64,000 nucleotides of DNA, taken from NCBI GenBank assembly GCA_027035575.1, contig JALVUQ010000086.1, forward strand, positions 27,358-91,357. The letters are read 5' to 3'. Each line of letters starts with the position of its first letter. Positions within the stretch are counted from its first letter, which is position 1. The translations under genes were made by a program, and so were the position numbers. The stretch comes from Desulfurellales bacterium (GTDB lineage Bacteria; Campylobacterota_A; Desulfurellia; Desulfurellales; Hippeaceae). The notes under the pieces were generated by a model. That model saw only the letters and a list, made by a program, of their open reading frames with translations, made no database searches and was not told the DNA's origin. This document shows, piece after piece, positions 1-64,000 of the stretch.

Positions 1-114
1 TGCGCTGAAGTTTTGAACGACCGGAAGAGAAGTTATAACGGTTTTTTGTGTTTGCAAAGTGGAGCAGGATGCCATAAACACCAAAACAGCGAGAAACAGA
101 AAAAGTTTTTTCAT
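1..114 (-). CDS. Lipoprotein, N-terminal part only (cut by window edge)
   Basis: An ATG at 114 opens a reading frame that runs off the left edge, leaving 38 residues. It begins MKKLFLFLAVLVFMASCSTL: a charged start, a hydrophobic stretch and a lipobox (M-A-S-C), so the mature protein should be lipidated on Cys17 and anchored to a membrane. A GGAGG ribosome binding site lies 5 bases upstream, inside the end of rluD, and the start is one base past the rluD stop. It is therefore probably the next gene of the rluD operon. Too little of the mature protein is present to name a function. Confidence 0.75.
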   Translation of the reverse strand, partial: MKKLFLFLAVLVFMASCSTLQTQKTVITSLPVVQNFSA

Positions 115-115
115 T

Positions 116-1030
116 TTAACCTCCGTCTTTTATAATTTTCATAATATCATCCGGCAATTTTGAATAAAAGCGCATTGCAGCATTGTTTATCGGGTGCTCA
201 AACCCCAAATAGAAAGCATGAAGCGCCTGCCTTGTTATTCTTTCTTCCTTTTTCTTATAGTAAACCCTGTCCCCGACCAACGGGTGATTTATATACTTCA
301 TATGCACCCTTATCTGGTGGGTTCTGCCTGTAAACAGCTTAAATAACACAACATCCATCCCATCCAATCGCTTAATGACTTTGTAGTGTGTTTTTGCACT
401 TTTGCCTTTCTCTGCAACACAGAACTCCTTTCTTCTTAAGCGATGCCTTGCTATGGGTTTATCTATAACTCCCTCTTTTTGATTCATATTACCGTACACA
501 ACTCCGATATACCTTCTGTCTATGGTATGTGAAAAAAATTGTTTTGCAAGAAGAAAATGCATCTTGTCCGTCTTTGCCAACACTATCACACCGCTTGTAT
601 CCTTGTCTATCCTGTGGACAACTCCCGGTCTTAGAGGAGCTCCCACACTTGAAAGCTTGATGTTTCTGAATTTTAAAGCAGACACAACACTCACCTTCTC
701 CTTCGCAGCACCCGGATGAACAACAAGAAAAGCCGGTTTGTCAACCACAACAATATAATCGTCTTCATAAAGTATCTTTATATCGGCATCGTTTGCCTCT
801 ATTTCGTCGTTTTCAACCTCAGGAACACATACTGTAACAACATCGTTCAGCTTGAGCTTGTAGTTTTTTTTAACCGCAGAACCGTTGAGTTTAACAAACT
901 GCTCTTTGATGTAATTTTGAATTCTGTTTCTCGGCACATCCGTCATCTCGGATAAAACGGTGTCTATACGCAAACCGACATATCGAATATCGTCTATTTT
1001 CAGTCTTACTTCACTGGAAATACTGTTCAT
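116..1030 (-). CDS. rluD: RluD-family 23S rRNA pseudouridine synthase
   Basis: This 304-residue protein has an N-terminal S4 RNA-binding domain (about residues 15-75) followed by a pseudouridine synthase catalytic domain. The active-site motif reads HRIDKDTSG (usual HRLDxxTSG), whose Asp is the catalytic nucleophile; further family motifs are RTHQIRVHM and HPLVGD. RluA/RluD enzymes isomerise uridines in the large rRNA, RluD acting on helix 69. Which uridines this copy modifies cannot be told from sequence. The start overlaps the end of the class A PBP gene by 20 bases, so the two are probably translated from one transcript. Length is normal for the family. Confidence 0.93.
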   Translation of the reverse strand: MNSISSEVRLKIDDIRYVGLRIDTVLSEMTDVPRNRIQNYIKEQFVKLNGSAVKKNYKLKLNDVVTVCVPEVENDEIEANDADIKILYEDDYIVVVDKPAFLVVHPGAAKEKVSVVSALKFRNIKLSSVGAPLRPGVVHRIDKDTSGVIVLAKTDKMHFLLAKQFFSHTIDRRYIGVVYGNMNQKEGVIDKPIARHRLRRKEFCVAEKGKSAKTHYKVIKRLDGMDVVLFKLFTGRTHQIRVHMKYINHPLVGDRVYYKKKEERITRQALHAFYLGFEHPINNAAMRFYSKLPDDIMKIIKDGG

Positions 1031-2957
1031 ACAAATTTTGAATCGTGGGTTTTTTGCTTAATTCATCCGGGTTTTCGGGGGGACCCAAACTTTCTATAAC
1101 CTTTTTTGTTACTCCCTCAGGGATGGGAAATGTCTTTATGGGTGTGCCGCTAAGAGCGTTTTTCATAAACGTTATCCAAATGGGCAGTGCAGCCCTTGCG
1201 CCTGTTGCTCCTCTAAAAATGGTTCTGTTGTTGTCGTAGCCAACCCAAACACCGCAAACCAAATCGGGTGAAAATCCTATAAACCACGCATCTTTATAGT
1301 CGTTTGTGGTACCTGTCTTTCCGGCTAAAGGTCTTCCTATTACTCTCGCCTTTCTGCCCGTTCCGTAGCCTATTACGTTTTTTAACATTCCGGTTAAAAT
1401 AAAGGCATCTATGGTATTTGCAACCCTTTTTAGTTGGGGCTCATTATCATATATAACCTTTCCGTATCTGTTTACAACTCTTGTTATAAAAATCGGCTTG
1501 GGCAAAAGACCGTAATTGTCAAAGGACGCATAAGCCCTGACCATCTCTATAAGCCTAACGGACAAAGAGCCAAGAGCAATGGAAAGGTTGTGGGGTATTT
1601 TCTCTTGAATACCGAGCCGTTTTGCCGTCTTGATGACATTCTCTATTCCTACGGCATTTAAAAGATTGATGGTTGCCACATTGACGGAGTGAACCAGTGC
1701 ATACATAAGACTGACTGTCCCGTGAAATGTTCCTTCATAGTTTTGAGGTCTCCACTCTTTGCCGTTAAATCTGAACACCTCAGGTTCGTCCTTAACCGTA
1801 TCAGTCGGCATATATCCCTGGCTTATGGCTGTTAAATAGATAAACGGCTTAAAAGAGGAGCCGGGTTGTCTTTCAGCTTGCAAAGCCCTGTTAAATTGGC
1901 TCTTTTCATAGCTAAATCCTCCGACCATAGCCTTTATATATCCGGTTTTCGGGTCCATAGCCAAAAGTGCGCTTTGAAGTCCGTCGTATCGTTTTTTTAG
2001 CCTCAACACTCCCGTTTTAACGGCAATAAAGGCATACCTTTGCAGTCTTGTATCAAGTGTTGTATAGACCTTTAAGCCGCTCGTATAAACAATATCTTCA
2101 CCGTATCTGTCTATCAGCCAATTTCTTACATAATCGGTAAAATATGGTGCCACAATAAGACCGAAAAAATTTGCGCTCTGTTTTTTCAGCACTATCTTAC
2201 TGTTCATAGCCTTCTTGTACTGCTTAAAAGTTATGAAGTGATTGTCGTACATTCTTTTTAAAACATAAATCATCCTTCTTCTCGCATCCTCAGGGTGTTT
2301 ATAAGGGTTGTAAGCACTCGGTGCTTTAACCAAACCGGCCAAAAGGGCGCTTTGCGGGATTGTTAAATCCTTTGCATGGGTATCAAAATAGGTTCTTGCA
2401 GCCGATTCTATCCCCCACGCTCCCGCTCCGAAATAAACGGTGTTAAGGTACAGCTCCAGTATTTGATTTTTCGTTAATTTTTTTTCAAGCCTGTATGCCA
2501 AAATGACCTCTTTGAGTTTTCTTGTTATGGTTTTTGAAGGTGTCAGATAGATATTTTTAACGAGTTGTTGAGTGATAGTGCTGCCGCCCTGCACTATTCT
2601 CTTGTGCACTATATCGGCAATCAGAGCTCTGAACATACTGACCAAATCAATAGCACCGTGGTCGTAGAAGCGGGCGTCTTCACTAGCCAAAATTGCATAC
2701 TTCATATTCATAGAGATGTCTTTTAATTTGACGGGAATCCTGTTTTGAAGACCGAAGCTGCCTATCAATTTACCGTCTGATGAATAAACCTTGGTTGGAA
2801 CAGGTAAAATATTAACCGAAACGACCTTATTAAAATCCTTCTTAGCACTCATAAACACAGATGCAAAATATAACGAGCCGATTAAAAAAGCCACAAACAG
2901 TACGGAAAGAATAAATAAGGATACGATTTTAAAAGCCTTTTTTAACATCGTTTTCAA
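1011..2957 (-). CDS. mrcA: Class A penicillin-binding protein 1A (glycosyltransferase/transpeptidase)
   Basis: This bifunctional peptidoglycan synthase has 648 residues. One N-terminal membrane segment (about 10-33) precedes a GT51 domain with EDARFYDHG (catalytic Glu93) and GGSTITQQLVKN (124-135), then a transpeptidase domain with SSFK (Ser367-Lys370), SVN (424-426) and KTGT (547-550). All catalytic boxes are intact. It polymerises lipid II and cross-links glycan strands on the outer face of the inner membrane. It is about 150-200 residues shorter than E. coli PBP1a, consistent with lacking the extra OB-like insertion. It overlaps the upstream TPR gene by 4 bases (ATGA) and rluD downstream by 20 bases. 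Confidence 0.95.
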   Translation of the reverse strand: MKTMLKKAFKIVSLFILSVLFVAFLIGSLYFASVFMSAKKDFNKVVSVNILPVPTKVYSSDGKLIGSFGLQNRIPVKLKDISMNMKYAILASEDARFYDHGAIDLVSMFRALIADIVHKRIVQGGSTITQQLVKNIYLTPSKTITRKLKEVILAYRLEKKLTKNQILELYLNTVYFGAGAWGIESAARTYFDTHAKDLTIPQSALLAGLVKAPSAYNPYKHPEDARRRMIYVLKRMYDNHFITFKQYKKAMNSKIVLKKQSANFFGLIVAPYFTDYVRNWLIDRYGEDIVYTSGLKVYTTLDTRLQRYAFIAVKTGVLRLKKRYDGLQSALLAMDPKTGYIKAMVGGFSYEKSQFNRALQAERQPGSSFKPFIYLTAISQGYMPTDTVKDEPEVFRFNGKEWRPQNYEGTFHGTVSLMYALVHSVNVATINLLNAVGIENVIKTAKRLGIQEKIPHNLSIALGSLSVRLIEMVRAYASFDNYGLLPKPIFITRVVNRYGKVIYDNEPQLKRVANTIDAFILTGMLKNVIGYGTGRKARVIGRPLAGKTGTTNDYKDAWFIGFSPDLVCGVWVGYDNNRTIFRGATGARAALPIWITFMKNALSGTPIKTFPIPEGVTKKVIESLGPPENPDELSKKPTIQNLYEQYFQ

Positions 2958-5185
2958 GACACCAACTTTATATCAAAAGATAAAAATACATTCGTATTTA
3001 GCCAAACTCTTTCCTTCTTCAATATGAGTTTTAAGTAGTAAACAACACCTTTAAAATCGCCGGATTGTGCCTGTAAAATTACCTTAGCCATATAGGCGTT
3101 ATAAACATTGTCACCCAAAAGTATGGATTTTGTAAAAAAGTTATCGGCTACATCGGGGTATCCGTCCATTAAATAGGCAATGCCGAGCTTATAATAGTCC
3201 GTTGCAGTGTATTGAACAATGCCGAACAGCGACCTGTATGCTTTCTCATAATTTCCCTTCATAAGATAGTAGTCGGATATGGTTCTTTTTATATAATCCG
3301 TCGGATATTTTTTATACAGGTACTCAAGAATAGAGGTTTCGGAAAAATTGTTCATATCTATACCGAGGTTGTTTATAAACCCGCCTTCCAAATTTAAAAG
3401 CGAAAAATCACTGTCAACAGCAGCCTTTACTACCAAAAAAAGACGTTTTACCATTAAATCAAGAGAGTTATATGTGCCGATTTGTCCGTTTTGGATAAAA
3501 TTAACCAAAAAGCCCAAATCGTTCATATTATTGCTCAAAACACCGAGAGACTTAAACTTAATGAGAAAATCGCTCAAATTGTTCAATGCGTCCTTATGGT
3601 CGCCTCTTAACTCTTTAATAATAAACAGTCCGAGATACGGCAATGGAAAATCGGGATACGCGCTGTTTAGCTGCATAAAAATCTTGTATGAATCTTTCAA
3701 ATTATGCAGTTTCATATACATAATGGCAACGTTGTATAAAAGTATCGGGCTTGTATTAACTTTTTTCAGGGCTTTTTTATAGTACAAAAGCGCTCCTTTA
3801 ACGTTTCTGGCAGCATAAAATTTGACCGCTCTCTCCGATAACAGCAAAGCTTGAGCAAAAGCCGCCGTATTCTTATAACTAAGTTTTGCGCGATTCGGCA
3901 GACCGAGACTCTCATATAGATTGCCGAGCTTTATACTGCCCGCAGCTCCTTTAAGAATAAACTTAATAGGTTTCATATACATATTGAGAAGCTCCGCCGT
4001 AAACATATAGTTTATATTTCTTCTTATAAAAAGCGACTTTGTAGTCAAATCCGAAGAGACAACAGGTATTATCTTAAAGTGGGAATAGCATTGCGGATAG
4101 TATTTTTTGTTAAGCTGCAAAAAAGAGTATGCGGCTTTGAATTTATGCGAATGCAGAAGCAGAAAAAAAGACAGATAGTTCTTGCATTTTATTTTGCTGA
4201 AATCCATATAGTACGTTTTGGGTATTAAATCCGCTGCCTCACGATATTTACCGGCAGCAACTTCAGCCAACATTTTGTTGTAATACACACTTCCCATAAA
4301 AGATGCTTTTAACGCCTTATTGAAATAGTAACAGGCTTTGTCAATCAACCCCTGCTTTAAAAACACACCGCCAACCAACCCGTTAAGCAGCGGAAAATTC
4401 GGATATTTATCCGCCATATTCAAGGCTTCGTCAACTTTGTTATTTACTATAAAATCGTAATAAACCTTCATCAAAGACAGCTCTTTATTATTTACCTTTT
4501 TCAAAGCAAGAATATCTATAATCTTTTTGGCATTATCGTATTCGCCGTCTGACATATAAACCCTGAACAGGTTTACGTATCCGGCTATATAATCCGGGTT
4601 ATTTTCAATCGTAAGTTTAAGGTACTGCTTGGTTTTATCTATCAAATACTCTTTTGCCTTCTCAATATCTCCCATTTTTAAGTATATGTAACCTATGCCG
4701 TAGTATGACAGATATAAATCAATACTTGCCTGTTTGAGCTCGTTTATTGCGGCTTTATAGTTTCCCTTTTCCTGGAGCCTCATTGCGCTTATGAAGTGAA
4801 CGTCAACGGCAGGATTATACGGAATGTTGCCTGTTTTTTGTTCTACTGCTTTTTTCTTAACAACCTTATGCTCAACAACCTTTTCCTTTTTAACAACCTT
4901 TTCCTTATGGCTAACCGGTTTTTTAGGCTGCTTTTTGCCGGAATGAAATACAAAAAACAGTAATAATATAAGGATAACAACTATTGAAACCGTTAAAATT
5001 ATAAAAATCAGGCGTTTTTTTGAAGAAGGAGGCGGAAGCTTTTCCTCTTTGTCTTCCTCTGCTTCTGCCTCCGATTTTGATTCTGCTTCTGTTTCTTTTT
5101 GAGGTTCTTCCTGCGTCTCTCCTTCGACCTCTTCTTCCAAATCCTCTATTACTATGACCTGTTCGTCTTTTTCCTCTTCAGCCAT
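2954..5185 (-). CDS. Membrane-anchored TPR-repeat protein
   Basis: This protein of 743 residues is not a recognised named family. The first ~55 residues are extremely acidic (runs of Glu and Asp). A single membrane segment follows (about 58-80), then a lysine-rich linker and a long alpha-helical region of tetratricopeptide-like repeats, for example around AIMYMKLHNLKDSYKIF and YYKLGIAYLMDGYPDVADNF. The topology is probably cytoplasmic acidic tail, one helix, and a periplasmic TPR scaffold. Its position directly before the class A PBP gene (ATGA overlap) suggests a role in the cell envelope, possibly as a scaffold for peptidoglycan synthesis. That role is inference. Confidence 0.8.
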   Translation of the reverse strand: MAEEEKDEQVIVIEDLEEEVEGETQEEPQKETEAESKSEAEAEEDKEEKLPPPSSKKRLIFIILTVSIVVILILLLFFVFHSGKKQPKKPVSHKEKVVKKEKVVEHKVVKKKAVEQKTGNIPYNPAVDVHFISAMRLQEKGNYKAAINELKQASIDLYLSYYGIGYIYLKMGDIEKAKEYLIDKTKQYLKLTIENNPDYIAGYVNLFRVYMSDGEYDNAKKIIDILALKKVNNKELSLMKVYYDFIVNNKVDEALNMADKYPNFPLLNGLVGGVFLKQGLIDKACYYFNKALKASFMGSVYYNKMLAEVAAGKYREAADLIPKTYYMDFSKIKCKNYLSFFLLLHSHKFKAAYSFLQLNKKYYPQCYSHFKIIPVVSSDLTTKSLFIRRNINYMFTAELLNMYMKPIKFILKGAAGSIKLGNLYESLGLPNRAKLSYKNTAAFAQALLLSERAVKFYAARNVKGALLYYKKALKKVNTSPILLYNVAIMYMKLHNLKDSYKIFMQLNSAYPDFPLPYLGLFIIKELRGDHKDALNNLSDFLIKFKSLGVLSNNMNDLGFLVNFIQNGQIGTYNSLDLMVKRLFLVVKAAVDSDFSLLNLEGGFINNLGIDMNNFSETSILEYLYKKYPTDYIKRTISDYYLMKGNYEKAYRSLFGIVQYTATDYYKLGIAYLMDGYPDVADNFFTKSILLGDNVYNAYMAKVILQAQSGDFKGVVYYLKLILKKERVWLNTNVFLSFDIKLVS

Positions 5186-5188
5186 AAA

Positions 5189-6391
5189 TTATTTCAAAGC
5201 GTTTAAAAACTCTTTTAATGCCTGCATTCCCCTTTTAATGGTATCCAAATCCGTAGCATAAGAGATTCTCACAAAGTCATCGTCTCCGAATGCAATGCCC
5301 GGAACAACGGCTACATTAGCTTCTTCCAACAAAACCATAGAAAAATCCATAGAGTTGTTTATTTTTCTGCCGTTGTATTCCTTTCCGTAATATTTTGATA
5401 CATTCGGGAAAACGTAGAATGCCCCTTTGGGTTTAACACAGCTTATTTTATCCATTTCATTTAAGGCTTTAACTATATAATCCCTTCTTTCTTCAAACTT
5501 TTCTCTCATCATAGCAACGCTGTCCTGAGGACCGTTTAAAGCCTCAACGGCAGCCATTTGAGAAATAGAGGTTGGGTTCGACGTACTTTGAGACTGCAAT
5601 TTCGTCATAGCCGATATGATTTCGGCATCTCCGCAGGTGTAGCCTATCCTCCAACCGGTCATAGAGTACGACTTGCTCATACCGTTTACGATTAAGGTTT
5701 TTTCTTTTGCATATTCAGACAGTGTTGCAATACTAACAGGTTCGTAACCGTCAAAAACTATATCCTCGTATATCTCGTCCGATACTATCCATATATTGTG
5801 TTTTTCAGCCAAATCCGCAATAAACTGCAAATCCTCTTTTTCATATGTTGCACCCGTGGGATTTGAAGGGTTGTTCAAAAGAATCATCTTGGTATTTTCA
5901 GTAACGGCTTTCTCCAGCTCTTGTTTATCCAATACAAAGTTATTTTCCTCTTTTGTTTTGACGATAACAGGCGTTGCCTCGTTAATTTTCACTATTGCCT
6001 CATAGGTAACCCAATAGGGAGCCGGTATAATAACTTCATCTCCCTTTTCAAGCATAACAGAGCAAATATTATACAAAGAGTGCTTGGCTCCTACTGAGAC
6101 ACAAACCTCGGAACGTTTGTAGTCAAGACCGTTTTTTCTTTTTTCTTTGGCTATTATTGCGTCTTTCAACTCATTAATACCGCCTGCTGCCGTATATTTC
6201 GTAAAACCTTCCTCTATTGCCTTTATTGCAGCTTTTTTGATGTTTTCCGGTGTATCAAAATCGGGCTCTCCCGCAGAAAATGTTAAAACATCAATACCGG
6301 ATGCACACATATCTTTTGCCTTTGCGCTTATACCCTGTGTCATAGAAGGCTCAATCAAACCGATGCGATAATTCAACTTGTCCTTGCTCAT
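5189..6391 (-). CDS. aspC: Pyridoxal-phosphate aspartate aminotransferase (class I)
   Basis: This 400-residue fold-type I aminotransferase interconverts aspartate/oxaloacetate and glutamate/2-oxoglutarate. Visible motifs are NNPSNPTG (173-180), SDEIYED with the PLP-contacting Asp and Tyr, NGMSKSYSMTGWRIGY with the Schiff-base Lys240, and a C-terminal FVRISYA with the carboxylate-binding Arg. The sequence resembles the bacterial Ib subgroup (Bacillus/Thermus type), which sometimes also accepts prephenate, so substrate range is not certain. It overlaps coaD by 4 bases and sits 3 bases before the TPR gene. Aspartate feeds the lysine/DAP pathway encoded elsewhere in this window. Confidence 0.92.
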   Translation of the reverse strand: MSKDKLNYRIGLIEPSMTQGISAKAKDMCASGIDVLTFSAGEPDFDTPENIKKAAIKAIEEGFTKYTAAGGINELKDAIIAKEKRKNGLDYKRSEVCVSVGAKHSLYNICSVMLEKGDEVIIPAPYWVTYEAIVKINEATPVIVKTKEENNFVLDKQELEKAVTENTKMILLNNPSNPTGATYEKEDLQFIADLAEKHNIWIVSDEIYEDIVFDGYEPVSIATLSEYAKEKTLIVNGMSKSYSMTGWRIGYTCGDAEIISAMTKLQSQSTSNPTSISQMAAVEALNGPQDSVAMMREKFEERRDYIVKALNEMDKISCVKPKGAFYVFPNVSKYYGKEYNGRKINNSMDFSMVLLEEANVAVVPGIAFGDDDFVRISYATDLDTIKRGMQALKEFLNALK

Positions 6392-6897
6392 TTTACCAAA
6401 ACTCCTTTGTCTAAAAATTTTTCTTTCATATGTTTAATCACAATTTCGGGTACAAATTGGCTGATATCTCCACCGTTAATAAAAACATCCTTAACAATGG
6501 AAGAGCTTAAAAAAGAGTATTTTATGTAAGGCATCATATACATCATTTCTATGTCGCTATCAAGGCGTCTGTTCATAAAAGCCATCTGGAGTTCATATTC
6601 AAAATCCGAAACGGCTCTCAGTCCCCTGACGATAACTTTTGCGTTTTTTCTTTTTGCAAAATCAACAAGCAAACCTTGAACGCCCTCAACTTTAACTCCC
6701 TCAAGTTCACTGTCGGAATTGACAACCTCCTTTGTTATAACAATCCTTTCGTGAAAATTAAACATAGGATTCTTACCGCTGTTGATTGCAACAGCCACAA
6801 TAACACTATCGAAAATTTTCTTTGACCTTTTTATTATATCTATATGGCCGTTCGTAATCGGGTCAAATGTTCCCGGGACAATAGCTACTTTACACAT
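6388..6897 (-). CDS. coaD: Phosphopantetheine adenylyltransferase
   Basis: CoaD transfers AMP from ATP to 4'-phosphopantetheine, the penultimate step of coenzyme A synthesis. The nucleotidyltransferase motif PGTFDPITNGHIDI carries the T/HxGH-type signature, and the C-terminal YSFLSSSIVKDV plus the FVP region are typical. I place the start at the ATG at 6897 (169 residues). An in-frame TTG lies 12 bases upstream, but GGAG sits 6 bases before the ATG and the protein then begins MCKVAIVPGTFDP, matching the family. It overlaps the end of rsmD by 8 bases, the common rsmD-coaD pairing in bacteria. Confidence 0.95.
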   Translation of the reverse strand: MCKVAIVPGTFDPITNGHIDIIKRSKKIFDSVIVAVAINSGKNPMFNFHERIVITKEVVNSDSELEGVKVEGVQGLLVDFAKRKNAKVIVRGLRAVSDFEYELQMAFMNRRLDSDIEMMYMMPYIKYSFLSSSIVKDVFINGGDISQFVPEIVIKHMKEKFLDKGVLVK

Positions 6898-7435
6898 TGA
6901 CAACTCCAAAATAATCCAGAATATTTTTTCCTATTTTTCTTCTTTTGATGTTTGAAAACTCGCCGATTTTCTCTTCAAGCTCATTTTTACTGCTGTGCTC
7001 AATACATATTATAGCATTTTTGTTTACATTTAAAAAAAGTTTTTCGAGCAAATCATATATATCGTATCCATATGGTGCATCCATATAAACAATATCGACC
7101 TTTTTCATAATATCTTTATTGCTCACAAAGCTCGCAGCATCGGATTTTACAACAACAGACCTCGACTCGCAGCCAGACAAACCTATATTCTCTTTTATCA
7201 TTTTTATACTTCTGAAGGAGTTATCCACAAAGATAGCCTCTTTTGCTCCCCTTGAGATAGCCTCAATTCCCACAGAGCCGACACCTGCAAACAAATCCAG
7301 AAACACACATCCGTCTATTATCGTAGAAACCGTATCAAAAAAAGACTTTTTAACAATATTTCTTGTTGGTCTGAGTCTATCGTCTTTTATGTATTTAATC
7401 TTTTTATACTTCAAATTTCCGGCTTGGATTCGCAT
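6890..7435 (-). CDS. rsmD: 16S rRNA (guanine966-N2)-methyltransferase
   Basis: This 181-residue SAM-dependent methyltransferase starts MRIQAGNLKYKKIKY and carries RPTRNIVKKSFFDTV and the SAM-binding loop LDLFAGVGSVGIEAISRGA, all characteristic of RsmD, which methylates G966 of 16S rRNA. The catalytic motif IV is normally DPPY but here reads DAPYG (in VYMDAPYGYD), with Ala replacing the first Pro. The Asp and Tyr are kept, so activity is plausible. Pairing with coaD supports the assignment. It overlaps the upstream U32 gene by 25 bases. Confidence 0.9.
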   Translation of the reverse strand: MRIQAGNLKYKKIKYIKDDRLRPTRNIVKKSFFDTVSTIIDGCVFLDLFAGVGSVGIEAISRGAKEAIFVDNSFRSIKMIKENIGLSGCESRSVVVKSDAASFVSNKDIMKKVDIVYMDAPYGYDIYDLLEKLFLNVNKNAIICIEHSSKNELEEKIGEFSNIKRRKIGKNILDYFGVVNV

Positions 7436-8622
7436 TTTCTTAAAATATCCCGCCTTTCAACATCAACATAGCCTTTAATATACAAAAATTCATTCGGATT
7501 GCCAACACTCTTTTCGTTTGAATTTATATCGTACAGCCTATCTATCTCGACAGGCACAACCTCTGCATCTTTTGTAAAAAACTCATACCTGCCCGGCTTT
7601 ATCTGGTTCCTCACCTTTATAAATACTTTATCAGCCTCCACCTTTTCCACAACCCCTACAAAGTTACAATCCCTTTTGTAACCTGAAGATTTAATATACT
7701 GTTTGGGTTGGTTTTTGTAAAAACCCAATGAATACGGTCTGTGGCTTATTTTTTTAAGCTCGTTCATATAAAAATCGATATTATCTTTAAAGTTTCTCCC
7801 GTTTAAGATGTCATCGAGCGCTTTTCTGTAAACGGCGGTTGCAACGGCTACGTAATAGACACTTTTCATCCTTCCCTCTATTTTTAAAGAGGCCGCATTT
7901 GCATTGACTATCTCGTCGAGTATAGGCATTGCGCACATATCGTATGAGTTGAAAATAAACGTTCCTTCTTTGTGTTCCTCAAGATATATCGGCTCATCCT
8001 CCCTCTTTTCCTCAACCAACTTATACTTCCACCTGCAGCTTTGTGCGCAGTCTCCCCTGTTTGCGCTTCTGTTTGTAAAATAGGCACTCAAAAAGCATCT
8101 GCCGGAATATGCCATACACATAGCTCCGTGAATAAAAACCTCAACATCCACTTTGCTTTTTGATGCAAAAAGTTTTATATTGTCTATTGTCATCTCTCTT
8201 GCAAGAACAATACGTTCAACGTTAAAAGGCTTTAAAAAGTTGGCGGCGTAAGAGTTTGTTATATTCGCCTGCGTGCTTATATGAATCGGAATATCACTCA
8301 GCTCATTAATCAGACTCAAAACGCCCATATCCGACACAATGAGCGCATCAGGCGGATAGTTGTTTAAAAACCCGATAAAGTCCGCCAACTCGTCAAATTC
8401 TTCATCAAAAAGGTAGGAATTAATTGTTAAATAGAGCTTTCTGTTTGCCTTATGCACATACTCCAAAGCCTCTATTAAGCCCTTTTTATCCGGATTTCCG
8501 GCTCTTGAACGCAAACCGAATTTTTTATATCCCGTATAAACAGCATCCGCTCCGTAATTGATAGCCGTTTTTATCTTTTCTATGTTTCCTGCCGGTGACA
8601 GAAGTTCAACTTCTTCTCTCAT
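7411..8622 (-). CDS. Peptidase U32 family protein (TrhP/RlhA-like RNA hydroxylation factor)
   Basis: This 403-residue member of the U32 family has GADAVYTGYKKFGLRSRAGN near the N-terminus and the signature region FIHGAMCMAYSGRCFLSAYF...GDCAQSCRWKY, whose conserved cysteines probably bind a metal or Fe-S centre. Although called peptidases, well-studied members (TrhP/YegQ, RlhA/YdcP) act in prephenate-dependent hydroxylation of tRNA or rRNA. Which of these it is cannot be decided here. A promoter-like pair lies just upstream (8633-8661), so this gene may start its own transcript as well as being read from ftsI. The ATG is only 10 bases from the -10 box and has no ribosome binding site. Confidence 0.85.
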   Translation of the reverse strand: MREEVELLSPAGNIEKIKTAINYGADAVYTGYKKFGLRSRAGNPDKKGLIEALEYVHKANRKLYLTINSYLFDEEFDELADFIGFLNNYPPDALIVSDMGVLSLINELSDIPIHISTQANITNSYAANFLKPFNVERIVLAREMTIDNIKLFASKSKVDVEVFIHGAMCMAYSGRCFLSAYFTNRSANRGDCAQSCRWKYKLVEEKREDEPIYLEEHKEGTFIFNSYDMCAMPILDEIVNANAASLKIEGRMKSVYYVAVATAVYRKALDDILNGRNFKDNIDFYMNELKKISHRPYSLGFYKNQPKQYIKSSGYKRDCNFVGVVEKVEADKVFIKVRNQIKPGRYEFFTKDAEVVPVEIDRLYDINSNEKSVGNPNEFLYIKGYVDVERRDILRKCESKPEI

Positions 8623-8632
8623 AAGGGTAGGA

Positions 8633-8661
8633 ATTATACCTGTAATTTAATTGATTTACAA
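8633..8661 (-). promoter_or_regulatory. Sigma-70-type promoter of the U32/rsmD/coaD operon
   Basis: On the minus strand TTGTAA (8656-8661) and a perfect TATAAT (8633-8638) are separated by exactly 17 bases. Transcription would begin only about 3-5 bases before the ATG at 8622, so the mRNA would be nearly leaderless; no Shine-Dalgarno sequence is present. The -35 box lies next to the end of ftsI. Confidence 0.6.
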
Positions 8662-8663
8662 AC

Positions 8664-10370
8664 CTATTTTGTCTGTTTAATGCCGTAGTAGTGCAAGGCA
8701 AAATTAACTATTTTTGAAAACAGAGGAGCCGCCACAACTCCTCCGTAAAACCCACCTTTTTGCGGATTGAATACGGAAACCGCAACAACTATCCTCGGTG
8801 CGCTGACAGGAGCGAAGCCTATAAAAGATGCTACATACTCCTTTGACTTATAGCTGCCCTTTTTAGGTATTTGAGCCGTGCCGGTCTTTCCTGCAACGAG
8901 ATAACCTTTAACGGCAGCTCTTTTTCCTGTCCCTCTTTCAACAACATTGTATAAAATTTTTTTAATTCTTTTAACCGTTGAACTTTTTAATATTTTCCGT
9001 TTCTTAACCTCGTATTTCGCTATATATCCATCGCCTTTTTTGATAAATTCCATAAAATGCGGTCTAACGAGATACCCTCCGTTGGCTATAACGCTGTAGG
9101 CTCTTGCAAGCTGTATTTCCGTGACGCCTATTCCTTGACCGAACGCCATATTAGCCAAATCCACATCCCCAACTCTGAATATATCTTTAACCAACCCTCT
9201 TGATTCCGAAATTGTATCTATTCCGGTTTTTTTTCCGAAACCGTATTTGATTAAATATCTGTAAAAGACTTCCTTTCCCATCTTCAAAGCTATTTTGGCA
9301 CTCCCGATATTGCTTGAATAAACAAAAACATTATCAAAACTCAACCACTTAAACCTATGGGCATCGTGGATTATTTTATTTTTAAGTCTCCATCTTCCGT
9401 TTTCGCAGTATAAAATTTCGTTACCCTTAAATATGCCGGAATCCAAAGCCGCAGACATAGTAACCAGTTTAAAAACGCTTCCCGGCTCGAAAACATCGGC
9501 AACAGCTCTGTTTCTTATGTCTTTATACTTAAATTCGTAATATCTGTTGTTGTTGTAAAAAGGGTATGAATCCATAGCAATTACGGCGCCGTTTTTAGGG
9601 TTCATCACAACAACCGTGGCGCTTTGAGCTTTATACTTTTCAACCGTTTTTTTGAGATTTATATGCACAAAATCCTGAATATCCCTGTTTAGAGAGACAT
9701 ACAAATCATCTCCGTCTATAGGCATCCGTATGTTTTTATACCTATACGCATCTATAGGCACTATGTTTTTCTCGTTAGAGGCTTTTAAGTAACCGTTGTA
9801 GTACTTTTCAAGCCCTTCCGCACCGTTTCCGTTTGAAAAACAAAATCCTATGTCGTGAGCGGAATATTCACCGTCGGGGTAGTACCTTTTATATTTTTTT
9901 ATAAACCCGAAACTGTTAGGCACAAAACCCTTCGTAAAACGCTTAAATTCCTTGAGGCTTATTCCTCTTTTTAAGACTATAAAATGCTTCTGTCTGTTTT
10001 TATCAATTATATTTTGAAGCGTTGAGGGGGCAATGTTAATGAAATTTGACACTCTTTTAATAAAATCGCTCACTTTTTGTTTATAATCCTTCATTTTGTC
10101 GTGTTTCATATGAAATTCCAGATCTTTAAAAAAATAGTTGGGGTCAACAAAAATAGAATAAGTGGGGTAGTCTATAGCATAAATATCACCCGACAAATCG
10201 TATATCGAACCCCTTTTCCCTTTTTGTTTTGAAACCTTAAAAACATTTTTCGTATATTGAGATATGTAATATTTATGGCGGATTACGGCTATATCAAAAG
10301 ATTTTATTAGGGCAATGGCAAAAAGAACTGCTATAACGAACAGGACAAATTTGTATCTTGTTGCATTCAA
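8664..10370 (-). CDS. ftsI: Peptidoglycan D,D-transpeptidase FtsI (PBP3, division-specific)
   Basis: This 568-residue class B PBP has one N-terminal membrane anchor (about residues 7-24), a dimerisation region starting at GKRGSIYDLSGD, and a transpeptidase domain with SVFK (Ser298-Lys301), SSN (352-354) and KTGT (495-498). It cross-links septal peptidoglycan as partner of FtsW. There is no PASTA domain. The place immediately after ftsL and rsmH is the classic dcw order and separates it from PBP2 of elongation. It overlaps ftsL by 4 bases. The usual next genes (murE, murF, mraY) are absent: a U32 gene follows instead. Confidence 0.93.
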   Translation of the reverse strand: MNATRYKFVLFVIAVLFAIALIKSFDIAVIRHKYYISQYTKNVFKVSKQKGKRGSIYDLSGDIYAIDYPTYSIFVDPNYFFKDLEFHMKHDKMKDYKQKVSDFIKRVSNFINIAPSTLQNIIDKNRQKHFIVLKRGISLKEFKRFTKGFVPNSFGFIKKYKRYYPDGEYSAHDIGFCFSNGNGAEGLEKYYNGYLKASNEKNIVPIDAYRYKNIRMPIDGDDLYVSLNRDIQDFVHINLKKTVEKYKAQSATVVVMNPKNGAVIAMDSYPFYNNNRYYEFKYKDIRNRAVADVFEPGSVFKLVTMSAALDSGIFKGNEILYCENGRWRLKNKIIHDAHRFKWLSFDNVFVYSSNIGSAKIALKMGKEVFYRYLIKYGFGKKTGIDTISESRGLVKDIFRVGDVDLANMAFGQGIGVTEIQLARAYSVIANGGYLVRPHFMEFIKKGDGYIAKYEVKKRKILKSSTVKRIKKILYNVVERGTGKRAAVKGYLVAGKTGTAQIPKKGSYKSKEYVASFIGFAPVSAPRIVVAVSVFNPQKGGFYGGVVAAPLFSKIVNFALHYYGIKQTK

Positions 10371-10690
10371 TAGACTATCTGGATATTTTTAGCCAACTTC
10401 ATATCTTTGGAGACACTCTCTGCAACAATCGAACCGGAACTTAAAATATGAGCCTTTTTTGCCTGTAAAGAAGCCATTTGCATTTCAAGCTCCATAAGTC
10501 TGGCTTTTTTAATGTTTATACCGTGCTGCACCTGTGAAATCGTGCTGTTTTGATACCCCAATACGTAAATAAACACAGCTATGATTAGCGCAAAACCCAA
10601 CTGCGGAACTGCAACCTCCAACGATATCGACGATGCCTTGCTTTTGGCTTTTACCTGACTTTTTACAGCGCTTTGAGCATAGTCAACCAT
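10367..10690 (-). CDS. ftsL: FtsL-like cell division protein
   Basis: This short protein of about 107 residues has one membrane segment (about residues 28-47, LGFALIIAVFIYVLGYQNS) followed by a heptad-rich helix beginning ISQVQHGINIKKARLMELE, the layout of FtsL: cytoplasmic tail, one helix, periplasmic coiled coil. FtsL sequences diverge greatly, so the call rests on topology plus position between rsmH and ftsI. I prefer the ATG at 10690, because GGGAGGG lies 5 bases upstream; an in-frame GTG at 10696 would sit against it. It overlaps the end of rsmH by 8 bases and ftsI by 4. Confidence 0.8.
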   Translation of the reverse strand: MVDYAQSAVKSQVKAKSKASSISLEVAVPQLGFALIIAVFIYVLGYQNSTISQVQHGINIKKARLMELEMQMASLQAKKAHILSSGSIVAESVSKDMKLAKNIQIVY

Positions 10691-11594
10691 CTCCACCCTC
10701 CCTTAAATTTAACATATCATCCTTTACCGCACATCTGAGTTTTGCGCTGCGAGCCCTCCTGTTTGACATTACCTCCACTTTAGACGGCAGTATAGGCTTT
10801 TTATTTATCAGTCTTAATTCCTTTTTTTGTTTGAATTCTCTAAATATATTTTTAACAACTCTATCTTCCAATGAATGAAAGGAGATAACGCAAATTGTTC
10901 CTTTTGGCTTAAGCAGCTCTACGGCATCAGTCAAGCCTTTCTGCAAACTCTCCAGCTCATCGTTCACAACTATCCTTAATGCTTGAAAAACCCTTGTTGC
11001 AGGGTGGGTTTTTTTATAAAGGTGCCTGGGAATACACGATTCCACTATTCCGGCAAGCTCTCTTGTAGAGCGTATCGGTCTTTTTCTCACTATATTTCTT
11101 GCTATTCTGCCTGCAAATCTCTCCTCACCGTAAATACGCAAGATATTGGCAAGCTCGTTTTCTTCCCAACCGTTGACTATCTTTTCAGCCGTTAACGGTT
11201 TTCTTTTATCCATCCTCATATCCAAAGGACCGTCTGTCAAAAAAGAAAACCCTCTATCCTGTCCTTTTAACTGGTCCAAAGACACCCCTAAGTCCATTAC
11301 AACTCCGTCTGCTTCATCAAAACCAAGCTCTCTTACCCTTGCAAGGCAGTTGGAATAGTTGTCGTGCACCAAAATCAACCTGTCTTTAAACTCCCTTTTT
11401 AGTGTTTCATTTGCATAAGATATTGCCTTTTCATCTTTGTCAAAGGCTATTACAATCCCATCGGGGGCTGATTTTTCAAGCAGTTTTCTTGTATGTCCTC
11501 CGGCTCCAAGCGTCATATCAACATAAATCCCGCCACTTTGCGGGTTTATGGCAAAAATGGTTTCGTTAAGCAAAACACTTTTATGAAGCATCAA
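10683..11594 (-). CDS. rsmH: 16S rRNA (cytosine1402-N4)-methyltransferase
   Basis: RsmH (MraW) methylates N4 of C1402 in the decoding centre of 16S rRNA using SAM. The 303-residue sequence starts MMLHKSVLLNETI and has the SAM loop VDMTLGAGGHTRKLL, the MDLGVSLDQL region, DGPLDMRMD and the C-terminal SFHSLEDRVVK, all diagnostic. Length is typical. It overlaps mraZ upstream by 4 bases and ftsL downstream, in the standard mraZ-rsmH-ftsL-ftsI order. Confidence 0.96.
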   Translation of the reverse strand: MMLHKSVLLNETIFAINPQSGGIYVDMTLGAGGHTRKLLEKSAPDGIVIAFDKDEKAISYANETLKREFKDRLILVHDNYSNCLARVRELGFDEADGVVMDLGVSLDQLKGQDRGFSFLTDGPLDMRMDKRKPLTAEKIVNGWEENELANILRIYGEERFAGRIARNIVRKRPIRSTRELAGIVESCIPRHLYKKTHPATRVFQALRIVVNDELESLQKGLTDAVELLKPKGTICVISFHSLEDRVVKNIFREFKQKKELRLINKKPILPSKVEVMSNRRARSAKLRCAVKDDMLNLREGGDG

Positions 11595-12034
11595 AATATA
11601 CCCAAATCTTCTATTTGACTTGCCAGTTCTTCCTCCGACTCCCTGAGTGCCGAGGACTCTTTATCCCATTTTTCCTTTGTCCAAATTTCTATATGGTCTA
11701 AATTTCCGAGTATAACAACATCTTTTTCTATTGAAACATCCTCTCTTAAAACGGAGGGTATAAGAACCCTGCCCTGCTTATCGAGATTTACATCTTGGGC
11801 GGATGAGAAAAACATCCTTTTAAATCGTCTTGCAGCTTTATTTGTTAATGGAAGGTTAACTGCTTTTTTTTCCAGCTCTTCCCAGACATCCTGGGGGTAG
11901 GCATAGATACACTCATCAAATACGGTCATAACAAGCGTGGAAATCCCTTTATTTTTAAGCGTTTCCTTAAATTTAGGCGGGATTTTCACCCTGCCCTTAT
12001 CATCAATCGAATAATCAAACCTTCCTCTAAACAT
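11591..12034 (-). CDS. mraZ: Transcriptional regulator MraZ
   Basis: This 147-residue protein is built of two SpoVT/AbrB-like halves: MFRGRFDYSIDDKGRVKIPPKF in the first and the related DKQGRVLIPSVLRE in the second. MraZ forms rings that bind tandem repeats before mraZ and usually represses the dcw operon. The MFRG start is conserved, fixing the ATG at 12034. Three 10-bp AGTGG repeats abut and include this start codon. No good Shine-Dalgarno sequence precedes it, only GTGG within a repeat, so binding and translation signals overlap. Confidence 0.94.
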   Translation of the reverse strand: MFRGRFDYSIDDKGRVKIPPKFKETLKNKGISTLVMTVFDECIYAYPQDVWEELEKKAVNLPLTNKAARRFKRMFFSSAQDVNLDKQGRVLIPSVLREDVSIEKDVVILGNLDHIEIWTKEKWDKESSALRESEEELASQIEDLGIF

Positions 12035-12087
12035 CCACTAACACCCACTTTAGACCACTTTTACCCTATTTATATATCGGATGTCAA
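12035..12087 (-). promoter_or_regulatory. mraZ promoter with three MraZ-box repeats
   Basis: On the minus strand TTGACA (12082-12087) is followed after 17 bases by a weak -10, GTAAAA (12059-12064). Three direct repeats with a 10-bp step then run into the mraZ ATG: AAGTGGTCTA, AAGTGGGTGT and TAGTGGATGT (about 12032-12061). MraZ is known to bind such spaced GTGG/TGGG repeats. Here they cover the presumed transcription start and reach the start codon, suggesting autorepression at both. The rest of the gap up to 12311 is A+T-rich and shows no gene or clear terminator. Confidence 0.7.
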
Positions 12088-12311
12088 GTAAAAAAATTAA
12101 ATTTATCCAATTTTCTAATCTTTTTTTATTTTTCAGCCCTATAGAAAAGAATACGAATACAAAAAAAGAAAGAGGGCGTTTTTAAAAATAAACCGGCAAG
12201 CAGCAATTAATTCGTATCAAAGGATTTTTTGTCGATTTGGAATTGATAGATAAAAAGCTTAAGAAATGTGGACTTTAGTGAGTAATAACTCTTTCTTATC
12301 TAATGATGAAC

Positions 12312-14048
12312 TCAGGGTTTATGCAGAATTATATCCGTTTTTGTTATCATACCCAAAAGTTTATTGGGGTTCTTTCTATCCACTACAGGCAAATGCGATA
12401 TATTATGATTGCTCATTTTCTCCCAAGCTTTATCAAATGTTTCATCGGGATATGTAACTATCAACTGCCTTTCGCATACCTTATCCACACGGCATATATT
12501 CAACTCGTCATTATCATAATTGATTATGTCTTCTCCGGTTATTATGCCTATAAGGTTACCGTAATTGTTTATTATTGGAAATCCGTGATGCCCTGTTTTC
12601 AGTATTTTATTTTTAACCGACTTTACCGTTTCACTTTCCTTTACCGTTAAAACATTTGTAATCATTATCTCCTCTATATGTTTGTATCTCATCATATTCG
12701 CTTCAAGTCCCCGCGGTATCTTTATACCTCTTCTTGAAAGTTTTTCCGTATATATCGTATCTTCATAAAATATTGAACTTACAACATCGGCAACAACACA
12801 GGCAAAGATTAAAGGTATAATGATTTTATAGTCACGCGTCATCTCGAAAACCATAATTATGGATGTCAGTGTTGCTCTGCTTGCGGCTGCAAAAACGGCT
12901 GCCATACCAACCAAGCTGTATGCGGGATAAGGTGCGCTGATTGAAGGAAAAATCATATTAACTATGATTCCGAAAAGTGTTCCGCCTACGGCACCTATAA
13001 ACAAAGACGGAGCAAATACGCCTCCGGAGCCGCCCGAACCGAGCGTAATAGACAGGGCAAGCATCTTAGCTAAGAGTAAGAGAAAAAGTATAAATGCCAG
13101 ATAGCTGCTCGGGTTTCCATAGTTGAAATTAAGCAGGGAACTTATCGACTCATAGCCTACACCGAAAACCTGTGGAAATTCAAGTCCTATAATACCTAAG
13201 ACTGCACCCCCTATTACGGGCTTTGCTATGGGGTGAATTTTCATATAATCAAAAACGTCTTCAACTTTATAAAGCAGTTTCGATTCGGCTATCCCTATAA
13301 AACCTGCAAATATTCCCAAAGCAAGATAAAAGAAGAGTTCATAAAGCGATTGAAAATGGTACGGAGGAACAATAAAAGCGGGATTGCTTCCCAAAAACAA
13401 CCTTGATATTACGGTGGCAAATACGGAAGACACAACAAGAGGCACAAACGATTCCGTCTTTAATTCAAGTAAAATAAGTTCAACGGAGAAGATAACACCT
13501 GCAATCGGGGCATTAAAGGTCGCAGCTATACCCGCTGTTGCTCCGCAACCCACCAAAATTTTTCTTTCATTGACAGACAGATTTAAAAGCTGACTAACCG
13601 ACGAACCGAACGCACTGCCTATCTGGACGATAGGACCCTCCCTGCCTGCTGAACCGCCGCTTCCCAAACAAACTCCCGATGCAATAATTTTGGCGATAAC
13701 CACCCTCGGGCGTATAACACCCTGTTTTTTAAACATTGCTTCCATAACTTCGGGAACACCGTGACCTTTGGTTTCGGGGGCAAAATAGTATGTTATCATA
13801 CCGACTATCAACCCTCCGATTGCGGGAGGGATAATAACCAAAAAACCGAGATTATTACCCAATGGTGAGATGAAGTGAATGGAAAATTTCTGCCAAAAAG
13901 ACAAATTGCTTATGAGATGTATGAGCCACCTGAATAAAACAGCCCCGAATCCTCCTACAATACCCACTGCTACGGCTATGACAATTACCCTTGTAGAGCT
14001 GAACAATTTTGATAGCTTACCGCCGGTTTGTTGACTATTTTTATACAT
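12312..14048 (-). CDS. ClC-family chloride channel/antiporter with CBS pair
   Basis: This 578-residue multi-pass ClC protein carries the anion-pathway motifs GHGVPEV, GSGGSAGREGP (with the gating Glu of GREGP), GATAGIAATFNAPIAG and GSGGSGGVFAPSLF. Two CBS domains follow (about residues 450-578, from IEEIMITNVLTVKESE), which in this family bind adenine nucleotides and tune transport. I take the ATG at 14048 because AAGGAG lies 5 bases before it; the upstream GTG at 14054 touches that site. Whether it carries Cl-, another anion, or exchanges protons cannot be read from sequence. A second, divergent ClC gene lies at 15933. Confidence 0.9.
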   Translation of the reverse strand: MYKNSQQTGGKLSKLFSSTRVIVIAVAVGIVGGFGAVLFRWLIHLISNLSFWQKFSIHFISPLGNNLGFLVIIPPAIGGLIVGMITYYFAPETKGHGVPEVMEAMFKKQGVIRPRVVIAKIIASGVCLGSGGSAGREGPIVQIGSAFGSSVSQLLNLSVNERKILVGCGATAGIAATFNAPIAGVIFSVELILLELKTESFVPLVVSSVFATVISRLFLGSNPAFIVPPYHFQSLYELFFYLALGIFAGFIGIAESKLLYKVEDVFDYMKIHPIAKPVIGGAVLGIIGLEFPQVFGVGYESISSLLNFNYGNPSSYLAFILFLLLLAKMLALSITLGSGGSGGVFAPSLFIGAVGGTLFGIIVNMIFPSISAPYPAYSLVGMAAVFAAASRATLTSIIMVFEMTRDYKIIIPLIFACVVADVVSSIFYEDTIYTEKLSRRGIKIPRGLEANMMRYKHIEEIMITNVLTVKESETVKSVKNKILKTGHHGFPIINNYGNLIGIITGEDIINYDNDELNICRVDKVCERQLIVTYPDETFDKAWEKMSNHNISHLPVVDRKNPNKLLGMITKTDIILHKP

Positions 14049-14221
14049 TTTCACTCCTTGTTATAAATTATGCCTTCAATTTAACTTTAAGCTATAACAA
14101 GATAATTTCAAGTATTCAGTCATATATAAAAACAAACATTTTTTACTTACGCGTTTAACGTGTTGCAAGTCAGTATGTATTGATCTTTTTTGGCAAATCT
14201 AACTATAAAAACACTTTATAG

Positions 14222-14248
14222 GCGGGGTTCAATGCCTCGCTTTTTTTT
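14222..14248 (+). terminator. Hairpin plus T-tract in the clc-DMT intergenic region
   Basis: GCGGGG (14222-14227) pairs with CCTCGC (14235-14240), with one G-T wobble, around a 7-base loop and is followed by eight T. This is a textbook intrinsic terminator for plus-strand transcription, yet no plus-strand gene lies upstream, because the clc gene reads away from it. It may end a small RNA or act in the leader of the DMT gene. The remainder of the 14049-14349 gap is A+T-rich with no other recognisable gene. Confidence 0.55.
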
Positions 14249-14349
14249 AAAAAACCACAAGTTATCCCTTACTTTTTTACAAACATCACATATTTTGATA
14301 TTGAATATTTCTTTCAAATATGTAGCATACTAAAATTTAAAAGCAGGAG

Positions 14350-15213
14350 GTGCTTATTAAACCGAAGAACAAAGGTTTGCTTGAGATGTTTTTTGCAACG
14401 TTTATATGGGGCTCCATTCCTCTTTTTTCGATTTGGTGTGCCCTTCCCTCACCCGTATTCGTATTTTTCAGGGTTTTGTTTGCTTTTCCTTTTATGCTGT
14501 TTTACTCTTTAAAAAAGCTGGGCAAAAAAGAGCTGTTCAACATCAAACCAGTTTTGCCGTTAATACTTTCAGGCATTGTGTTGTCGCTTAACTGGATATT
14601 CTTTTTTTGGGCAATAAACATTACTGACATTGCCACGGCTGTGGTGTTGTACTATTTCGGTCCGGTATTCACAATCATTCTTGCCGTTATTTTCTTAAAA
14701 GAACCGTTAAGCAAAACGCTTGTTATTGCCACAATAACAGCGTTTGCAGGTGCATTCTTAACGTTTGCACCGTCTTTTGAATCTGGGGGCTCTTTTTTCG
14801 GCGTTATTATTGCCCTTTTATCGGGACTGCTTTACGGACTTCTCGGCTTCATATCAAAAATCGCCACATTCAACCACTCATCAATAAAAATAACCACATA
14901 CCAGATATTCATATCCATATTTTTTACTCTTCCTTTTGTTTTTTTCTTTCATTTTGCTTTGAATCTTTATGTGCTCTTACTGTTAATCATCACAGGAATC
15001 ATTCATACAGCCCTGGCTCTTTTTTTATGGTATGACTCTCTAAATTACATAAATGTTTCAACAAGCGCCGTTTTTTCTTATTTAGACCCGTTTTTTGCAA
15101 TAGCGCTCGGCTTCATATTCCTGAACCAAAAACCGGGTTTACTTCAAATTGCAGGCGGCATTCTGATAACCGTATCAGGTATAATGATTACACTTAAAGA
15201 AAGCAGAAAGTAA
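14350..15213 (+). CDS. DMT/EamA-family permease
   Basis: This protein of about 285 residues has ten predicted membrane helices arranged as two EamA repeats (the second from about residue 145). The first helix carries the family motif FIWGSIPLF. Such carriers export amino acids or other metabolites; the substrate is unknown. The start is unusual. The GTG at 14350 shares a base with the perfect AGGAGG (14345-14350) that should serve it, while the codon spaced normally (5 bases) is ATT at 14356. TTG (14377) and ATG (14386) are later options. Confidence 0.85.
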   Translation: MLIKPKNKGLLEMFFATFIWGSIPLFSIWCALPSPVFVFFRVLFAFPFMLFYSLKKLGKKELFNIKPVLPLILSGIVLSLNWIFFFWAINITDIATAVVLYYFGPVFTIILAVIFLKEPLSKTLVIATITAFAGAFLTFAPSFESGGSFFGVIIALLSGLLYGLLGFISKIATFNHSSIKITTYQIFISIFFTLPFVFFFHFALNLYVLLLLIITGIIHTALALFLWYDSLNYINVSTSAVFSYLDPFFAIALGFIFLNQKPGLLQIAGGILITVSGIMITLKESRK

Positions 15214-15252
15214 AAAATCTCTCTGAAATTTCTCATAAAAAGTCTTAAAACC

Positions 15253-15281
15253 TTGAATAAAAAACATTAATGGTGTATTAT
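15253..15281 (+). promoter_or_regulatory. Promoter of marC, leaderless layout
   Basis: TTGAAT (15253-15258), a 17-base spacer and TATTAT (15276-15281) form a good sigma-70-type promoter. Only six bases separate the -10 box from the ATG at 15288, so transcription probably begins at or next to the start codon. No Shine-Dalgarno sequence is present. Confidence 0.6.
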
Positions 15282-15287
15282 TTTTGT

Positions 15288-15920
15288 ATGTTCGGCGAAT
15301 ATTTAAAAATGTTTCTGCATCACACAATCACTCTTCTTACGATTGTAAATCCCATAGCTGCCGCAAGTATTATGCTCTCCCTTCTGCCGCCAAACGACGA
15401 TAAAATCGTTAAATCCACAGCCAGAAAAGCAACTCTTATAGTTATGGTAGCCTCTTTCATAACGCTTTTTCTCGGTGAAATGATATTCAAACTGTTCGGC
15501 ATAAGCGTTCTATCCATAGAGGTTATAGGCGGAATAATTATTATGTTGATTGCCATAAATATGGTTTACGGAGAGCACTCCAAAGCACGTCATTCGCCCG
15601 AAGAACGAGATGAAGCCAAAGAAAAAGAAGATATTGCCATTGTTCCGTTGGGAATTCCAATACTTTTCGGTCCGGGCGTCATTGCCGTACTGATTTTACT
15701 TAATAATCAACTAAAAGGACTCTACTCCTATATAGTTGTGTCATTATCAATAATTACTGTCGGTATTGCCGTATATTTAACACTCTTATATGCAGCTAAG
15801 ATTGATAAATTGTTAGGCGTGACCGGTATAAAAATACTGACGAGAATTATGGGGCTTATTCTCGGAGCCATCGCTTCTCAAATGTTGATAAACGGCATAA
15901 AAGGTCTTTGGAACGGCTAA
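15288..15920 (+). CDS. MarC-family inner membrane protein
   Basis: About 210 residues with six predicted membrane helices. LLTIVNPIAAASIML in the first helix and VPLGIPILFGPGVIAVLIL are typical of MarC/UPF0056 proteins. The family has no established transport substrate and was wrongly linked to multiple antibiotic resistance in the past. An in-frame ATG lies at 15270, but I prefer 15288: the protein then starts MFGEYLKMF as in relatives, and the predicted -10 box lies between the two ATGs. The following ClC gene starts 12 bases after the stop, so the two may be co-transcribed. Confidence 0.88.
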   Translation: MFGEYLKMFLHHTITLLTIVNPIAAASIMLSLLPPNDDKIVKSTARKATLIVMVASFITLFLGEMIFKLFGISVLSIEVIGGIIIMLIAINMVYGEHSKARHSPEERDEAKEKEDIAIVPLGIPILFGPGVIAVLILLNNQLKGLYSYIVVSLSIITVGIAVYLTLLYAAKIDKLLGVTGIKILTRIMGLILGAIASQMLINGIKGLWNG

Positions 15921-15932
15921 GAAGGCAGCTCT

Positions 15933-17666
15933 ATGAAAAAACGTAGAAGCTTTTTGCTTCTCGATACGGTTATTATAGGGCTTATCGGTGCGGCAAGTGC
16001 CCAAATATTCGTATTTTTATTAAAGTTTGTCGGGCATTACTCTTTAACCTTAATAGCCGGATACACTCCGCCCGATGTATTAAACATATTAACAGATTCA
16101 ATAGTAACCCACACATACCATTCATTGTTGATTCTGCCGGTCATAGTTGTCGGCGGGCTAATTTCAGGATTTTTGGTTTATACCTTTGCACCGGAAGCAG
16201 AAGGTCACGGAACCGATACGGCTGTCAGAGCCTTCCATAGAACGGGAGGATACATAAGAGCCATTGTTACACCTCTAAAAATAGCAGCATCGGCAATAAC
16301 AATAGGCACGGGCGGTTCTGCGGGAAGAGAAGGACCCACCGCCCTGTTTAGCTCAGGTGTGGGTTCGATTTATGCAGATTTCAGAAAGGCTACGATAGAA
16401 GAAAGAAGGCTTTTTGTTTTAATAGGTATGGCTTCGGGCTTATCGGCAATATTCAGAGCCCCCATAGGAACGTCGATATTTGCCATAGAAGTCTTATACA
16501 GCGATATGGAGTTTGAGGCAAGCGCCCTTGTTTATACGCTTCTTGGCTCGATTATAGCATATATAGCAACAGGTTTTATTATGGGCTGGCACTCCATTTT
16601 CAATGTCCCTACCAATCTCCAAGCCACAAATTTAAGCGTTTTTCTCTATTTATCCGTTCTGGGACTCTTCAGCGGCGTTATCGGCGTTATCTTACCCAAC
16701 GTATTTTATTATACACGTGATTTTTTTCATAAAATAAAGATACCTCCGCACTTAAAACCGGCATTGGGAGCGCTTCTTGTGGGTTTGATAGCTTTGGAGT
16801 TTCCCCAGGTTCTCGGAGGGGGTTACGGCTGGATTCAAGACGCCATAGACGGCAGAATTGTTGTAGGGCTGCTTTCTATGCTGTTGATTGCAAAGATGTT
16901 TGCCTTTACTTTCACCGTATCGTCCGGGGGTTCGGGCGGTGTATTTGCACCTACACTCTTTTTGGGAGCGATGCTCGGAGGAATAGCAGCACATATTTTT
17001 CACCAACCATCGGCTATCTTTGCGGTAATAGGAATGGCTGCCGTTTTCGGCTCGGCAGCAAGAGCACCGCTTGCAACAATCATTATGGTGACGGAAATGA
17101 CCGGCGGATACAGCCTTCTATCGCCGGCAGCTTTTACTGTTTTACTTGCATATCTAATCCAGGTGACGCTAACCGATAAACTGGAATTGAAATACTCAAG
17201 TCTATACGAAGCCCAGGTGTTGAATAAATCTCACTCTCCCGTACATCAAATAGAAACACTAAAAAACATTCTTTTATGCAATCTTAGCTACCTGTCTATA
17301 GATGCAAAAGCCCTAAGCGATGACAAAATACTCAATCTCTTGGAATCCGGCATTCCCATAGAGCTTCAAAACGGTAAAACTCTGTTTTTCGGAACACTGA
17401 CAAAAAATATAGACGCAAAGAGGATAGACGGTGAGCTGTTCTACAAAGAAGCGAAAATTTTATATATATTTAGAAACGGTGTTTGGCTGCACCCCAATGA
17501 AGTCGATTCTCTAAGAAAAAACGATGAAGTTTTGGTGTGCGGAAACCAAGATGCCATAGATAGCATCAAAAACGACTTTACTCGCATCTCCTATATATTC
17601 TCCAAACTAAAAAACCAACACATAAGGCTTGAGAAATACGCAAAGAAATATATACCATCAAAATAA
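15933..17666 (+). CDS. ClC-family channel/antiporter with TrkA-C-like tail
   Basis: This second ClC protein (577 residues) has GTGGSAGREGP with the gating Glu, GMASGLSAIFRAPIGT and SSGGSGGVFAPTLF. The first filter motif reads GHGTDT, whereas the paralogue at 12312 has GHGVPE, so the usual Pro is replaced. The C-terminal ~120 residues are not CBS domains. The stretch NGVWLHPNEVDSLRKNDEVL resembles an RCK_C/TrkA-C ligand-binding domain. The two paralogues therefore differ in both filter and regulation. It follows marC at 12 bases and probably shares its mRNA. Confidence 0.88.
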   Translation: MKKRRSFLLLDTVIIGLIGAASAQIFVFLLKFVGHYSLTLIAGYTPPDVLNILTDSIVTHTYHSLLILPVIVVGGLISGFLVYTFAPEAEGHGTDTAVRAFHRTGGYIRAIVTPLKIAASAITIGTGGSAGREGPTALFSSGVGSIYADFRKATIEERRLFVLIGMASGLSAIFRAPIGTSIFAIEVLYSDMEFEASALVYTLLGSIIAYIATGFIMGWHSIFNVPTNLQATNLSVFLYLSVLGLFSGVIGVILPNVFYYTRDFFHKIKIPPHLKPALGALLVGLIALEFPQVLGGGYGWIQDAIDGRIVVGLLSMLLIAKMFAFTFTVSSGGSGGVFAPTLFLGAMLGGIAAHIFHQPSAIFAVIGMAAVFGSAARAPLATIIMVTEMTGGYSLLSPAAFTVLLAYLIQVTLTDKLELKYSSLYEAQVLNKSHSPVHQIETLKNILLCNLSYLSIDAKALSDDKILNLLESGIPIELQNGKTLFFGTLTKNIDAKRIDGELFYKEAKILYIFRNGVWLHPNEVDSLRKNDEVLVCGNQDAIDSIKNDFTRISYIFSKLKNQHIRLEKYAKKYIPSK

Positions 17667-17712
17667 CATCAATTATCGGAATTTGTGCTCTACGAAACGG
17701 GAGGTATTTTAT

Positions 17713-18012
17713 CTATTCTTTGCAAAAAGCATAAAAACCGGAGATTCTGATAACATAATCCACGATTTTTTGAGGCTTATGGATGAATGTATTTTTTCCT
17801 GTGGCTCTCCTGTTTTTCGATACAAAAAGAAGAACCTGCAAGCCGGCTGAAGTCATATATTCCAGCTTCTCAACATTAAAAATAACGTCCTTAGTGCAAC
17901 CCTGCAATCTTGTTTCTATCTTTTTAGCTATAGAACGGGCATTGACGGAATCAAGTCTGCCTTCAATAGTAATAATAAGACTGTCTTTAGTCTCTGTAAA
18001 TTTTAAGCTCAT
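17713..18012 (-). CDS. STAS-domain (anti-anti-sigma factor-like) protein
   Basis: A single STAS domain of 99 residues starts MSLKFTETKDSLIITIEGRL. The expected phosphorylation region reads EKLEYMTSAGLQVLL, where other members have D-S-S/T-G-L; Ser is present but the preceding Asp is Thr here. STAS proteins bind anti-sigma kinases or act in stressosome-like switches. No kinase gene is adjacent, so its partner is unknown. I start at the ATG at 18012, because upstream codons overlap the previous gene and do not belong to the domain. It is the last gene of the long minus-strand operon and faces the ClC gene tail to tail. Confidence 0.8.
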   Translation of the reverse strand: MSLKFTETKDSLIITIEGRLDSVNARSIAKKIETRLQGCTKDVIFNVEKLEYMTSAGLQVLLFVSKNRRATGKNTFIHKPQKIVDYVIRISGFYAFCKE

Positions 18013-18025
18013 ATCGTTTTGTTTT

Positions 18026-18280
18026 TTAGCTTTTAACTCTACAGCACTTTTTTGCAAATACACCGCCCACAAACTGACCGATAAAATAGGCGCTTATCAT
18101 AACCGGAAAGGTGTAAAGTTGAAATCCAAGCCCGGACAGCAGCCTCAAGGCAATAACGAAAGGAACGGGAACGTGCACCCAGATAAACCACTGTTTTGAG
18201 AATTTTTCGCTTTTTCCTCTTAAATAGCCGAAAGGCAGGTTAATCAACGCAACAAGCAGTGCCGTTGTTTGCAAACTCAT
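18026..18280 (-). CDS. Small conserved-looking membrane protein of unknown function
   Basis: 84 residues with two or three hydrophobic segments (about 4-20, 31-50 and 54-74) and a basic loop at GKSEKFSKQW. I do not recognise the family. The aromatic, proline-containing FIWVHVPVPFVIALR suggests a structured membrane helix pair and not random translation. The start overlaps the lipoprotein gene upstream by 4 bases and the stop is 13 bases before the STAS start, so it is a genuine operon member. Function unknown. Confidence 0.7.
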   Translation of the reverse strand: MSLQTTALLVALINLPFGYLRGKSEKFSKQWFIWVHVPVPFVIALRLLSGLGFQLYTFPVMISAYFIGQFVGGVFAKKCCRVKS

Positions 18281-18777
18281 TTGACGCTCCTTAAACTTTT
18301 TATTTTTATATTTTTCAGATTTATTCTCAATCTTCTTCGCTGTCTATCCTCGAATATTATGGATGAGGGTATTTTTTTACCGTCTATATTTTCACACGAC
18401 AAAACCACTATTTCCGGGTTATTGTTCTTGCAGAGCCGTGTAAAATTCCTCATCATATATAGTATCATAGGTTTATATTGCGACAAATCGTTTCCGTTTA
18501 CGTTCAACCTTTTATAGACCTTGCCGGTTTGATAGTTTTTTAGGAAAACGCTATCATCTTGTGCATAAACGCCGTATATGGAAAATCCGAAAGTGTTTAC
18601 CACATCGAGCCTCAAACTGTGTTTTGATATTGAAAAAAAACCGTCAAACTCATTTTTATTATAATACGCCCTGAAGGTGCCGTTAATGCTTTCGTTTGAC
18701 TTTACCGCTTTAAAGGTTGTGCACGAACTCAAACTAACAGCTGCCAAAAAAACTACAAACAGAATCTTTAATCTCAT
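18277..18777 (-). CDS. LolB-like outer membrane lipoprotein
   Basis: 166 residues starting with a signal peptide and lipobox (L-S-S-C, lipidated Cys19). The mature part has beta-rich text such as FSISKHSLRLDVVNTFGFSI and a C-terminal region ending in basic residues, resembling the LolA/LolB lipoprotein-carrier fold. LolB inserts lipoproteins into the outer membrane. The similarity is by pattern only and I would not assign lolB firmly. It overlaps the end of dinG by 44 bases and the next gene by 4. Confidence 0.6.
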   Translation of the reverse strand: MRLKILFVVFLAAVSLSSCTTFKAVKSNESINGTFRAYYNKNEFDGFFSISKHSLRLDVVNTFGFSIYGVYAQDDSVFLKNYQTGKVYKRLNVNGNDLSQYKPMILYMMRNFTRLCKNNNPEIVVLSCENIDGKKIPSSIIFEDRQRRRLRINLKNIKIKSLRSVK

Positions 18778-20950
18778 TTGTTTTTACAACCTCTTTCTTT
18801 AGTTTAGGCAGTGAATCCACAAAAACCTTCCCGTATGTCTTTCGTATTATTCTCGAATCGGTCACCAAAATTACACCTCTGTCATTTTTATCTCTTATCA
18901 GTCTTCCGAAGCCCTGTCTGAACTTCAAAACGGCTTTTGGTAAAGAGTATTCAAAAAAAGCGTTAACTCCCTGACGTTTCATAACCTCATATCTTGAACT
19001 CTCAACAGGAGTGTTGGGCACCTCAAACGGCAGTCTTGTTATAAAAACTATCGATAAAGCATCGCCTTTTACATCTATTCCTTCCCAAAAACTGCTTGTC
19101 GCAAACAGAAAACTTCTGTTTTTCTTAAATTCCTTCAGTGTTTCAAAATTATCAAAATCGCCCTGTCTTAAAACAACAAAGCCCAAGTTTTCAAGCTTTT
19201 CACAACTCAACTCGTATGTTTCATTCAACATCCTGTATGATGTAAAAAGAATCAATGCCCCCGCATCAACATCCTTTACGCCTTTTGCAATACTAACAAT
19301 ACACTTGGATAACGTATTTGCATACTCAGGAGAATCGGGGAATGGCGTATCGCTTGTTATAACGAGTTTGCTTGTTGAGTCGTAGTCAAAACTGTTTTTG
19401 GCTATAAACTCATTTGCATCATCCACACCGACGGTTTTTTTAAAGAAATCAAAGTTGCCGTTTACGGATATAGTGGCAGATGTAAAAATAATGCTCTTCG
19501 CCCTTTCGTAAATATTTTCCCTAAGCGCCTCGCTTATTGACAAGGGCGTTATGTTGAAACGGACATAAGTTTGTGTCTTTTTAATCCATTTTATATCAGA
19601 GCTCTCGTTCTCAAAAAAAAGATTTAAGGCATTTGAATAATCGCTTAAAGATTGAGCTACTGCGGATATATCAACATTATCTTTCCAGTGTTTCAGTTTA
19701 AGCGAAAGGTTATAGACGGCATCCGATAAGATGTTTATAGGCGGTTTAAATTCATAAAAGTTTTCTGCATTGACGGTAATCTCATCCTCTTTAAGTCCGC
19801 CGAAAAATTCCAACACCTCTTCTATAGCCTCTTTCACCTTTTTTAGCTCATTCACACACTCCGTTTTCTTTTTATCTTCTGCAACTTCAGACAGAAGTCC
19901 CGTTTCTTTACGTTTCTTTTTCATATAAAGCCTGTCCAACAGTTTTGAAATCTCGACAGTCGATACCGTTTGCGTAAAATAGTTCGTGGCATTTTTTTCC
20001 AGATTGTGAGCCTCATCAAAAATAATAGCATCATAATCCGGTAAAACACCAGCTTCTTTAACCAAAGCATCTGATAAAACGATATGGTGGTTTGCCACTA
20101 TCAAATCGGCAGACTCAAGCGAAGCCCGCGCTTTGTAATAGAAACATCTGTTTTTATAGTACGGGCATTTGGTATGTGCACAGGTTAAGCTTGTGCTTGC
20201 AACCGACTCCCATAAAGCTTCGTCAATCGCATTGGCAGATGTAAACAATTCAGCCTTAACCCCAGTCTTTGTTGAGTTTACAAACGATTTCAACTTTTCA
20301 TAAGAACCGTCCTCAAACAAAAACAGATTACCCTTCTTAAAAATCGAATCCGCTTTTCTTTTACAAAGATAGTTAGACCTGCCCAACGCTACTTTTGCGT
20401 CAAAATCAATGATATTTTTAAGAACAGGCAAATCTTTTTCCATAAGCTGCCTTTGCAGATTTATAGTATTTGTTGAAACAACAACCTTTAGAGAGTGTTT
20501 TTTTGCATACAAGATGGAAGGTATAAGATACGCAAGGCTTTTTCCTGTTCCGGTGGGCGCTTCAAAAATACCAAATTTACCCTCCTCAAGACAGTTTTCA
20601 ATCTCTTTAGATAGCTTAATCTGCTCTTTTCTTTCCTCAAAGTCTTTGAAAATCTTTTGAATTCTGCCGAATATCTCTTCTATTGACAAAACGGGTTTTT
20701 CAGGTTCACCTAAAACAACTACATCCTGGCGTTCTTTCTCAAAAAAAAGCAGATAGTCTATAACATCCCTGTACTGTACTCCGACATCGAACGCATCTTC
20801 CATACTATCCGAAAAAACAAGAATATTTCCATAAACGTTACCTTCTACTTTTTCTTCTATTGTTACCGTTTCTTCGGATATATTAACTCTAAACAGAGAC
20901 GGAATTTCGCTTTTGTTTAAAATTGCCAATGAACTATTATCTATCCTCAT
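18734..20950 (-). CDS. dinG: DinG/XPD-type ATP-dependent DNA helicase
   Basis: 738-residue superfamily 2 helicase. Walker A is APTGTGKS (131-138), the DEAH box is FDEAHNLE, and four cysteines in [17 protein letters not shown] and nearby mark the [4Fe-4S] domain of the XPD/DinG group. The C-terminal motif [14 protein letters not shown] carries the arginine finger region. The first ~90 residues form a small extra domain I do not recognise; it is much shorter than the exonuclease domain of Gram-positive DinG. Such enzymes unwind 5' to 3' and remove R-loops or recombination intermediates. It overlaps purF by 4 bases. Confidence 0.9.
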
Positions 20951-22305
20951 TCTCTATCGAATTCCACCGGATAATCCCCGTCAAAACAGGCAAAACAGTA
21001 TCCCGTTTCGCCGACGACCTTCTTCAGTCCTTCAATGGAGAGATACTCCAAAGAATCAGCCGTAGTGTATTTTCTTATCTCTTCCGTTGAGTGAGATGAT
21101 GCTATCAACTCTCTTTTTGTGGGTGTATCCATACCGTAAAAACAGGGAGAGATAACGGGAGGTGAGGATATTCTCAAATGCACCTCTTTGGCACCTGCGC
21201 TTTTCAACATTTTAACTATTCTTTTACTTGTCGTACCTCTGACTATCGAATCGTCAACAACAACAACCCTCCTGCCTTTAAGAACATCTCTTGACGGGTT
21301 GAGTTTTAACCTGACTCCGAAATGCCTGATGGTCTGTGTCGGTTCTATAAAAGTCCTTCCGACATAGTGATTTCTTATCAGCCCGAAATCAAAAGGAATA
21401 CCTGATTTCTTTGAAAATCCCAACGCTGCCGGGACACCTGAATCCGGCGTAGGTATAACAATATCGGCTTCAACAAAAGACTCTTCAGCCAATACTTCGC
21501 CCATTCTTTTCCTGATTGAGTATATATTTTTCCCCCACAGGTAGGAGTCTGGTCTGGAGAAATATATATATTCAAACACACACTTTTTCTCATCGGTTAC
21601 ATCAAACACATTTGGGAAATGCTTAACCCCTTCGTTACCCGCAACGACAATCTCTCCCGGGTTAATATCCCTTATAAATTCCGCACCTATCAAATCAAAT
21701 GCGCAGGTCTCGCTTGCAAAAACGGTGGCATCGTCAAGTTTCCCCATAGACAAAGGTCTGAAACCCCAAGGGTCTCTTATTGCGTATACCTCATTTTCTC
21801 TCATAATTATCAATGAAAAAGCGCCCTTCAATACCTTAAGAGCATCTGTCAATCTGTCAAAAAACGTTGTTTTCTGGCTTCTTGCAATCAGGTGTATAAT
21901 AACCTCGGTATCGGAATTAGAATTGAATATGGCTCCGTCATCAACCAGTTCTTTTTTTATTCTGTTCGCATTTATTATATTTCCGTTGTGCGCTATTGCT
22001 ATCTGCCCCATATCGAAATGTGCAAAAAGGGGTTGTATGTTAGCAATTGAATCATCTCCGAAGGTTGAATATCTGTTGTGCCCTATCGCAACGTTTCCTC
22101 TCAAAGATGATATGTTATTTTTGTTAAATACATCGTTTACAAGCCCGCAGCCCTTATGTTCGTAAAATTGAATTCCGTCTGTTGATACTATGCCTGCGGC
22201 CTCCTGCCCTCTGTGTTGGAGAGCATGGAGACCCAAATAGACATAATTTGCGGCTTCGGATTTGTTATATATTCCTACAATGCCGCAATATTCCTTTAAA
22301 TTCAT
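20947..22305 (-). CDS. purF: Amidophosphoribosyltransferase (Fe-S, propeptide type)
   Basis: PurF makes 5-phosphoribosylamine from PRPP and glutamine, the first committed step of purine synthesis. The 452-residue sequence has a six-residue propeptide before the nucleophile Cys7 (CGIVGIYN), an N-terminal glutaminase half and a phosphoribosyltransferase half with [15 protein letters not shown]. Cysteines at [15 protein letters not shown] and [10 protein letters not shown] match the four ligands of the [4Fe-4S] cluster in the Bacillus-type enzyme, which makes it oxygen-sensitive. It overlaps dapB and dinG by 4 bases each, an unusual partnership for a purine gene. Confidence 0.95.
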
Positions 22306-23105
22306 TTTAGGTTCAAAACATCCTGCATATTGTAAAAACCCGGCACCTTATCTATGACCCACTTTGCGGCTTTCAAAGCCCCTAAAGCAAACGTGTCCCT
22401 CGAGGTTGCTTTGTGCGTCAACTCTATTCTTTCTCCCAATCCTGCAAAGACAACCGTATGGTCACCCACAACATCGCCACCTCTTAAACTCATTATGCCG
22501 ATTTCCTGCCTGTTTCTTTCTCCGATATTCCCCTGCCTTCCGTAAACGGCAACCTCGTCCAAATTGTGACCTATACCTGCCGCAGCGTGCTCTGCCAATT
22601 TCAATGCCGTACCGCTCGGCGCATCCTTTTTAAATCTATGATGCATCTCGACTATCTCTATGTCGTAGTCGTCTTTCAGAATTTTTGCCACATCCTCGAC
22701 CAATTTAAACAGAATATTCACACCCAAACTCATATTGGGAGCAAGCACTATCGGAATTCTGACAGACAATTTTTTTATTTCATCAAGCTCTTCGGGTGAA
22801 AATCCTGTGGTTCCTATAACCATAGCTTTTTTATTTTCGGCAGCAGCTCTGACGTTTGAAAGAGTTGATGCAGGTGTGGAAAAGTCTATTATAACCTCAC
22901 CGTCATCCATAACATCGTCGAGTTTATATGTAACCTCAATATTTTTTTCACCGATTCCACAAACAGCCCCTACATCGTTTCCTATATATTTTGAATTCTT
23001 TGCCTCAATTGCACCGATTAACTCCAGTTCGTCATCGTTTTCAATAAGGGCGCAAATCCTTTTCCCCATTTTTCCGCCTGCGCCGCATACTATAGTTCTT
23101 ATCAT
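22302..23105 (-). CDS. dapB: 4-hydroxy-tetrahydrodipicolinate reductase
   Basis: 267 residues. The N-terminal Rossmann loop is [11 protein letters not shown] and the substrate-binding signature is [20 protein letters not shown]. DapB reduces 4-hydroxy-tetrahydrodipicolinate with NAD(P)H in the diaminopimelate/lysine pathway. It lies between dapA (10 bases) and purF (4-base overlap), and its neighbours dapA, dapF and lysA make up most of the route from aspartate semialdehyde to lysine. Confidence 0.97.
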
Positions 23106-23115
23106 ACAACTCCCC

Positions 23116-23997
23116 CTATTTTATTAACTTCATATTTTGTAAAACTGCTTTCAGCTTTTCTTTATTACCTTCACTCATCTTACACAGTGGCAGTCTGAAC
23201 TCCTCTTCTATTAATCCCATTAAATGAACAGCTGTTTTTACAGGTATGGGATTCGTTTCATAGAACATCGCTTCGTGCAGTTTAAACATTTTGTGGTGCA
23301 GTTTCTCTGCCTCTTTATAGTTTCCGGCGTCTATTTCGTCATACTGCCTTGCCACCAAATCGGGTGCAACGTTTGCCGTAACGGAGATTACACCGACTCC
23401 GCCTATTGACATCATAGGCAACGTTAAGAAATCATCCCCGCTTATTACCTCGAAATTGTCCGCCTTGCCCTCTATAATTTTTGAAACCTGGTTTAGAGAA
23501 CCGCTTGCCTCTTTTATTCCGATTATATTGTCAATCTCAGAAAGCCTGATTGCAGTTTCGGGTAGAATATTAACGCTCGTTCTTCCCGGAACGTTGTACA
23601 AAACAAGCCCTACTTTGATATTCTCCGCTATTGTTTTGTAGTGTTGATACAGCCCCTCCTGTGTTGGTTTGTTATAGTAAGGAGAAACGGAAAGAATGGC
23701 ATCAGCACCGGCTTTTTCAGCAATTTTAGCAAGTTCTGTAACCTTTTTTGTATTGTTTGTTCCTGCTCCGGCTAAAACGGGTATTTTTCCCCTGCACTCA
23801 TCGACGCTAACCCCTATAACACGTTCGTATTCATCCAAAGAAAGCGTTGCAGCCTCTCCTGTAGTTCCGCAAGGCACCAAACCGTCAATTCCGTTATCTA
23901 TCTGCCTTTTTATTAGTTTCCTAAAACTGTCTTCATCAAATTCACCGTTCTTGAAAGGTGTAACAATTGCAACCATAGCCCCTTTTAACTCAAACAT
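23116..23997 (-). CDS. dapA: 4-hydroxy-tetrahydrodipicolinate synthase
   Basis: DapA condenses pyruvate with aspartate semialdehyde. The 293-residue TIM barrel has PCGTTGEAATL, YYNKPTQEGLYQHY with the catalytic Tyr, YNVPGRTSVN and the Schiff-base Lys in IIGIKEASG. All catalytic residues are present and length is normal. It is encoded 15 bases after dapF and 10 bases before dapB. Confidence 0.97.
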   Translation of the reverse strand: MFELKGAMVAIVTPFKNGEFDEDSFRKLIKRQIDNGIDGLVPCGTTGEAATLSLDEYERVIGVSVDECRGKIPVLAGAGTNNTKKVTELAKIAEKAGADAILSVSPYYNKPTQEGLYQHYKTIAENIKVGLVLYNVPGRTSVNILPETAIRLSEIDNIIGIKEASGSLNQVSKIIEGKADNFEVISGDDFLTLPMMSIGGVGVISVTANVAPDLVARQYDEIDAGNYKEAEKLHHKMFKLHEAMFYETNPIPVKTAVHLMGLIEEEFRLPLCKMSEGNKEKLKAVLQNMKLIK

Positions 23998-24012
23998 AAT
24001 TCCCCCCTAAAA

Positions 24013-24846
24013 TTAATACTTCCAAGCTTCTTCCGTCATAGTTCCTATATAAGTTAACGTTGCATCCCCTTCGAGAAACACTTTTTGAATTTCGTTTTGC
24101 TCGGCTTCAACATAAACCCTTAAAATTTTTCCGCTTTTTGTATGAACATTAACGGGTGAAACGACTTTTTTATTGAGCATTGCCACAAGGGCGACAGCGG
24201 TAGCACCCGTTCCGCAAGCCAACGTTTCCCCCTCAACCCCACGCTCGTAAGTCCTCATTTTTATATTTTCCTCATCTATTATCTCTGCAAAATTGGCATT
24301 TGTGCCCTCAGGCTTGAAATAGTCGTGATATCGTGTTTTTGCTCCAAGTTCTTTTACATCGACATTATCAACGTTATCCGTAAAATAGACTACGTGCGGA
24401 ACCCCCGTGTTGATAAAGTTTGCTTCCAAATCAATGCCTTCAAGTTTAAGACCGCTCTTATAATCCTTAGGCATTGTCAATTGAACCTTAACGGAGTTCA
24501 AACCCGTTATCTGCGCACTGATTATACCGGCTAACGTTCTAAACCTCATCTCAATCGGCGCTAAATTGTTAAGGTATGCGAACCTTGCGGCACATCGCGA
24601 ACCGTTTCCGCACATCTCAACCTCAGCTCCGTCATTATTAAAAAATCTCCACCTGAAGTTACACTCATCGTCCTTTTCTATCAAAATCAAACCGTCGGCG
24701 CCGACAGAAAGAGCCCTTGCGCAAACCTTCACCACAAAATCCCTGACGGATATATCCAGGTTATCCTCAACGACCTTCTCTTGATTGTTGATAATGATAA
24801 AATCGTTTCCGCTTCCGTTCATCTTAAAAAATGGTATCTTCTTCAT
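24013..24846 (-). CDS. dapF: Diaminopimelate epimerase
   Basis: 277 residues. DapF converts LL- to meso-diaminopimelate with two cysteines, seen in EMCGNGSRCAARF and GETLACGTGATAVA. The start MKKIPFFKMNGSGNDFI is typical. meso-DAP goes to peptidoglycan and, through LysA encoded next to it, to lysine. It overlaps lysA by 4 bases. Confidence 0.97.
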   Translation of the reverse strand: MKKIPFFKMNGSGNDFIIINNQEKVVEDNLDISVRDFVVKVCARALSVGADGLILIEKDDECNFRWRFFNNDGAEVEMCGNGSRCAARFAYLNNLAPIEMRFRTLAGIISAQITGLNSVKVQLTMPKDYKSGLKLEGIDLEANFINTGVPHVVYFTDNVDNVDVKELGAKTRYHDYFKPEGTNANFAEIIDEENIKMRTYERGVEGETLACGTGATAVALVAMLNKKVVSPVNVHTKSGKILRVYVEAEQNEIQKVFLEGDATLTYIGTMTEEAWKY

Positions 24847-26087
24847 AGGGTCTCACCTTTTATCAAATCCTCAAGATTCTCTCTTTGTCTTATTATTTTA
24901 TAGCTATTTCCATCAACCATCACCTCTGCCGCCTTTGCTCTTGAATTGTAGTTACTCGACATAGTAAATCCGTACGCTCCGCTGCTGAACACAGCGAGAT
25001 ACTCTCCGTTTTGCGCATCCTCAATCTCATAGTCTCTTGCCAAAAAATCCCCTGTTTCGCATATCGGACCTACAACATCGCATACTATTTTTTTATTTTG
25101 CCCTTGTTTTATAGGTTGAATTTCTTGGAAAGCGCCATAAAGAGAAGGTCTTATCAAATCGTTCATTCCGGCATCGACAATAATAAAGTTCTTGTTAACA
25201 TTTTTTTTATGATAAATGACCTTCGTTACCATAATTCCGCCGTTACCGACAAGAAATCTGCCCGGTTCACACACAAGCAAAACATCCTTAAAGTCTTTAA
25301 AAGCCTCCTCAACCTGCTTGGCGTATGTTTCAACAGAAGGCGGGTTGTCTTTTTGTCTGTCATACACTATTCCAAGCCCGCCGCCGACATCCACCGCTTT
25401 AAACTCTATGCCTTTGGAAAGCAGCTCTTTCATAAGATTGGCAACCTTAACCGAAGCATCGTAAATCGGCGTCGAATCGAGCAGCTGGCTGCCTATATGG
25501 AACTGCACTCCGTAAATCTCTATATTGTCAAGCTCTTTTGCTTTTAAATAGGCATCAAAAGCCTCCTCGTACGGAATGCCGAATTTATTTTTCTTCAAAC
25601 CAGTTGAGATATAAGGATGGGTTTTCGGGTCAACATCAGGATTAACTCTAAATGCTATTCTTGCTTTTTTGTTAAGCGATTTAGCCACCTCGTTCACCGC
25701 ATAAAGCTCGTCGGTTGATTCGAGATTCAGCATCATAATCTCATTTTCAATGGCATATTTTATCTCATCCTTTGTCTTGGCAACGCCGCTAAAAACAATT
25801 TTTGACGGTTCTATATTTGCTTTAAGAGCCCTGAACAGTTCTCCCTTTGAGACTATATCCGCTCCGCTTCCCAATTTTGCAAATGTGTTTATAACGCTTA
25901 AGTTACTGTTTGCCTTAACGGCAAAGGATATGCAGTGTTTTCTTGAAAATGCCTTGTCAAATCTCTTGAATTGGTCTTCAAAGTGCTTCTTTGAATAGAT
26001 ATAAACCGGCGTTTTAACATCTTTGACAATATCTTCCACCTTAATATTCTCAACATATAACTCGTTATCGATATATTGAAAACCCAT
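24843..26087 (-). CDS. lysA: Diaminopimelate decarboxylase
   Basis: This 414-residue fold-type III PLP enzyme decarboxylates meso-DAP to lysine. The PLP lysine is in ISFAVKANSN; other motifs are QFHIGSQL, VDVGGGLGI, CEPGRFLVGNGG and the substrate Cys in GPICETGDFLA. It follows the LUD-domain gene at 9 bases and overlaps dapF. No dapC/dapL or dapD/dapE is in the window, so the middle steps of the pathway must be encoded elsewhere. Confidence 0.96.
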   Translation of the reverse strand: MGFQYIDNELYVENIKVEDIVKDVKTPVYIYSKKHFEDQFKRFDKAFSRKHCISFAVKANSNLSVINTFAKLGSGADIVSKGELFRALKANIEPSKIVFSGVAKTKDEIKYAIENEIMMLNLESTDELYAVNEVAKSLNKKARIAFRVNPDVDPKTHPYISTGLKKNKFGIPYEEAFDAYLKAKELDNIEIYGVQFHIGSQLLDSTPIYDASVKVANLMKELLSKGIEFKAVDVGGGLGIVYDRQKDNPPSVETYAKQVEEAFKDFKDVLLVCEPGRFLVGNGGIMVTKVIYHKKNVNKNFIIVDAGMNDLIRPSLYGAFQEIQPIKQGQNKKIVCDVVGPICETGDFLARDYEIEDAQNGEYLAVFSSGAYGFTMSSNYNSRAKAAEVMVDGNSYKIIRQRENLEDLIKGETL

Positions 26088-26096
26088 TGAAACCTC

Positions 26097-28139
26097 CTAA
26101 CTGTTTGTGAGTATTTTATCCAAATAGCTTACAAAATGCAATAATTCTATGTTCATACCGGCAGCTTTAAGACCTCCGCCTATCTGCATCATACATCCGG
26201 GACAAGCGGTAACAAGACTCTGTAAACCTGCTTTTGAAATGTTATCTGTTTTGTCCTCAAGGAGTTTTTTTGAAATATGAGGGTGCATAATGGAGTAGCT
26301 CCCCGCAAAACCGCAGCATCTGTCCGAATCGTTTATCTCTGTGAAATTAGGTTCGTTATCTAATAAAAAATCGTGCAACATCTGAGAGTAGTTTAAACCT
26401 CTTTTTAAATGACACGGGTGGTGATAACCGACAAATGAGCCGAGTCTATCCGTTTTTATGTTATTTTTTAAGATAAAATCAACAAAAAAGGCTCCCGCAC
26501 ACACTACTTTTGACGACAACCCTTCAGCTTTTTTATTTTTACTCAACAAAAGATAGTCTCTTTCTATCATATGGGCGCAGTGCGGGTCTAAAAATAGTAT
26601 TTTATCACAATTTAAAGAAAGCAGATGGTCAATATTTATAGAAGCTGCTTTTTCAGCCGAATTTCTCTCGCCGTTATACCAGGCAGGCGCACCGCAGCAG
26701 GCTTTCTGTTTTATAACTCTAAGTTTAAGCCCCAACTTTTTTGCAACCGAGAGGGCATCTTTGCCTATATTCGTATATAAAAAATTGGTTGAGCATCCGG
26801 CAAACAAACACAGGGAAGAATCACTGCTTTTAATCATATCAAACGAAGGTTTAATGCCGGGAAGCGGTCTGTAATCGACACCCAAAGTCTCATCAATAAA
26901 CTTTATATTTGTTCTTAGCTCGTTTTTAAATAAAAAATGGCTTAACAGAGCACCAATACGCAAAAGAGGATAGTAATTTTCAAGGTGCTTTATTATCAAA
27001 CCCTTGATGCCGGGAGTTGTTTTCGTGTTTTCAGCTTTTATAGCAAGTATCATCTCCTGCAAGTTGATTTTAGATGAGCATATCTCATCGCAAGCCATAC
27101 AGCCTATACACAAATTTGCATATTCCCTTATGTCTGGCGTGTCCTGCGCGGCATAGGAAAGCAGTATTCCAATAGGACCCGCATAGGTTTTTCCTCTGAA
27201 AAATCCTCCTCCTACGGTGGTATAAACCGGACAGGCGTTTTGGCAGGCTCCGCAACGAATACAGTTGAGAATCTCTTTGTATTGTGCGTTCTTTCTCAAC
27301 TTGCTTCTGCCGTTATCAACAAAAACCACATAAAACTTACCGAATGGCTTTTTTAACACATCTATATAGCTTGTTGTAATTTGACCCGTAGCGGCTTTTG
27401 GAAGCAGCGTCAGTATCTCAAAGGCATCCCTGTCGCTTTCAACAATCTTATCTATTCCTATAACGCATATAAGTGTTTTTTGTCTTATGACATTTTGAAC
27501 ATTGCCCTCATTGCTCACTATAAAAAAAGAGCCGCTTTCAACAGATGCCACATTTGCACCTATTATACCGCATTGGGCATCATAAAAATCTTTTCTTATT
27601 TTTTCTTTGGAAAAATCGACCATTTTTTTAACATCAAGCGGAATATTCTCCTCAAAAACCCTATTTAAAAGCTCGTTTATCTTCTCTTTAGGCATATGAA
27701 TAGCCGGAGCGGTCATATGGGTCGGCGGTTCGTTATTGATTTGAACCAACCACTCTCCAAGGTCTGTTTCCTTAACATCAAAACCCAGCTTATCCAAAAA
27801 CTTATTTAGTCCAATCTCCTCTGTAGTAAGGGATTTTGACTTCACAACCTTTTTTACAGCACTGCTTTTTAGTATGGCTAAGACGGCAGACAGGGCATCC
27901 TCTTTGCTTTCTGCCAAAAAAACCTCTATTTTTCTTTTTTGAAGTGTTTTTATAAACTTCTCAAGGTTGCCCTCCATATTTTGAACTGAGGTTTCCTTGA
28001 TGGCTTTAACTTTTCTTTTTAGGGTCTCTATGTCGTAAAGTGCTTCAATTTTTTCTCTTTTGGCAAAATAATTTTGTCTTAACCTATCAAGGGCGTTATT
28101 TAAAAATCGATTTTGGGCATAATCTTTTTCATTTCCCAT
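26097..28139 (-). CDS. Fused LutB-LutA iron-sulfur oxidoreductase (lactate utilisation type)
   Basis: 680 residues combining parts that are usually separate. Residues about 60-290 form a LUD domain. A double [4Fe-4S] region follows (CIRCGACQNACPVY and CIGCMACDEICSSKI), as in LutB. The C-terminal third has two CCG domains (CLFAGCSTNF...KACCGAPAW and HHPCHLKRG...RCCGFAGSY), as in LutA or GlpC. LutABC-type complexes oxidise L-lactate. No LutC, lactate permease or flavin dehydrogenase is adjacent, so the actual substrate is open. Its place before lysA in the operon gives no obvious functional link. Confidence 0.82.
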   Translation of the reverse strand: MGNEKDYAQNRFLNNALDRLRQNYFAKREKIEALYDIETLKRKVKAIKETSVQNMEGNLEKFIKTLQKRKIEVFLAESKEDALSAVLAILKSSAVKKVVKSKSLTTEEIGLNKFLDKLGFDVKETDLGEWLVQINNEPPTHMTAPAIHMPKEKINELLNRVFEENIPLDVKKMVDFSKEKIRKDFYDAQCGIIGANVASVESGSFFIVSNEGNVQNVIRQKTLICVIGIDKIVESDRDAFEILTLLPKAATGQITTSYIDVLKKPFGKFYVVFVDNGRSKLRKNAQYKEILNCIRCGACQNACPVYTTVGGGFFRGKTYAGPIGILLSYAAQDTPDIREYANLCIGCMACDEICSSKINLQEMILAIKAENTKTTPGIKGLIIKHLENYYPLLRIGALLSHFLFKNELRTNIKFIDETLGVDYRPLPGIKPSFDMIKSSDSSLCLFAGCSTNFLYTNIGKDALSVAKKLGLKLRVIKQKACCGAPAWYNGERNSAEKAASINIDHLLSLNCDKILFLDPHCAHMIERDYLLLSKNKKAEGLSSKVVCAGAFFVDFILKNNIKTDRLGSFVGYHHPCHLKRGLNYSQMLHDFLLDNEPNFTEINDSDRCCGFAGSYSIMHPHISKKLLEDKTDNISKAGLQSLVTACPGCMMQIGGGLKAAGMNIELLHFVSYLDKILTNS

Positions 28140-28422
28140 ATTTTCTTCCCGTACGCTTACCCTTTTGTCTTCTTTTTATCTCTCTTGAGACCTTCATTCG
28201 TACATAAAATACAAAAAAAACCAAAAGAAAGGTAAAAATGCCCAATATAACAGTCGGCAGGGTGTAGCGGTTTTTTTCCATATTTTTGTTTATCTGTTTT
28301 TTAATTAAGACCTGTTTGTGATTGTCGGATGAGCCTGTTGTCGAAGCAGCAGTCACACTGCTTAAAGCAAAAAAGGATATAAATATTAAAACAAGCAGAA
28401 CTTTTAATTTGGATATTACCAT
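28129..28422 (-). CDS. Small membrane protein with signal sequence, unknown function
   Basis: 97 residues: a cleavable-looking signal peptide (to about residue 25, ending SSVTAAS), a polar segment of ~25 residues, one membrane helix (about 53-74, rich in Phe and Val) and a strongly basic cytoplasmic tail (KVSREIKRRQKGKRTGRKYGK region). Topology would be periplasmic N-terminus with a positive tail inside. I do not recognise a family. It overlaps both neighbours by 7-11 bases, so it is co-translated with the LUD protein and may help anchor it at the membrane. That link is inference. Confidence 0.65.
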   Translation of the reverse strand: MVISKLKVLLVLIFISFFALSSVTAASTTGSSDNHKQVLIKKQINKNMEKNRYTLPTVILGIFTFLLVFFVFYVRMKVSREIKRRQKGKRTGRKYGK

Positions 28423-28967
28423 AACGGTTCTATGACAACTCTATGCGGAATATGAAGCCTGTCAATATCAAACACGGCTTTTTTGTTGCATATTTTTTTG
28501 GCAAACAGCTCAACCGGCTTTCTCGTTTTTAAATTTATCACCTTAACAAACATAGCGTATCCTTTATACGTATATGCGTATGTACCGTAAATAAAGTAGT
28601 CAAAACCTTTTTGTGGTATTATTGTCGTATTTGAGTCGTTTTGCTTCAACCATTTGGAGTTATCTATAACCGTGGCATCAGCTTTGCAGACACTCCACAG
28701 CTTTGTTTTTAAATCAAAAGCAAGATATCGACCGTCTTGGGTTACCCTTTTGTTTAGGGTATCGATAAAGTTTCCTACGGCAATATCGGTAATATTGTCT
28801 TTACAAATCGCCACAGCTATGGAGTTCATAGTGCTTTCAAGGTTATCCATATAGGCAATTCTGTTTTTTATATCTATATTGTCACCAACGCTGAAAGGTT
28901 TAAGATTTACACAAGCTTCAAGCGCAACGCCGATAAGTATAATGAACAAAAAAACAAACTTCTTCAT
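28416..28967 (-). CDS. Lipoprotein, FlgO/LpoB-like by pattern
   Basis: 183 residues starting MKKFVFLFIILIGVALEAC, a clear signal with lipobox L-E-A-C. The mature part contains AICKDNITDIAVGNFIDTL and GFDYFIYGTYAYTYKG followed by VKVINLKTRKPVE, an arrangement seen in the FlgO/LpoB/CsgG-like lipoproteins (a nucleotide-fold-like beta sheet with a FxxGxY segment). Function is not determined. I choose the ATG at 28967 over one 15 bases upstream because the signal peptide then starts MKK and the promoter fits. It is the first gene of the long operon down to 17713. Confidence 0.65.
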   Translation of the reverse strand: MKKFVFLFIILIGVALEACVNLKPFSVGDNIDIKNRIAYMDNLESTMNSIAVAICKDNITDIAVGNFIDTLNKRVTQDGRYLAFDLKTKLWSVCKADATVIDNSKWLKQNDSNTTIIPQKGFDYFIYGTYAYTYKGYAMFVKVINLKTRKPVELFAKKICNKKAVFDIDRLHIPHRVVIEPLW

Positions 28968-28973
28968 AACTGA

Positions 28974-29002
28974 AAAATACAACGATACTCGATTGTAGTC
29001 AA
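28974..29002 (-). promoter_or_regulatory. Promoter at the head of the lysA-dap-purF operon, leaderless layout
   Basis: Minus-strand TTGACT (28997-29002), 17 bases, then TATTTT (28974-28979). Only six bases follow before the ATG at 28967 and no ribosome binding site is visible, so the mRNA probably begins at or beside the start codon. Confidence 0.55.
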
Positions 29003-29107
29003 GACAATAATACGAAAGAAGGGCTCAAATATAAAAATAAAATCGGGCAATTTTCTAACAATAAAAACCTCTCACTCCAAAAGCACTATTAAATTTACTA
29101 TACAGCC

Positions 29108-30175
29108 TTAGTAAATCGCCCTTAAATACTGCTTGGGTAAATCAACCCTGCAATTAAGAGTTTTTGCTGCGTGAATCGCCCAATACGGGTCATACAACAA
29201 TGCTCTTCCCAAAAAAACCGCATCAGCCTGGCAAGATGAAATAGTATGCTCAGCCTGATACGCATTGACAATCATACCTACACTTCCCGTTGGCAAACTC
29301 GTCTCTTTTTTTATCCTACTTGCAAATTCCGTTTGAAAACCGTAACTTTCCTTGACTTGGGCACAGCTTACAAGTCCGCCGCTGCTGACATCTGTAAAAT
29401 CAACCCCTACACTTTTCAGTTTCTTTACAAATTCTACAGACTGGTCTATATCCCAACCGCCATAAGCCCAATCCGATGCAGAAATCCTAACAAAAAGCGG
29501 CATATCATTCGGAATAATCTTTCTGACAGATTTTGCAACCTCAAGAGGAAACCTGCATCTGTTTTCAAAACTCCCTCCGTACTTATCGCTTCTTTTGTTG
29601 GATAAAGGCGATAAAAACTCGTGCAAAAGATAGCCGTGTGCCATATGAATTTCTACAAAATCAAACCCTGCTTCCACGCATCTAAGCGCTGCATTTTTGA
29701 AATGTTCAATAGTATTTTGAATATCGAGTTGAGTCATTGCTTTCGGAGTTTGGGATTTATCGTCAAATGGTATAGGGCTCGGCGCTACAATATCCCATCC
29801 GCCTTCTTTTTCACTTAAAGCCTTTCCGCCCATCCAAGGGACATCTCTTGAGCCTTTTCTGCCGGAATGAGCCAACTGTAAACCGATTTTACACTCGTAT
29901 CGTTTTACCGAATTAACCAAAATCTCAAGCGATTTCTTTTGTTCATCGTTCCAAATACCCAAATCAAACGGGCTGATTCTGCCGTTTGGTTCAACAGCCG
30001 TAGCCTCAAGAACTACCGCACCGACACCCCCGATAGCACGAGAAACATAGTGGATTTTATGCCATTCGTTAGCAAGACCGTCCGTTGCGGAATATTGACA
30101 CATCGGTGACATAAAAATCCTGTTTTTTACCTGCATTGCGCCTATCTTAATAGGTGAAAACAAAGAGCTCTCCAC
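29108..30175 (-). CDS. NADPH-dependent flavin oxidoreductase, Old Yellow Enzyme (YqjM class)
   Basis: 355-residue FMN barrel of the OYE family. Cys26 in MSPMCQYSA is the redox-sensing cysteine of the YqjM class, and AHGYLLHEFLSPLSN with the two substrate-binding His is diagnostic, as is RSDKYGGSFENRCRF. Such enzymes reduce activated C=C bonds and respond to electrophilic stress; the natural substrate is unknown. A GTG start at 30175 with GGAGG 5 bases upstream fits. It stands alone, with 140 bases to the next gene downstream. Confidence 0.92.
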   Translation of the reverse strand: MESSLFSPIKIGAMQVKNRIFMSPMCQYSATDGLANEWHKIHYVSRAIGGVGAVVLEATAVEPNGRISPFDLGIWNDEQKKSLEILVNSVKRYECKIGLQLAHSGRKGSRDVPWMGGKALSEKEGGWDIVAPSPIPFDDKSQTPKAMTQLDIQNTIEHFKNAALRCVEAGFDFVEIHMAHGYLLHEFLSPLSNKRSDKYGGSFENRCRFPLEVAKSVRKIIPNDMPLFVRISASDWAYGGWDIDQSVEFVKKLKSVGVDFTDVSSGGLVSCAQVKESYGFQTEFASRIKKETSLPTGSVGMIVNAYQAEHTISSCQADAVFLGRALLYDPYWAIHAAKTLNCRVDLPKQYLRAIY

Positions 30176-30312
30176 TTTTTCCTCCTTTTTTCACTAAAAA
30201 AGCAATTCTCAACACAAGTTTATACTCAATACTCTATCAAATTCAAGCAAACTAAAAAAGTCCGGAGTTTTAATCGTTCTAAAAATCCTTATAAAACAGC
30301 AGAATTGTTTTT

Positions 30313-31173
30313 TTACAGTCTTTTGACAACTATAACTATACGCCTGTTCACAGGGTCTTTCGGGCTTGTGCCGGGCATAGGTCTTGTATCGGCATATCCT
30401 ACCACACTGCTGAACCTGTCTTCGGAGACACCGTTTAATTCAAGCTCCTTCAAAGCAGCATTGGCTCTCATAGAAGACAAATCCCAGTTGGAAAATTTTG
30501 TTCCGACATAACTTGTGGCGTCTGTATGGCCCTCAATAACTATCTTATTTGATATTTGCCTTAGCTGCTTTGCAACCGCATCAAGAATTTCTTTTGCATA
30601 CGGCTCAAGTTCGGCAGAACCCGGAGCAAACATAGGTCTGTTATTTTTATCAAAAATAATTATCCTCAAGCCCTCTTCGGTTATCTCCATCTTTATCTGA
30701 TTTTTATACTTCAGCAGCTCTTTATTTTGGAATATCGTTCTTTTAATCTTTGTCATTAAGGTATAAAGGTTAAGCAAACTCTTCTGTTTACCCACACCGC
30801 CGCCGCTGTTTCTCAAAATCTTAGGTATAAGCCCCTTACCGTGAACTACCTTCTGCCTTTTTACCGTAGGCAGAGGCATTTCCGGCAGCTTTGTCGATAT
30901 GGTTAAACTTCTTGAACCGATATCAAAAACACCTTTTGAGGGAAGTTGTGTTGAGCCTTCCGTCAGAGAGGTTGCACCGGGGTTTGTGAAGTATGTTGAA
31001 AGCACTTTTCTTTGTTTGACATTAGTTGCCGCAATAAGCCACATAACAAGGAAAAACGCCATCATAGAGGTCATAAAGTCTCCGTATGCAACCTCCCAGG
31101 CGCTTCCTCCGCCTTCTTCACACTTCTTCTTTTTGCACTTTTTAACTATGCCGCCTTCGTTTTCTTCAGCCAT
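30313..31173 (-). CDS. motB: Flagellar motor stator protein MotB
   Basis: 286 residues. One membrane helix (about 33-50) starts at GDFMTSMMAFFLVMWL, whose Asp32 is the proton-binding residue of the stator. A C-terminal OmpA-like peptidoglycan-binding domain carries IVIEGHTDAT and ends VNRRIVIVVKRL. The N-terminus is cysteine- and lysine-rich (KKCKKKKCEE). It begins one base after motA ends. Confidence 0.95.
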   Translation of the reverse strand: MAEENEGGIVKKCKKKKCEEGGGSAWEVAYGDFMTSMMAFFLVMWLIAATNVKQRKVLSTYFTNPGATSLTEGSTQLPSKGVFDIGSRSLTISTKLPEMPLPTVKRQKVVHGKGLIPKILRNSGGGVGKQKSLLNLYTLMTKIKRTIFQNKELLKYKNQIKMEITEEGLRIIIFDKNNRPMFAPGSAELEPYAKEILDAVAKQLRQISNKIVIEGHTDATSYVGTKFSNWDLSSMRANAALKELELNGVSEDRFSSVVGYADTRPMPGTSPKDPVNRRIVIVVKRL

Positions 31174-31174
31174 A

Positions 31175-32020
31175 TTACTTACCTTTAACGGTTTGTTCGG
31201 CTAATTCAAAGTCCGGTCTTGACATCGGAGGAATGCTTTCTCTAACAGCCTCCATTGCTATAATAGGTGCATCACCCTTTGCTATGTATATTATCCCCGT
31301 TTTTAAAGCGGTCAGATATGCTATAAAATCTTCGTTTTTAAACTCGGCGTATTTAGCCATAGGACCGAATATTCCGTAGCATAAAAGCAATCCTAAAAAT
31401 GTTCCGGTCAAGGCTGCCGCAATATGTTCACCAATAACCAAAATGGAGCCTCCCAAAGCACCCATTGTCAAAATAACGCCCATAACGGCTGCGACGATAC
31501 CCATACCGGGCATAGATTCAGCCAGAATGCCTACCATTTTTGGCGGTGCCGATATCTCTTTTTCTATCGCCTCTATATTGCCGTCCAGTATTTCATCAAG
31601 CTTTTCCACTTCAATACCGGTAACCACATTTCTCAAAGCATCAATCAACAGGTTTCTGGCATCTTTATTTTTCAGAAAGAAAGTAGCCTCCTGCATAATT
31701 GGCGACGACTCAGGGTCATCAACTATAGCTTCAAGAGAGAGTATTCCGTCTTTCCTAACCTTGGTGGAAAGTCCGTAAATAATCTTTAAAAGTTCGAGGT
31801 AGTTCTTTTTATTGTAAGGGTCGGGCTTTGCGACACCCATTATAACCTTGAAAGCCCCTTTTAGGGCATTTGGCGATGCACTTGCCAAAAGCATACCGAA
31901 AAATGCACCAAGCAAAACAATATATTCACCAATTTGTATCAATACGAGTGGGTTACCGCCTTCATAAACAAAAGCGCCCACAACAGCAGCCAAGGTAAAG
32001 ATAATACCTACAGCGTTCAT
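31175..32020 (-). CDS. motA: Flagellar motor stator protein MotA
   Basis: 281 residues with four membrane helices and the cytoplasmic loop that contacts FliG. The family pattern AESMPGMGIVAAVMGVILTM (helix 3) and the conserved Pro/charged loop residues are clear. MotA and MotB form the ion-driven stator, here most simply proton-type. GGAGGTGAT directly precedes the ATG. No other flagellar genes are nearby, as is usual for motAB. Confidence 0.95.
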   Translation of the reverse strand: MNAVGIIFTLAAVVGAFVYEGGNPLVLIQIGEYIVLLGAFFGMLLASASPNALKGAFKVIMGVAKPDPYNKKNYLELLKIIYGLSTKVRKDGILSLEAIVDDPESSPIMQEATFFLKNKDARNLLIDALRNVVTGIEVEKLDEILDGNIEAIEKEISAPPKMVGILAESMPGMGIVAAVMGVILTMGALGGSILVIGEHIAAALTGTFLGLLLCYGIFGPMAKYAEFKNEDFIAYLTALKTGIIYIAKGDAPIIAMEAVRESIPPMSRPDFELAEQTVKGK

Positions 32021-32056
32021 ATCACCTCCGCAAGACTTTCAAGCTCTTACATCACT

Positions 32057-32083
32057 AATAATCGGTCGTTTTGCCGGATTATT
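32057..32083 (-). terminator. Hairpin between paaK and motA
   Basis: AATAATCGG (32057-32065) pairs with CCGGATTATT (32074-32083) with one bulged G around an 8-base loop. It begins 4 bases after the paaK stop on the minus strand. No T-tract follows, so it may be a weak terminator or an mRNA-stabilising 3' hairpin separating the ior-paaK and motAB transcripts. Confidence 0.4.
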
Positions 32084-32086
32084 TAA

Positions 32087-33361
32087 CTATTTGTTTCTTT
32101 TATCTATAACTCTGACGGCTTTACCTGCCGGCCTTTCAATTGTTCCTTCGGGAACTATCTGAATATTACAATGAAAACCAAGGAAATCATACAGTTCGTT
32201 GCCCAATCTTTCAAGCTCCTCGTGCTTAAACCCGTTTCTCCTTTCGGCAATTATTGTCATAGCGCCCTTACCTTTAACCTTCTCAAGCACGATGTTGTAG
32301 TAGGGCGTTAAATTTTTATACTTCATCAAAATACTCTCAATTTGAGACGGATAAAAATTAACCCCTTTAACTTTAAACATATCGTCCGTTCTGCCCTTTA
32401 ACCTGTCAACTCTTAAATGCGTTCTTCCGCAATCGCATTTATCCCTTGATACTATTTTTGTTATATCCCTTGTTCTGTACCTCAAAAGCGGCAGTCCTTC
32501 ACGCGTAAGTGTTGTTATCAACATTTCGCCCTCTTCTTTGTCTTCAACAACTTCAAGGGTTTCAGGGTTGACAATTTCGACTATGTAGTGGTCTTCCCAA
32601 ATATGAATGCCGTTTTTAGCCTCACAATCTATTCCCATTCCAACGCCGCCCGTTTCCGTCATTCCTATTATGTCAAACGTGTTTACGTTCATCTCCTCTT
32701 CTATTCTCTCTCTTAATTCGTTGCTCCAGGTCTCCGCACCGAGAATCGCAACCTTTAAGTTTGTTTTTTTGAAATCAAAATCTATCTCTTTTGCAACCTC
32801 CATCAACCTCAAAGGATAAGAAGCTATTGCGCAGATAGCCGTTGTTGAAAGTTCATCCATAAACTTCAATTGAAGCCTGGTTCTTCCCGCCCCTATCGGA
32901 ATAATAAAAGCGCCTATCTTTTCGGCTCCGTAGTGAAAACCGAATCCGCCGTTAAAAAGACCGAAAGACGGCGTTATCTGTATTCTATCCCTGCCTGTCA
33001 CTCCGGCCGCATAATAACATCTCGCCATTATCTCTCCCCACTGCTCAATATCTTTCTTAGTCATAGCATTGATAATAGGTGTTCCGGTTGTGCCTGAGCT
33101 CATATGCATTCTATACCATTTTTCATCATCAACAACTATATGCTTAAAGGGGTAGGCTTTTCTTAGTTCGTCCTTTTCAAGAACGGGAATTTTTCTTATA
33201 TCTTCAAGGGTTTTTATATCTTCAGGTTCAATATCTTTATACTTATCTTTAAAAATTGAGCCTGAATTTTTTATTGTTTTTAACGTATTTTTTAAACCTT
33301 CAAGCTGAAGCTTCTCAAGCTCTTCTCTTGGCATTGTTTCCATCTTCTTATTAAAAATCAT
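32087..33361 (-). CDS. paaK: Phenylacetate-CoA ligase family protein
   Basis: 424-residue adenylate-forming enzyme. The P-loop-like SSGTTGTP, the GMTETGGVGMG motif, LRYRTRDITK and the C-terminal domain from FKVKGVNFYPSQIES match PaaK. It activates aryl acetates (phenylacetate, indoleacetate) with ATP and CoA. Linked to iorA-iorB by 4-base overlap, it probably works with their product aryl-CoA; it could run in reverse to conserve ATP from arylacetyl-CoA. That direction is inference from analogous anaerobic systems. Confidence 0.9.
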   Translation of the reverse strand: MIFNKKMETMPREELEKLQLEGLKNTLKTIKNSGSIFKDKYKDIEPEDIKTLEDIRKIPVLEKDELRKAYPFKHIVVDDEKWYRMHMSSGTTGTPIINAMTKKDIEQWGEIMARCYYAAGVTGRDRIQITPSFGLFNGGFGFHYGAEKIGAFIIPIGAGRTRLQLKFMDELSTTAICAIASYPLRLMEVAKEIDFDFKKTNLKVAILGAETWSNELRERIEEEMNVNTFDIIGMTETGGVGMGIDCEAKNGIHIWEDHYIVEIVNPETLEVVEDKEEGEMLITTLTREGLPLLRYRTRDITKIVSRDKCDCGRTHLRVDRLKGRTDDMFKVKGVNFYPSQIESILMKYKNLTPYYNIVLEKVKGKGAMTIIAERRNGFKHEELERLGNELYDFLGFHCNIQIVPEGTIERPAGKAVRVIDKRNK

Positions 33362-33816
33362 TTTACCCCCTCATAAAAAGCTTTAATATTTTTATCAGGC
33401 ATTTTAAAAGCACTCAAAACACCTACAGCATCTTTTCTATCAAATATATTCTGTTTTTTAAAGAACTTTCCCAAAATAAACGAATTTGCAAAACGAATAT
33501 CCCCGAATTCCTTCAAAATCTTTACTTTATCATCGTCTTTTAAAAGGATAATCCCTTCGGGCGATTTAACCAAATTAAGAGCATAATCATAATAAAGCCT
33601 CTCCAAAACTATGCAAAAATCCGCCTCTTTCTGCGGAATATACGGGCTTGCACCCTCCCCTATTTTCATATATATCTCAACGAGTCCGCCTTTTTTTGCC
33701 ATTCCGTGAATCTCTGTGGACTTAACCGTCAAGTTTTTATTAATTGCAACCCGAGCCAAAATTTTTGACAGGGAGATGGCTCCCATACCGCCTACTCCGA
33801 GAATAACAAGCTTCAT
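33358..33816 (-). CDS. iorB: Indolepyruvate:ferredoxin oxidoreductase, beta subunit
   Basis: 152 residues beginning MKLVILGVGGMGAISLSKIL with the gamma-type domain pattern of 2-oxoacid:ferredoxin oxidoreductases, including STEIHGMAKKGGLVE. It pairs with IorA to convert aryl pyruvates (from Trp, Phe, Tyr transamination) to aryl acetyl-CoA, reducing ferredoxin. At 152 residues it is shorter than most IorB proteins (about 190-200), the loss being at the C-terminal half. It overlaps iorA and paaK by 4 bases each. Confidence 0.88.
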   Translation of the reverse strand: MKLVILGVGGMGAISLSKILARVAINKNLTVKSTEIHGMAKKGGLVEIYMKIGEGASPYIPQKEADFCIVLERLYYDYALNLVKSPEGIILLKDDDKVKILKEFGDIRFANSFILGKFFKKQNIFDRKDAVGVLSAFKMPDKNIKAFYEGVK

Positions 33817-35612
33817 TCTTTAACCTTTATCGCACCTAACGGGCAGGAAACAACACATTGACCGCAGTTTATGCAGGTTGATCGGTCTATCTCCACCACC
33901 GAATCTTTAAAAATCAGAGAAGGACACTCAAAGTTGTCTATGCAAACCTTGCAGCCCTCACACATATCCTTATCAACAAAAACTTTTTCAAACCTTATGT
34001 TTTCCTTCAACCCCTCTTTTGTATAAACACAAGGGTGTTTAAGAATTACCACAGCCGGTTTACTGCTTTTTAAAATGTACTCTTTGGCTTTGGAAAGAAT
34101 GTCCGTTACACTGTCAATATTATAGGCATCCTCGGTTTCTACAAACTCAACACCGACACCTTTTACCACATTTTCTATTCCTACGGCGTTTGCCGTGTTG
34201 TTGTACGAGTCTGTTTTATCTTGAGGAGTTTTTTGATTTCCGGTCATAGCAACCGTCGCATTATCCAAAATCACAAGCAAAAAGGATGCCCGATTATGGA
34301 TTGCATTTACCAAAGGAGTTATGCCGGAATGAAAAAATGTGGAATCCCCTATCGTCGCAACAACAGGCATTTTACTGCCAAAGGTTGAAAAAGATTTGTC
34401 AAACCCGAAAGCAAACGACACGCTCGCACCCATACAGTGAACGGTGTCAACGGCTTTCAAATTCAAACCCAGAGTATAGCAGCCTATATCTCCCGTATAT
34501 ATTGCTTTATTTTTAAACACCTTTTTTATCGCATAAAATGCGCTTCTATGACCGCAACCCGGACACAAGGAAGGCCTTTTAAAGGGCGGAGCAACAATAC
34601 TTTTTTCTTTTCTTTCTTTAATAATCCCACATTTAAAAAACAGCTCCTTTATAACATCAAGAGTCAACTCACCCTCGTTTGGCACAAAACCATTCAATCT
34701 GCCCGACACGTTTTCTCTGTTTTTTACCTGCATTTCAATAACGGGGTAGCTCTCCTCAATAACCAAAATATTTGAATGACCGCCTATCTTTTTTTGCAAA
34801 TTATCGAAATTTATAGGGTATGGCATATCAAATTTGATAACCTTTACAACACCTTCAAGATTATATTCTTCAACAATATCGCATATATAAGCAAAACTTA
34901 CGCCGCTTGTAATAATAAGAAAATCACCGTCAAAGTACTCTTTAAAATCGTTTTTCTGTCTGATTTTCTCTATTTTTTCATTCAAAGTTTTATGCAAAAG
35001 ATATCTAAAGTGCGGCGTTGCAGCAAATCTATCCGTATTTTTGTTAAAATTAACTGCCGTATCGTCTTTAAAGTTAAATTCACCTGTTTCTATATCTTCC
35101 CTTGAGTGAGAAATTCTTGTTGTCGTTCTGAGCATAACCGGAATTTCAAACTCTCTGCTTAAATTAACGGCATCTTTTGAAAACTCATAAGCCTCTTTGG
35201 GGGTGGATGGGTCTAAAACCGGAATTTTTGCAAAAAATGCCAGGAAACGTGAATCCTGTTCGGTTTGGGAGGAGTGCGGACCGGGGTCATCTGCACTAAC
35301 AACAACCAATCCTCCCGGCGTTCCCACAATTGCCGTATTCATAAACGGGTCCATCGCCACATTCAAGCCTACCTGTTTGAATGTCACGGCACTTTTAATG
35401 TTTGCATAACTTGCAGCCGTAACCTCTTCCATAGCCGATTTCTCATTAACAGACCACTCGAAATATGCGTTTATCTTGTATTTTCTTTTTAACTCGATAG
35501 CCGTCGGCAGTATCTCGCTTGAAGGAGTTCCGGGATAACCGCTGATGAATCTAACCCCAGCTTCAACAAGCCCGAATGCTATCGCCTCGTTGCCAGACAA
35601 AAATAGTTTCAT
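33813..35612 (-). CDS. iorA: Indolepyruvate:ferredoxin oxidoreductase, alpha subunit
   Basis: About 599 residues. The N-terminal half is the pyrimidine-binding-like domain (FISGYPGTPSSEILP). The middle contains the thiamine diphosphate domain with RPSLCPGCGHRSAFYAI and GDIGCYTLG, GDSTFFHSG. The C-terminus has two [4Fe-4S] motifs, CEGCKVC and CINCGQCVVSCPLGAI. Electrons pass to ferredoxin. I start at the ATG at 35612, beginning MKLFLSGNEAIAFG as in relatives; the in-frame TTG at 35639 lies too near the promoter. This is the first gene of the iorA-iorB-paaK operon. Confidence 0.93.
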   Translation of the reverse strand: MKLFLSGNEAIAFGLVEAGVRFISGYPGTPSSEILPTAIELKRKYKINAYFEWSVNEKSAMEEVTAASYANIKSAVTFKQVGLNVAMDPFMNTAIVGTPGGLVVVSADDPGPHSSQTEQDSRFLAFFAKIPVLDPSTPKEAYEFSKDAVNLSREFEIPVMLRTTTRISHSREDIETGEFNFKDDTAVNFNKNTDRFAATPHFRYLLHKTLNEKIEKIRQKNDFKEYFDGDFLIITSGVSFAYICDIVEEYNLEGVVKVIKFDMPYPINFDNLQKKIGGHSNILVIEESYPVIEMQVKNRENVSGRLNGFVPNEGELTLDVIKELFFKCGIIKERKEKSIVAPPFKRPSLCPGCGHRSAFYAIKKVFKNKAIYTGDIGCYTLGLNLKAVDTVHCMGASVSFAFGFDKSFSTFGSKMPVVATIGDSTFFHSGITPLVNAIHNRASFLLVILDNATVAMTGNQKTPQDKTDSYNNTANAVGIENVVKGVGVEFVETEDAYNIDSVTDILSKAKEYILKSSKPAVVILKHPCVYTKEGLKENIRFEKVFVDKDMCEGCKVCIDNFECPSLIFKDSVVEIDRSTCINCGQCVVSCPLGAIKVKE

Positions 35613-35643
35613 AAATTTCCCGCTTTCACTTTTTTCCAAGCCA

Positions 35644-35671
35644 ATTATTACAAAATATGCTTTTTTTTCAA
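35644..35671 (-). promoter_or_regulatory. iorA operon promoter
   Basis: Minus-strand TTGAAA (35666-35671), 16 bases, AATAAT (35644-35649). Transcription would start near 35637, giving a leader of about 25 bases to the ATG at 35612. Confidence 0.5.
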
Positions 35672-35706
35672 GTTAAATCTTAACAGAACAGTTTATAGGT
35701 TGAGTC

Positions 35707-35783
35707 GCTGAGTTGGTGAGTAGTGAGTAGTGATTTGTGTGTAGCCAACATTGAGTGGCGGATGGTGGTTAATGATTGGTTGA
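35707..35783 (+). repeat. Degenerate GGTTRGT-type repeat, left of the IS remnant
   Basis: Text such as GGTGAGTAGTGAGTAGTGAT and GGTGGTTAATGATTGGTTG belongs to the same G/T-rich heptamer family seen around the rml genes. It lies just outside the left inverted end of the decayed IS, and the copy at the right side is in the opposite orientation. Confidence 0.6.
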
Positions 35784-35789
35784 CAAATA

Positions 35790-36684
35790 GCACAACATCG
35801 TGGACTGAAATAATATCACTAAATTGGTATAACATCGTGAACTCCATTTAAAGAATTTTAAATGGAAACTCTATAATAAAATTTTATTCTTTGAAAATTT
35901 TCAGTTTATGCTCTTCCGTAAGAACTACTCCCAGCACATAATGATACATCAGTTCTTCCGGCACAGGGAATGAGAGGCAAAATAGATTGAACTTCAAATC
36001 ACTTCTTATAAAACGGATAATGCAGATTTGACCTTCTTCAATCTCAATTTCACCTTGCGGCATCTGATAATCTTCCGGTAAAATATGCCAAGGATGTCCA
36101 TATTTCTTCATAGCTTCCATCGGCGTCATACCATTTTGAGAACTGTAATGATATGTCTGATTATAGATATCATAGAAAGTTGAAGCACTTTTTTAATCCT
36201 TCGATGTTTTTGTATTTTTTCTTTAAAACAGCTGATTGAAAAGTCTTGTTAAAATGTTCCACAATTCCATTTCTCCGGGGCTCTTTTACGGGGATAAAGA
36301 CAGGAGTAACACCAAGTGAGAGGCATAAACGAATAACTTTGCCAAAGGCGTTTGGCATGCGTAAGCTCCCCCAAAAAGAAATCTAATTGTCCATTTGCAG
36401 GAAATTCGATATACCGGCGACTTTCCGGAAATTTATTAGATTGCCATATGTTGATTGCGCTAGTAGGTTATCTTGTGTAATAACTTGGGCTAAGTGGGCA
36501 TCTTTAAAGATTATCGTATGTCAAAAATAACTTTGTCCACCTTCCGAATAGCACAATCCAAGAGCTCGATAGCCCTTTAAAGCAGTTTTTCTTTTGAGTT
36601 TGACATAAATATTCTCCTTTTTTTAATTTCAGGAGAATATTTAGCAAAAATTTATTTACATTAAAATTGTACACGATGTTGTGC
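35790..36684 (-). mobile_element. Decayed IS481-like insertion sequence with 13-bp inverted ends
   Basis: The perfect inverted pair GCACAACATCGTG (35790-35802) and CACGATGTTGTGC (36672-36684) bounds an 895-bp segment holding a broken integrase-type transposase on the minus strand. A further AACATCGTG lies inside at 35831. A perfect 9-bp hairpin, CCATTTAAA/TTTAAATGG (35844-35865), follows the transposase stop. I see no convincing target-site duplication. The element cannot move by itself, since its transposase is interrupted several times. Confidence 0.75.
35884..36606 (-). pseudogene. IS481-family transposase, multiply disrupted
   Basis: The gene starts at the ATG at 36606 with GGAGA upstream and reads MSNSKEKLL then a stop, RAIELLDCAIRKVDK and further stops. 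The integrase core is recognisable in pieces: QMDN, a TAG stop (36383-36385), then GKVIRLCLSLGVTPVFIPVK and RRNGIVEHFN. A frameshift near 36178 separates KKCFNF from YDIYNQTYHYSSQNGMTPME and the C-terminal 82 residues. The total span (723 bp) is shorter than an intact IS481 transposase, so there is probably also an internal deletion. Not functional. Confidence 0.8.
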
Positions 36685-36689
36685 AAGCT

Positions 36690-36750
36690 CTCAAAAAACC
36701 CCTAAATCCAATATCCTAACCTCTAACCACCATTCACCAGTCACCAATCA
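36690..36750 (-). repeat. Degenerate heptamer repeat, right of the IS remnant
   Basis: Read on the minus strand this stretch is TGATTGGTGACTGGTGAATG followed by GTGGTTAGAGGTTAGG and GGATTTAGGGG, a mix of the GGTTRGT and GGATTTR families in the orientation opposite to the left-hand copy. Its first three bases are the stop codon of the chemoreceptor gene. Confidence 0.55.
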
Positions 36751-38397
36751 AGGCAGCATTCCTATTCTCAATCCTCCCCAGTGCTTGCCCTCTATGTAAA
36801 TAGGAACTGAGACATCATACATAGCATTGCCAGTATCCCTCATATAGGTTTGAACAAGCAGTGGTTCTGTGTTTTGACCTGCTGCAAGACCTGTAGGGTC
36901 GTTGAATATTCTCATAGAGCGGTTTCCAACGAGGTCTTTTTCATAATCCCCCGTTAACGGTTTATCGTAGATTGTATTGTGGGCTGGAAGATAACCGTTG
37001 TTATCCACAAGAACAACAAACTTGAACTTGGGGTTCATTGACAGGACTTTATCCTCTATGGGCTGTATGTATTTCTTCATAAAGTCAGTAAATCTTGTTT
37101 TATACTTCTTTGGATTAGTATTGGGAATTTCCACATAGTTTCTATCCCATATATCGGCACTTGATATTTCTCCCCTTTTTATTGCCTCTTCTATTGTTGT
37201 TTCTATCTCTTTTTTGGCATCACGGAGGATTTTGTAAACATCTTCCATAGGGTGCTCTATTCTCAAATGTCTCAAGATAGCAAAAGACTGCTTTGCAACC
37301 TCCTCCAAATCAACGCTTTGAGACGAAACATCGTTTAATTTATTAACAACGGTTTTTGTAGAATCTACAACGTGTTCAACCGTCTGAGTTACCTCTTCTA
37401 TAGATGCCGACTGTTCTTCAACCGCAGCAGTTATGCTTGATAACATCTGAGAGGCTTTGTCTATCTCATCTTTGACGTTTGTAAAGGTCTCTCTTATAAC
37501 ATTTGCATTATCGCCACTGCTTTGTATTCTATCTGCTATCTCTAAATTTTGGGTTATAAGTTTTGAAGCATTTCCGCTGACAGCATCTATCATATCCTTA
37601 ATTTCCGAGGCGTTTGATTGAGTCTTCTCTGCCAACTTTCTTACCTCATCTGCAACAACGGCAAAGCCTCTGCCAGCCTCACCGGCACGAGCAGCTTCTA
37701 TAGCAGCATTTAATGCGAGCAGGTTTGTCTGGTCTGCTATGTCGTTAATAACTCCTACAATACCTGTTATGTTTTGAAGATTTGAATCAAGCTCGTCTAT
37801 CAGCTCTTTTCCTTTTCTCATCATTTCCACATTTGCTTCTATATTGTTTTCTACATTTGTTATAATATCCAAAGCACTTTTGCTTGCATTATCTACTTCA
37901 CTCATAAAATTACTGAGCTCCTCAACGCTGTTTGATATGTCGGATATTGCTTGTGCGGAATCGTTCATTGTTGAGCTAACCGCCTCAAAATTTTCCATAT
38001 TTTCATTTATCTCTTTTATGGTTTTTTGAAGTTCAAAATTGAATTTTGCATTAAATACACTTGCCTTACCGGCTGCCGTTATAAGATTGCTTACAGTTGT
38101 ATTCATAAAACTTTTGAACCTGTCAAGAAAGGTTCCTACAAACGGTATCCCTGGTGTTTTTATCTCTTTTAATAGATCGATTCTTTCTTCCGATATTATG
38201 TCTCCGAACTCTTTATTGACCTTATCAACACTGCTTATAAGCGTTTTGTAGTAGTATAAAAAGTTTGCAAGCACAAACACAATTGACAGAATTATATAAA
38301 TAATCAGAGGTCTTTGCATATAAAAATAGCTCCCCAACCCCAATGCGAAGTATATTATAAAACTAATACCTGTAAAAGCCATCAACTTAAAAAGCAT
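36748..38397 (-). CDS. Methyl-accepting chemotaxis protein with C-terminal sensor domain
   Basis: 549 residues. Two closely spaced N-terminal membrane helices (about 5-25 and 30-50) with almost no periplasmic loop lead into a signalling domain (about 100-390) containing the hairpin tip around [20 protein letters not shown] and [19 protein letters not shown]. Unlike classic receptors, the likely sensor lies after the signalling domain (about 400-549; [18 protein letters not shown] and [12 protein letters not shown]), a Cache/PAS-like fold probably in the cytoplasm. The ligand is unknown. The stop codon falls within the adjacent repeat. Confidence 0.88.
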
Positions 38398-38431
38398 TTA
38401 AAACCCCCTTGTCAAAAATTTTAAGCACAAT

Positions 38432-38460
38432 ATTATAAAGGCAATTTTTAACTAAATCAA
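38432..38460 (-). promoter_or_regulatory. Chemoreceptor gene promoter
   Basis: Minus-strand TTGATT (38455-38460), 17 bases, TATAAT (38432-38437), a strong sigma-70 match. No sigma-28 (flagellar) signature is evident. The AGGGGG ribosome binding site is at 38402-38407 before the ATG at 38397. Confidence 0.7.
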
Positions 38461-38541
38461 GTTAAATATCTCTAAAATTTTTTATTGAAAATAAATATTA
38501 TCTGTAAATAGAACCAAGCACGACACAATTTTATGCGGTTT

Positions 38542-40431
38542 CTATGTCGAAGCCGACCCGAATATAATGAAAATCATTATAAAAACAGTAAGTATATAGA
38601 GCACATAGAAATATACCTTGCCGTTCATAACGAATCTGCTTATGTTGTAGCCGGCTTTCTCAGACATTTTAACCATTCTAACATAAAATTTTTCAAATAC
38701 ATCAGAGATTACAACATACGCCTCGTTGTTTGTTGTAACCTCTTTGGTTAGATATATAAATCTTAGGATATACTCTATTATGAACGAGAAGGCATTTGCA
38801 CTGAAGTACTCTTCTTCCTTTAAGTTTAAACCTCCGTTCCAGGATATAACCTTTTTTGTATTTTTTTTGCTTGACAGATAAACAATGAACGGAATAAGGA
38901 ATAAGCCTAACATAACAATGACAAAAAATGCAGGTGAAATAACTCCAAAAACAGGTTTTGCACTTGCAAGCAGCCACCCCTTAGGTACACCTAAAGCTCC
39001 TATCACAAATTTTGAATATCCCAATCCCATAAAGATATACGATGCAAAAAAACTGAATCCGAGAATTAAAATCATTAAAAAAAGTTCGGCTGTTCTCATA
39101 AAGAAAGTCGGCATAGGCTTGGCTTTCTTTTCATGATTGTATCCCAAAGCAGAGTATCCTATGAGCTTTATCATTGAAAAAGAAGCAAACCCCATAGCAA
39201 GAGACAATAAAACGCCTCCGGTTGAACTGACAACTCTATCCAAAACACTGTGGAATTGATACGATTGAAATATGGATTCAAGCAGCATCCATTCGGCAAC
39301 ATACCCGATGAGAGTAGGAAATGCGCTGAAGGATAAGCCTGAAATAACTATCCCGAGAGCAGGAATTTTACCGACACTTTTGTGAATTCCTCTCATATCG
39401 TCTATGCTTTCTTCGTGAAGCTGTTCCTTTGCTTGTCCGATGGATAAAAACAGCAGTGTTTTCGCAATTGTGTGTGTTATTGATAAAATTACGGCACTTA
39501 AAAAAGCAAACTCATACAGCGTTGATGCAGGTGAAAAAGAGTAGGCAAGAGAGGATAGACCCAAAGCTGCAAGTATCATACCGTTATTTTCAACAGTTGA
39601 GTATGCGGGCAAAACCTTGAGTTCTTTTGCAGCAGCAGCCTCCATAGCTCCCCAGAAAGCCGATACGCTTCCTAAAACTACTGCAGCAACTCCCCATATA
39701 TGCGTGTATCCGGTTATGGATATTATGCGTGCAAGTCCATAAACCCCCATCAATGTTACCGGTGCGCTTAAAAGAGCGGATGCGTTGGAGGGAGCTTTGG
39801 AGTGAGCCTCTTTCAACCAGGTGTGAAACGGAACTATGCCCATCTTGATTATAAAAGCCAGTGAGGCAAAGACCAAAAAAATTATGCTTTTTGAGCCGGT
39901 ATTTGCAAGAGACAGTGAGTTGTTGGAAGAATACAGACCTATGAAAGCCAATATTAAAGCTAATGTTGAGAGTTCGCTGAAAGCAAGAAATTGGAAAGAT
40001 TCTTTATATGCACCCGAGTGTTCGGTTATTAAAAGATATGAGAAAATTGTCATTATTTCCCAGCCCGTAAGGAATGTTATTCCGTCGTAGGCTGTCAGTA
40101 TTAAAAGCATACCAAGCATAGACAGGTTAAGGAAGATAGCCATTCGTTTTCTATAGTTGCTTCCAAAATCGATAGAGAAAATTGCAACAGCCATCCAAGA
40201 TAAGGATGCTATCATAATGAAAAGACCGCTTAATTCATCTATGTTTATGCCTACGTAACTTGAAAGCAGAAAATGAAACTTCGCAAGATACACACTGCCG
40301 TTAAACTTTGCCTCAAATCCGGCAATAAACGACAATAAAGAAGCTAAAAACGCCGTTATATAGCTTGCCTTTCTGTTTATAAATCCCAAAAACGTTCCGA
40401 TTAAAAATACGGATATGGCTATCCAAATCAT
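38542..40431 (-). CDS. HyfB/NuoL-like antiporter subunit of an Ehr-type complex
   Basis: 629 residues with about 14-16 membrane helices. The conserved ion-path motifs of complex I antiporter subunits are present: TGWEIMTIFSYLL with the key Glu, and IKMGIVPFHTWLKEAHSKAP with the Lys and the following HTWL pattern. It resembles HyfB/HycC of group 4 hydrogenases. In the complex it should form an ion channel (H+ or Na+). It is the last gene of a six-gene operon led by a fluoride riboswitch and overlaps the NuoB-like gene by 4 bases. Confidence 0.88.
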   Translation of the reverse strand: MIWIAISVFLIGTFLGFINRKASYITAFLASLLSFIAGFEAKFNGSVYLAKFHFLLSSYVGINIDELSGLFIMIASLSWMAVAIFSIDFGSNYRKRMAIFLNLSMLGMLLILTAYDGITFLTGWEIMTIFSYLLITEHSGAYKESFQFLAFSELSTLALILAFIGLYSSNNSLSLANTGSKSIIFLVFASLAFIIKMGIVPFHTWLKEAHSKAPSNASALLSAPVTLMGVYGLARIISITGYTHIWGVAAVVLGSVSAFWGAMEAAAAKELKVLPAYSTVENNGMILAALGLSSLAYSFSPASTLYEFAFLSAVILSITHTIAKTLLFLSIGQAKEQLHEESIDDMRGIHKSVGKIPALGIVISGLSFSAFPTLIGYVAEWMLLESIFQSYQFHSVLDRVVSSTGGVLLSLAMGFASFSMIKLIGYSALGYNHEKKAKPMPTFFMRTAELFLMILILGFSFFASYIFMGLGYSKFVIGALGVPKGWLLASAKPVFGVISPAFFVIVMLGLFLIPFIVYLSSKKNTKKVISWNGGLNLKEEEYFSANAFSFIIEYILRFIYLTKEVTTNNEAYVVISDVFEKFYVRMVKMSEKAGYNISRFVMNGKVYFYVLYILTVFIMIFIIFGSAST

Positions 40432-40886
40432 ACCTCTCTCCCCATAACATTTAAAAGGACGGATAATATTTCTTTTGCTTCCAACTTTTTATCAAAATAT
40501 CCCACAACGTTCGGCAGATTTAGGTTTTTTGCACCGGTTTTTGTGTCGTTTTTGTCCTCAATTATAATTATACCGAACGGCTCCGGCAGTTGAGCTATGG
40601 TTTCTGCTAACGGTTCTTTCATATTTTCAGAAACTTTACCCAATATCAACAAAATATCGGCGTGCCTCGGAGAATCCGTGAAAAATATTCCGAATCTGTG
40701 GATATTATATTGAGGGCTTGCAAGCGCTTCCATCTCAAAATTAAGCTCATTGTCATTGCCGACATCTATTGGAAAGATATGAAGCGAACTTTTGAAAACC
40801 CCGGAGATGCTTTTCACATCTTTTTTTGTTTTTTTAAAGTTTTCTGTCAACTTTTTCGTTATTCCGTATATAGCCCAAGGTTTCAT
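40428..40886 (-). CDS. NuoB/HycG-like small subunit lacking all cysteines (Ehr type)
   Basis: 152 residues aligned to the hydrogenase-4 small subunit / NuoB by DVGNDNELNFEMEALASP (family GSCNGCxIExL) and SPRHADILLILGKV (72-85; family SPRHADxLLVTG). The protein contains no cysteine at all, so none of the four ligands of the proximal [4Fe-4S] (N2) cluster exists: Asp45 and Leu48 stand where the first two are expected, and Tyr/Phe/Asp text replaces PGCPP near residue 130. It cannot pass electrons in the usual way. The fold anchors are well kept, so it is probably a structural subunit and not a decayed gene. Confidence 0.85.
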   Translation of the reverse strand: MKPWAIYGITKKLTENFKKTKKDVKSISGVFKSSLHIFPIDVGNDNELNFEMEALASPQYNIHRFGIFFTDSPRHADILLILGKVSENMKEPLAETIAQLPEPFGIIIIEDKNDTKTGAKNLNLPNVVGYFDKKLEAKEILSVLLNVMGREV

Positions 40887-40895
40887 TTTCTACTC

Positions 40896-42116
40896 CTATC
40901 TTGCGCAGTCGGCAAAATTTATGCCGAACGAATCAAGCGCGAAACTAAAATCCGTAAATATATATCCGACAAAAGAGTCTGCAAAGGCTTTATATCCGAA
41001 TACGGACGGCGTCGAAATATATACGTAATCCACAAGATTGTTTTTAAGCTCAACATAGTATGCAACAATACCGCTTGGTGATTCGCAATAGCCTACTCCC
41101 GCACCGTTTTTCTGCTCTTTTTTATGATGTTTTAAGGTTTCGTCTTGAAGTTTATCCAATTGTGTCAGTATAATGTCGCAAGAGTGAAGTATTTCATACG
41201 CTCTTACCTCCATTCTCGCCAAAGCATCTCCTGTCGTTCTGATTATAGCCTTGAAGTTTTCATAAATATCTTCGTTTTTTCTTAAATCGTCTCCAATCCC
41301 CGTTGCTCTTAATGAGGGTCCGGTTAAGCCTATGGATATTGCCTGTTTGCTTGTCAGGCTGGCAGTTTTGTAAATTCTGTCAATAAAATTCCAGCTTTTT
41401 AAGGAGTGTTGATAAAGCTCACCGAACTTTTCTTCCAGAATCTTTATTCTTTCTTTTATCGTATCTATATTGTTGCTGTTTGAGAAATTCACAGCTCCTA
41501 TGCTATTGAAGTTTTTCAAAAATCTCTCGGATGAAAACAGCTTGTTTGTTCTCAAGCTCTCTTCAAACAACCACTCAAGATGGGAAGTAAGAACGTTTTG
41601 AGCTGCTCCTTTGGAGAGCCTTGTTATTACGTAGATGTGGTTGTATATTCTTTCTAACTCAAGTGCAATAACCCTTATCCTTTTCGTATTCTCATCCGTA
41701 TCCAAACCGTAGATGTTTTCTATCGCCCTTGAAAATGCCAATGAGTGAGAAAATGCAAAGTTACCGCATACTGACTCCGCCAGCCTTAAAGCGTCTTTTG
41801 GTGTTTTGTTTATCATTAATTGCTCTATATTTCTTTTTTTGTAACTCGGGTCGATACTGACAGATAAAATCCTTTCTCCGTAGGTTTTGATATTAAACAC
41901 TCCCGCTTGACCCACGCCCGCACTAACCGGACCGTATCTGAAATTAAAAACGCCTTTGCCTTTTTTCTCACTATTTCCTATAAATTTATCCCTGTTTTTT
42001 ATAAGTTCGTAGTTATCAAATTTGTTGTTTGGAGATTTATCTATAAAGATTTTTCCTTCATTTTCAACCAAAAATTCTTCCGTATCGTTTTTATTCAATA
42101 TTCCAAGCAGCCTCAC
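40896..42116 (-). CDS. HycE/NuoD-like large subunit without a NiFe site (Ehr type)
   Basis: 406 residues of the hydrogenase-4 large subunit/NuoD family (RLAESVCGNFAFSH, ELERIYNHIYVI, GLTGPSLRATGIGDDLRK, GYCESPSG). Of the four Ni-binding cysteines only one remains: the first motif is C117-G-N-F120 instead of CGxC, and the C-terminal DPCxxC is DSFGIN (395-400). It also lacks the C-terminal processing extension of true hydrogenases. An N-terminal NuoC-like part may be absent or reduced to the first ~50 residues. Such proteins occur in Ehr complexes, whose activity is unknown. Confidence 0.87.
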   Translation of the reverse strand: MRLLGILNKNDTEEFLVENEGKIFIDKSPNNKFDNYELIKNRDKFIGNSEKKGKGVFNFRYGPVSAGVGQAGVFNIKTYGERILSVSIDPSYKKRNIEQLMINKTPKDALRLAESVCGNFAFSHSLAFSRAIENIYGLDTDENTKRIRVIALELERIYNHIYVITRLSKGAAQNVLTSHLEWLFEESLRTNKLFSSERFLKNFNSIGAVNFSNSNNIDTIKERIKILEEKFGELYQHSLKSWNFIDRIYKTASLTSKQAISIGLTGPSLRATGIGDDLRKNEDIYENFKAIIRTTGDALARMEVRAYEILHSCDIILTQLDKLQDETLKHHKKEQKNGAGVGYCESPSGIVAYYVELKNNLVDYVYISTPSVFGYKAFADSFVGYIFTDFSFALDSFGINFADCAR

Positions 42117-43492
42117 TTTATCACCCCTGTGTTTAATAGGTTATTTATTATGCCTGCTGCAAATATTGTAAGAAAAGCCAGCGTGGTGTTAAGAATAGGA
42201 ACGAAGGAACCCATAACTTCATCTTTTCTTTTTGAGGAATCGCCGTTTGTTGAAAATGACATTTTCGATACCTTATAGTTAAGGCTGAAAAACGCAACAG
42301 CCAAAAAAAGCAAAATAAGAAGCGATAACACCAATCCGAACTTAACAAACACAGCATACAGTATCAACATTTCACCCAAAAACGTTCCAAACGGAGGAGC
42401 TCCGGTAACTGCCAAGGAGGAAAGGACAAAGCTGTACGCCCCAAACGGTATTGTATTTATCAAACCCTTAATGTCGTTTACGTTTCTTGTTTTGTAAAGC
42501 GAAAGTATATTTCCTGTGGTGTAGAAAGCGGAGGATTTGGCGAATGCGTGAGAAACAATCAGGATAACAGCGCCCAGGAGTGCGTATTTTGTATCGATTG
42601 CAAGACCCATCAGAATCATACCCATATTTTCCATTGAAGAGTATGCGAACATTCTTTTATAAAATTTTTGGGTAATTAAAAAAATGCTTGCAAACGCAAC
42701 AGTTGAGAAGCCGAGAATAAATGAGAACATTTTAATGCCGTTCATAAAGGAGGAGATTTCAATCACCCTGTAAACGCCAAAAAGGGCTGTAGGCAGAAGT
42801 ACACTTGAGAATATGGCGCTTACCGGTGCAATAGAGCGTCCGTGAACATCCGGCAGCCAGGTGTGCATAGGGAAAATGCCGGCTTTTGTTGAAAAGCCTG
42901 CTATGGTTAAAGCCGCACCGATGGCAAACAGTTTATTGTCTAAAGGTGACGTGTTTAAGAGCTTTGAAATATTTAGCGTATGCATACTTGCATAAATAAG
43001 CATAACGCCTATAAGTGACATAATAAGCCCGGTTGAAACTATGATTATATATCTCCAGGAAGATTCCAAGGATGCCTCGTCATTGTCTATGGCAACAAGA
43101 AGGGCGCTTGTTATCGTTGTTGCTTCAATACCTACCCAAATAAAACCCAAATTGTTTAACGATACGCTTAACAGCATACTTAAAACAAACAGATTTAAAA
43201 AGAGATAGTACGAGCTTTTGCTTAAAAGCGGTTTTGAGACATGTTTTATATAGGTTGTGGAAAAAAGAATCGTAGTCAAATAGATGATGGAAATTACAAC
43301 AAGCATTATCTTTGAAAAACCGTCTATGTATAGCAGCCACGATACAGCCGGTTTCATAAAGATTATATAAATTGATGCCGCAATACTTGCAAGGGAGGCA
43401 AAAACGGATGAGAATTCGCTTATTTTGTCGTTTTTAGATATACAAAAGACAGAAGCCAACAAAGGAAAAAATGACGGCAGTAAATATATCAT
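42113..43492 (-). CDS. HyfF/NuoN-like antiporter subunit of the Ehr-type complex
   Basis: 459 residues and about 14 membrane helices. IWVGIEATTITSALLVA carries the key Glu, TKAGIFPMHTWLPDVHGRS the channel Lys, and AVTGAPPFGTFLGEM a discontinuous helix typical of NuoN/HyfF. This is the second antiporter-like subunit of the complex; together with the HyfB-like protein it would offer two ion paths. It overlaps the large-subunit gene by 4 bases. Confidence 0.88.
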   Translation of the reverse strand: MIYLLPSFFPLLASVFCISKNDKISEFSSVFASLASIAASIYIIFMKPAVSWLLYIDGFSKIMLVVISIIYLTTILFSTTYIKHVSKPLLSKSSYYLFLNLFVLSMLLSVSLNNLGFIWVGIEATTITSALLVAIDNDEASLESSWRYIIIVSTGLIMSLIGVMLIYASMHTLNISKLLNTSPLDNKLFAIGAALTIAGFSTKAGIFPMHTWLPDVHGRSIAPVSAIFSSVLLPTALFGVYRVIEISSFMNGIKMFSFILGFSTVAFASIFLITQKFYKRMFAYSSMENMGMILMGLAIDTKYALLGAVILIVSHAFAKSSAFYTTGNILSLYKTRNVNDIKGLINTIPFGAYSFVLSSLAVTGAPPFGTFLGEMLILYAVFVKFGLVLSLLILLFLAVAFFSLNYKVSKMSFSTNGDSSKRKDEVMGSFVPILNTTLAFLTIFAAGIINNLLNTGVIK

Positions 43493-43497
43493 AACAG

Positions 43498-44133
43498 CTA
43501 CCCCTTAAACTCTTCAAATTCTTCAATAACGTTTGAAACAGTGTCTTCCCTTAAACGCATAACTATCCCCGAAATCATAACCACGCCAATCAAGTCAAGC
43601 AAAATCCCTCCCTCTATAATTAAAGGCAGCTCCGGGAACATATATCCAGCCAACAAAAACAGGCTGTTTTCCATAACCATATAGCCTATGAGTTGGATAA
43701 ATGCGTTATTTCTCGATATTATCAAAAATATTCCCTGAAGGATAAGGGCGATGGGGATAGAGCCTGCCTTAACATAGGTTATGTCGTAGAGTGTAAAGTT
43801 GTAAACCACATACGCAACAACAACCAAAAACAGCGAGATTACTATGGAAAGAGCGGTTGGTATAACATTTCTTGGCTCTCTGTCTTTGTATGGTGCCTTT
43901 AACTTTTTAAGCATATAGTACGGTATAAAAACGCCCCTTACGGCAATAGTTAAAAAAGCCAGGATAATAAGGTTAATGCTGTTTAAATAAGTTCCGTTTA
44001 CAAATAAGAAAACGGCTATTGCAGCAGACGAAAGGGCAAATGTGATAACTATCTTTCTTAAATAGACCTGCCACTGCATAAATATAACAAAAACAATCTG
44101 CAAGAAACCGACAATCAGATATACATCTTTCAT
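43498..44133 (-). CDS. HyfE-like membrane subunit of the Ehr-type complex
   Basis: 211 residues, about seven short membrane helices. The middle part, NNAFIQLIGYMVMENSLFLLAGYMF, matches HyfE, and in complex I terms corresponds to NuoK (ENSLF with the conserved Glu; polar residues in helices). It ends in a charged tail (REDTVSNVIEEFEEF). In the family it joins the NuoH-like heel to the antiporter arm. The start overlaps the NuoH-like gene by 4 bases. Confidence 0.82.
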   Translation of the reverse strand: MKDVYLIVGFLQIVFVIFMQWQVYLRKIVITFALSSAAIAVFLFVNGTYLNSINLIILAFLTIAVRGVFIPYYMLKKLKAPYKDREPRNVIPTALSIVISLFLVVVAYVVYNFTLYDITYVKAGSIPIALILQGIFLIISRNNAFIQLIGYMVMENSLFLLAGYMFPELPLIIEGGILLDLIGVVMISGIVMRLREDTVSNVIEEFEEFKG

Positions 44134-45080
44134 AGCGCTCCTCCCGTTGTGTAGAAAACGATAATCGCAAGAAAAGCAAAAGAGAATGCAACTGCAACGT
44201 ACTCAAAGTTTTTAAACAGTTTATATTTCGATACGGTTGACTGTATGGTTGCAAATATGACGCTTAAAACTATCATTTTGAGCAGATGTATAAAGCCGTA
44301 TATAATTACGGAAATCAAACCGACCTTCATAGGAACCCAAAACGGTATGAGAAAATCGTTTAAAAACACGCTCATAAGAAGAAACTGTTTTATGTAACTT
44401 CCCCACTTCATAAAGGCAAGTTCTCTTCCTGAATATTCCATCTCTATTGCCTGGTCAATCATACCAAATTCGTTGTTTGAGTGAGATTCTATAGGCAACT
44501 TGCCTGTTTCGACAATCAAAGCCATAAAAAATGCAAACACAACAAACCAGTGAATTAAAGACAGATACCATTGAGTTGATGTCTGCATTATGTTGTTGAC
44601 AACGTAGGGGTTATTTGTGTGTGAAATGACTCCGAATGTGATGAAAATAAGCACTATTATGGGCTCGGCTAAAGCTCCTATTGACGATGCTCTCGATACG
44701 CCCAAGTGTGAGTAGTTGCTTCTGCTGTCCAAAGAAGCTATCTTTTTTAAGGAGGCAATTGCTCCGAATATCAAACCGCCGCCGATGAAATCCACAACAG
44801 GACCGAAAGTCAGAGGAAAAGCCGTTATTATGGGCAAAACCAGCGTCAAAAACATATACATAGCAAATGTTACGTAGGGAACTATCTGAAAAAGAGGTGA
44901 TGCAACTTCAGGAACAACGCTCTGTTTGTTGAATAACTTGTATAAATCGTAGTAAGGCTGAAAGATTGAAGGACCGACTTTGGATTCGTATCTTTCCGTT
45001 ATTTTGCCGAATATTCCGGCTATCAGCGGGGCTGTTATAAGTACGTAGAGCAACTGGAGTACACTTAAAAGAAACAGCAT
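44130..45080 (-). CDS. HyfC/NuoH-like membrane subunit of the Ehr-type complex
   Basis: 316 residues with about eight helices. FGKITERYESKVGPSIFQPY near the N-terminus and IESHSNNEFGMIDQAIEMEY with acidic residues followed by SGRELAFMKWGSYIKQ are NuoH/HycD signatures; this subunit links the soluble module to the membrane arm. I set the start at the ATG at 45080: AAGGAG sits 7 bases upstream, and the longer open frame to 45125 would run through the riboswitch. As the first gene of the operon its start codon is the point of fluoride control. Confidence 0.9.
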   Translation of the reverse strand: MLFLLSVLQLLYVLITAPLIAGIFGKITERYESKVGPSIFQPYYDLYKLFNKQSVVPEVASPLFQIVPYVTFAMYMFLTLVLPIITAFPLTFGPVVDFIGGGLIFGAIASLKKIASLDSRSNYSHLGVSRASSIGALAEPIIVLIFITFGVISHTNNPYVVNNIMQTSTQWYLSLIHWFVVFAFFMALIVETGKLPIESHSNNEFGMIDQAIEMEYSGRELAFMKWGSYIKQFLLMSVFLNDFLIPFWVPMKVGLISVIIYGFIHLLKMIVLSVIFATIQSTVSKYKLFKNFEYVAVAFSFAFLAIIVFYTTGGAL

Positions 45081-45114
45081 ATGACAACTCCTTACAAATA
45101 GTTTATATACTTTT

Positions 45115-45168
45115 GCAGGAGTCATCGGCTCATAAAACAGAGCAATTTCGAGGCGAACTCCACCGCCT
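45115..45168 (-). promoter_or_regulatory. Fluoride (crcB) riboswitch in the leader of the Ehr-type operon
   Basis: On the minus strand the leader folds as the fluoride aptamer. P1 is AGGCG (45168-45164) with CGCCT (45055+100 to 45051+100, that is 45155-45151). GGAGT (45161-45157) forms a perfect 5-bp pseudoknot with ACTCC (45122-45118). P3 is GCTC with GAGC. The invariant GATG precedes the 3' pseudoknot strand and the linchpin T follows it at 45117. The residue pair that is usually A and T is here G and C, a covariation. Translation control is likely: ACTCCT (45122-45117) is also exactly complementary to AGGAGT of the ribosome binding site (45092-45087). Confidence 0.92.
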
Positions 45169-45184
45169 TAAAATCACAGGCAGG

Positions 45185-45213
45185 TTTATATCAAAGCCAA
45201 ACGATAATGTCAA
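45185..45213 (-). promoter_or_regulatory. Promoter of the fluoride-riboswitch/Ehr operon
   Basis: Consensus TTGACA (45208-45213), 17 bases, TATAAA (45185-45190). Transcription would begin near 45178, ten bases before the aptamer, leaving a leader of about 98 bases. This is one of the best promoter matches in the window. Confidence 0.8.
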
Positions 45214-45277
45214 TAGGTTGAGAAAGAGTATAGAGTATGAACATAGAAGCAGAAATCAAAATCCCACCTTAATTTAA

Positions 45278-45370
45278 AATCCATCATCCAAAATTCAAAA
45301 TTGCTGCATAATTCTCACCACCCAAAACCTACCGCCCATCACCCAACACCTTCTTACCCACCGCCTTTTC
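45278..45370 (-). repeat. Mixed heptamer repeats between the Ehr and rml operons
   Basis: Contains AAAATCCATCATCCAAAATT (GGATTTR family in reverse, then ATTCAAA) and CACCACCCAAAACCTACCGC with CACCCAACACC (GGTTRGT family in reverse). No gene is present in the gap 45214-45448 apart from these repeats and the rml promoter. Confidence 0.5.
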
Positions 45371-45388
45371 AAAACTGAAAAATCCTCC

Positions 45389-45417
45389 TTGACTTTGTTT
45401 CTTTTTATTTCTATGCT
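45389..45417 (+). promoter_or_regulatory. Promoter of the rml/pgl glycan operon
   Basis: TTGACT (45389-45394), 17 bases, TATGCT (45412-45417), then AAAGGAG (45436-45442) before the rmlA ATG at 45449. No other comparable promoter is seen before 49995, so it may drive much of the operon. Confidence 0.65.
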
Positions 45418-45448
45418 TGGTTTAGATTATGAATAAAGGAGTAAATAA

Positions 45449-46327
45449 ATGAAAGGTATAATACTTGCCGGAGGTAACGGCACAAGGCTATATCCTGCAA
45501 CACTGCCCGTTGTAAAACAGCTTCTTCCGATTTATGACAAACCTATGATTTATTATCCTCTGTCTGTTTTAATGCTTGCAGGTATTAGAGATATACTTAT
45601 AATTTCGACTCCAAAGGATTTGGTTAGATTTGAAGAGCTTTTTGGAGACGGCTCAAAATTTGGTATGAATTTTAGCTATAAAGTCCAAGAACAACCGAGA
45701 GGGCTTGCCGATGCTTTTATTGTAGGTGAAGAATTTCTTGACAGTGATTCCGTATGTCTTGTGCTCGGCGATAATATTTTTTACGGGCACGGTTTTACGG
45801 CAATGCTCAAAGAGAGTATGGATATGGCTCAGAATGAAAATAGAGCCGTAATATTCGGCTATTATGTTAAAAATCCCAAGCAGTATGGTGTTATAGAGTT
45901 TGATAAAAGCGGCAATGTTGTAGGGATAGAGGAAAAACCAATAGAACCAAAAAGCAACTACGCCGCCGTAGGGTTGTATTTTTATCCGAATGATGTTGTT
46001 GAAAAAGCAAAAGCAGTTAAACCAAGCACAAGGGGTGAGCTTGAGATAACAACGCTGAATCAGATGTATTTGGAAGAAAACAGGCTGAAGGTTGAGCTTA
46101 TGGGGCGCGGATATGCCTGGCTTGATACCGGAACTTTTGATAATCTTTTAGATGCATCAAGATTTATCCAAACAATTGAAAAAAGGCAGGGCTTGAAAAT
46201 AGGCTGTATTGAAGAGATAGCATATGCAAACGGATGGATTGATAAAAATCAGCTAAAAAAACTTGCTGAGCCTTTGATGAAAAGCGGATATGGGGAGTAT
46301 TTGGTTGAATTGGTGGATAGCGGTTAG
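45449..46327 (+). CDS. rmlA: Glucose-1-phosphate thymidylyltransferase
   Basis: 292 residues. RmlA makes dTDP-glucose, the first step to dTDP-L-rhamnose. [19 protein letters not shown] is the nucleotide-binding signature and [39 protein letters not shown] follow. Length and motifs are normal. The last residues (LVDSG and the TAG stop) are read from the start of the flanking GGTTRGT-type repeat and differ from the usual RmlA end, so the repeat supplies the stop codon. Confidence 0.96.
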
Positions 46328-46357
46328 TGAATAGTGATTGGTGGATAGTGGATAGTG
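46317..46357 (+). repeat. GGTTRGT-family repeat, left arm of IVP cassette 1
   Basis: GGTTAGTGAATAGTGATTGG followed by TGGATAGTGGATAGTG. It provides the stop of rmlA and the GTG start of the four-helix-bundle gene. It is related as an inverted repeat to 46732-46794: 27 of 36 positions match by my hand alignment. Confidence 0.7.
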
Positions 46358-46708
46358 AAAGATTATAAAGAGTTGGATGTGTGGCAAAGAGCCATAAAAT
46401 TAGTTAAAAATATCTATGAAATAGTAGAACAATTCCCCAAAAAAGAAACTTATGCTTTATCTGACCAGGTAAGAAGAAGTTCTGTTTCTATACCAAGCAA
46501 TATTGCCGAAGGGTTTACGAGAAGCTCCACTAAAGAATTTATTCACTTTCTTTATATAGCTTTAGGAAGTGCGAGCGAGTTAGAAACTCAAATAATAATT
46601 GCAAAAGAAGTGGGTTATATGGACAATATCAATAATCTGATAGATGATTTGGCTGTAATAAAAAAGATGATTAATTCTTTGATAAGCTCTTTAAAAAGAA
46701 GGTTATAA
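46355..46708 (+). CDS. Four-helix-bundle protein (23S rRNA intervening-sequence protein family)
   Basis: 117 residues. YKELDVWQRAIKLVKNIYEI, LSDQVRRSSVSIPSNIAEGF and FIHFLYIALGSASELETQII are the signature segments of the TIGR02436/S23 family, small proteins first found in intervening sequences of 23S rRNA genes and related to the Avd accessory protein of diversity-generating retroelements. They form pentameric bundles and probably bind nucleic acid; a cellular role is unproven. Here it is inserted between rmlA and rmlC, between inverted copies of a repeat. The GTG start lies in the left repeat; no ATG gives the conserved N-terminus. Confidence 0.88.
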   Translation: MKDYKELDVWQRAIKLVKNIYEIVEQFPKKETYALSDQVRRSSVSIPSNIAEGFTRSSTKEFIHFLYIALGSASELETQIIIAKEVGYMDNINNLIDDLAVIKKMINSLISSLKRRL

Positions 46709-46731
46709 ATGAAACCTTTTATCTTGTTTTT

Positions 46732-46794
46732 CCAGCCATTCACCAACCACCAGCCACTATTCTCTATTCACCAACCACTAATCACCAAACACTA
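46732..46794 (-). repeat. GGTTRGT-family repeat, right arm of IVP cassette 1
   Basis: On the plus strand: CACCAACCACCAGCCACTAT, CTATTCACCAACCACTAATC and ACCAAACACTA. It is the reverse complement type of the left arm at 46317-46357, so a transcript of the cassette could fold into a long imperfect stem. Confidence 0.7.
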
Positions 46795-46809
46795 AAACCG
46801 GAGGTTTGC

Positions 46810-47358
46810 ATGCCATTCGAATTTTTAAAAACAGAAATACCGGAGGTTGTACTTGTTAAACCGAAGGTGTTTAAGGATGACAGGGGGTTTTTTATGGAAA
46901 CGTATAAAAAATCCGAGTTTGAACGGGCGGGTATTACAACAAATTTTGTTCAGGATAACCACTCAAAATCCACAAAATATGTTTTAAGAGGGCTGCACTT
47001 TCAAAAAGAGCCGTTTGGGCAGGGAAAATTGGTTAGATGCATAAGAGGAAAAATATTTGATGTAGCAGTAGATATAAGAAAAGAGAGCCCTACATTCAAA
47101 AGATGGGTGGGCTTTGAGTTAACAGAAGAAAATAAACAAATGCTCTGGATTCCAAGGGGGTTTGCGCACGGATTTTTGACGCTGTCGGATGAAGCTGAAA
47201 TTATTTATAAAGTTTCAGATAACGAATATTCGCCAAAAAGCGATGCAGGCATTATTTGGAATGACCCGGAAATAAATATAAACTGGCCTATAGATAGAGA
47301 GCCTATATTGTCCGGAAAGGACAAACTCTTACCCAAACTTGTAGAATGCGAGGTTTAG
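46810..47358 (+). CDS. rmlC: dTDP-4-dehydrorhamnose 3,5-epimerase
   Basis: 182 residues, cupin fold. Catalytic His/Lys motifs are LRGLHFQKEPFGQGKLVRCI and WIPRGFAHGFLTLSD. RmlC epimerises dTDP-4-keto-6-deoxyglucose at C3 and C5. GGAGG precedes the ATG. It stands between the two four-helix-bundle cassettes, so the usual tight rml gene order is interrupted on both sides. Confidence 0.96.
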   Translation: MPFEFLKTEIPEVVLVKPKVFKDDRGFFMETYKKSEFERAGITTNFVQDNHSKSTKYVLRGLHFQKEPFGQGKLVRCIRGKIFDVAVDIRKESPTFKRWVGFELTEENKQMLWIPRGFAHGFLTLSDEAEIIYKVSDNEYSPKSDAGIIWNDPEININWPIDREPILSGKDKLLPKLVECEV

Positions 47359-47430
47359 GATTTGGGATTTAGGATTTGGGATTTGGGATTTGGGATTTGG
47401 GATTTAGGATTTAGGTGGAGGGATTTAGTG
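47351..47430 (+). repeat. GGATTTR heptamer array with G-quadruplex motif, left arm of IVP cassette 2
   Basis: About ten units of GGATTTG or GGATTTA. Four consecutive GGG runs at 47378-47380, 47385-47387, 47392-47394 and 47399-47401 are each separated by ATTT, the textbook G3N4 quadruplex pattern, on the mRNA strand. The end of the array supplies the GGAGG ribosome binding site for the next gene. Confidence 0.8.
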
Positions 47431-47787
47431 ATGAATTATGAAGGATTAAATGTTTTTAAAGAATCACATAAATTTGTTTTAGAAATATATGATATCACCA
47501 AGTCTTTCCCGAAAGAGGAAAAATTCAGGTTAATTGACCAACTGATAAGAGCATCTTACTCCATACCATCAAATATTGCGGAAGGCAGTAGCAGAAACAC
47601 CACAAAAGATTATATAAACTTTTTATATATGGCAAGAGGCAGTGCAAGTGAGGTTAAGTATTTTTTGTTATTATCAAATGATTTAAATTATATTAGCAGT
47701 GATAAGTACGAAGCCTTAAAAAATAGAATTGAGAATATTGCTAAAATGTTAAACGGACTAATAAATTCATTGAAAGGAAAAATATGA
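47431..47787 (+). CDS. Second four-helix-bundle protein (23S IVP family)
   Basis: 118 residues. YEGLNVFKESHKFVLEIYDI, QLIRASYSIPSNIAEGSSRN and YINFLYMARGSASEVKYFLL mark the same family as the protein at 46355, though the two are clearly diverged and not recent duplicates. I start at the ATG at 47431; the frame is open 69 bases further upstream only because GGATTTG repeats have no stop codons. The stop overlaps the rmlB start (ATGATGA), so IVP and rmlB are translationally coupled. Confidence 0.87.
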   Translation: MNYEGLNVFKESHKFVLEIYDITKSFPKEEKFRLIDQLIRASYSIPSNIAEGSSRNTTKDYINFLYMARGSASEVKYFLLLSNDLNYISSDKYEALKNRIENIAKMLNGLINSLKGKI

Positions 47788-48965
47788 TGAATAAAACAAC
47801 AAAAAAATTGAGAGCTCAGGATTCAGGAAACAGCGAAAAAGAAACACAGACCCCTAAACCCTCTATCCGAAACCCAAAATCCATACTTGTAACCGGAGGC
47901 GCAGGTTTTATAGGAAGTGAATTTGTAAGACAAGCCGTTAAAAAAAATTCAAGAGTTGTGGTTATTGACAAACTTACATACGCCGGTGATTTGGAAAGAA
48001 TAAAGGGTGCTACCGAAAAAGTAACGTTTTATAAAGCCGACATAACTAACAAGGAGTTCATAGAACATATTTTTGAAAAAGAGAAACCTGATGTTGTTGT
48101 TCACTTTGCAGCGGAAAGCCATGTTGACAGGAGCATTATAGATGCCGCGCCCTTTATAAAAACGAACATAGAAGGAACTCAGGTTTTGCTTGATGCCGCA
48201 AAACGCCTATGGCTTTCAAAGGAAGGATTTGGGATGAAGGATTTAGGGTTTAGGGTGAAGGATTTAGGGGTTGAGGATAGCGGTGATATGGATAAATCAA
48301 ACCAAAAACCCATATTTATAAATATAGCAACCGACGAGGTTTATGGTGAATTGGGGGTAAACGGACAATTTTATGAAACAACACCTCTAAATCCGAATTC
48401 TCCCTACTCAGTCAGTAAAACCTCTGCCGATATGCTTGGCAGGGCTTATTTTAGGACTTTTGGATTGCCGGTTATTACCTTGAGACCATCCAATAATTAC
48501 GGTTATTGGCAGTATCCTGAAAAACTTATACCTGTGGTCATATTAAAAGCTTTGAATAATGAAAAAATACCTGTTTACGGGAAAGGCGAAAATATTAGAG
48601 AATGGCTCTATGTAGCAGATTGTGTTGAAGCTATATTATCCGTTATAGAAAAAGGGAAGCCCGGAGAGATATACAATATAGGAAGCGGATTTGAAAAGAA
48701 GAATATAGATGTTGTAAAATCTATTTTGAGAATACTTAACAAATCGGAAGATTTAATCACATTTGTAAAAGATAGGCCGGGACACGATTTTAGGTATTCC
48801 CTGAACACAGATAAAATTAACAACGAAATCGGATGGTGTGCAAAAACTGATTTTGAAACAGGTATGGAAATGACGGTTAAGTGGTATCTTGATAATATGG
48901 ATTGGGTGAACAAAAAACTGGATTATTTGAGAAGATATTGGGAAGTAGTGTATAGTAGTATATAG
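47784..48965 (+). CDS. rmlB: dTDP-glucose 4,6-dehydratase with repeat-encoded extension and insertion
   Basis: 393 residues, about 50-60 more than usual. The extended SDR core is intact: ILVTGGAGFIGSEF (34-47), FAAESHVDRS, IATDEVYGELG with the catalytic Asp-Glu, and YSVSKTSADML (Tyr-xxx-Lys). The extra length is in two places. Residues 1-33 precede the normal start and include TPKPSIRNPKS, the translation of a reversed GGATTTR repeat. About residues 146-168 (EGFGMKDLGFRVKDLGVEDS) translate a forward copy in a loop that naturally varies. The C-terminus YSSI and its TAG also come from the next repeat. Confidence 0.94.
   Translation: MMNKTTKKLRAQDSGNSEKETQTPKPSIRNPKSILVTGGAGFIGSEFVRQAVKKNSRVVVIDKLTYAGDLERIKGATEKVTFYKADITNKEFIEHIFEKEKPDVVVHFAAESHVDRSIIDAAPFIKTNIEGTQVLLDAAKRLWLSKEGFGMKDLGFRVKDLGVEDSGDMDKSNQKPIFINIATDEVYGELGVNGQFYETTPLNPNSPYSVSKTSADMLGRAYFRTFGLPVITLRPSNNYGYWQYPEKLIPVVILKALNNEKIPVYGKGENIREWLYVADCVEAILSVIEKGKPGEIYNIGSGFEKKNIDVVKSILRILNKSEDLITFVKDRPGHDFRYSLNTDKINNEIGWCAKTDFETGMEMTVKWYLDNMDWVNKKLDYLRRYWEVVYSSI
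47850..47888 (-). repeat. Reversed GGATTTR repeat inside the rmlB 5' end, right arm of IVP cassette 2
   Basis: CCCCTAAACCCTCTATCCG followed by AAACCCAAAATCC is the reverse complement of GGATTTTGGGTTTCGGATAG and GGGTTTAGGGG. Together with the forward array at 47351 it places IVP gene 2 between inverted repeats. It is translated as part of RmlB. Confidence 0.65.
48225..48282 (+). repeat. GGATTTR-type repeat within rmlB coding sequence
   Basis: GGATTTGGGATGAAGGATTT, AGGGTTTAGGGTGAAGGATT and TAGGGGTTGAGGATAG. It keeps the rmlB reading frame and encodes a Gly/Asp/Lys-rich loop just before the TDEVYG active-site motif. Confidence 0.7.
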
Positions 48966-49108
48966 TGGTTGGTGGTTAGTGGTTGGTGGTTGGTGGTTAG
49001 TGGTTGGTGGTTGGTGGTTAGTGGTTGGTGGTTGGTGGTTAGTGATTAGTGGAGTGGGTGAGTAGGTGAGTAGTTTAGTAGATTAGTGGGTAGAGATTAG
49101 TGTGGAAA
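48961..49108 (+). repeat. GGTTRGT heptamer array with 21-bp higher-order period
   Basis: About 12 regular heptamers from 48965 to 49053 follow the order GGTTAGT, GGTTGGT, GGTTGGT, repeated three times, then decay into GAGTGGGTGAGTAGG. Every TTAGT unit supplies a TAG, and because seven is not a multiple of three the array closes all three frames. Runs of GG could also form two-tetrad quadruplexes. Confidence 0.85.
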
Positions 49109-49127
49109 GGCGGCAAAGGAAAGGAAG

Positions 49128-49496
49128 ATGGAAAAAGCATTTAAGAAATATGAAAAACAGGATTATATGAGATTTATTGCAGAAGCCATTGAGGGAATTG
49201 TGAATAACGACTGTTTAGTAATATTTTTCGGTTCAATACTCGATAAAAGATTTAATAGAACATCCGACATAGATGTGGCAATATTTTGCAAAAACGGCTT
49301 ATCATCCGATAAATATTTGAGAATTTTGGATGAATTGGAAAAGCTGCCCATATTAAGAAAAGTAGATTTTATTAATTTACACAATGTAAAAGACGCAGAA
49401 CTCGCAAAAGAGATTATTAAAGGTGGTAAAATATGGAAAAATATACCAGAGCTTTTGAGCGATTTAAAAAAGCATTTGGAAAATTTAGAGAGGTAA
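49128..49496 (+). CDS. MNT-type nucleotidyltransferase (minimal, MntA-like)
   Basis: 122 residues with the minimal nucleotidyltransferase signature: FFGSILDKRFNRTSDIDVAI, that is GS, then SDIDVA carrying two catalytic Asp. Such proteins pair with HEPN proteins; several pairs act as toxin-antitoxin modules in which the MNT protein adds AMP to the HEPN RNase. The partner overlaps it by 64 bases. AAAGGAAAGGAAG precedes the ATG. It lies in the rml operon between heptamer repeat arrays. Confidence 0.88.
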   Translation: MEKAFKKYEKQDYMRFIAEAIEGIVNNDCLVIFFGSILDKRFNRTSDIDVAIFCKNGLSSDKYLRILDELEKLPILRKVDFINLHNVKDAELAKEIIKGGKIWKNIPELLSDLKKHLENLER

Positions 49497-49843
49497 TAGA
49501 AAACCCGGCTATTCCGGATTTTTTCAAAGAAGAGTTTATTATAGAGATAACGACCAAGAGGTTTGAATATACCTATGAAGCTATGTGGAAATCGGTGAAA
49601 GAATTTTTAAGGCTGCGCGGGATTGAGTGCAATTCTCCAAGGTCGTGCTTTGGGGAATTAATAAAAGAAGGTGTAATTTCCGAAGATTATGAAGGTATTT
49701 TGGCTGATATGATTGTATTAAGAAATTCACTTGTACATATTTATGACGAACAGAGGGCAAAGGAGATATACCAAGAGATAGAAAACAAAAATGTGCTGGA
49801 GATTTTTGGCTTGGTTTTGGAAGCATTGAATAGTAGTGAATAG
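49433..49843 (+). CDS. HEPN-like protein, HI0074 family (partner of MNT)
   Basis: 136 residues, all helical. RFEYTYEAMWKSVKEFLRLR and DMIVLRNSLVHIYDE carry the HI0074/HEPN pattern; R-N-S-L-V-H corresponds to the Rx4H motif of HEPN RNases. HI0074-type proteins are also called nucleotidyltransferase substrate-binding proteins, so RNase toxicity is not certain. The last residues NSSE and the TAG stop are read from the following GGTTRGT-type repeat. Confidence 0.85.
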   Translation: MEKYTRAFERFKKAFGKFREVIENPAIPDFFKEEFIIEITTKRFEYTYEAMWKSVKEFLRLRGIECNSPRSCFGELIKEGVISEDYEGILADMIVLRNSLVHIYDEQRAKEIYQEIENKNVLEIFGLVLEALNSSE

Positions 49844-49960
49844 TGAATAGTGATTAGTGATTAGTGGTTAGTGATTGGGTAAGTAATTAAGTGGTTGAGT
49901 AGTCAAATGGGTGAGTAGGTAAGAGGGTTAGTGGATGAGTTGGAAAATGGTTGAATTGGG
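49828..49960 (+). repeat. Degenerate GGTTRGT repeat after the MNT/HEPN pair
   Basis: TAGTAGTGAATAGTGAATAG, TGATTAGTGATTAGTGGTTA and weaker copies up to about 49960. Same orientation as the array at 48961, so the MNT/HEPN pair is bracketed by direct repeats, unlike the IVP genes. Confidence 0.65.
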
Positions 49961-49994
49961 TATTTTTTTATATGGTGTATTTTGAAAATTTAAC

Positions 49995-50023
49995 TTGCAA
50001 ATTGCACCTATTTGCTTTAAATT
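49995..50023 (+). promoter_or_regulatory. Possible promoter of the AAA ATPase gene, leaderless layout
   Basis: TTGCAA (49995-50000), 17 bases, TAAATT (50018-50023), then six bases to the ATG at 50030, with no ribosome binding site. Same spacing as at 15253 and 28974, though the -10 match is weaker. Confidence 0.4.
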
Positions 50024-50029
50024 AAGTTT

Positions 50030-51211
50030 ATGATAAAAAGAAAAATTGAGTCTGTACTGAAGAAGTTATCCAAACAATATCCGGTGATAACAATCACAGG
50101 ACCAAGGCAAAGCGGAAAAACAACTCTTTGCAAAAACGCTTTCTCGTATTACAGATATGTAAATTTGGAGGCTATAGATACAAGACAATTTGCCAAAGAT
50201 GACCCAAGGGGTTTTCTTGAGCAGTACAATAATCATATTATATTCGACGAAATCCAAAGAGCGCCCGAGCTACTTTCTTATCTGCAAGTCATTATCGATG
50301 AAAAAAAAGAGCCGGGGCAGTTTATTATCACGGGAAGTCAGCAGTTTGAGATAATGAGCAATATAACGCAGACGCTTGCCGGAAGAACAGCTTTGTTGAA
50401 GCTGCTTCCTTTTAGTATATCCGAAATACAAGGCAGCTATAACCTTGATTCTATTGACAAACTAATCTTAACTGGTTTTTACCCGCGTATCTATGATTTG
50501 TCATTGAACCCGACACAGGCTTTGGGAGATTATCTTATTACATACGTGGAGCGTGATTTAAGACAGCTTGCGGCAATAAAGGATTTGAGTCTCTTTGAAA
50601 AATTTTTGAAGTTATGCGCTGGCAGAATAGGGCAAATACTTAATTTGCAAAGCCTTGCAAATGATGTCGGTATATCACACACAACCGTGAGGTCTTGGAT
50701 AAGTTTGCTTGAAGCTAGTTATATTGTGTTTTTGTTAAAACCGTGGCACGGAAATGTTTCAAAAAGGCTGATAAAATCACCTAAGCTGTATTTCTATGAT
50801 GTAGGTCTTGCAAGCTACCTGCTTGGGCTTGAAAATGAAAAGCAAGTATCAAGAGACCCTTTAAGGGGCAATCTTTTTGAAAATCTTGTTTTAATGGAAA
50901 TTCTTAAATACAGGTTCAATAGAGGCAAAAGGAGCAATCTATACTTCTATCGTGACAGCAAAGGCAACGAGGTTAATATAATATACGAAATCGGAAGGGA
51001 TTTGTTTCCGATAGAGGTTAAGGCTGGTGCCACCGTAACAAATGAATATTTCAAAGGCATAAAAAAGTTTTTTAAAATATACAATCACACGCCTTGGGGC
51101 GGAGCGGTTGTTTATGGCGGCAAAGAGCCGCAATTGAGAACAAATATTAAAGTTGTTACAATATGGGAGATTGAAGAAATGCTAAAAAACCTTGAAGAAT
51201 CAATTAATTAA
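50030..51211 (+). CDS. AAA-family ATPase with DUF4143 domain
   Basis: 393 residues. Walker A ITGPRQSGKTTLCK and Walker B HIIFDEIQRAPELL lie in the N-terminal ATPase; FIITGSQQFEIM is the sensor region. The C-terminal DUF4143 domain (about 200-393; SLANDVGISHTTVRSWISLL and NEVNIIYEIGRDLFPIEVKA) includes a winged-helix-like part and a restriction-enzyme-like D...E.K pattern. Such ATPases are widespread, often mobile, and their role is unknown. It has no evident link to sugar synthesis and sits as an insertion before rmlD. Confidence 0.88.
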   Translation: MIKRKIESVLKKLSKQYPVITITGPRQSGKTTLCKNAFSYYRYVNLEAIDTRQFAKDDPRGFLEQYNNHIIFDEIQRAPELLSYLQVIIDEKKEPGQFIITGSQQFEIMSNITQTLAGRTALLKLLPFSISEIQGSYNLDSIDKLILTGFYPRIYDLSLNPTQALGDYLITYVERDLRQLAAIKDLSLFEKFLKLCAGRIGQILNLQSLANDVGISHTTVRSWISLLEASYIVFLLKPWHGNVSKRLIKSPKLYFYDVGLASYLLGLENEKQVSRDPLRGNLFENLVLMEILKYRFNRGKRSNLYFYRDSKGNEVNIIYEIGRDLFPIEVKAGATVTNEYFKGIKKFFKIYNHTPWGGAVVYGGKEPQLRTNIKVVTIWEIEEMLKNLEESIN

Positions 51212-51228
51212 TAAAGAGATGTAATAAA

Positions 51229-52086
51229 ATGAGATACTTGATTGTTGGCAAGAACGGACAGCTCGGAAGGGAATTTATAAAATGGTTAAGTGGCGGATTG
51301 GTTAAGTCGTTGAACGGGAAAAAGGTTGAGTGGGAAAGTGTCGGAAGTAAAGAATGCGATATTTCGAATTTAAGCCAAGTCCTTAATTTGTTTGAAAGTA
51401 TAAAACCAGATGTTGTTATAAACTGTGCGGCTTATAATTTTGTTGATAAAGCCGAAGTTGATTATATAAACGCCTTCAAAGTCAATGCCATCGGAGTAAG
51501 AAACCTTGCCTTCACCTGCAAAAAACATAACGCTTTTTTGGTTCATTACGGCACGGACTATGTATTTGACGGTAAAAAAGAGGGATTATATACCGAAGAT
51601 GACGAGCCAAACCCCATAAATCAATACGCAAAATCAAAATTAGCAGGAGAGATTTTATTGAAGGAAGAAACGGATGATTATCTTATATTTAGGGTAAGCT
51701 GGGTTTATGGAGAAGGTAAAAACAATTTCATATATAAGCTACTGCAGTGGGTAAAAAGTCAGGCATATTTAAAAATTGCCTATGATGAGTTTTCAGTTCC
51801 TACATCAACGAGAACTATAACCGATATCACTTTAAAAGCTATAGATAATGGTTTAAAGGGTTTATCCCATTTAACAAACTCGGGCTACGCTTCAAGATAC
51901 GAATGGGCAAAAGAGACATTAAAAACAAAGAAAATAGACAAATTTATATATCCGGCATCAAAAGAAATGTTTAATTTACCAGCTAAAAGACCGGGTTTTT
52001 CTGCTATGAGCAATGAGAGGATATCAAAAGAACTGAGTGTAAAGATTCCCACTTGGCAATGGGAACTAAGGAATTTTCTTAGGTGA
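51229..52086 (+). CDS. rmlD: dTDP-4-dehydrorhamnose reductase
   Basis: 285 residues. RmlD reduces dTDP-4-keto-L-rhamnose to dTDP-L-rhamnose. Rossmann start YLIVGKNGQLGREFIKWL, CAAYNFVDKAE, HYGTDYVFDGKKEG and the Tyr-xxx-Lys pair in NQYAKSKLAGE are all present. It completes the rmlACBD set of the operon, split from rmlB by about 2.2 kb of inserted genes. It overlaps wzx by 4 bases. Confidence 0.94.
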   Translation: MRYLIVGKNGQLGREFIKWLSGGLVKSLNGKKVEWESVGSKECDISNLSQVLNLFESIKPDVVINCAAYNFVDKAEVDYINAFKVNAIGVRNLAFTCKKHNAFLVHYGTDYVFDGKKEGLYTEDDEPNPINQYAKSKLAGEILLKEETDDYLIFRVSWVYGEGKNNFIYKLLQWVKSQAYLKIAYDEFSVPTSTRTITDITLKAIDNGLKGLSHLTNSGYASRYEWAKETLKTKKIDKFIYPASKEMFNLPAKRPGFSAMSNERISKELSVKIPTWQWELRNFLR

Positions 52087-53339
52087 GTGTAGTTAAAAAT
52101 CTTCTAAACTCCGAAGACAAAAAAAGGCTATTCTCAAATTTTATGTCCTTAAGCGTTTTGCAAGGGGCAAATTATATTCTGCCTTTAATTACGCTGCCGT
52201 ATCTTGTAAGGGTTTTAGGTCCTGAAAAGTTTGGGCTTATTGCCTTTGCACAGGCTTTTATTGCCTATTTTAATATTTTAACAGACTACGGTTTTAACCT
52301 TTCAGCTACAAGAGAAATTTCAATTTATAGAGATGACAAAGAAAAAATATCGGAAATTTTCAGTTCTGTTATGATTATTAAACTTGCATTAATGACACTA
52401 TCTTTTATAATTATGACGATTATTGTTTTTTCTTTTGAAAAGTTCAGGAAAGACTGGTTAATATATTATTTCACTTTTGGAATGGTTTTAGGGCAAACGA
52501 TGTTCCCTGTGTGGTTTTTCCAAGGAATGGAAAGAATGAAATACATAACGATTTTGAATATTACGGCAAGACTGATTTTTACCATATCTATTTTTGTATT
52601 TATAAGACAGATGTCTGATTATATATACGTACCGTTGCTTAATTCTATAGGCTTTTGCGTTGCCGGAGTGATGGCTGTATCAATAATTTATAGAGATTTT
52701 AATGTAAATTTTATTTACCCGGGCATAAAAGCTCTAAAATACCAACTAAAAGAGGGGTGGAATATATTTTTATCCACCGCTGGAATAAATATGTACAAAA
52801 GAAATAGTATTCTCATTTTAGGTATATTTACGAATGACACAATAGTAGGGTATTTTTCCATAGCCAAAAAATTAATGGACATAATTAATTCTTTGGCAAG
52901 TGTGGTATCCCAGTCTATATACCCTTACACAATGAGAAATATCTCAAGTCCCTCTATTAATAATTTTTTCAAAAAGATTGGCGTTGGTATAGCTCTATCC
53001 GCTTCAACGATTGGCTTTATACTAATACTTTCAGCAAATTTAGTAACAAAATTATTAGCAGGGCATATTTTTTATCCAACGGTGCTAAGCATAAAGCTCC
53101 TCGCTTTTGTGCCCTTAATTATAGGAATAAATGTTCCGGCAGTGCACAGACTTTTAGGTGAAAAGAAAGATAAATTATTCACAAGAGCTGTGCTATCGGG
53201 TGGAGTATTAGATATAGCACTAAATTTTTTGTTAGTTCCTCACTATTCATATATAGGATCTTGTTTTTCGGTAATTATTACCGAAGCATATGTAACGATA
53301 ATCCTATATTGGTATGCGTTTGTGAAGAAAGGGATTTGA
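52083..53339 (+). CDS. Wzx-type polysaccharide flippase
   Basis: 418 residues, about 12 membrane helices, MOP superfamily. LSVLQGANYILPLITLPYLV and RVLGPEKFGLIAFAQAFIAY near the N-terminus are typical of Wzx/RfbX. It flips undecaprenyl-linked oligosaccharide across the inner membrane. Its start GTG overlaps the rmlD stop (GTGA). No Wzy polymerase is recognised in the window, so the glycan may be a single unit or a polymerase lies elsewhere. Confidence 0.9.
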   Translation: MSVVKNLLNSEDKKRLFSNFMSLSVLQGANYILPLITLPYLVRVLGPEKFGLIAFAQAFIAYFNILTDYGFNLSATREISIYRDDKEKISEIFSSVMIIKLALMTLSFIIMTIIVFSFEKFRKDWLIYYFTFGMVLGQTMFPVWFFQGMERMKYITILNITARLIFTISIFVFIRQMSDYIYVPLLNSIGFCVAGVMAVSIIYRDFNVNFIYPGIKALKYQLKEGWNIFLSTAGINMYKRNSILILGIFTNDTIVGYFSIAKKLMDIINSLASVVSQSIYPYTMRNISSPSINNFFKKIGVGIALSASTIGFILILSANLVTKLLAGHIFYPTVLSIKLLAFVPLIIGINVPAVHRLLGEKKDKLFTRAVLSGGVLDIALNFLLVPHYSYIGSCFSVIITEAYVTIILYWYAFVKKGI

Positions 53340-54317
53340 ATGAAATGTAGATTATGCGGTTGCGAAGACAATTTTGATTCTCTTAAAGTCAAAGAACTAG
53401 AAATGGGTTTTAGAGATGAATTTACATATCTTTTTTGTAAGTCATGCGGAACACTGCAAATAAAACATATACCGGAAAACCTTTCAAGATATTACTCTGG
53501 AGGATATTATAGCTTTTATTCAAATAAACGAAATACATTAAAAACAATTGCGAGAAAGTTAAAAGATTCTTACACCTTGGACCAAAGATTTTTAAATTTT
53601 TTAGGAAATATACTTTGCAAAATTTCAGCTTTCCCTAACGCTCAACTTTTAGCTATTAATTATGTCTATGACAAGTTGACACTCCAATCAAACATATTGG
53701 ATGTGGGTTGTGGAAACGGTGCTCTCTTAAGCAGATTGGCAAATATAGGATTTAAAAGTTTAGAGGGTGTAGACCCCTTTTTAAGTCAAGATAAAATCTT
53801 AAAAAATGGTGTCAGGTTGTATAAAAAATCAATTTTAGACCATAAAAGAGAAGAGTTCTACGATCTAATAATGTTTCATCACTCATTTGAGCATTTAACT
53901 GAAAACCCCTTCGATGTTTTAAAAAAAGTTTATTCATTGCTTAAAAAAGACGGTTTTTGCATAATTCGTATGCCAACAACATCTTCCTACGCATGGGAAG
54001 AATACCGAGAAAGCTGGGTAGGATTGCAAGCTCCACGCCATATTGCAATTTATTCAATAAGAGGGTTTGAAATTTTAGCTTGTAAAACAAATTTTGAAAT
54101 TGAGAAATTTTACTTCGATTCAACTCATTTCAGTTTGGTCGCCAGTGAACAATATAAAAAAGGAATACCATTAAACCACAGAAATTCATTTTTTGTTAAC
54201 CCCAAAAAATCTATATTTTCTAAAGAAGCTATAAAAGATTTTAAGAAAAAAGCTATTAAACTGAACAATAACAATAAAGGAGACATGATCTGTATGATAT
54301 TAAGGAAAAAACAATGA
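53340..54317 (+). CDS. Class I SAM methyltransferase with N-terminal zinc ribbon
   Basis: 325 residues. CRLCG and CKSCG near residues 3-40 look like a zinc ribbon; the methyltransferase domain holds SNILDVGCGNGALLSRL and FHHSFEHLTENPFDVL. This arrangement is common in polysaccharide loci (C- or O-methyltransferases on nucleotide sugars or glycans); the acceptor is unknown. It follows wzx immediately and overlaps the next glycosyltransferase by 4 bases. Confidence 0.85.
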   Translation: MKCRLCGCEDNFDSLKVKELEMGFRDEFTYLFCKSCGTLQIKHIPENLSRYYSGGYYSFYSNKRNTLKTIARKLKDSYTLDQRFLNFLGNILCKISAFPNAQLLAINYVYDKLTLQSNILDVGCGNGALLSRLANIGFKSLEGVDPFLSQDKILKNGVRLYKKSILDHKREEFYDLIMFHHSFEHLTENPFDVLKKVYSLLKKDGFCIIRMPTTSSYAWEEYRESWVGLQAPRHIAIYSIRGFEILACKTNFEIEKFYFDSTHFSLVASEQYKKGIPLNHRNSFFVNPKKSIFSKEAIKDFKKKAIKLNNNNKGDMICMILRKKQ

Positions 54318-55249
54318 TTAAAGTATCTATTATGATTCCTTCCTATAATCATGAGAATTTCATTGAAGATGCAATATTAAGCGCTATCAATCAGACTTAT
54401 GAAAATTTGGAAGTTGTAGTTTGTGATGATGCTTCAGAGGATAACACATGGAGCAAAATAAGCTCCGTAAAATGTAGCAGACTGAAAAAATATAGAAATA
54501 ATGAAAACATTGGTAGAGTAGCAAACTACAGGAAGTTGCTTTACGAATTAAGTAGCGGAGACTATTCGATAAACTTAGATGGAGATGACTACTTTTTAGA
54601 CATGCACTATATTGAAAAAGCTGTATCGTTAATAGAGAAAAACAAACTGGATTTGGCTTTTTCAAATCAAATTATAGGTTTTAAAAACACACCAAGAAAA
54701 ACAAATATGTACCTACCGCAAATAATCGATGGTAATTGGTTATTCTTAAATTTCGGTAAAAGAGGAATACATATACCTCATTCAACGGCCATTTATAAAA
54801 GGGATAAAGCAATTAAATTAAACTTTTACAGAGCAAACATTAGCAGCAGCGACTGGGAGTCCCTTCTTAGATATATACTAAGTTCGAAAGTTGGATTCAT
54901 AGAACAACCATCTGTTTATTGGAGGCAAGTTAGGAATTCTGAGAGCAAAAATAAAAATTTGGACGAATATTTAAATAATATAGATTTTTTAATTGAAAGT
55001 GTATTACCCTATGCAGAGAACTTTTTCGATAAAAACACTCTTACAAATTGGAAAAATAGTTTTATATATGGCAGGTTGATAAGCATCCCTCAGAATTCTT
55101 TAGGAAAAAACCTTAAAATGTTAATTGCATACTCATGTCAAAGCTTAGATACTCTTCACTGTTTGAGATTTTTTTTAAATTTAAAAATATGGGCTAAAAC
55201 AATACTTGGAAGGCTTAATATAAATGTGTGGAATAGCAGGTTTTATTGA
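54314..55249 (+). CDS. Family 2 glycosyltransferase
   Basis: 311 residues, GT-A fold. SIMIPSYNHENFIEDAILSA and VVCDDASEDNTW are the N-terminal nucleotide-sugar motifs, and INLDGDDYFL contains the DxD metal site. Donor and acceptor sugars cannot be told. Overlaps the asnB-like gene by 26 bases. Confidence 0.9.
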   Translation: MIKVSIMIPSYNHENFIEDAILSAINQTYENLEVVVCDDASEDNTWSKISSVKCSRLKKYRNNENIGRVANYRKLLYELSSGDYSINLDGDDYFLDMHYIEKAVSLIEKNKLDLAFSNQIIGFKNTPRKTNMYLPQIIDGNWLFLNFGKRGIHIPHSTAIYKRDKAIKLNFYRANISSSDWESLLRYILSSKVGFIEQPSVYWRQVRNSESKNKNLDEYLNNIDFLIESVLPYAENFFDKNTLTNWKNSFIYGRLISIPQNSLGKNLKMLIAYSCQSLDTLHCLRFFLNLKIWAKTILGRLNINVWNSRFY

Positions 55250-57107
55250 TTTTAATAGAAAATGTAATTATAAAACCTTAAAAGATATGACGGATGTTTT
55301 ACGCCATCGTGGTCCTGATGATGGCGGACTTAGTTTTTACAACTTAAATAATTGCAATATTGGACTTGGGCATAGAAGACTTTCTATTTTGGATTTATCG
55401 AGTCAGGGCCATCAGCCTATGGAGTTTAATGGTTTGGAAATTGTTTATAATGGAGAAGTTTATAATTTCAAAGAAATTAGAAGTGAACTCGAAAAATATG
55501 GATATACTTTTAAATCAAGCTCAGATACTGAAGTTATTTTAAAAGCCTACCATAAATGGGGAATAGAAGCAGTTCATAAATTTAATGGTATGTTTGCAAT
55601 AGCTATTTATGATAAACAGAAGCAAGAATTAATTTTGATTAGGGATAGAGCAGGTGTGAAACCTCTTTATTACTGCTACAAAAACGGACTATTTATGTTT
55701 GCAAGTGAATTGAAATCTTTTCATAAGAATCCTTTTTTTGAAAAGCAGATAGACATAAACTCCCTTGGTTTGTTTTTGCAGTACGGATATATTTTAGAGC
55801 CATATTCTATTTTTAAAAATACATATAAGCTAAAAGCAAGCCATTACTTGATATTCAAAATTCAAAATTCAAAATTTAGAATTCATAAATATTGGGATGT
55901 TTTAGATTGTTACTCAAAACCCAAATTAGAAATATCAGAAGGAGAAGCAATAGAAGAAGCAGGAAATATTTTGAAATCAGCATTTAAATACAGAATGATT
56001 TCTGATGTTCCTGTGGGTTTGTTTTTAAGCGGCGGATACGATAGTAGTGCAGCTGCCTCGATTTTGCAATCCGATATGACGAATAAATTAAAAACATTCA
56101 CTATTGGATTTTATGAGGAAAAATATAATGAAGCCAACCATGCAAAAAGGGTAGCAAAATATCTTGGCACAGACCACGAAGAGTATTATTGTACTCAGAA
56201 AGAAGCCCTGGACATTATTCCAAAGCTTCCTGAAATATATGACGAACCTTTTGGAGATAGTTCAGCTATACCAACAACTTTAGTTAGTCAGCTAGCAAAA
56301 AAAAATGTAAAAGTGAGTTTAAGTGCAGATGGAGGGGATGAGATATTCGGCGGATACAATAAGTATGAACTAATCTTAAAAATTCGGAGGATACTTAACA
56401 ATTTACCTTTAAAAAAGAAACTCTTTAGTATATTAAACACACTAAATCCTAATTTAATTCCTTTAACCGACAAAATTTACAACTTTGAAACCCGTTATGA
56501 AAAGATAAAAAATATGTTAATATCAGAAACTCCAGTTGAATCGTTAAAATATATCAGCGAGCACTTTACTTTTGAGAAAATCCAGAAACTTTTAAAAGAA
56601 GAGGTATATTCCCTACGGACAAATTTTTCTATAAAAACAAATGGGAGTATTCTAAATCAAATAATGGCTGTAGATTTTAAAACTTATTTGGTGGATGATA
56701 TATTAACGAAAGTTGATAGGGCAACAATGAGTGTAAGTCTTGAAGGCAGAGAACCATTGCTCGATTATCGTATCATAGAGTTTTTGGCTCAATTACCTAA
56801 TAGGTTAAAAATTAGGAAGGGTGAAAAAAAATGGCTGTTAAAGCAGATAGTGTATAAGTACATACCGAAGGATATAATAGAAAGACCAAAAAAAGGGTTT
56901 AGCATACCTATTTATGAATGGTTAAAAGATAGTTTAAAAGAACCTTTTATGGCTTATATGAATGAAGAAAAATTAAACTACGATGGTATATTTAATACAA
57001 AAGAAGTTTTAAAATACAGAGACAGATACTTAGACGGTAGTAAAGAAAATATACAAAAACTGTGGTTTTTGCTTATGTTTGAGATGTGGTATGAGAAATG
57101 GATGTAA
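55224..57107 (+). CDS. asnB: Asparagine synthase-like amidotransferase (glutamine-hydrolysing)
   Basis: 627 residues. The N-terminal glutaminase starts MCGIAGFIDF with the nucleophile Cys2, RHRGPDDGG and SILDLSSQGHQPM. The synthetase half has the PP-loop LFLSGGYDSSAAASIL and ADGGDEIFGGYNKYE. In glycan loci such proteins often amidate uronic acids instead of aspartate, so the substrate is open. Around residues 210-220 the sequence FKIQNSKFRIHKYW is read from ATTCAAA heptamers, a small in-frame insertion between the domains. It overlaps the next GT gene by 10 bases. Confidence 0.9.
   Translation: MCGIAGFIDFNRKCNYKTLKDMTDVLRHRGPDDGGLSFYNLNNCNIGLGHRRLSILDLSSQGHQPMEFNGLEIVYNGEVYNFKEIRSELEKYGYTFKSSSDTEVILKAYHKWGIEAVHKFNGMFAIAIYDKQKQELILIRDRAGVKPLYYCYKNGLFMFASELKSFHKNPFFEKQIDINSLGLFLQYGYILEPYSIFKNTYKLKASHYLIFKIQNSKFRIHKYWDVLDCYSKPKLEISEGEAIEEAGNILKSAFKYRMISDVPVGLFLSGGYDSSAAASILQSDMTNKLKTFTIGFYEEKYNEANHAKRVAKYLGTDHEEYYCTQKEALDIIPKLPEIYDEPFGDSSAIPTTLVSQLAKKNVKVSLSADGGDEIFGGYNKYELILKIRRILNNLPLKKKLFSILNTLNPNLIPLTDKIYNFETRYEKIKNMLISETPVESLKYISEHFTFEKIQKLLKEEVYSLRTNFSIKTNGSILNQIMAVDFKTYLVDDILTKVDRATMSVSLEGREPLLDYRIIEFLAQLPNRLKIRKGEKKWLLKQIVYKYIPKDIIERPKKGFSIPIYEWLKDSLKEPFMAYMNEEKLNYDGIFNTKEVLKYRDRYLDGSKENIQKLWFLLMFEMWYEKWM
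55853..55886 (+). repeat. ATTCAAA heptamer repeat inside asnB
   Basis: Three perfect units of ATTCAAA then ATTTAGA and ATTC. Three heptamers make seven codons, here read as IQNSKF with partial repeats. Partial copies of the same unit occur at 45290. Confidence 0.75.
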
Positions 57108-58282
57108 ACAATAAAATAGCCTTTCTCATTAATAATTTCTATGCAGGCGGAGCTGAGAGAGCACTAAGTATAATTATTGAAAAACTACAAGAGGAGTTTG
57201 AGATAGAGCTTATTTGTTTGGAAAAAAGGGATTTTTATAGTGTACCAAAGAATGTAAAAAGGATTTATCTATCAAATTTAACAGGAGAAGAGAGTGGAAT
57301 AATCAAGTTGCTTTACTTACCAATTTTTGCATGGAAGCTGAAAAAATATACCAGCAAAAACGGTATAAAGTTTGTTCAAAGCCATCTTTTTAGGGCAAAC
57401 TTCACTAACATAATAGCAACGATTTTGGGAGGAAAACATAGAACTCAATTGGTCAACTCTACACTTATTAGTAGATACTTAAACAAAGGAATTGGAGGCA
57501 AAATTAATTTAACATTAATAAAACTCTTATATCCAAAAGCTAATTTAATAATTTGGAAATCAAAAGGAATGAAAAAGGACGCTGAAGAGTTATTTAGCCT
57601 GAGAACAAGGCAAATTGTAATTAACAATCCAATAAATCTTGAGAAAATAAAAAATCTATCAAAAGAAAGAGTGACTGAATTTTCCTTTACAAAAGATAAA
57701 ATATATATAATAAGTGTTGGTAGATTGATACATTTAAAAAGAAAGCAAGATTTGATCAAAGTTTTACCCTATTTGCCTAAAGAGGTAGAGGTGATTTTAA
57801 TAGGAGATGGAAATGAGAAAGATAAGCTAATTGAGTTAAGCAAAAAACTCGATGTTAAAGACAAAGTTCATTTTATAGGTAATACCGTAAACCCTTTTAA
57901 GTTTTTAAGTAAGAGCGATATATTCATCAATACAAGCGAAACGGAAGGATTTCCCAATGTAATAGTTGAAGCAATGGCATTTGGATTGCCTGTTATTTCC
58001 AGTGATTGCATAAGTGGGCCCAGGGAAATATTGGCTCCTAATACAGATATAAATAAAAGACTCAATAATGGTGATGGTATAGAGATGGCAAAATATGGAA
58101 TACTGTATCCAATAGGAGATAAAGAGAGTTTATTAAAGGCAATTAATGTGGTGTTAAAAGATAGATATTTGAGAGAGAAATATTCTAAGGTTGCACTTTT
58201 AAGAGCTAAAGAGTTTTCTACAGAGAAGATAATCCCCTTTTACAAGAAAGTTATAATGGAAGCTCTCGATACAATACAATGA
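57098..58282 (+). CDS. Family 4 glycosyltransferase
   Basis: 394 residues, GT-B fold. NNFYAGGAERALSIIIEKL at the N-terminus and SETEGFPNVIVEAMAFGLPV with the catalytic E-x7-E near the C-terminus mark GT4. IISVGRLIHLKRKQDLIK begins the C-terminal domain. Similar to PglJ/PglH-type N-acetylgalactosaminyltransferases in layout, but the sugar is not predictable. Overlaps both neighbours. Confidence 0.92.
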   Translation: MDVNNKIAFLINNFYAGGAERALSIIIEKLQEEFEIELICLEKRDFYSVPKNVKRIYLSNLTGEESGIIKLLYLPIFAWKLKKYTSKNGIKFVQSHLFRANFTNIIATILGGKHRTQLVNSTLISRYLNKGIGGKINLTLIKLLYPKANLIIWKSKGMKKDAEELFSLRTRQIVINNPINLEKIKNLSKERVTEFSFTKDKIYIISVGRLIHLKRKQDLIKVLPYLPKEVEVILIGDGNEKDKLIELSKKLDVKDKVHFIGNTVNPFKFLSKSDIFINTSETEGFPNVIVEAMAFGLPVISSDCISGPREILAPNTDINKRLNNGDGIEMAKYGILYPIGDKESLLKAINVVLKDRYLREKYSKVALLRAKEFSTEKIIPFYKKVIMEALDTIQ

Positions 58283-59394
58283 AAATAGCCTTTCTTAGCC
58301 ATCTTGATTTGAATTTATATCTTTTTAGATTACCCGTTATGAAAGAACTGGTTAAAAAAAGGTATGAGGTTTATGCTGTTTGTCCAAGGGGTGAGGTGTT
58401 TGATAAGTTTGAAAAGTTTGGCATAAAAGCGTTTGAGTATAAAATAGACAGAAAAAGCCTCAATATCTTTAAAGAAATTAAGACTATTAGGAACATAAAA
58501 AGGGCTGTTTCTCAAATCAAGCCCGATATTTTACATACATTTATGCACAAACCTAATATTTACGGCAATTTAACAAAACATCCAAACAGAATAAATACGG
58601 TTACTGGTCTTGGGAGTTTTTTTATTTATAAAGATATAAGGTCAAAAGCCGTAAAATATGCAATCGAACAGATGTATAAAATAACAACAAAAGCTACAAA
58701 AAAGATTGTTTTTCAAAATAGCGATGATTTAAAGTTTTTTGTGGATAAAGATATTGTGGATAAAGATAAAGCAATTTTAATAAAAAGCAGTGGAATTGAT
58801 ACGGATGTTTTCAAGCCTATGCCAAAAGACAAAGAACTTTTAAGACAATTGAATTTTGACAGCAAGCCTGTTGTTTTAATGATTGCAAGAGTTATTAAAG
58901 ATAAAGGTGTGCAGGAATTTATAGATGCTGCGGATATATTGAAAGATAAAGCAAATTTTGTGTATGTTGGCGATATGGATAAGGGAAATAAAAATGCATT
59001 TATGCCCGACTGGAAAAATGTGAAATACTTAGGGTTTAGAAACGATATAAAGGAATTGATTTCTGTTTGTGACATATTTGTTCTGCCAAGCTATAGAGAG
59101 GGTGTACCTCGCACTTTGCTGGAATCAGGAGCAATGGGTAAAGCTATTGTCACAACCGATGCTGTAGGATGCAGGGAGGTGGTTGATGATGACGTTAATG
59201 GCTTTTTGGTTCCTGTTAAAAACAGCATAGCGTTGGCGGATAAAATTGAAACTTTGATTGATAATAAGCAATTAAGAGAAAAATTTGGTATAAGTATAAG
59301 AGAGAAAATTGTGAAAGAGTTTGATGTTAAAGTTGTAGTTGAGCAGTATTTGAAGCTTTATGAGAAAATAATATCGGACGACGGTGTAAAATGA
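58279..59394 (+). CDS. Family 4 glycosyltransferase, PglA-like
   Basis: 371 residues. MKIAFLSHLDLNLYLFRLPV and DILHTFMHKPNIYGNL in the N-terminal half, LMIARVIKDKGVQEFIDAA and PSYREGVPRTLLESGAMGKA in the C-terminal half. This resembles PglA, which adds the second sugar to undecaprenyl-PP-bacillosamine, and its position just before the pglC homologue supports that. The 69 bases after it hold no gene. Confidence 0.9.
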   Translation: MKIAFLSHLDLNLYLFRLPVMKELVKKRYEVYAVCPRGEVFDKFEKFGIKAFEYKIDRKSLNIFKEIKTIRNIKRAVSQIKPDILHTFMHKPNIYGNLTKHPNRINTVTGLGSFFIYKDIRSKAVKYAIEQMYKITTKATKKIVFQNSDDLKFFVDKDIVDKDKAILIKSSGIDTDVFKPMPKDKELLRQLNFDSKPVVLMIARVIKDKGVQEFIDAADILKDKANFVYVGDMDKGNKNAFMPDWKNVKYLGFRNDIKELISVCDIFVLPSYREGVPRTLLESGAMGKAIVTTDAVGCREVVDDDVNGFLVPVKNSIALADKIETLIDNKQLREKFGISIREKIVKEFDVKVVVEQYLKLYEKIISDDGVK

Positions 59395-59463
59395 AATTTA
59401 ATAAAAAAATAAGGCGGCTACCTAAGAATACCGGGATTGGTCTATTCAATAGCAGGACTAACA

Positions 59464-60069
59464 ATGTATAAGAATTTTTTTAAACCTCTATTGGACAAGA
59501 TTCTTGCTGTTGTTTTAATACTTGTTTTGTCTCCTGTTATGGCTGTTGTAGCAATACTAATTTATTTATGGGATGGAAGACCCGTGCTATTCATTCAAGA
59601 ACGTCCGGGGTATAGGGAGAAAATATTTAAAATTTATAAATTCCGTACAATGACAAATGAAAAAGACAAACACGGAAATCTGCTGCCTGATGAGAAAAGA
59701 CTTAAAGGCATTGGTAAAATCATTAGAAGTTTAAGTTTAGATGAGCTCCCGCAGTTGTTTAATATTTTAAAGGGGGATATGAGCTTTGTTGGTCCGCGTC
59801 CCTTGCTTGTCGAATATTTACCGCTTTATAATGAACAGCAGAGAAAAAGACACAATGTAAAACCAGGCATCACAGGGCTGGCGCAAGTGATGGGTAGAAA
59901 CGCTATAAGCTGGAAAGAAAAGTTTGAATATGATATTGAGTATGTGGATAACCTGTCGTTTTGGCTTGATTTAAAAATAATTTTCCTAACAATATGGAAA
60001 GTTGTAAAAAGAGAGGGTGTTTCACAGAAAGGACAAGCAACAATGGAGAAGTTTGATGGGAGGAATTAG
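59464..60069 (+). CDS. pglC: Undecaprenyl-phosphate phosphoglycosyl transferase (PglC-like)
   Basis: 201 residues, monotopic PGT. An N-terminal re-entrant helix (about 12-35) is followed by [40 protein letters not shown] with the catalytic Asp-Glu and [22 protein letters not shown]. PglC transfers phospho-sugar, typically N,N'-diacetylbacillosamine phosphate, to undecaprenyl phosphate and starts glycan assembly. I start at the ATG at 59464 (GCAGGAC upstream) instead of a longer frame. Neighbours pglD, pglE and pglF homologues support bacillosamine as substrate. Confidence 0.92.
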
Positions 60070-60676
60070 TTTACTAATTTACGGGGCAAGCGGGCACGGA
60101 AAAGTGATATACGATGTTGCCGAAAGATTAGGTTATAAAGTTGAAGGATTTATTGATGATGATAAAAATAAACGCTTTTTGCTCGGGAAACCCGTATTTA
60201 GATTAGATGATTTAAAAGATAAAAAAAATATAGCTCTAGGTATTGGCGATAATAGAATAAGGTCTAAAATATACAACAAGATTAAAAAAAACGGTCATAA
60301 TATCGTATCTATTATAGATAAAAGTGCAGTTGTGTCCGAATTTGCTACGATAGGTGAAGGCAGTGTGGTATTTGCCAATTGCGTGATAAACAATTCTGCC
60401 GTATTGGGAAAAGGCTGTATAGTAAATACCGGTGCAATTGTTGAACATGATTGTATCATAGGGGATTTTTCCCATATCTCTCCTAATGCGGCTCTTGCCG
60501 GCGGAGTTAAAGTAGGCAGTTTTACCCAAATTGGGATTGGCTCAAGTGTTAGAGAGTTGATAGAAATCGGGGACAACGTGATTGTAGGAGCAGGGACGGT
60601 CGTTGTAAAGAATATTGAGGATAATGCTATAATGGTCGGCAATCCGGTAAGGTTTTTGAAGAGCAATAATGAGTAA
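60056..60676 (+). CDS. pglD: Sugar N-acetyltransferase (PglD-like)
   Basis: 206 residues. N-terminal Rossmann-like domain [20 protein letters not shown] and a left-handed beta helix with hexapeptide repeats ([39 protein letters not shown]). PglD acetylates UDP-4-amino sugar to UDP-diacetylbacillosamine with a catalytic His (here in [14 protein letters not shown]). The start at 60056 has GGAG 8 bases upstream and overlaps pglC by 14 bases; overlap with pglE is 8 bases. Confidence 0.9.
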
Positions 60677-61760
60677 TAAAATTTCTATTTTTTTATCCCC
60701 TCCGCATATGTCAGGTAAAGAGCTTGAATATATTAAACTGGCTTTTGAAAGCAATTATATCGCTCCTGTCGGTGAATTTATAGAGAAATTCGAGCAGTCT
60801 GTCTGCGATTTTACAAAGGCAAAATACGCTTGCGCTCTGGTGAACGGTACAAGCGCAATTCACTTGGCTTTAAGGATTTTAGGGATAGGTGAAGGTGATA
60901 AGGTTTTAGCTTCGACTTTTACTTTTATTGGCTCTGTAACGCCGATTCTTTATCAAAACGCTGAACCGATTTTTATCGATAGCGATGAAAGCTGGAATAT
61001 AGACCCTAATCTCGTTGAGGATGCAGCAAAAAAAGAAAAACCCAAAGCGCTTATTTTTACACACCTCTACGGTCAAATGGCAAAGATTGAAGAATTGAAA
61101 CAGCTTGCCGATAAATACAGCTTTTATCTCATTGAGGATGCGGCAGAAGCCCTCGGTGCAACCTATAAAAACAGACAGGCGGGGACATTTGGTGATTTTG
61201 GCATATACTCTTTTAACGGCAACAAAATTTTAACAACATCCAGCGGAGGAGTCTTGGTTAGCCACGATAAGGAATGGATTGAAAAAGCCAAATTTTTAAG
61301 TACACAGGCAAAAGAAACTTTTCTCTGGTACGAGCACAGAGAGGTAGGGTATAATTACAGAATGAGCAATATTTTGGCAGCGATTGGCGTTGCGCAGATG
61401 GAAGTGATTGAGGAAAGAGTAAGAAGAAAAAGAGAGATTTTTAATACGTACAAAAAGAAATTGAGTGATATTGCCGATTTTATGCCTGAAATAGAAAAAT
61501 CAAGAGGAAACAGGTGGCTCACCACACTTACCTTTAAAGATAAAGAGCCTTTGAGCGTTCTTAAATATCTAAAAAAATACGGCATTGAATCTCGCCCTCT
61601 CTGGAAACCGATGCATCTACAGCCCGTATTTAAAAATGCAAAAGCCTATGCAAATGGGAGAAGCGAAGAACTTTTTAAAAAGGGCTTGTGTCTGCCAAGC
61701 GGAACTCAGATTGAAGATAAACAGATAGAATTCATTATTAACAAGGTAAAAGAGTGTTGA
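60669..61760 (+). CDS. pglE: UDP-4-keto sugar aminotransferase (PglE-like, DegT/StrS family)
   Basis: 363 residues, PLP-dependent. ALVNGTSAIHLALRILGIGE, LIEDAAEALGATYKNRQAGT and the PLP Lys in YSFNGNKILTTSSGGVLV are typical. It transfers an amino group from glutamate to UDP-4-keto-6-deoxy-GlcNAc. Overlaps pglF by 7 bases. Confidence 0.92.
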   Translation: MSNKISIFLSPPHMSGKELEYIKLAFESNYIAPVGEFIEKFEQSVCDFTKAKYACALVNGTSAIHLALRILGIGEGDKVLASTFTFIGSVTPILYQNAEPIFIDSDESWNIDPNLVEDAAKKEKPKALIFTHLYGQMAKIEELKQLADKYSFYLIEDAAEALGATYKNRQAGTFGDFGIYSFNGNKILTTSSGGVLVSHDKEWIEKAKFLSTQAKETFLWYEHREVGYNYRMSNILAAIGVAQMEVIEERVRRKREIFNTYKKKLSDIADFMPEIEKSRGNRWLTTLTFKDKEPLSVLKYLKKYGIESRPLWKPMHLQPVFKNAKAYANGRSEELFKKGLCLPSGTQIEDKQIEFIINKVKEC

Positions 61761-63658
61761 ATGTCAACGAAGTTTTAAAGCCAACTCATAGAAAACGATT
61801 TCTCTTCTTTTTGACTGCTGATATAATTATTTTTGCCTTTTCACTCTATTTGTCCTTACTTTTGAGATTTGATTTGAATTTCGACTTTGTAAAAAAAAGC
61901 GGATATCTTTATAAATTATTGGTTTACTGGCTTCCGATGATTATACTGATTAAATCTGCATTTTTTTATACAAACAGGCTTTATTTTGTCAGTTGGAGCT
62001 TTGTGTCCATTGAAGAGTTTTTCAGAATAAGTATCTCTTTGATTGCATCTTTAATTTTCCTAATGATTTTTAATTATTTATATTTCGTTATCACTAAGGA
62101 ATATTTTATGCCGAGATCAGTTCCTGTAACGGATTTTTTTATATCTCTTGTTTCGATTTCGGCTGTAAGAATTTCAAAAAGATTTTATTTGGAAAGAATA
62201 AAAAAAGAGAAATACAACACGGATAAAAAAGCTTTGGTTATTGGTGCCGGCTTGACAGGAGAAAGAATTGTGAGGGAGTTGTTAAGAGACGACAAGGCAA
62301 ATTTTTATCCTATCGGTTTTATAGATGACAGTGAAGATAAGCAAGAATTATATATTCACAACATAAAAGTGCTCGGCAAACTTTGTGAACTGGATAATAT
62401 TTTATCGTCGAATCAGTTGGATGCCATTATAATAGCAATTCCGTCTTTACCCTATAAAAAAGTGAGAAAAATTTATGAGATTGCAAAAAAGCATTCTATA
62501 AATACTATAAAGATTGTTCCAAGCATAAGCAAATTGCCGGAGAACTATGTAAATATAAAAGATTTGAGAGACTTAAAGCTTGAGGATTTGCTTGCGAGAA
62601 AGCCTGTAAAAATAGATGAAACATCCGTTCTGTCTTTTTTGAAGGGTAAAACCATTTTGGTCACAGGGGCTTCTGGCTCCATTGGTTCTGAAATTGTGAT
62701 GCAGCTCGTTAGATTTGAGCCTGCCGAAATAATAGCATTTGAGATAGATGAAACTGAGATTTATTACCTACAGCACAGGATTGATTATATGTTGAAAAGG
62801 ATGGGCAGGAATGTGAAGGTCGAATATGTGGTTGGCGATGTGAAGGATATGAAAAAATTACGTGAATTATTCGAAAATTATAGAATAGATGTTGTATTCC
62901 ATGCCGCCGCATACAAACATGTTCCGTTGATGGAGATGTTTCCCGAAGAAGCTGTTAAAACCAACATTTTCGGCACTTATAATCTATCCAAACTCTCAAG
63001 CGAGTTCGGTGTTAAGAAGTTTGTCAATATATCAACCGATAAAGCCGTGAATCCTGCAAGCATTATGGGAAGCACAAAAAGAGCTGCGGAAGTTATATGC
63101 AGAGCGTTTAAAAAAGAAGGCGGCACGGCTTTCGTGTCTGTTAGATTCGGTAATGTTTTGGGGAGTAGAGGCAGCGTAATACCGATTTTTCTGGAACAAA
63201 TAAAAAACGGAGGACCTGTCACAGTCACTCACCCGGATATGAAACGTTATTTTATGACCATACCTGAAGCCGTTTTGCTCGTATTTCAAGCAGCATCGAT
63301 GGGAGTTGGCGGAGAGGTTTTTGTTCTTGATATGGGAGAACCGGTAAAAATCCTTGATATGGCTGAAGATTTGATAAGGTTAAACGGGCTTGAACCTTAC
63401 AAGGACATAGATATTACTTTTACAGGTATTCGTCCGGGTGAAAAATTATTTGAGGAGATTCTAACAGCAGAAGAGGGAACAGTATCCACTAAACATTCTA
63501 AAATTTATACCGCAAAAATAAATGAAAAAGTTCCATTGGAAGAAATAGAACAATATTTAAAAGATTTTGAAACACTTTTAGCGAACAATTTTGAGGTAAA
63601 TCAAATAAAAGAAAAGCTAAGAGAGTTTATCAAAGGGTCATATCTTAACAGCTTGTGA
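61754..63658 (+). CDS. pglF: UDP-GlcNAc 4,6-dehydratase, membrane type (PglF/FlaA1/WbpM family)
   Basis: 634 residues. Four N-terminal membrane helices (about 17-130), a CoA-binding-like Rossmann domain (about 155-290, ALVIGAGLTGERIVREL) and a C-terminal SDR domain (about 297-580) with ILVTGASGSIGSEIVMQL, HAAAYKHVPLME and NISTDKAVNPASIMGSTKR. The last motif has the Met-for-Tyr variation of the PglF/WbpM class. It makes UDP-4-keto-6-deoxy-GlcNAc for PglE. The start is GTG at 61754 or TTG at 61757. Last gene of the glycan operon before the IS cluster. Confidence 0.93.
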   Translation: MLNVNEVLKPTHRKRFLFFLTADIIIFAFSLYLSLLLRFDLNFDFVKKSGYLYKLLVYWLPMIILIKSAFFYTNRLYFVSWSFVSIEEFFRISISLIASLIFLMIFNYLYFVITKEYFMPRSVPVTDFFISLVSISAVRISKRFYLERIKKEKYNTDKKALVIGAGLTGERIVRELLRDDKANFYPIGFIDDSEDKQELYIHNIKVLGKLCELDNILSSNQLDAIIIAIPSLPYKKVRKIYEIAKKHSINTIKIVPSISKLPENYVNIKDLRDLKLEDLLARKPVKIDETSVLSFLKGKTILVTGASGSIGSEIVMQLVRFEPAEIIAFEIDETEIYYLQHRIDYMLKRMGRNVKVEYVVGDVKDMKKLRELFENYRIDVVFHAAAYKHVPLMEMFPEEAVKTNIFGTYNLSKLSSEFGVKKFVNISTDKAVNPASIMGSTKRAAEVICRAFKKEGGTAFVSVRFGNVLGSRGSVIPIFLEQIKNGGPVTVTHPDMKRYFMTIPEAVLLVFQAASMGVGGEVFVLDMGEPVKILDMAEDLIRLNGLEPYKDIDITFTGIRPGEKLFEEILTAEEGTVSTKHSKIYTAKINEKVPLEEIEQYLKDFETLLANNFEVNQIKEKLREFIKGSYLNSL

Positions 63659-63747
63659 AGATGTATAATGAGCCTCAAAATCTGCACACCAATTTTCTCT
63701 TGCAAAGGTGGATGATTTCTTATATGAAATCATTAGGAGGAAATCTT

Positions 63748-63816
63748 ATGAGAAGAAAACACAATACGGAATTCAAATCAAAAGTTGCAATAGAAGCCAT
63801 AAAAGGAAACTGTTAA
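63748..63816 (+). pseudogene. IS3-like OrfA, truncated after 21 codons by a second IS
   Basis: ATG at 63748 with GGAGG upstream reads MRRKHNTEFKSKVAIEAIKG then N, C and stop; the first 20 residues are the helix-turn-helix start of IS3/IS911 OrfA proteins. An 8-bp perfect hairpin, ATGATTTC/GAAATCAT (63712-63733), sits just before the ribosome binding site. The reading frame is cut where a new sequence begins near 63811. The remainder of this transposase may continue beyond the second element. Confidence 0.7.
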
Positions 63817-64000
63817 AGTCAACCAAAAATCCTCACCTTTGGGTCATTTAGAGACCGCCCCCAATTTTGTTTATGATTCTCCTTCAATCCTGTATACACC
63901 AAGTTAGTGCATATGATAAACTAACTTAAAGGAGGCAGGTTTTATGAAACCAAGGAGAATATTTTCAAATGAGTTCAAACTCGATGCGGTTCTTCTTACC
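63811..64000 (+). mobile_element. Second IS3-like element, left end inside the first (right end beyond window)
   Basis: The junction near 63811 begins TGTTAAAGTCAACCAAAAAT, plausible as an IS3-type end starting with TG, and is followed by a leader with a 7-bp hairpin AAGTTAG/CTAACTT (63901-63927) and then a new orfA start. Only the left 190 bases are present, so the matching end and target duplication cannot be checked. Confidence 0.6.
63944..64000 (+). CDS. IS3-family OrfA transposase, N-terminal part (cut by window edge)
   Basis: ATG at 63944 with AAAGGAGG 8 bases upstream reads MKPRRIFSNEFKLDAVLLT and runs off the right edge. The helix-turn-helix start with basic residues and EFKLDAV is typical of transposase_8/IS3 OrfA, a different branch from the fragment at 63748. 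Confidence 0.7.
   Translation, partial: MKPRRIFSNEFKLDAVLLT

Follow-up and report, generated by a model that had tools for sequence, protein, structure and literature searches.

A conserved fluoride riboswitch ahead of a complex I-like operon without redox ligands in a Desulfurellales bacterium

Formate hydrogen lyase was reported among the targets of the crcB motif in 2010 (Weinberg 2010, PMC2864571, available text), in agreement with the first-pass annotation of this DNA, which had stated that formate hydrogenlyase-like targets were already on record. A 2024 review, in the part available, explains these targets as anaerobic formate oxidation and ranks Na+/H+ antiporters directly behind exporters in frequency as riboswitch targets (PMC11139923). 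The locus described here shares with the 2010 riboswitches, as far as the available text describes them (PMC2864571), the aptamer, the predicted ON logic and target genes of the hydrogenlyase type. It differs in that its target has neither hydrogenase nor Fe-S ligands and in that its long-range pair is G-C. The same text mentions overlapping terminators (PMC2864571), whereas translational control through the Shine-Dalgarno sequence is predicted for our leader.

On the protein side, the closest solved relatives of the large, small, H and L subunits are Mbh (6cfw) and E. coli formate hydrogenlyase (7z0s/7z0t). In contrast to these, the complex lacks a NiFe site, a small-subunit Fe-S cluster and a ferredoxin-type subunit among its six genes. 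Ehr complexes, as described in the accessible portions of two reports (PMC6349859, PMC3569383), are likewise related to group 4 hydrogenases and complex I, carry antiporter-like subunits and lack NiFe ligands. Coupling of redox reactions to ion translocation is suspected for Ehr, not proven, according to the available part of one of them (PMC6349859). Our complex resembles Ehr as a hydrogenase-like assembly without NiFe, but the presumed cytoplasmic redox coupling does not extend to it, as the N2 ligands are incomplete in 65 of 65 bacterial members; in its branch, ferredoxin cysteines are additionally absent, and a fluoride riboswitch precedes the genes. Mrp-type antiporters share with it antiporter-type, F/L-like subunits with the Glu/Lys pattern and, presumably, gradient-driven work. 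Mrp antiporters consist of MrpA to MrpG and are not known to contain NuoH or the NuoB/NuoD pair. The complex, in contrast, retains NuoH- and NuoB/NuoD-like parts without redox centres, and its six genes match complex I/hydrogenase families instead of the Mrp subunit set. CrcB/Fluc and CLC-F also stand behind fluoride riboswitches, and CrcB shares an operon with the complex at three loci. The complex is unrelated to both in sequence, with no homology by Pfam families in any of the six genes, and its own transport activity is presumed. In the literature searched, no redox-free complex controlled by fluoride was described; an earlier description may exist elsewhere, subscription papers having been mostly outside the search.

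The aptamer and its expression platform

The Rfam covariance model RF01734 (Fluoride) was run on the 64 kb stretch of DNA analysed here (the window). It matched the minus strand at 45176-45109 with 42.1 bits (E 2.8e-08; gathering score 34 bits) over model positions 1-64, its full length, bearing out the fluoride aptamer that the first-pass annotation had recognized in this leader. The elements listed there, P1 (AGGCG/CGCCT), the pseudoknot (GGAGT/ACTCC), P3 (GCTC/GAGC) and GATG, were all read in the window sequence. No second match reached the gathering score in the window, and this was the single RF01734 match in the genome assembly (1.72 Mb, 108 contigs, 96% complete).

Co-variation was scored in an alignment, A3, of 30 aptamers (29 distinct) at 11 pairs from P1, the pseudoknot and the long-range contact. 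Standard pairs occupied 97.5% of the cells at these pairs versus 87.9% in shuffles, and 7 of the 11 had both sides changed in some sequence. For four of five measures, 0 of 500 shuffles scored as high; the fifth, further pair types, was reached by 38 of 500. Of the 29 distinct aptamers, 7 have no intact outermost P1 pair. In the Bacillus cereus aptamer the long-range contact is a reverse Watson-Crick pair, A5-U35 (PMC8004769, available part), to which, in our reading, the long-range column of A3 corresponds. The G-C that takes the place of the usual A-U had been suspected to be co-variation, and it is: 17 distinct aptamers carry G-C, 12 carry A-U and 0 a broken pair. Among leaders that precede the complex, 26 have G-C, 19 A-U and 2 G-U (47 parsed leaders of 57, the 10 unparsable ones left out).

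The consensus promoter proposed at 45185-45213 could likewise be read from the sequence (Table 1), and the RNA start is therefore predicted within a few bases of the aptamer. A consensus promoter scan of 44900-45400 reported no promoter because the scanner requires T as the final -10 base. Just upstream of the promoter, a G-rich repeat-like stretch occupies 45260-45380 of the window on the minus strand. ATG 45080, preceded by AAGGAG, is the most likely start of the first gene; a longer listed ORF, with its start at 45125, would begin within the aptamer.

A terminator scan of 44900-45400 gave no terminator-like site, and transcription termination was rejected as the expression platform on this result. 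Folding of the leader at minimum energy paired GATGACTCCTGCAAA, a segment that includes the 3' strand of the pseudoknot, with the Shine-Dalgarno region down to 45083. Pair probabilities were 0.96-1.0 at nine of the ten printed positions of this pairing, and the tenth was split between two neighbouring partners. In a swap test of 51 leaders, which controls relatedness and base composition only in part, the strand with its own downstream 48 nt averaged -16.2 kcal/mol versus -11.7 kcal/mol with swapped partners, and 0 of 10,000 permutations were as strong. The 23 leaders of branch A gave -15.2 and -11.3 kcal/mol, respectively, and here, as in a set of 45 less redundant leaders, 0 of 10,000 permutations were as strong. 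Six of the 57 leaders (L019, L020, L024, L025, L026, L038) had been excluded beforehand because of one or two intervening frames before the complex (four leaders) or a long gap (two). These folds suggest translational control by Shine-Dalgarno sequestration as the likely expression platform. Without fluoride, GATGACTCCTGCAAA would pair with the Shine-Dalgarno region and keep expression OFF. With Mg-fluoride, part of the same strand would be held in the pseudoknot, which would free the ribosome-binding site and turn expression ON.

Table 1. Features of the leader and operon, in window coordinates
Feature	Position	Strand	Basis
-35 hexamer TTGACA, likely promoter	45208..45213	(-)	read from sequence
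-10 hexamer TATAAA, 17 nt after -35	45185..45190	(-)	read from sequence
Fluoride riboswitch aptamer RF01734	45109..45176	(-)	Rfam match and co-variation
Predicted OFF hairpin, pseudoknot 3' strand GATGACTCCTGCAAA with Shine-Dalgarno region	45083..45126	(-)	minimum-energy fold, pair probabilities, swap test
Shine-Dalgarno AGGAGT, pairs with ACTCCT (45117-45122) in the predicted OFF state	45087..45092	(-)	fold
H subunit, NuoH/HycD-like membrane protein	44130..45080	(-)	PF00146
E subunit, HyfE-like membrane protein	43498..44133	(-)	NF008556, 46.8 bits, under cut-off 136
F subunit, HyfF/NuoN-like antiporter-type proton channel	42113..43492	(-)	PF00361
Large subunit, HycE/NuoD-like, without CxxC pair	40896..42116	(-)	profile and PDB comparison
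Small subunit, HycG/NuoB fold, zero cysteines	40428..40886	(-)	sequence, PDB comparison, structure model
L subunit, HyfB/NuoL-like antiporter-type proton channel	38542..40431	(-)	PF00361
Methyl-accepting chemotaxis protein, 144 nt behind last gene	36748..38397	(-)	PF00015

Six genes, their redox ligands and their proton paths

Behind the aptamer follow NuoH-, HyfE-, HyfF-, HycE-, HycG/NuoB- and HyfB-like genes, in this order, with intact reading frames in the window (Table 1). Pfam assigned complex I/hydrogenase-type families to H, F, the large subunit and L, and none to E and the small subunit; every NCBIfam score fell under its cut-off. In PDB comparisons, H was closest to formate hydrogenlyase subunit 4 and an Mbh subunit, the large subunit to 6cfw_L, and the small subunit to 6cfw_J and 7z0t_G. 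A structure model, made for the small subunit only, agrees with group 4 hydrogenases in fold. The chemotaxis gene behind the last of the six may be co-transcribed with them, and its product is probably not part of the complex. Further along the same strand, an indolepyruvate ferredoxin oxidoreductase-like pair lies at 33358-35639 of the window, its alpha subunit scoring 634.2 bits against a cut-off of 650.9.

In group 4 [NiFe] hydrogenases, two CxxC pairs of the large subunit bind NiFe. The large subunit of the window has cysteines at 117, 313, 344 and 404 only, none of them in a CxxC pair that could bind nickel-iron, and the small subunit, free of cysteine, offers no Fe-S ligands of this kind. 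Neither a NiFe site nor an N2 Fe-S cluster can therefore form, and the first-pass description of a hydrogenase-like target with no metal site stands. The position that we take to be the first C-terminal NiFe ligand of the large subunit holds F in 76 of 78 proteins and Y in the other 2, the mapping of this second pair being our own reading, with the PDB alignment ending before the C-terminal motif.

Relatives were collected by a scan with the large-subunit alignment, which gave 77 loci. The order H-E-F-large-small-L was found as far as contigs extend, with exceptions at L055, where H and E lie behind L, and L032, where F is split into two frames. Several loci rich in G+C have long chance frames lying across the complex genes. 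Small subunits were sorted by their ligands for 78 members, the window included. Branch B comprises 13 archaeal loci (Thermococci, Archaeoglobaceae and another euryarchaeote, Sulfolobales, Thermoplasmatota), and 13 of 13 carry four N2 cysteines and four cysteines of an N-terminal, ferredoxin-like domain. Branch C, 28 loci that are mostly Actinobacteria and Eremiobacterota by their titles, has the ferredoxin-like cysteines in 28 of 28, zero N2 ligands in 26 and one in 2, and the full set in none. The 37 proteins of branch A lack the ferredoxin-like cysteines, and none has a complete N2 set; 30 retain 0 ligands, 1 retains 1, 4 retain 2 and 2 retain 3. Complete N2 ligands thus occur only in the 13 archaeal members. 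The small subunits with two or three of the four N2 cysteines (L015, L016, L017, L018, L023, L030) are possible intermediates of Fe-S loss. In the 36 branch A loci listed, the six-gene block showed no CxxCxxC frame.

A maximum-likelihood tree was rooted with two NuoD-like proteins of the window genome. UFBoot values were 100 for A with the Thermococci/Archaeoglobi part of B, 74 for C with the Sulfolobales/Thermoplasmatota part, 82 for A alone (FastTree support low, 0.18) and 100 for C alone; B was not a clade. The simplest reading is that the N2 site was probably lost twice separately, in the two bacterial branches A and C, the second loss being less firmly placed than the first.

The proton-path residues behaved differently from these variable ligands. 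In the F subunit, E123, K203, K319 and E374 are identical in 68 of 68 proteins; in the L subunit, E125, K196 and K324 are identical in 76 of 76 and E380 in 71; in the H subunit, K48, R130 and E215 are identical in 65 of 65. The F and L residues align with conserved Glu and Lys of Mbh/complex I antiporter-type subunits, presumably the TM5 Glu and the TM7/TM8 Lys, so that both subunits show the Glu/Lys pattern of Mrp-type antiporters throughout. With redox ligands variable or lost and pump residues invariant, the redox parts thus decayed while the pump parts persisted. A working hydrogenase or formate hydrogenlyase was rejected on the ligand counts of the large and small subunits; judged by its ligands, the target is neither.

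Riboswitch linkage and other genes behind the aptamer

Linkage could be scored at 64 of the 77 loci, those with the first gene and upstream sequence; 12 lack the gene and one is cut at it. An aptamer precedes the complex in 56 of the 64, bacterial as well as archaeal; nine of these are sub-gathering-score matches. By branch, the counts are 28 of 30 (A), 10 of 10 (B) and 18 of 24 (C). Model R1, which has six base pairs and was trained on A3, found a same-strand aptamer within 1.6 kb ahead of the complex at 47 of the 64 loci, and within 450 bases at 43 of these. The nine further aptamers, all in branch C, are genome-wide Rfam matches of 24.0-28.4 bits just before or at the first gene. As A3 trained R1, R1 matches at A3 loci (the window, 11 of the 77 loci and leaders of further relatives, including those of L004 and L009) are not independent. 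By the R1/Rfam criteria, eight of the 64 loci have no aptamer (L027, L028, L053, L054, L061, L064, L070, L072), with L053 scored as aptamer-less on a weak R1 match (E 0.11) and R1 matches above E 0.03 not tabulated in part of the scan. At the gathering score, Rfam alone gave 12 of the first 18 loci an aptamer before the complex, and of the six without one, three do not include the first gene.

At E 0.001, RF01734 matched in 43 of 48 and 26 of 30 genomes reached through complex loci, the set of 30 including two of the 48 and one unrelated genome. In a comparison set it matched in 8 of 36 genomes outside the class of the window genome and in 20 of 25 inside it. On these sequence comparisons, the riboswitch and its complex target are real and conserved, and the two bacterial branches without the full Fe-S set mostly retain the riboswitch. 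One Eremiobacterota genome carries, at L069, two neighbouring copies of the complex, at 5617-12703 and 13936-19047, each with an aptamer before it, the second weak. At L012, a cobalamin riboswitch (4701-4865, 91.1 bits) lies near the complex.

Genes with a known or candidate link to fluoride lie around several aptamers. The arrangement aptamer - crcB - DUF190 - complex was found in L020, L025 and L038 (Bacteroidetes, two genomes), and at L019 one frame with partial CrcB and DUF190 takes the crcB-DUF190 place. In a genome of the window's order (G018), a second aptamer leads a dynamin-like - MutS - MutS - enolase series, and the second aptamers of G009 and G022 are each followed by a dynamin-like gene. 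Among the second aptamers of class members, those at L149 (3552-3617), L150 (4442-4502) and L151 (19095-19159) each lead a dynamin-like GTPase gene, followed at L151 by two MutS-like genes and an enolase; L148 is similar by eye. In genomes without CrcB, further aptamers are followed by MutS pairs, by a MoxR-type AAA gene and by DUF6062, the families being named for L159, L161 and L165 and the remaining loci judged by eye. At L161 an aptamer below the gathering score (161-217) precedes the MoxR-type AAA ATPase gene together with two genes that Pfam did not match; by eye, L156, L164 and L172 resemble it. DUF6062 lies behind a weak fluoride aptamer at L165 (296-353) and directly behind the complex at L011 (12609-13259), and is a candidate fluoride-related family. 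An MFS transporter directly behind a fluoride aptamer at L168 (4379-5611), in a Spirochaetales genome without CrcB match, is a candidate fluoride-related transporter. Additionally, a search for plasmid homologues returned 87 records, none covering 80% of the query, and the one examined further was from Mycobacterium branderi. This plasmid (L174) has two divergent aptamers (40.9 and 40.4 bits), with a universal stress protein and a phosphatase on one side, a NUDIX gene and the six genes on the other, and an enolase beyond.

Ion antiport and alternative functions

With no N2 cluster, no NiFe site and no electron-carrier protein encoded among the six genes, electrons presumably cannot drive the complex; the H-E-F-L membrane arm would therefore run on an ion gradient, as in Mrp. 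The product is most likely a redox-free ion-translocating complex. Our main reading, to which we assign a probability of about 0.6, is that in fluoride the RNA frees the Shine-Dalgarno sequence and the complex is made, to act as a predicted gradient-driven proton/ion antiporter. HF leaking into the cell would release H+ and F-, and the antiporter would move the resulting protons out, either against a cation or with F- itself as the coupled ion. The linkage of riboswitch and complex at 56 of 64 loci, the invariant pump residues and the missing redox ligands favour antiport, as does the rank of Na+/H+ antiporters among riboswitch targets (PMC11139923); the crcB and DUF190 genes in the operons of L020, L025 and L038 and the enolase found near the complex in L174 and in another aptamer-led operon, of a class member, count for it as fluoride-related neighbours. 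Against antiport count the retention of NuoH and NuoB/NuoD parts without redox chemistry, the eight loci without aptamer together with the nine sub-gathering-score matches, and the six branch A members that keep two or three N2 cysteines. The archaeal members keep the full Fe-S set and could be electron-driven, and one mechanism may therefore not fit the whole family.

A tentative and rather unlikely alternative is that the complex itself exports fluoride. F- or HF would enter what was once the quinone/NiFe cavity, where the large, small and H subunits meet, and be expelled by proton inflow through the antiporter-like subunits. Such a complex would possibly form a third class of fluoride exporter, an electron-free complex I descendant whose cavity and proton channels work as a proton-driven fluoride pump. 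The distribution of known exporters lends this some weight. The first-pass annotation saw no crcB in the window, and CrcB proved unmatched in the whole assembly as well; indeed, 25 of 25 genomes of the class gave no match, nine of them only 76-88% complete. Among complex-bearing genomes, CrcB was matched in 17 of 48 and absent from the matches of 31. In the Mesoaciditoga phylum (103 genomes), CrcB was matched in 0 of 9 complex-bearing versus 43 of 94 other genomes, a weak contrast because the nine are related. Five of the six CLC matches in the window genome were compared with the PDB, and all five were closest to ClcA-type Cl-/H+ exchangers; CLC-F was rejected for these five. Four of 27 genomes searched for CLC (G075, G076, G106, G108) have neither CLC nor CrcB, and the complex is the sole cluster behind a fluoride riboswitch in the window genome. 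However, crcB lies within the same operon in L020, L025 and L038, which points to a complementary role, and 17 genomes carry CrcB and complex together, so that a general exclusion of CrcB by the complex was rejected. An MFS transporter adjoins another aptamer in genome G096, some genomes are incomplete, and no known fluoride transporter is homologous to the complex. Antiport of the proton load was placed before export because the crcB-complex operons favour a complementary role. If export were true, a riboswitch-induced, complex I-derived fluoride pump would span bacteria and archaea and substitute for absent CrcB/CLC-F. As a separate observation, two of the six CLC genes lie in the window, at 12312-14054 (-) and 15933-17666 (+); all six are unlinked to the fluoride aptamer, and six are many for a genome of 1.7 Mb.

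A working redox enzyme (formate hydrogenlyase, hydrogenase or ferredoxin oxidoreductase) that serves a fluoride-induced metabolic shift is very unlikely. Its subunits are homologous to formate hydrogenlyase and Mbh, the Fe-S ligands are present in archaeal relatives, and formate hydrogen lyase targets are explained in this way in the available part of the 2024 review (PMC11139923). Such an enzyme would nevertheless have to work with a small subunit without cysteine, a large subunit without CxxC, no CxxCxxC frame in the six-gene block of the branch A loci listed and NCBIfam scores that are all under cut-off. A slightly poorer case, and a highly improbable one, can be made for an aptamer with altered specificity or lost fluoride binding. 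Its sign would be the G-C long-range pair, found in the window and in eight named Desulfurellales/Campylobacterota aptamer loci (L002, L004-L010), but G-C and A-U forms both precede the same complex, the window aptamer scores above the gathering cut-off, and known fluoride genes adjoin aptamers in relatives. That the complex is a decaying remnant without function is scarcely credible: redox ligands were lost stepwise and F lies in two frames in L032, yet the proton-path residues are invariant, gene order is retained in nearly all loci and the reading frames are intact in the window.

Formate hydrogen lyase genes have been listed as riboswitch targets since 2010 (PMC2864571, available text). 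In the family described here, genes of this type cannot build the hydrogenase site. With no such site and no complete N2 cluster in the bacterial branches, ion or fluoride transport is the better reading for this family. For complex I research, the family offers a natural experiment, in which the membrane arm and the coupling module were conserved after, apparently, two losses of redox chemistry.
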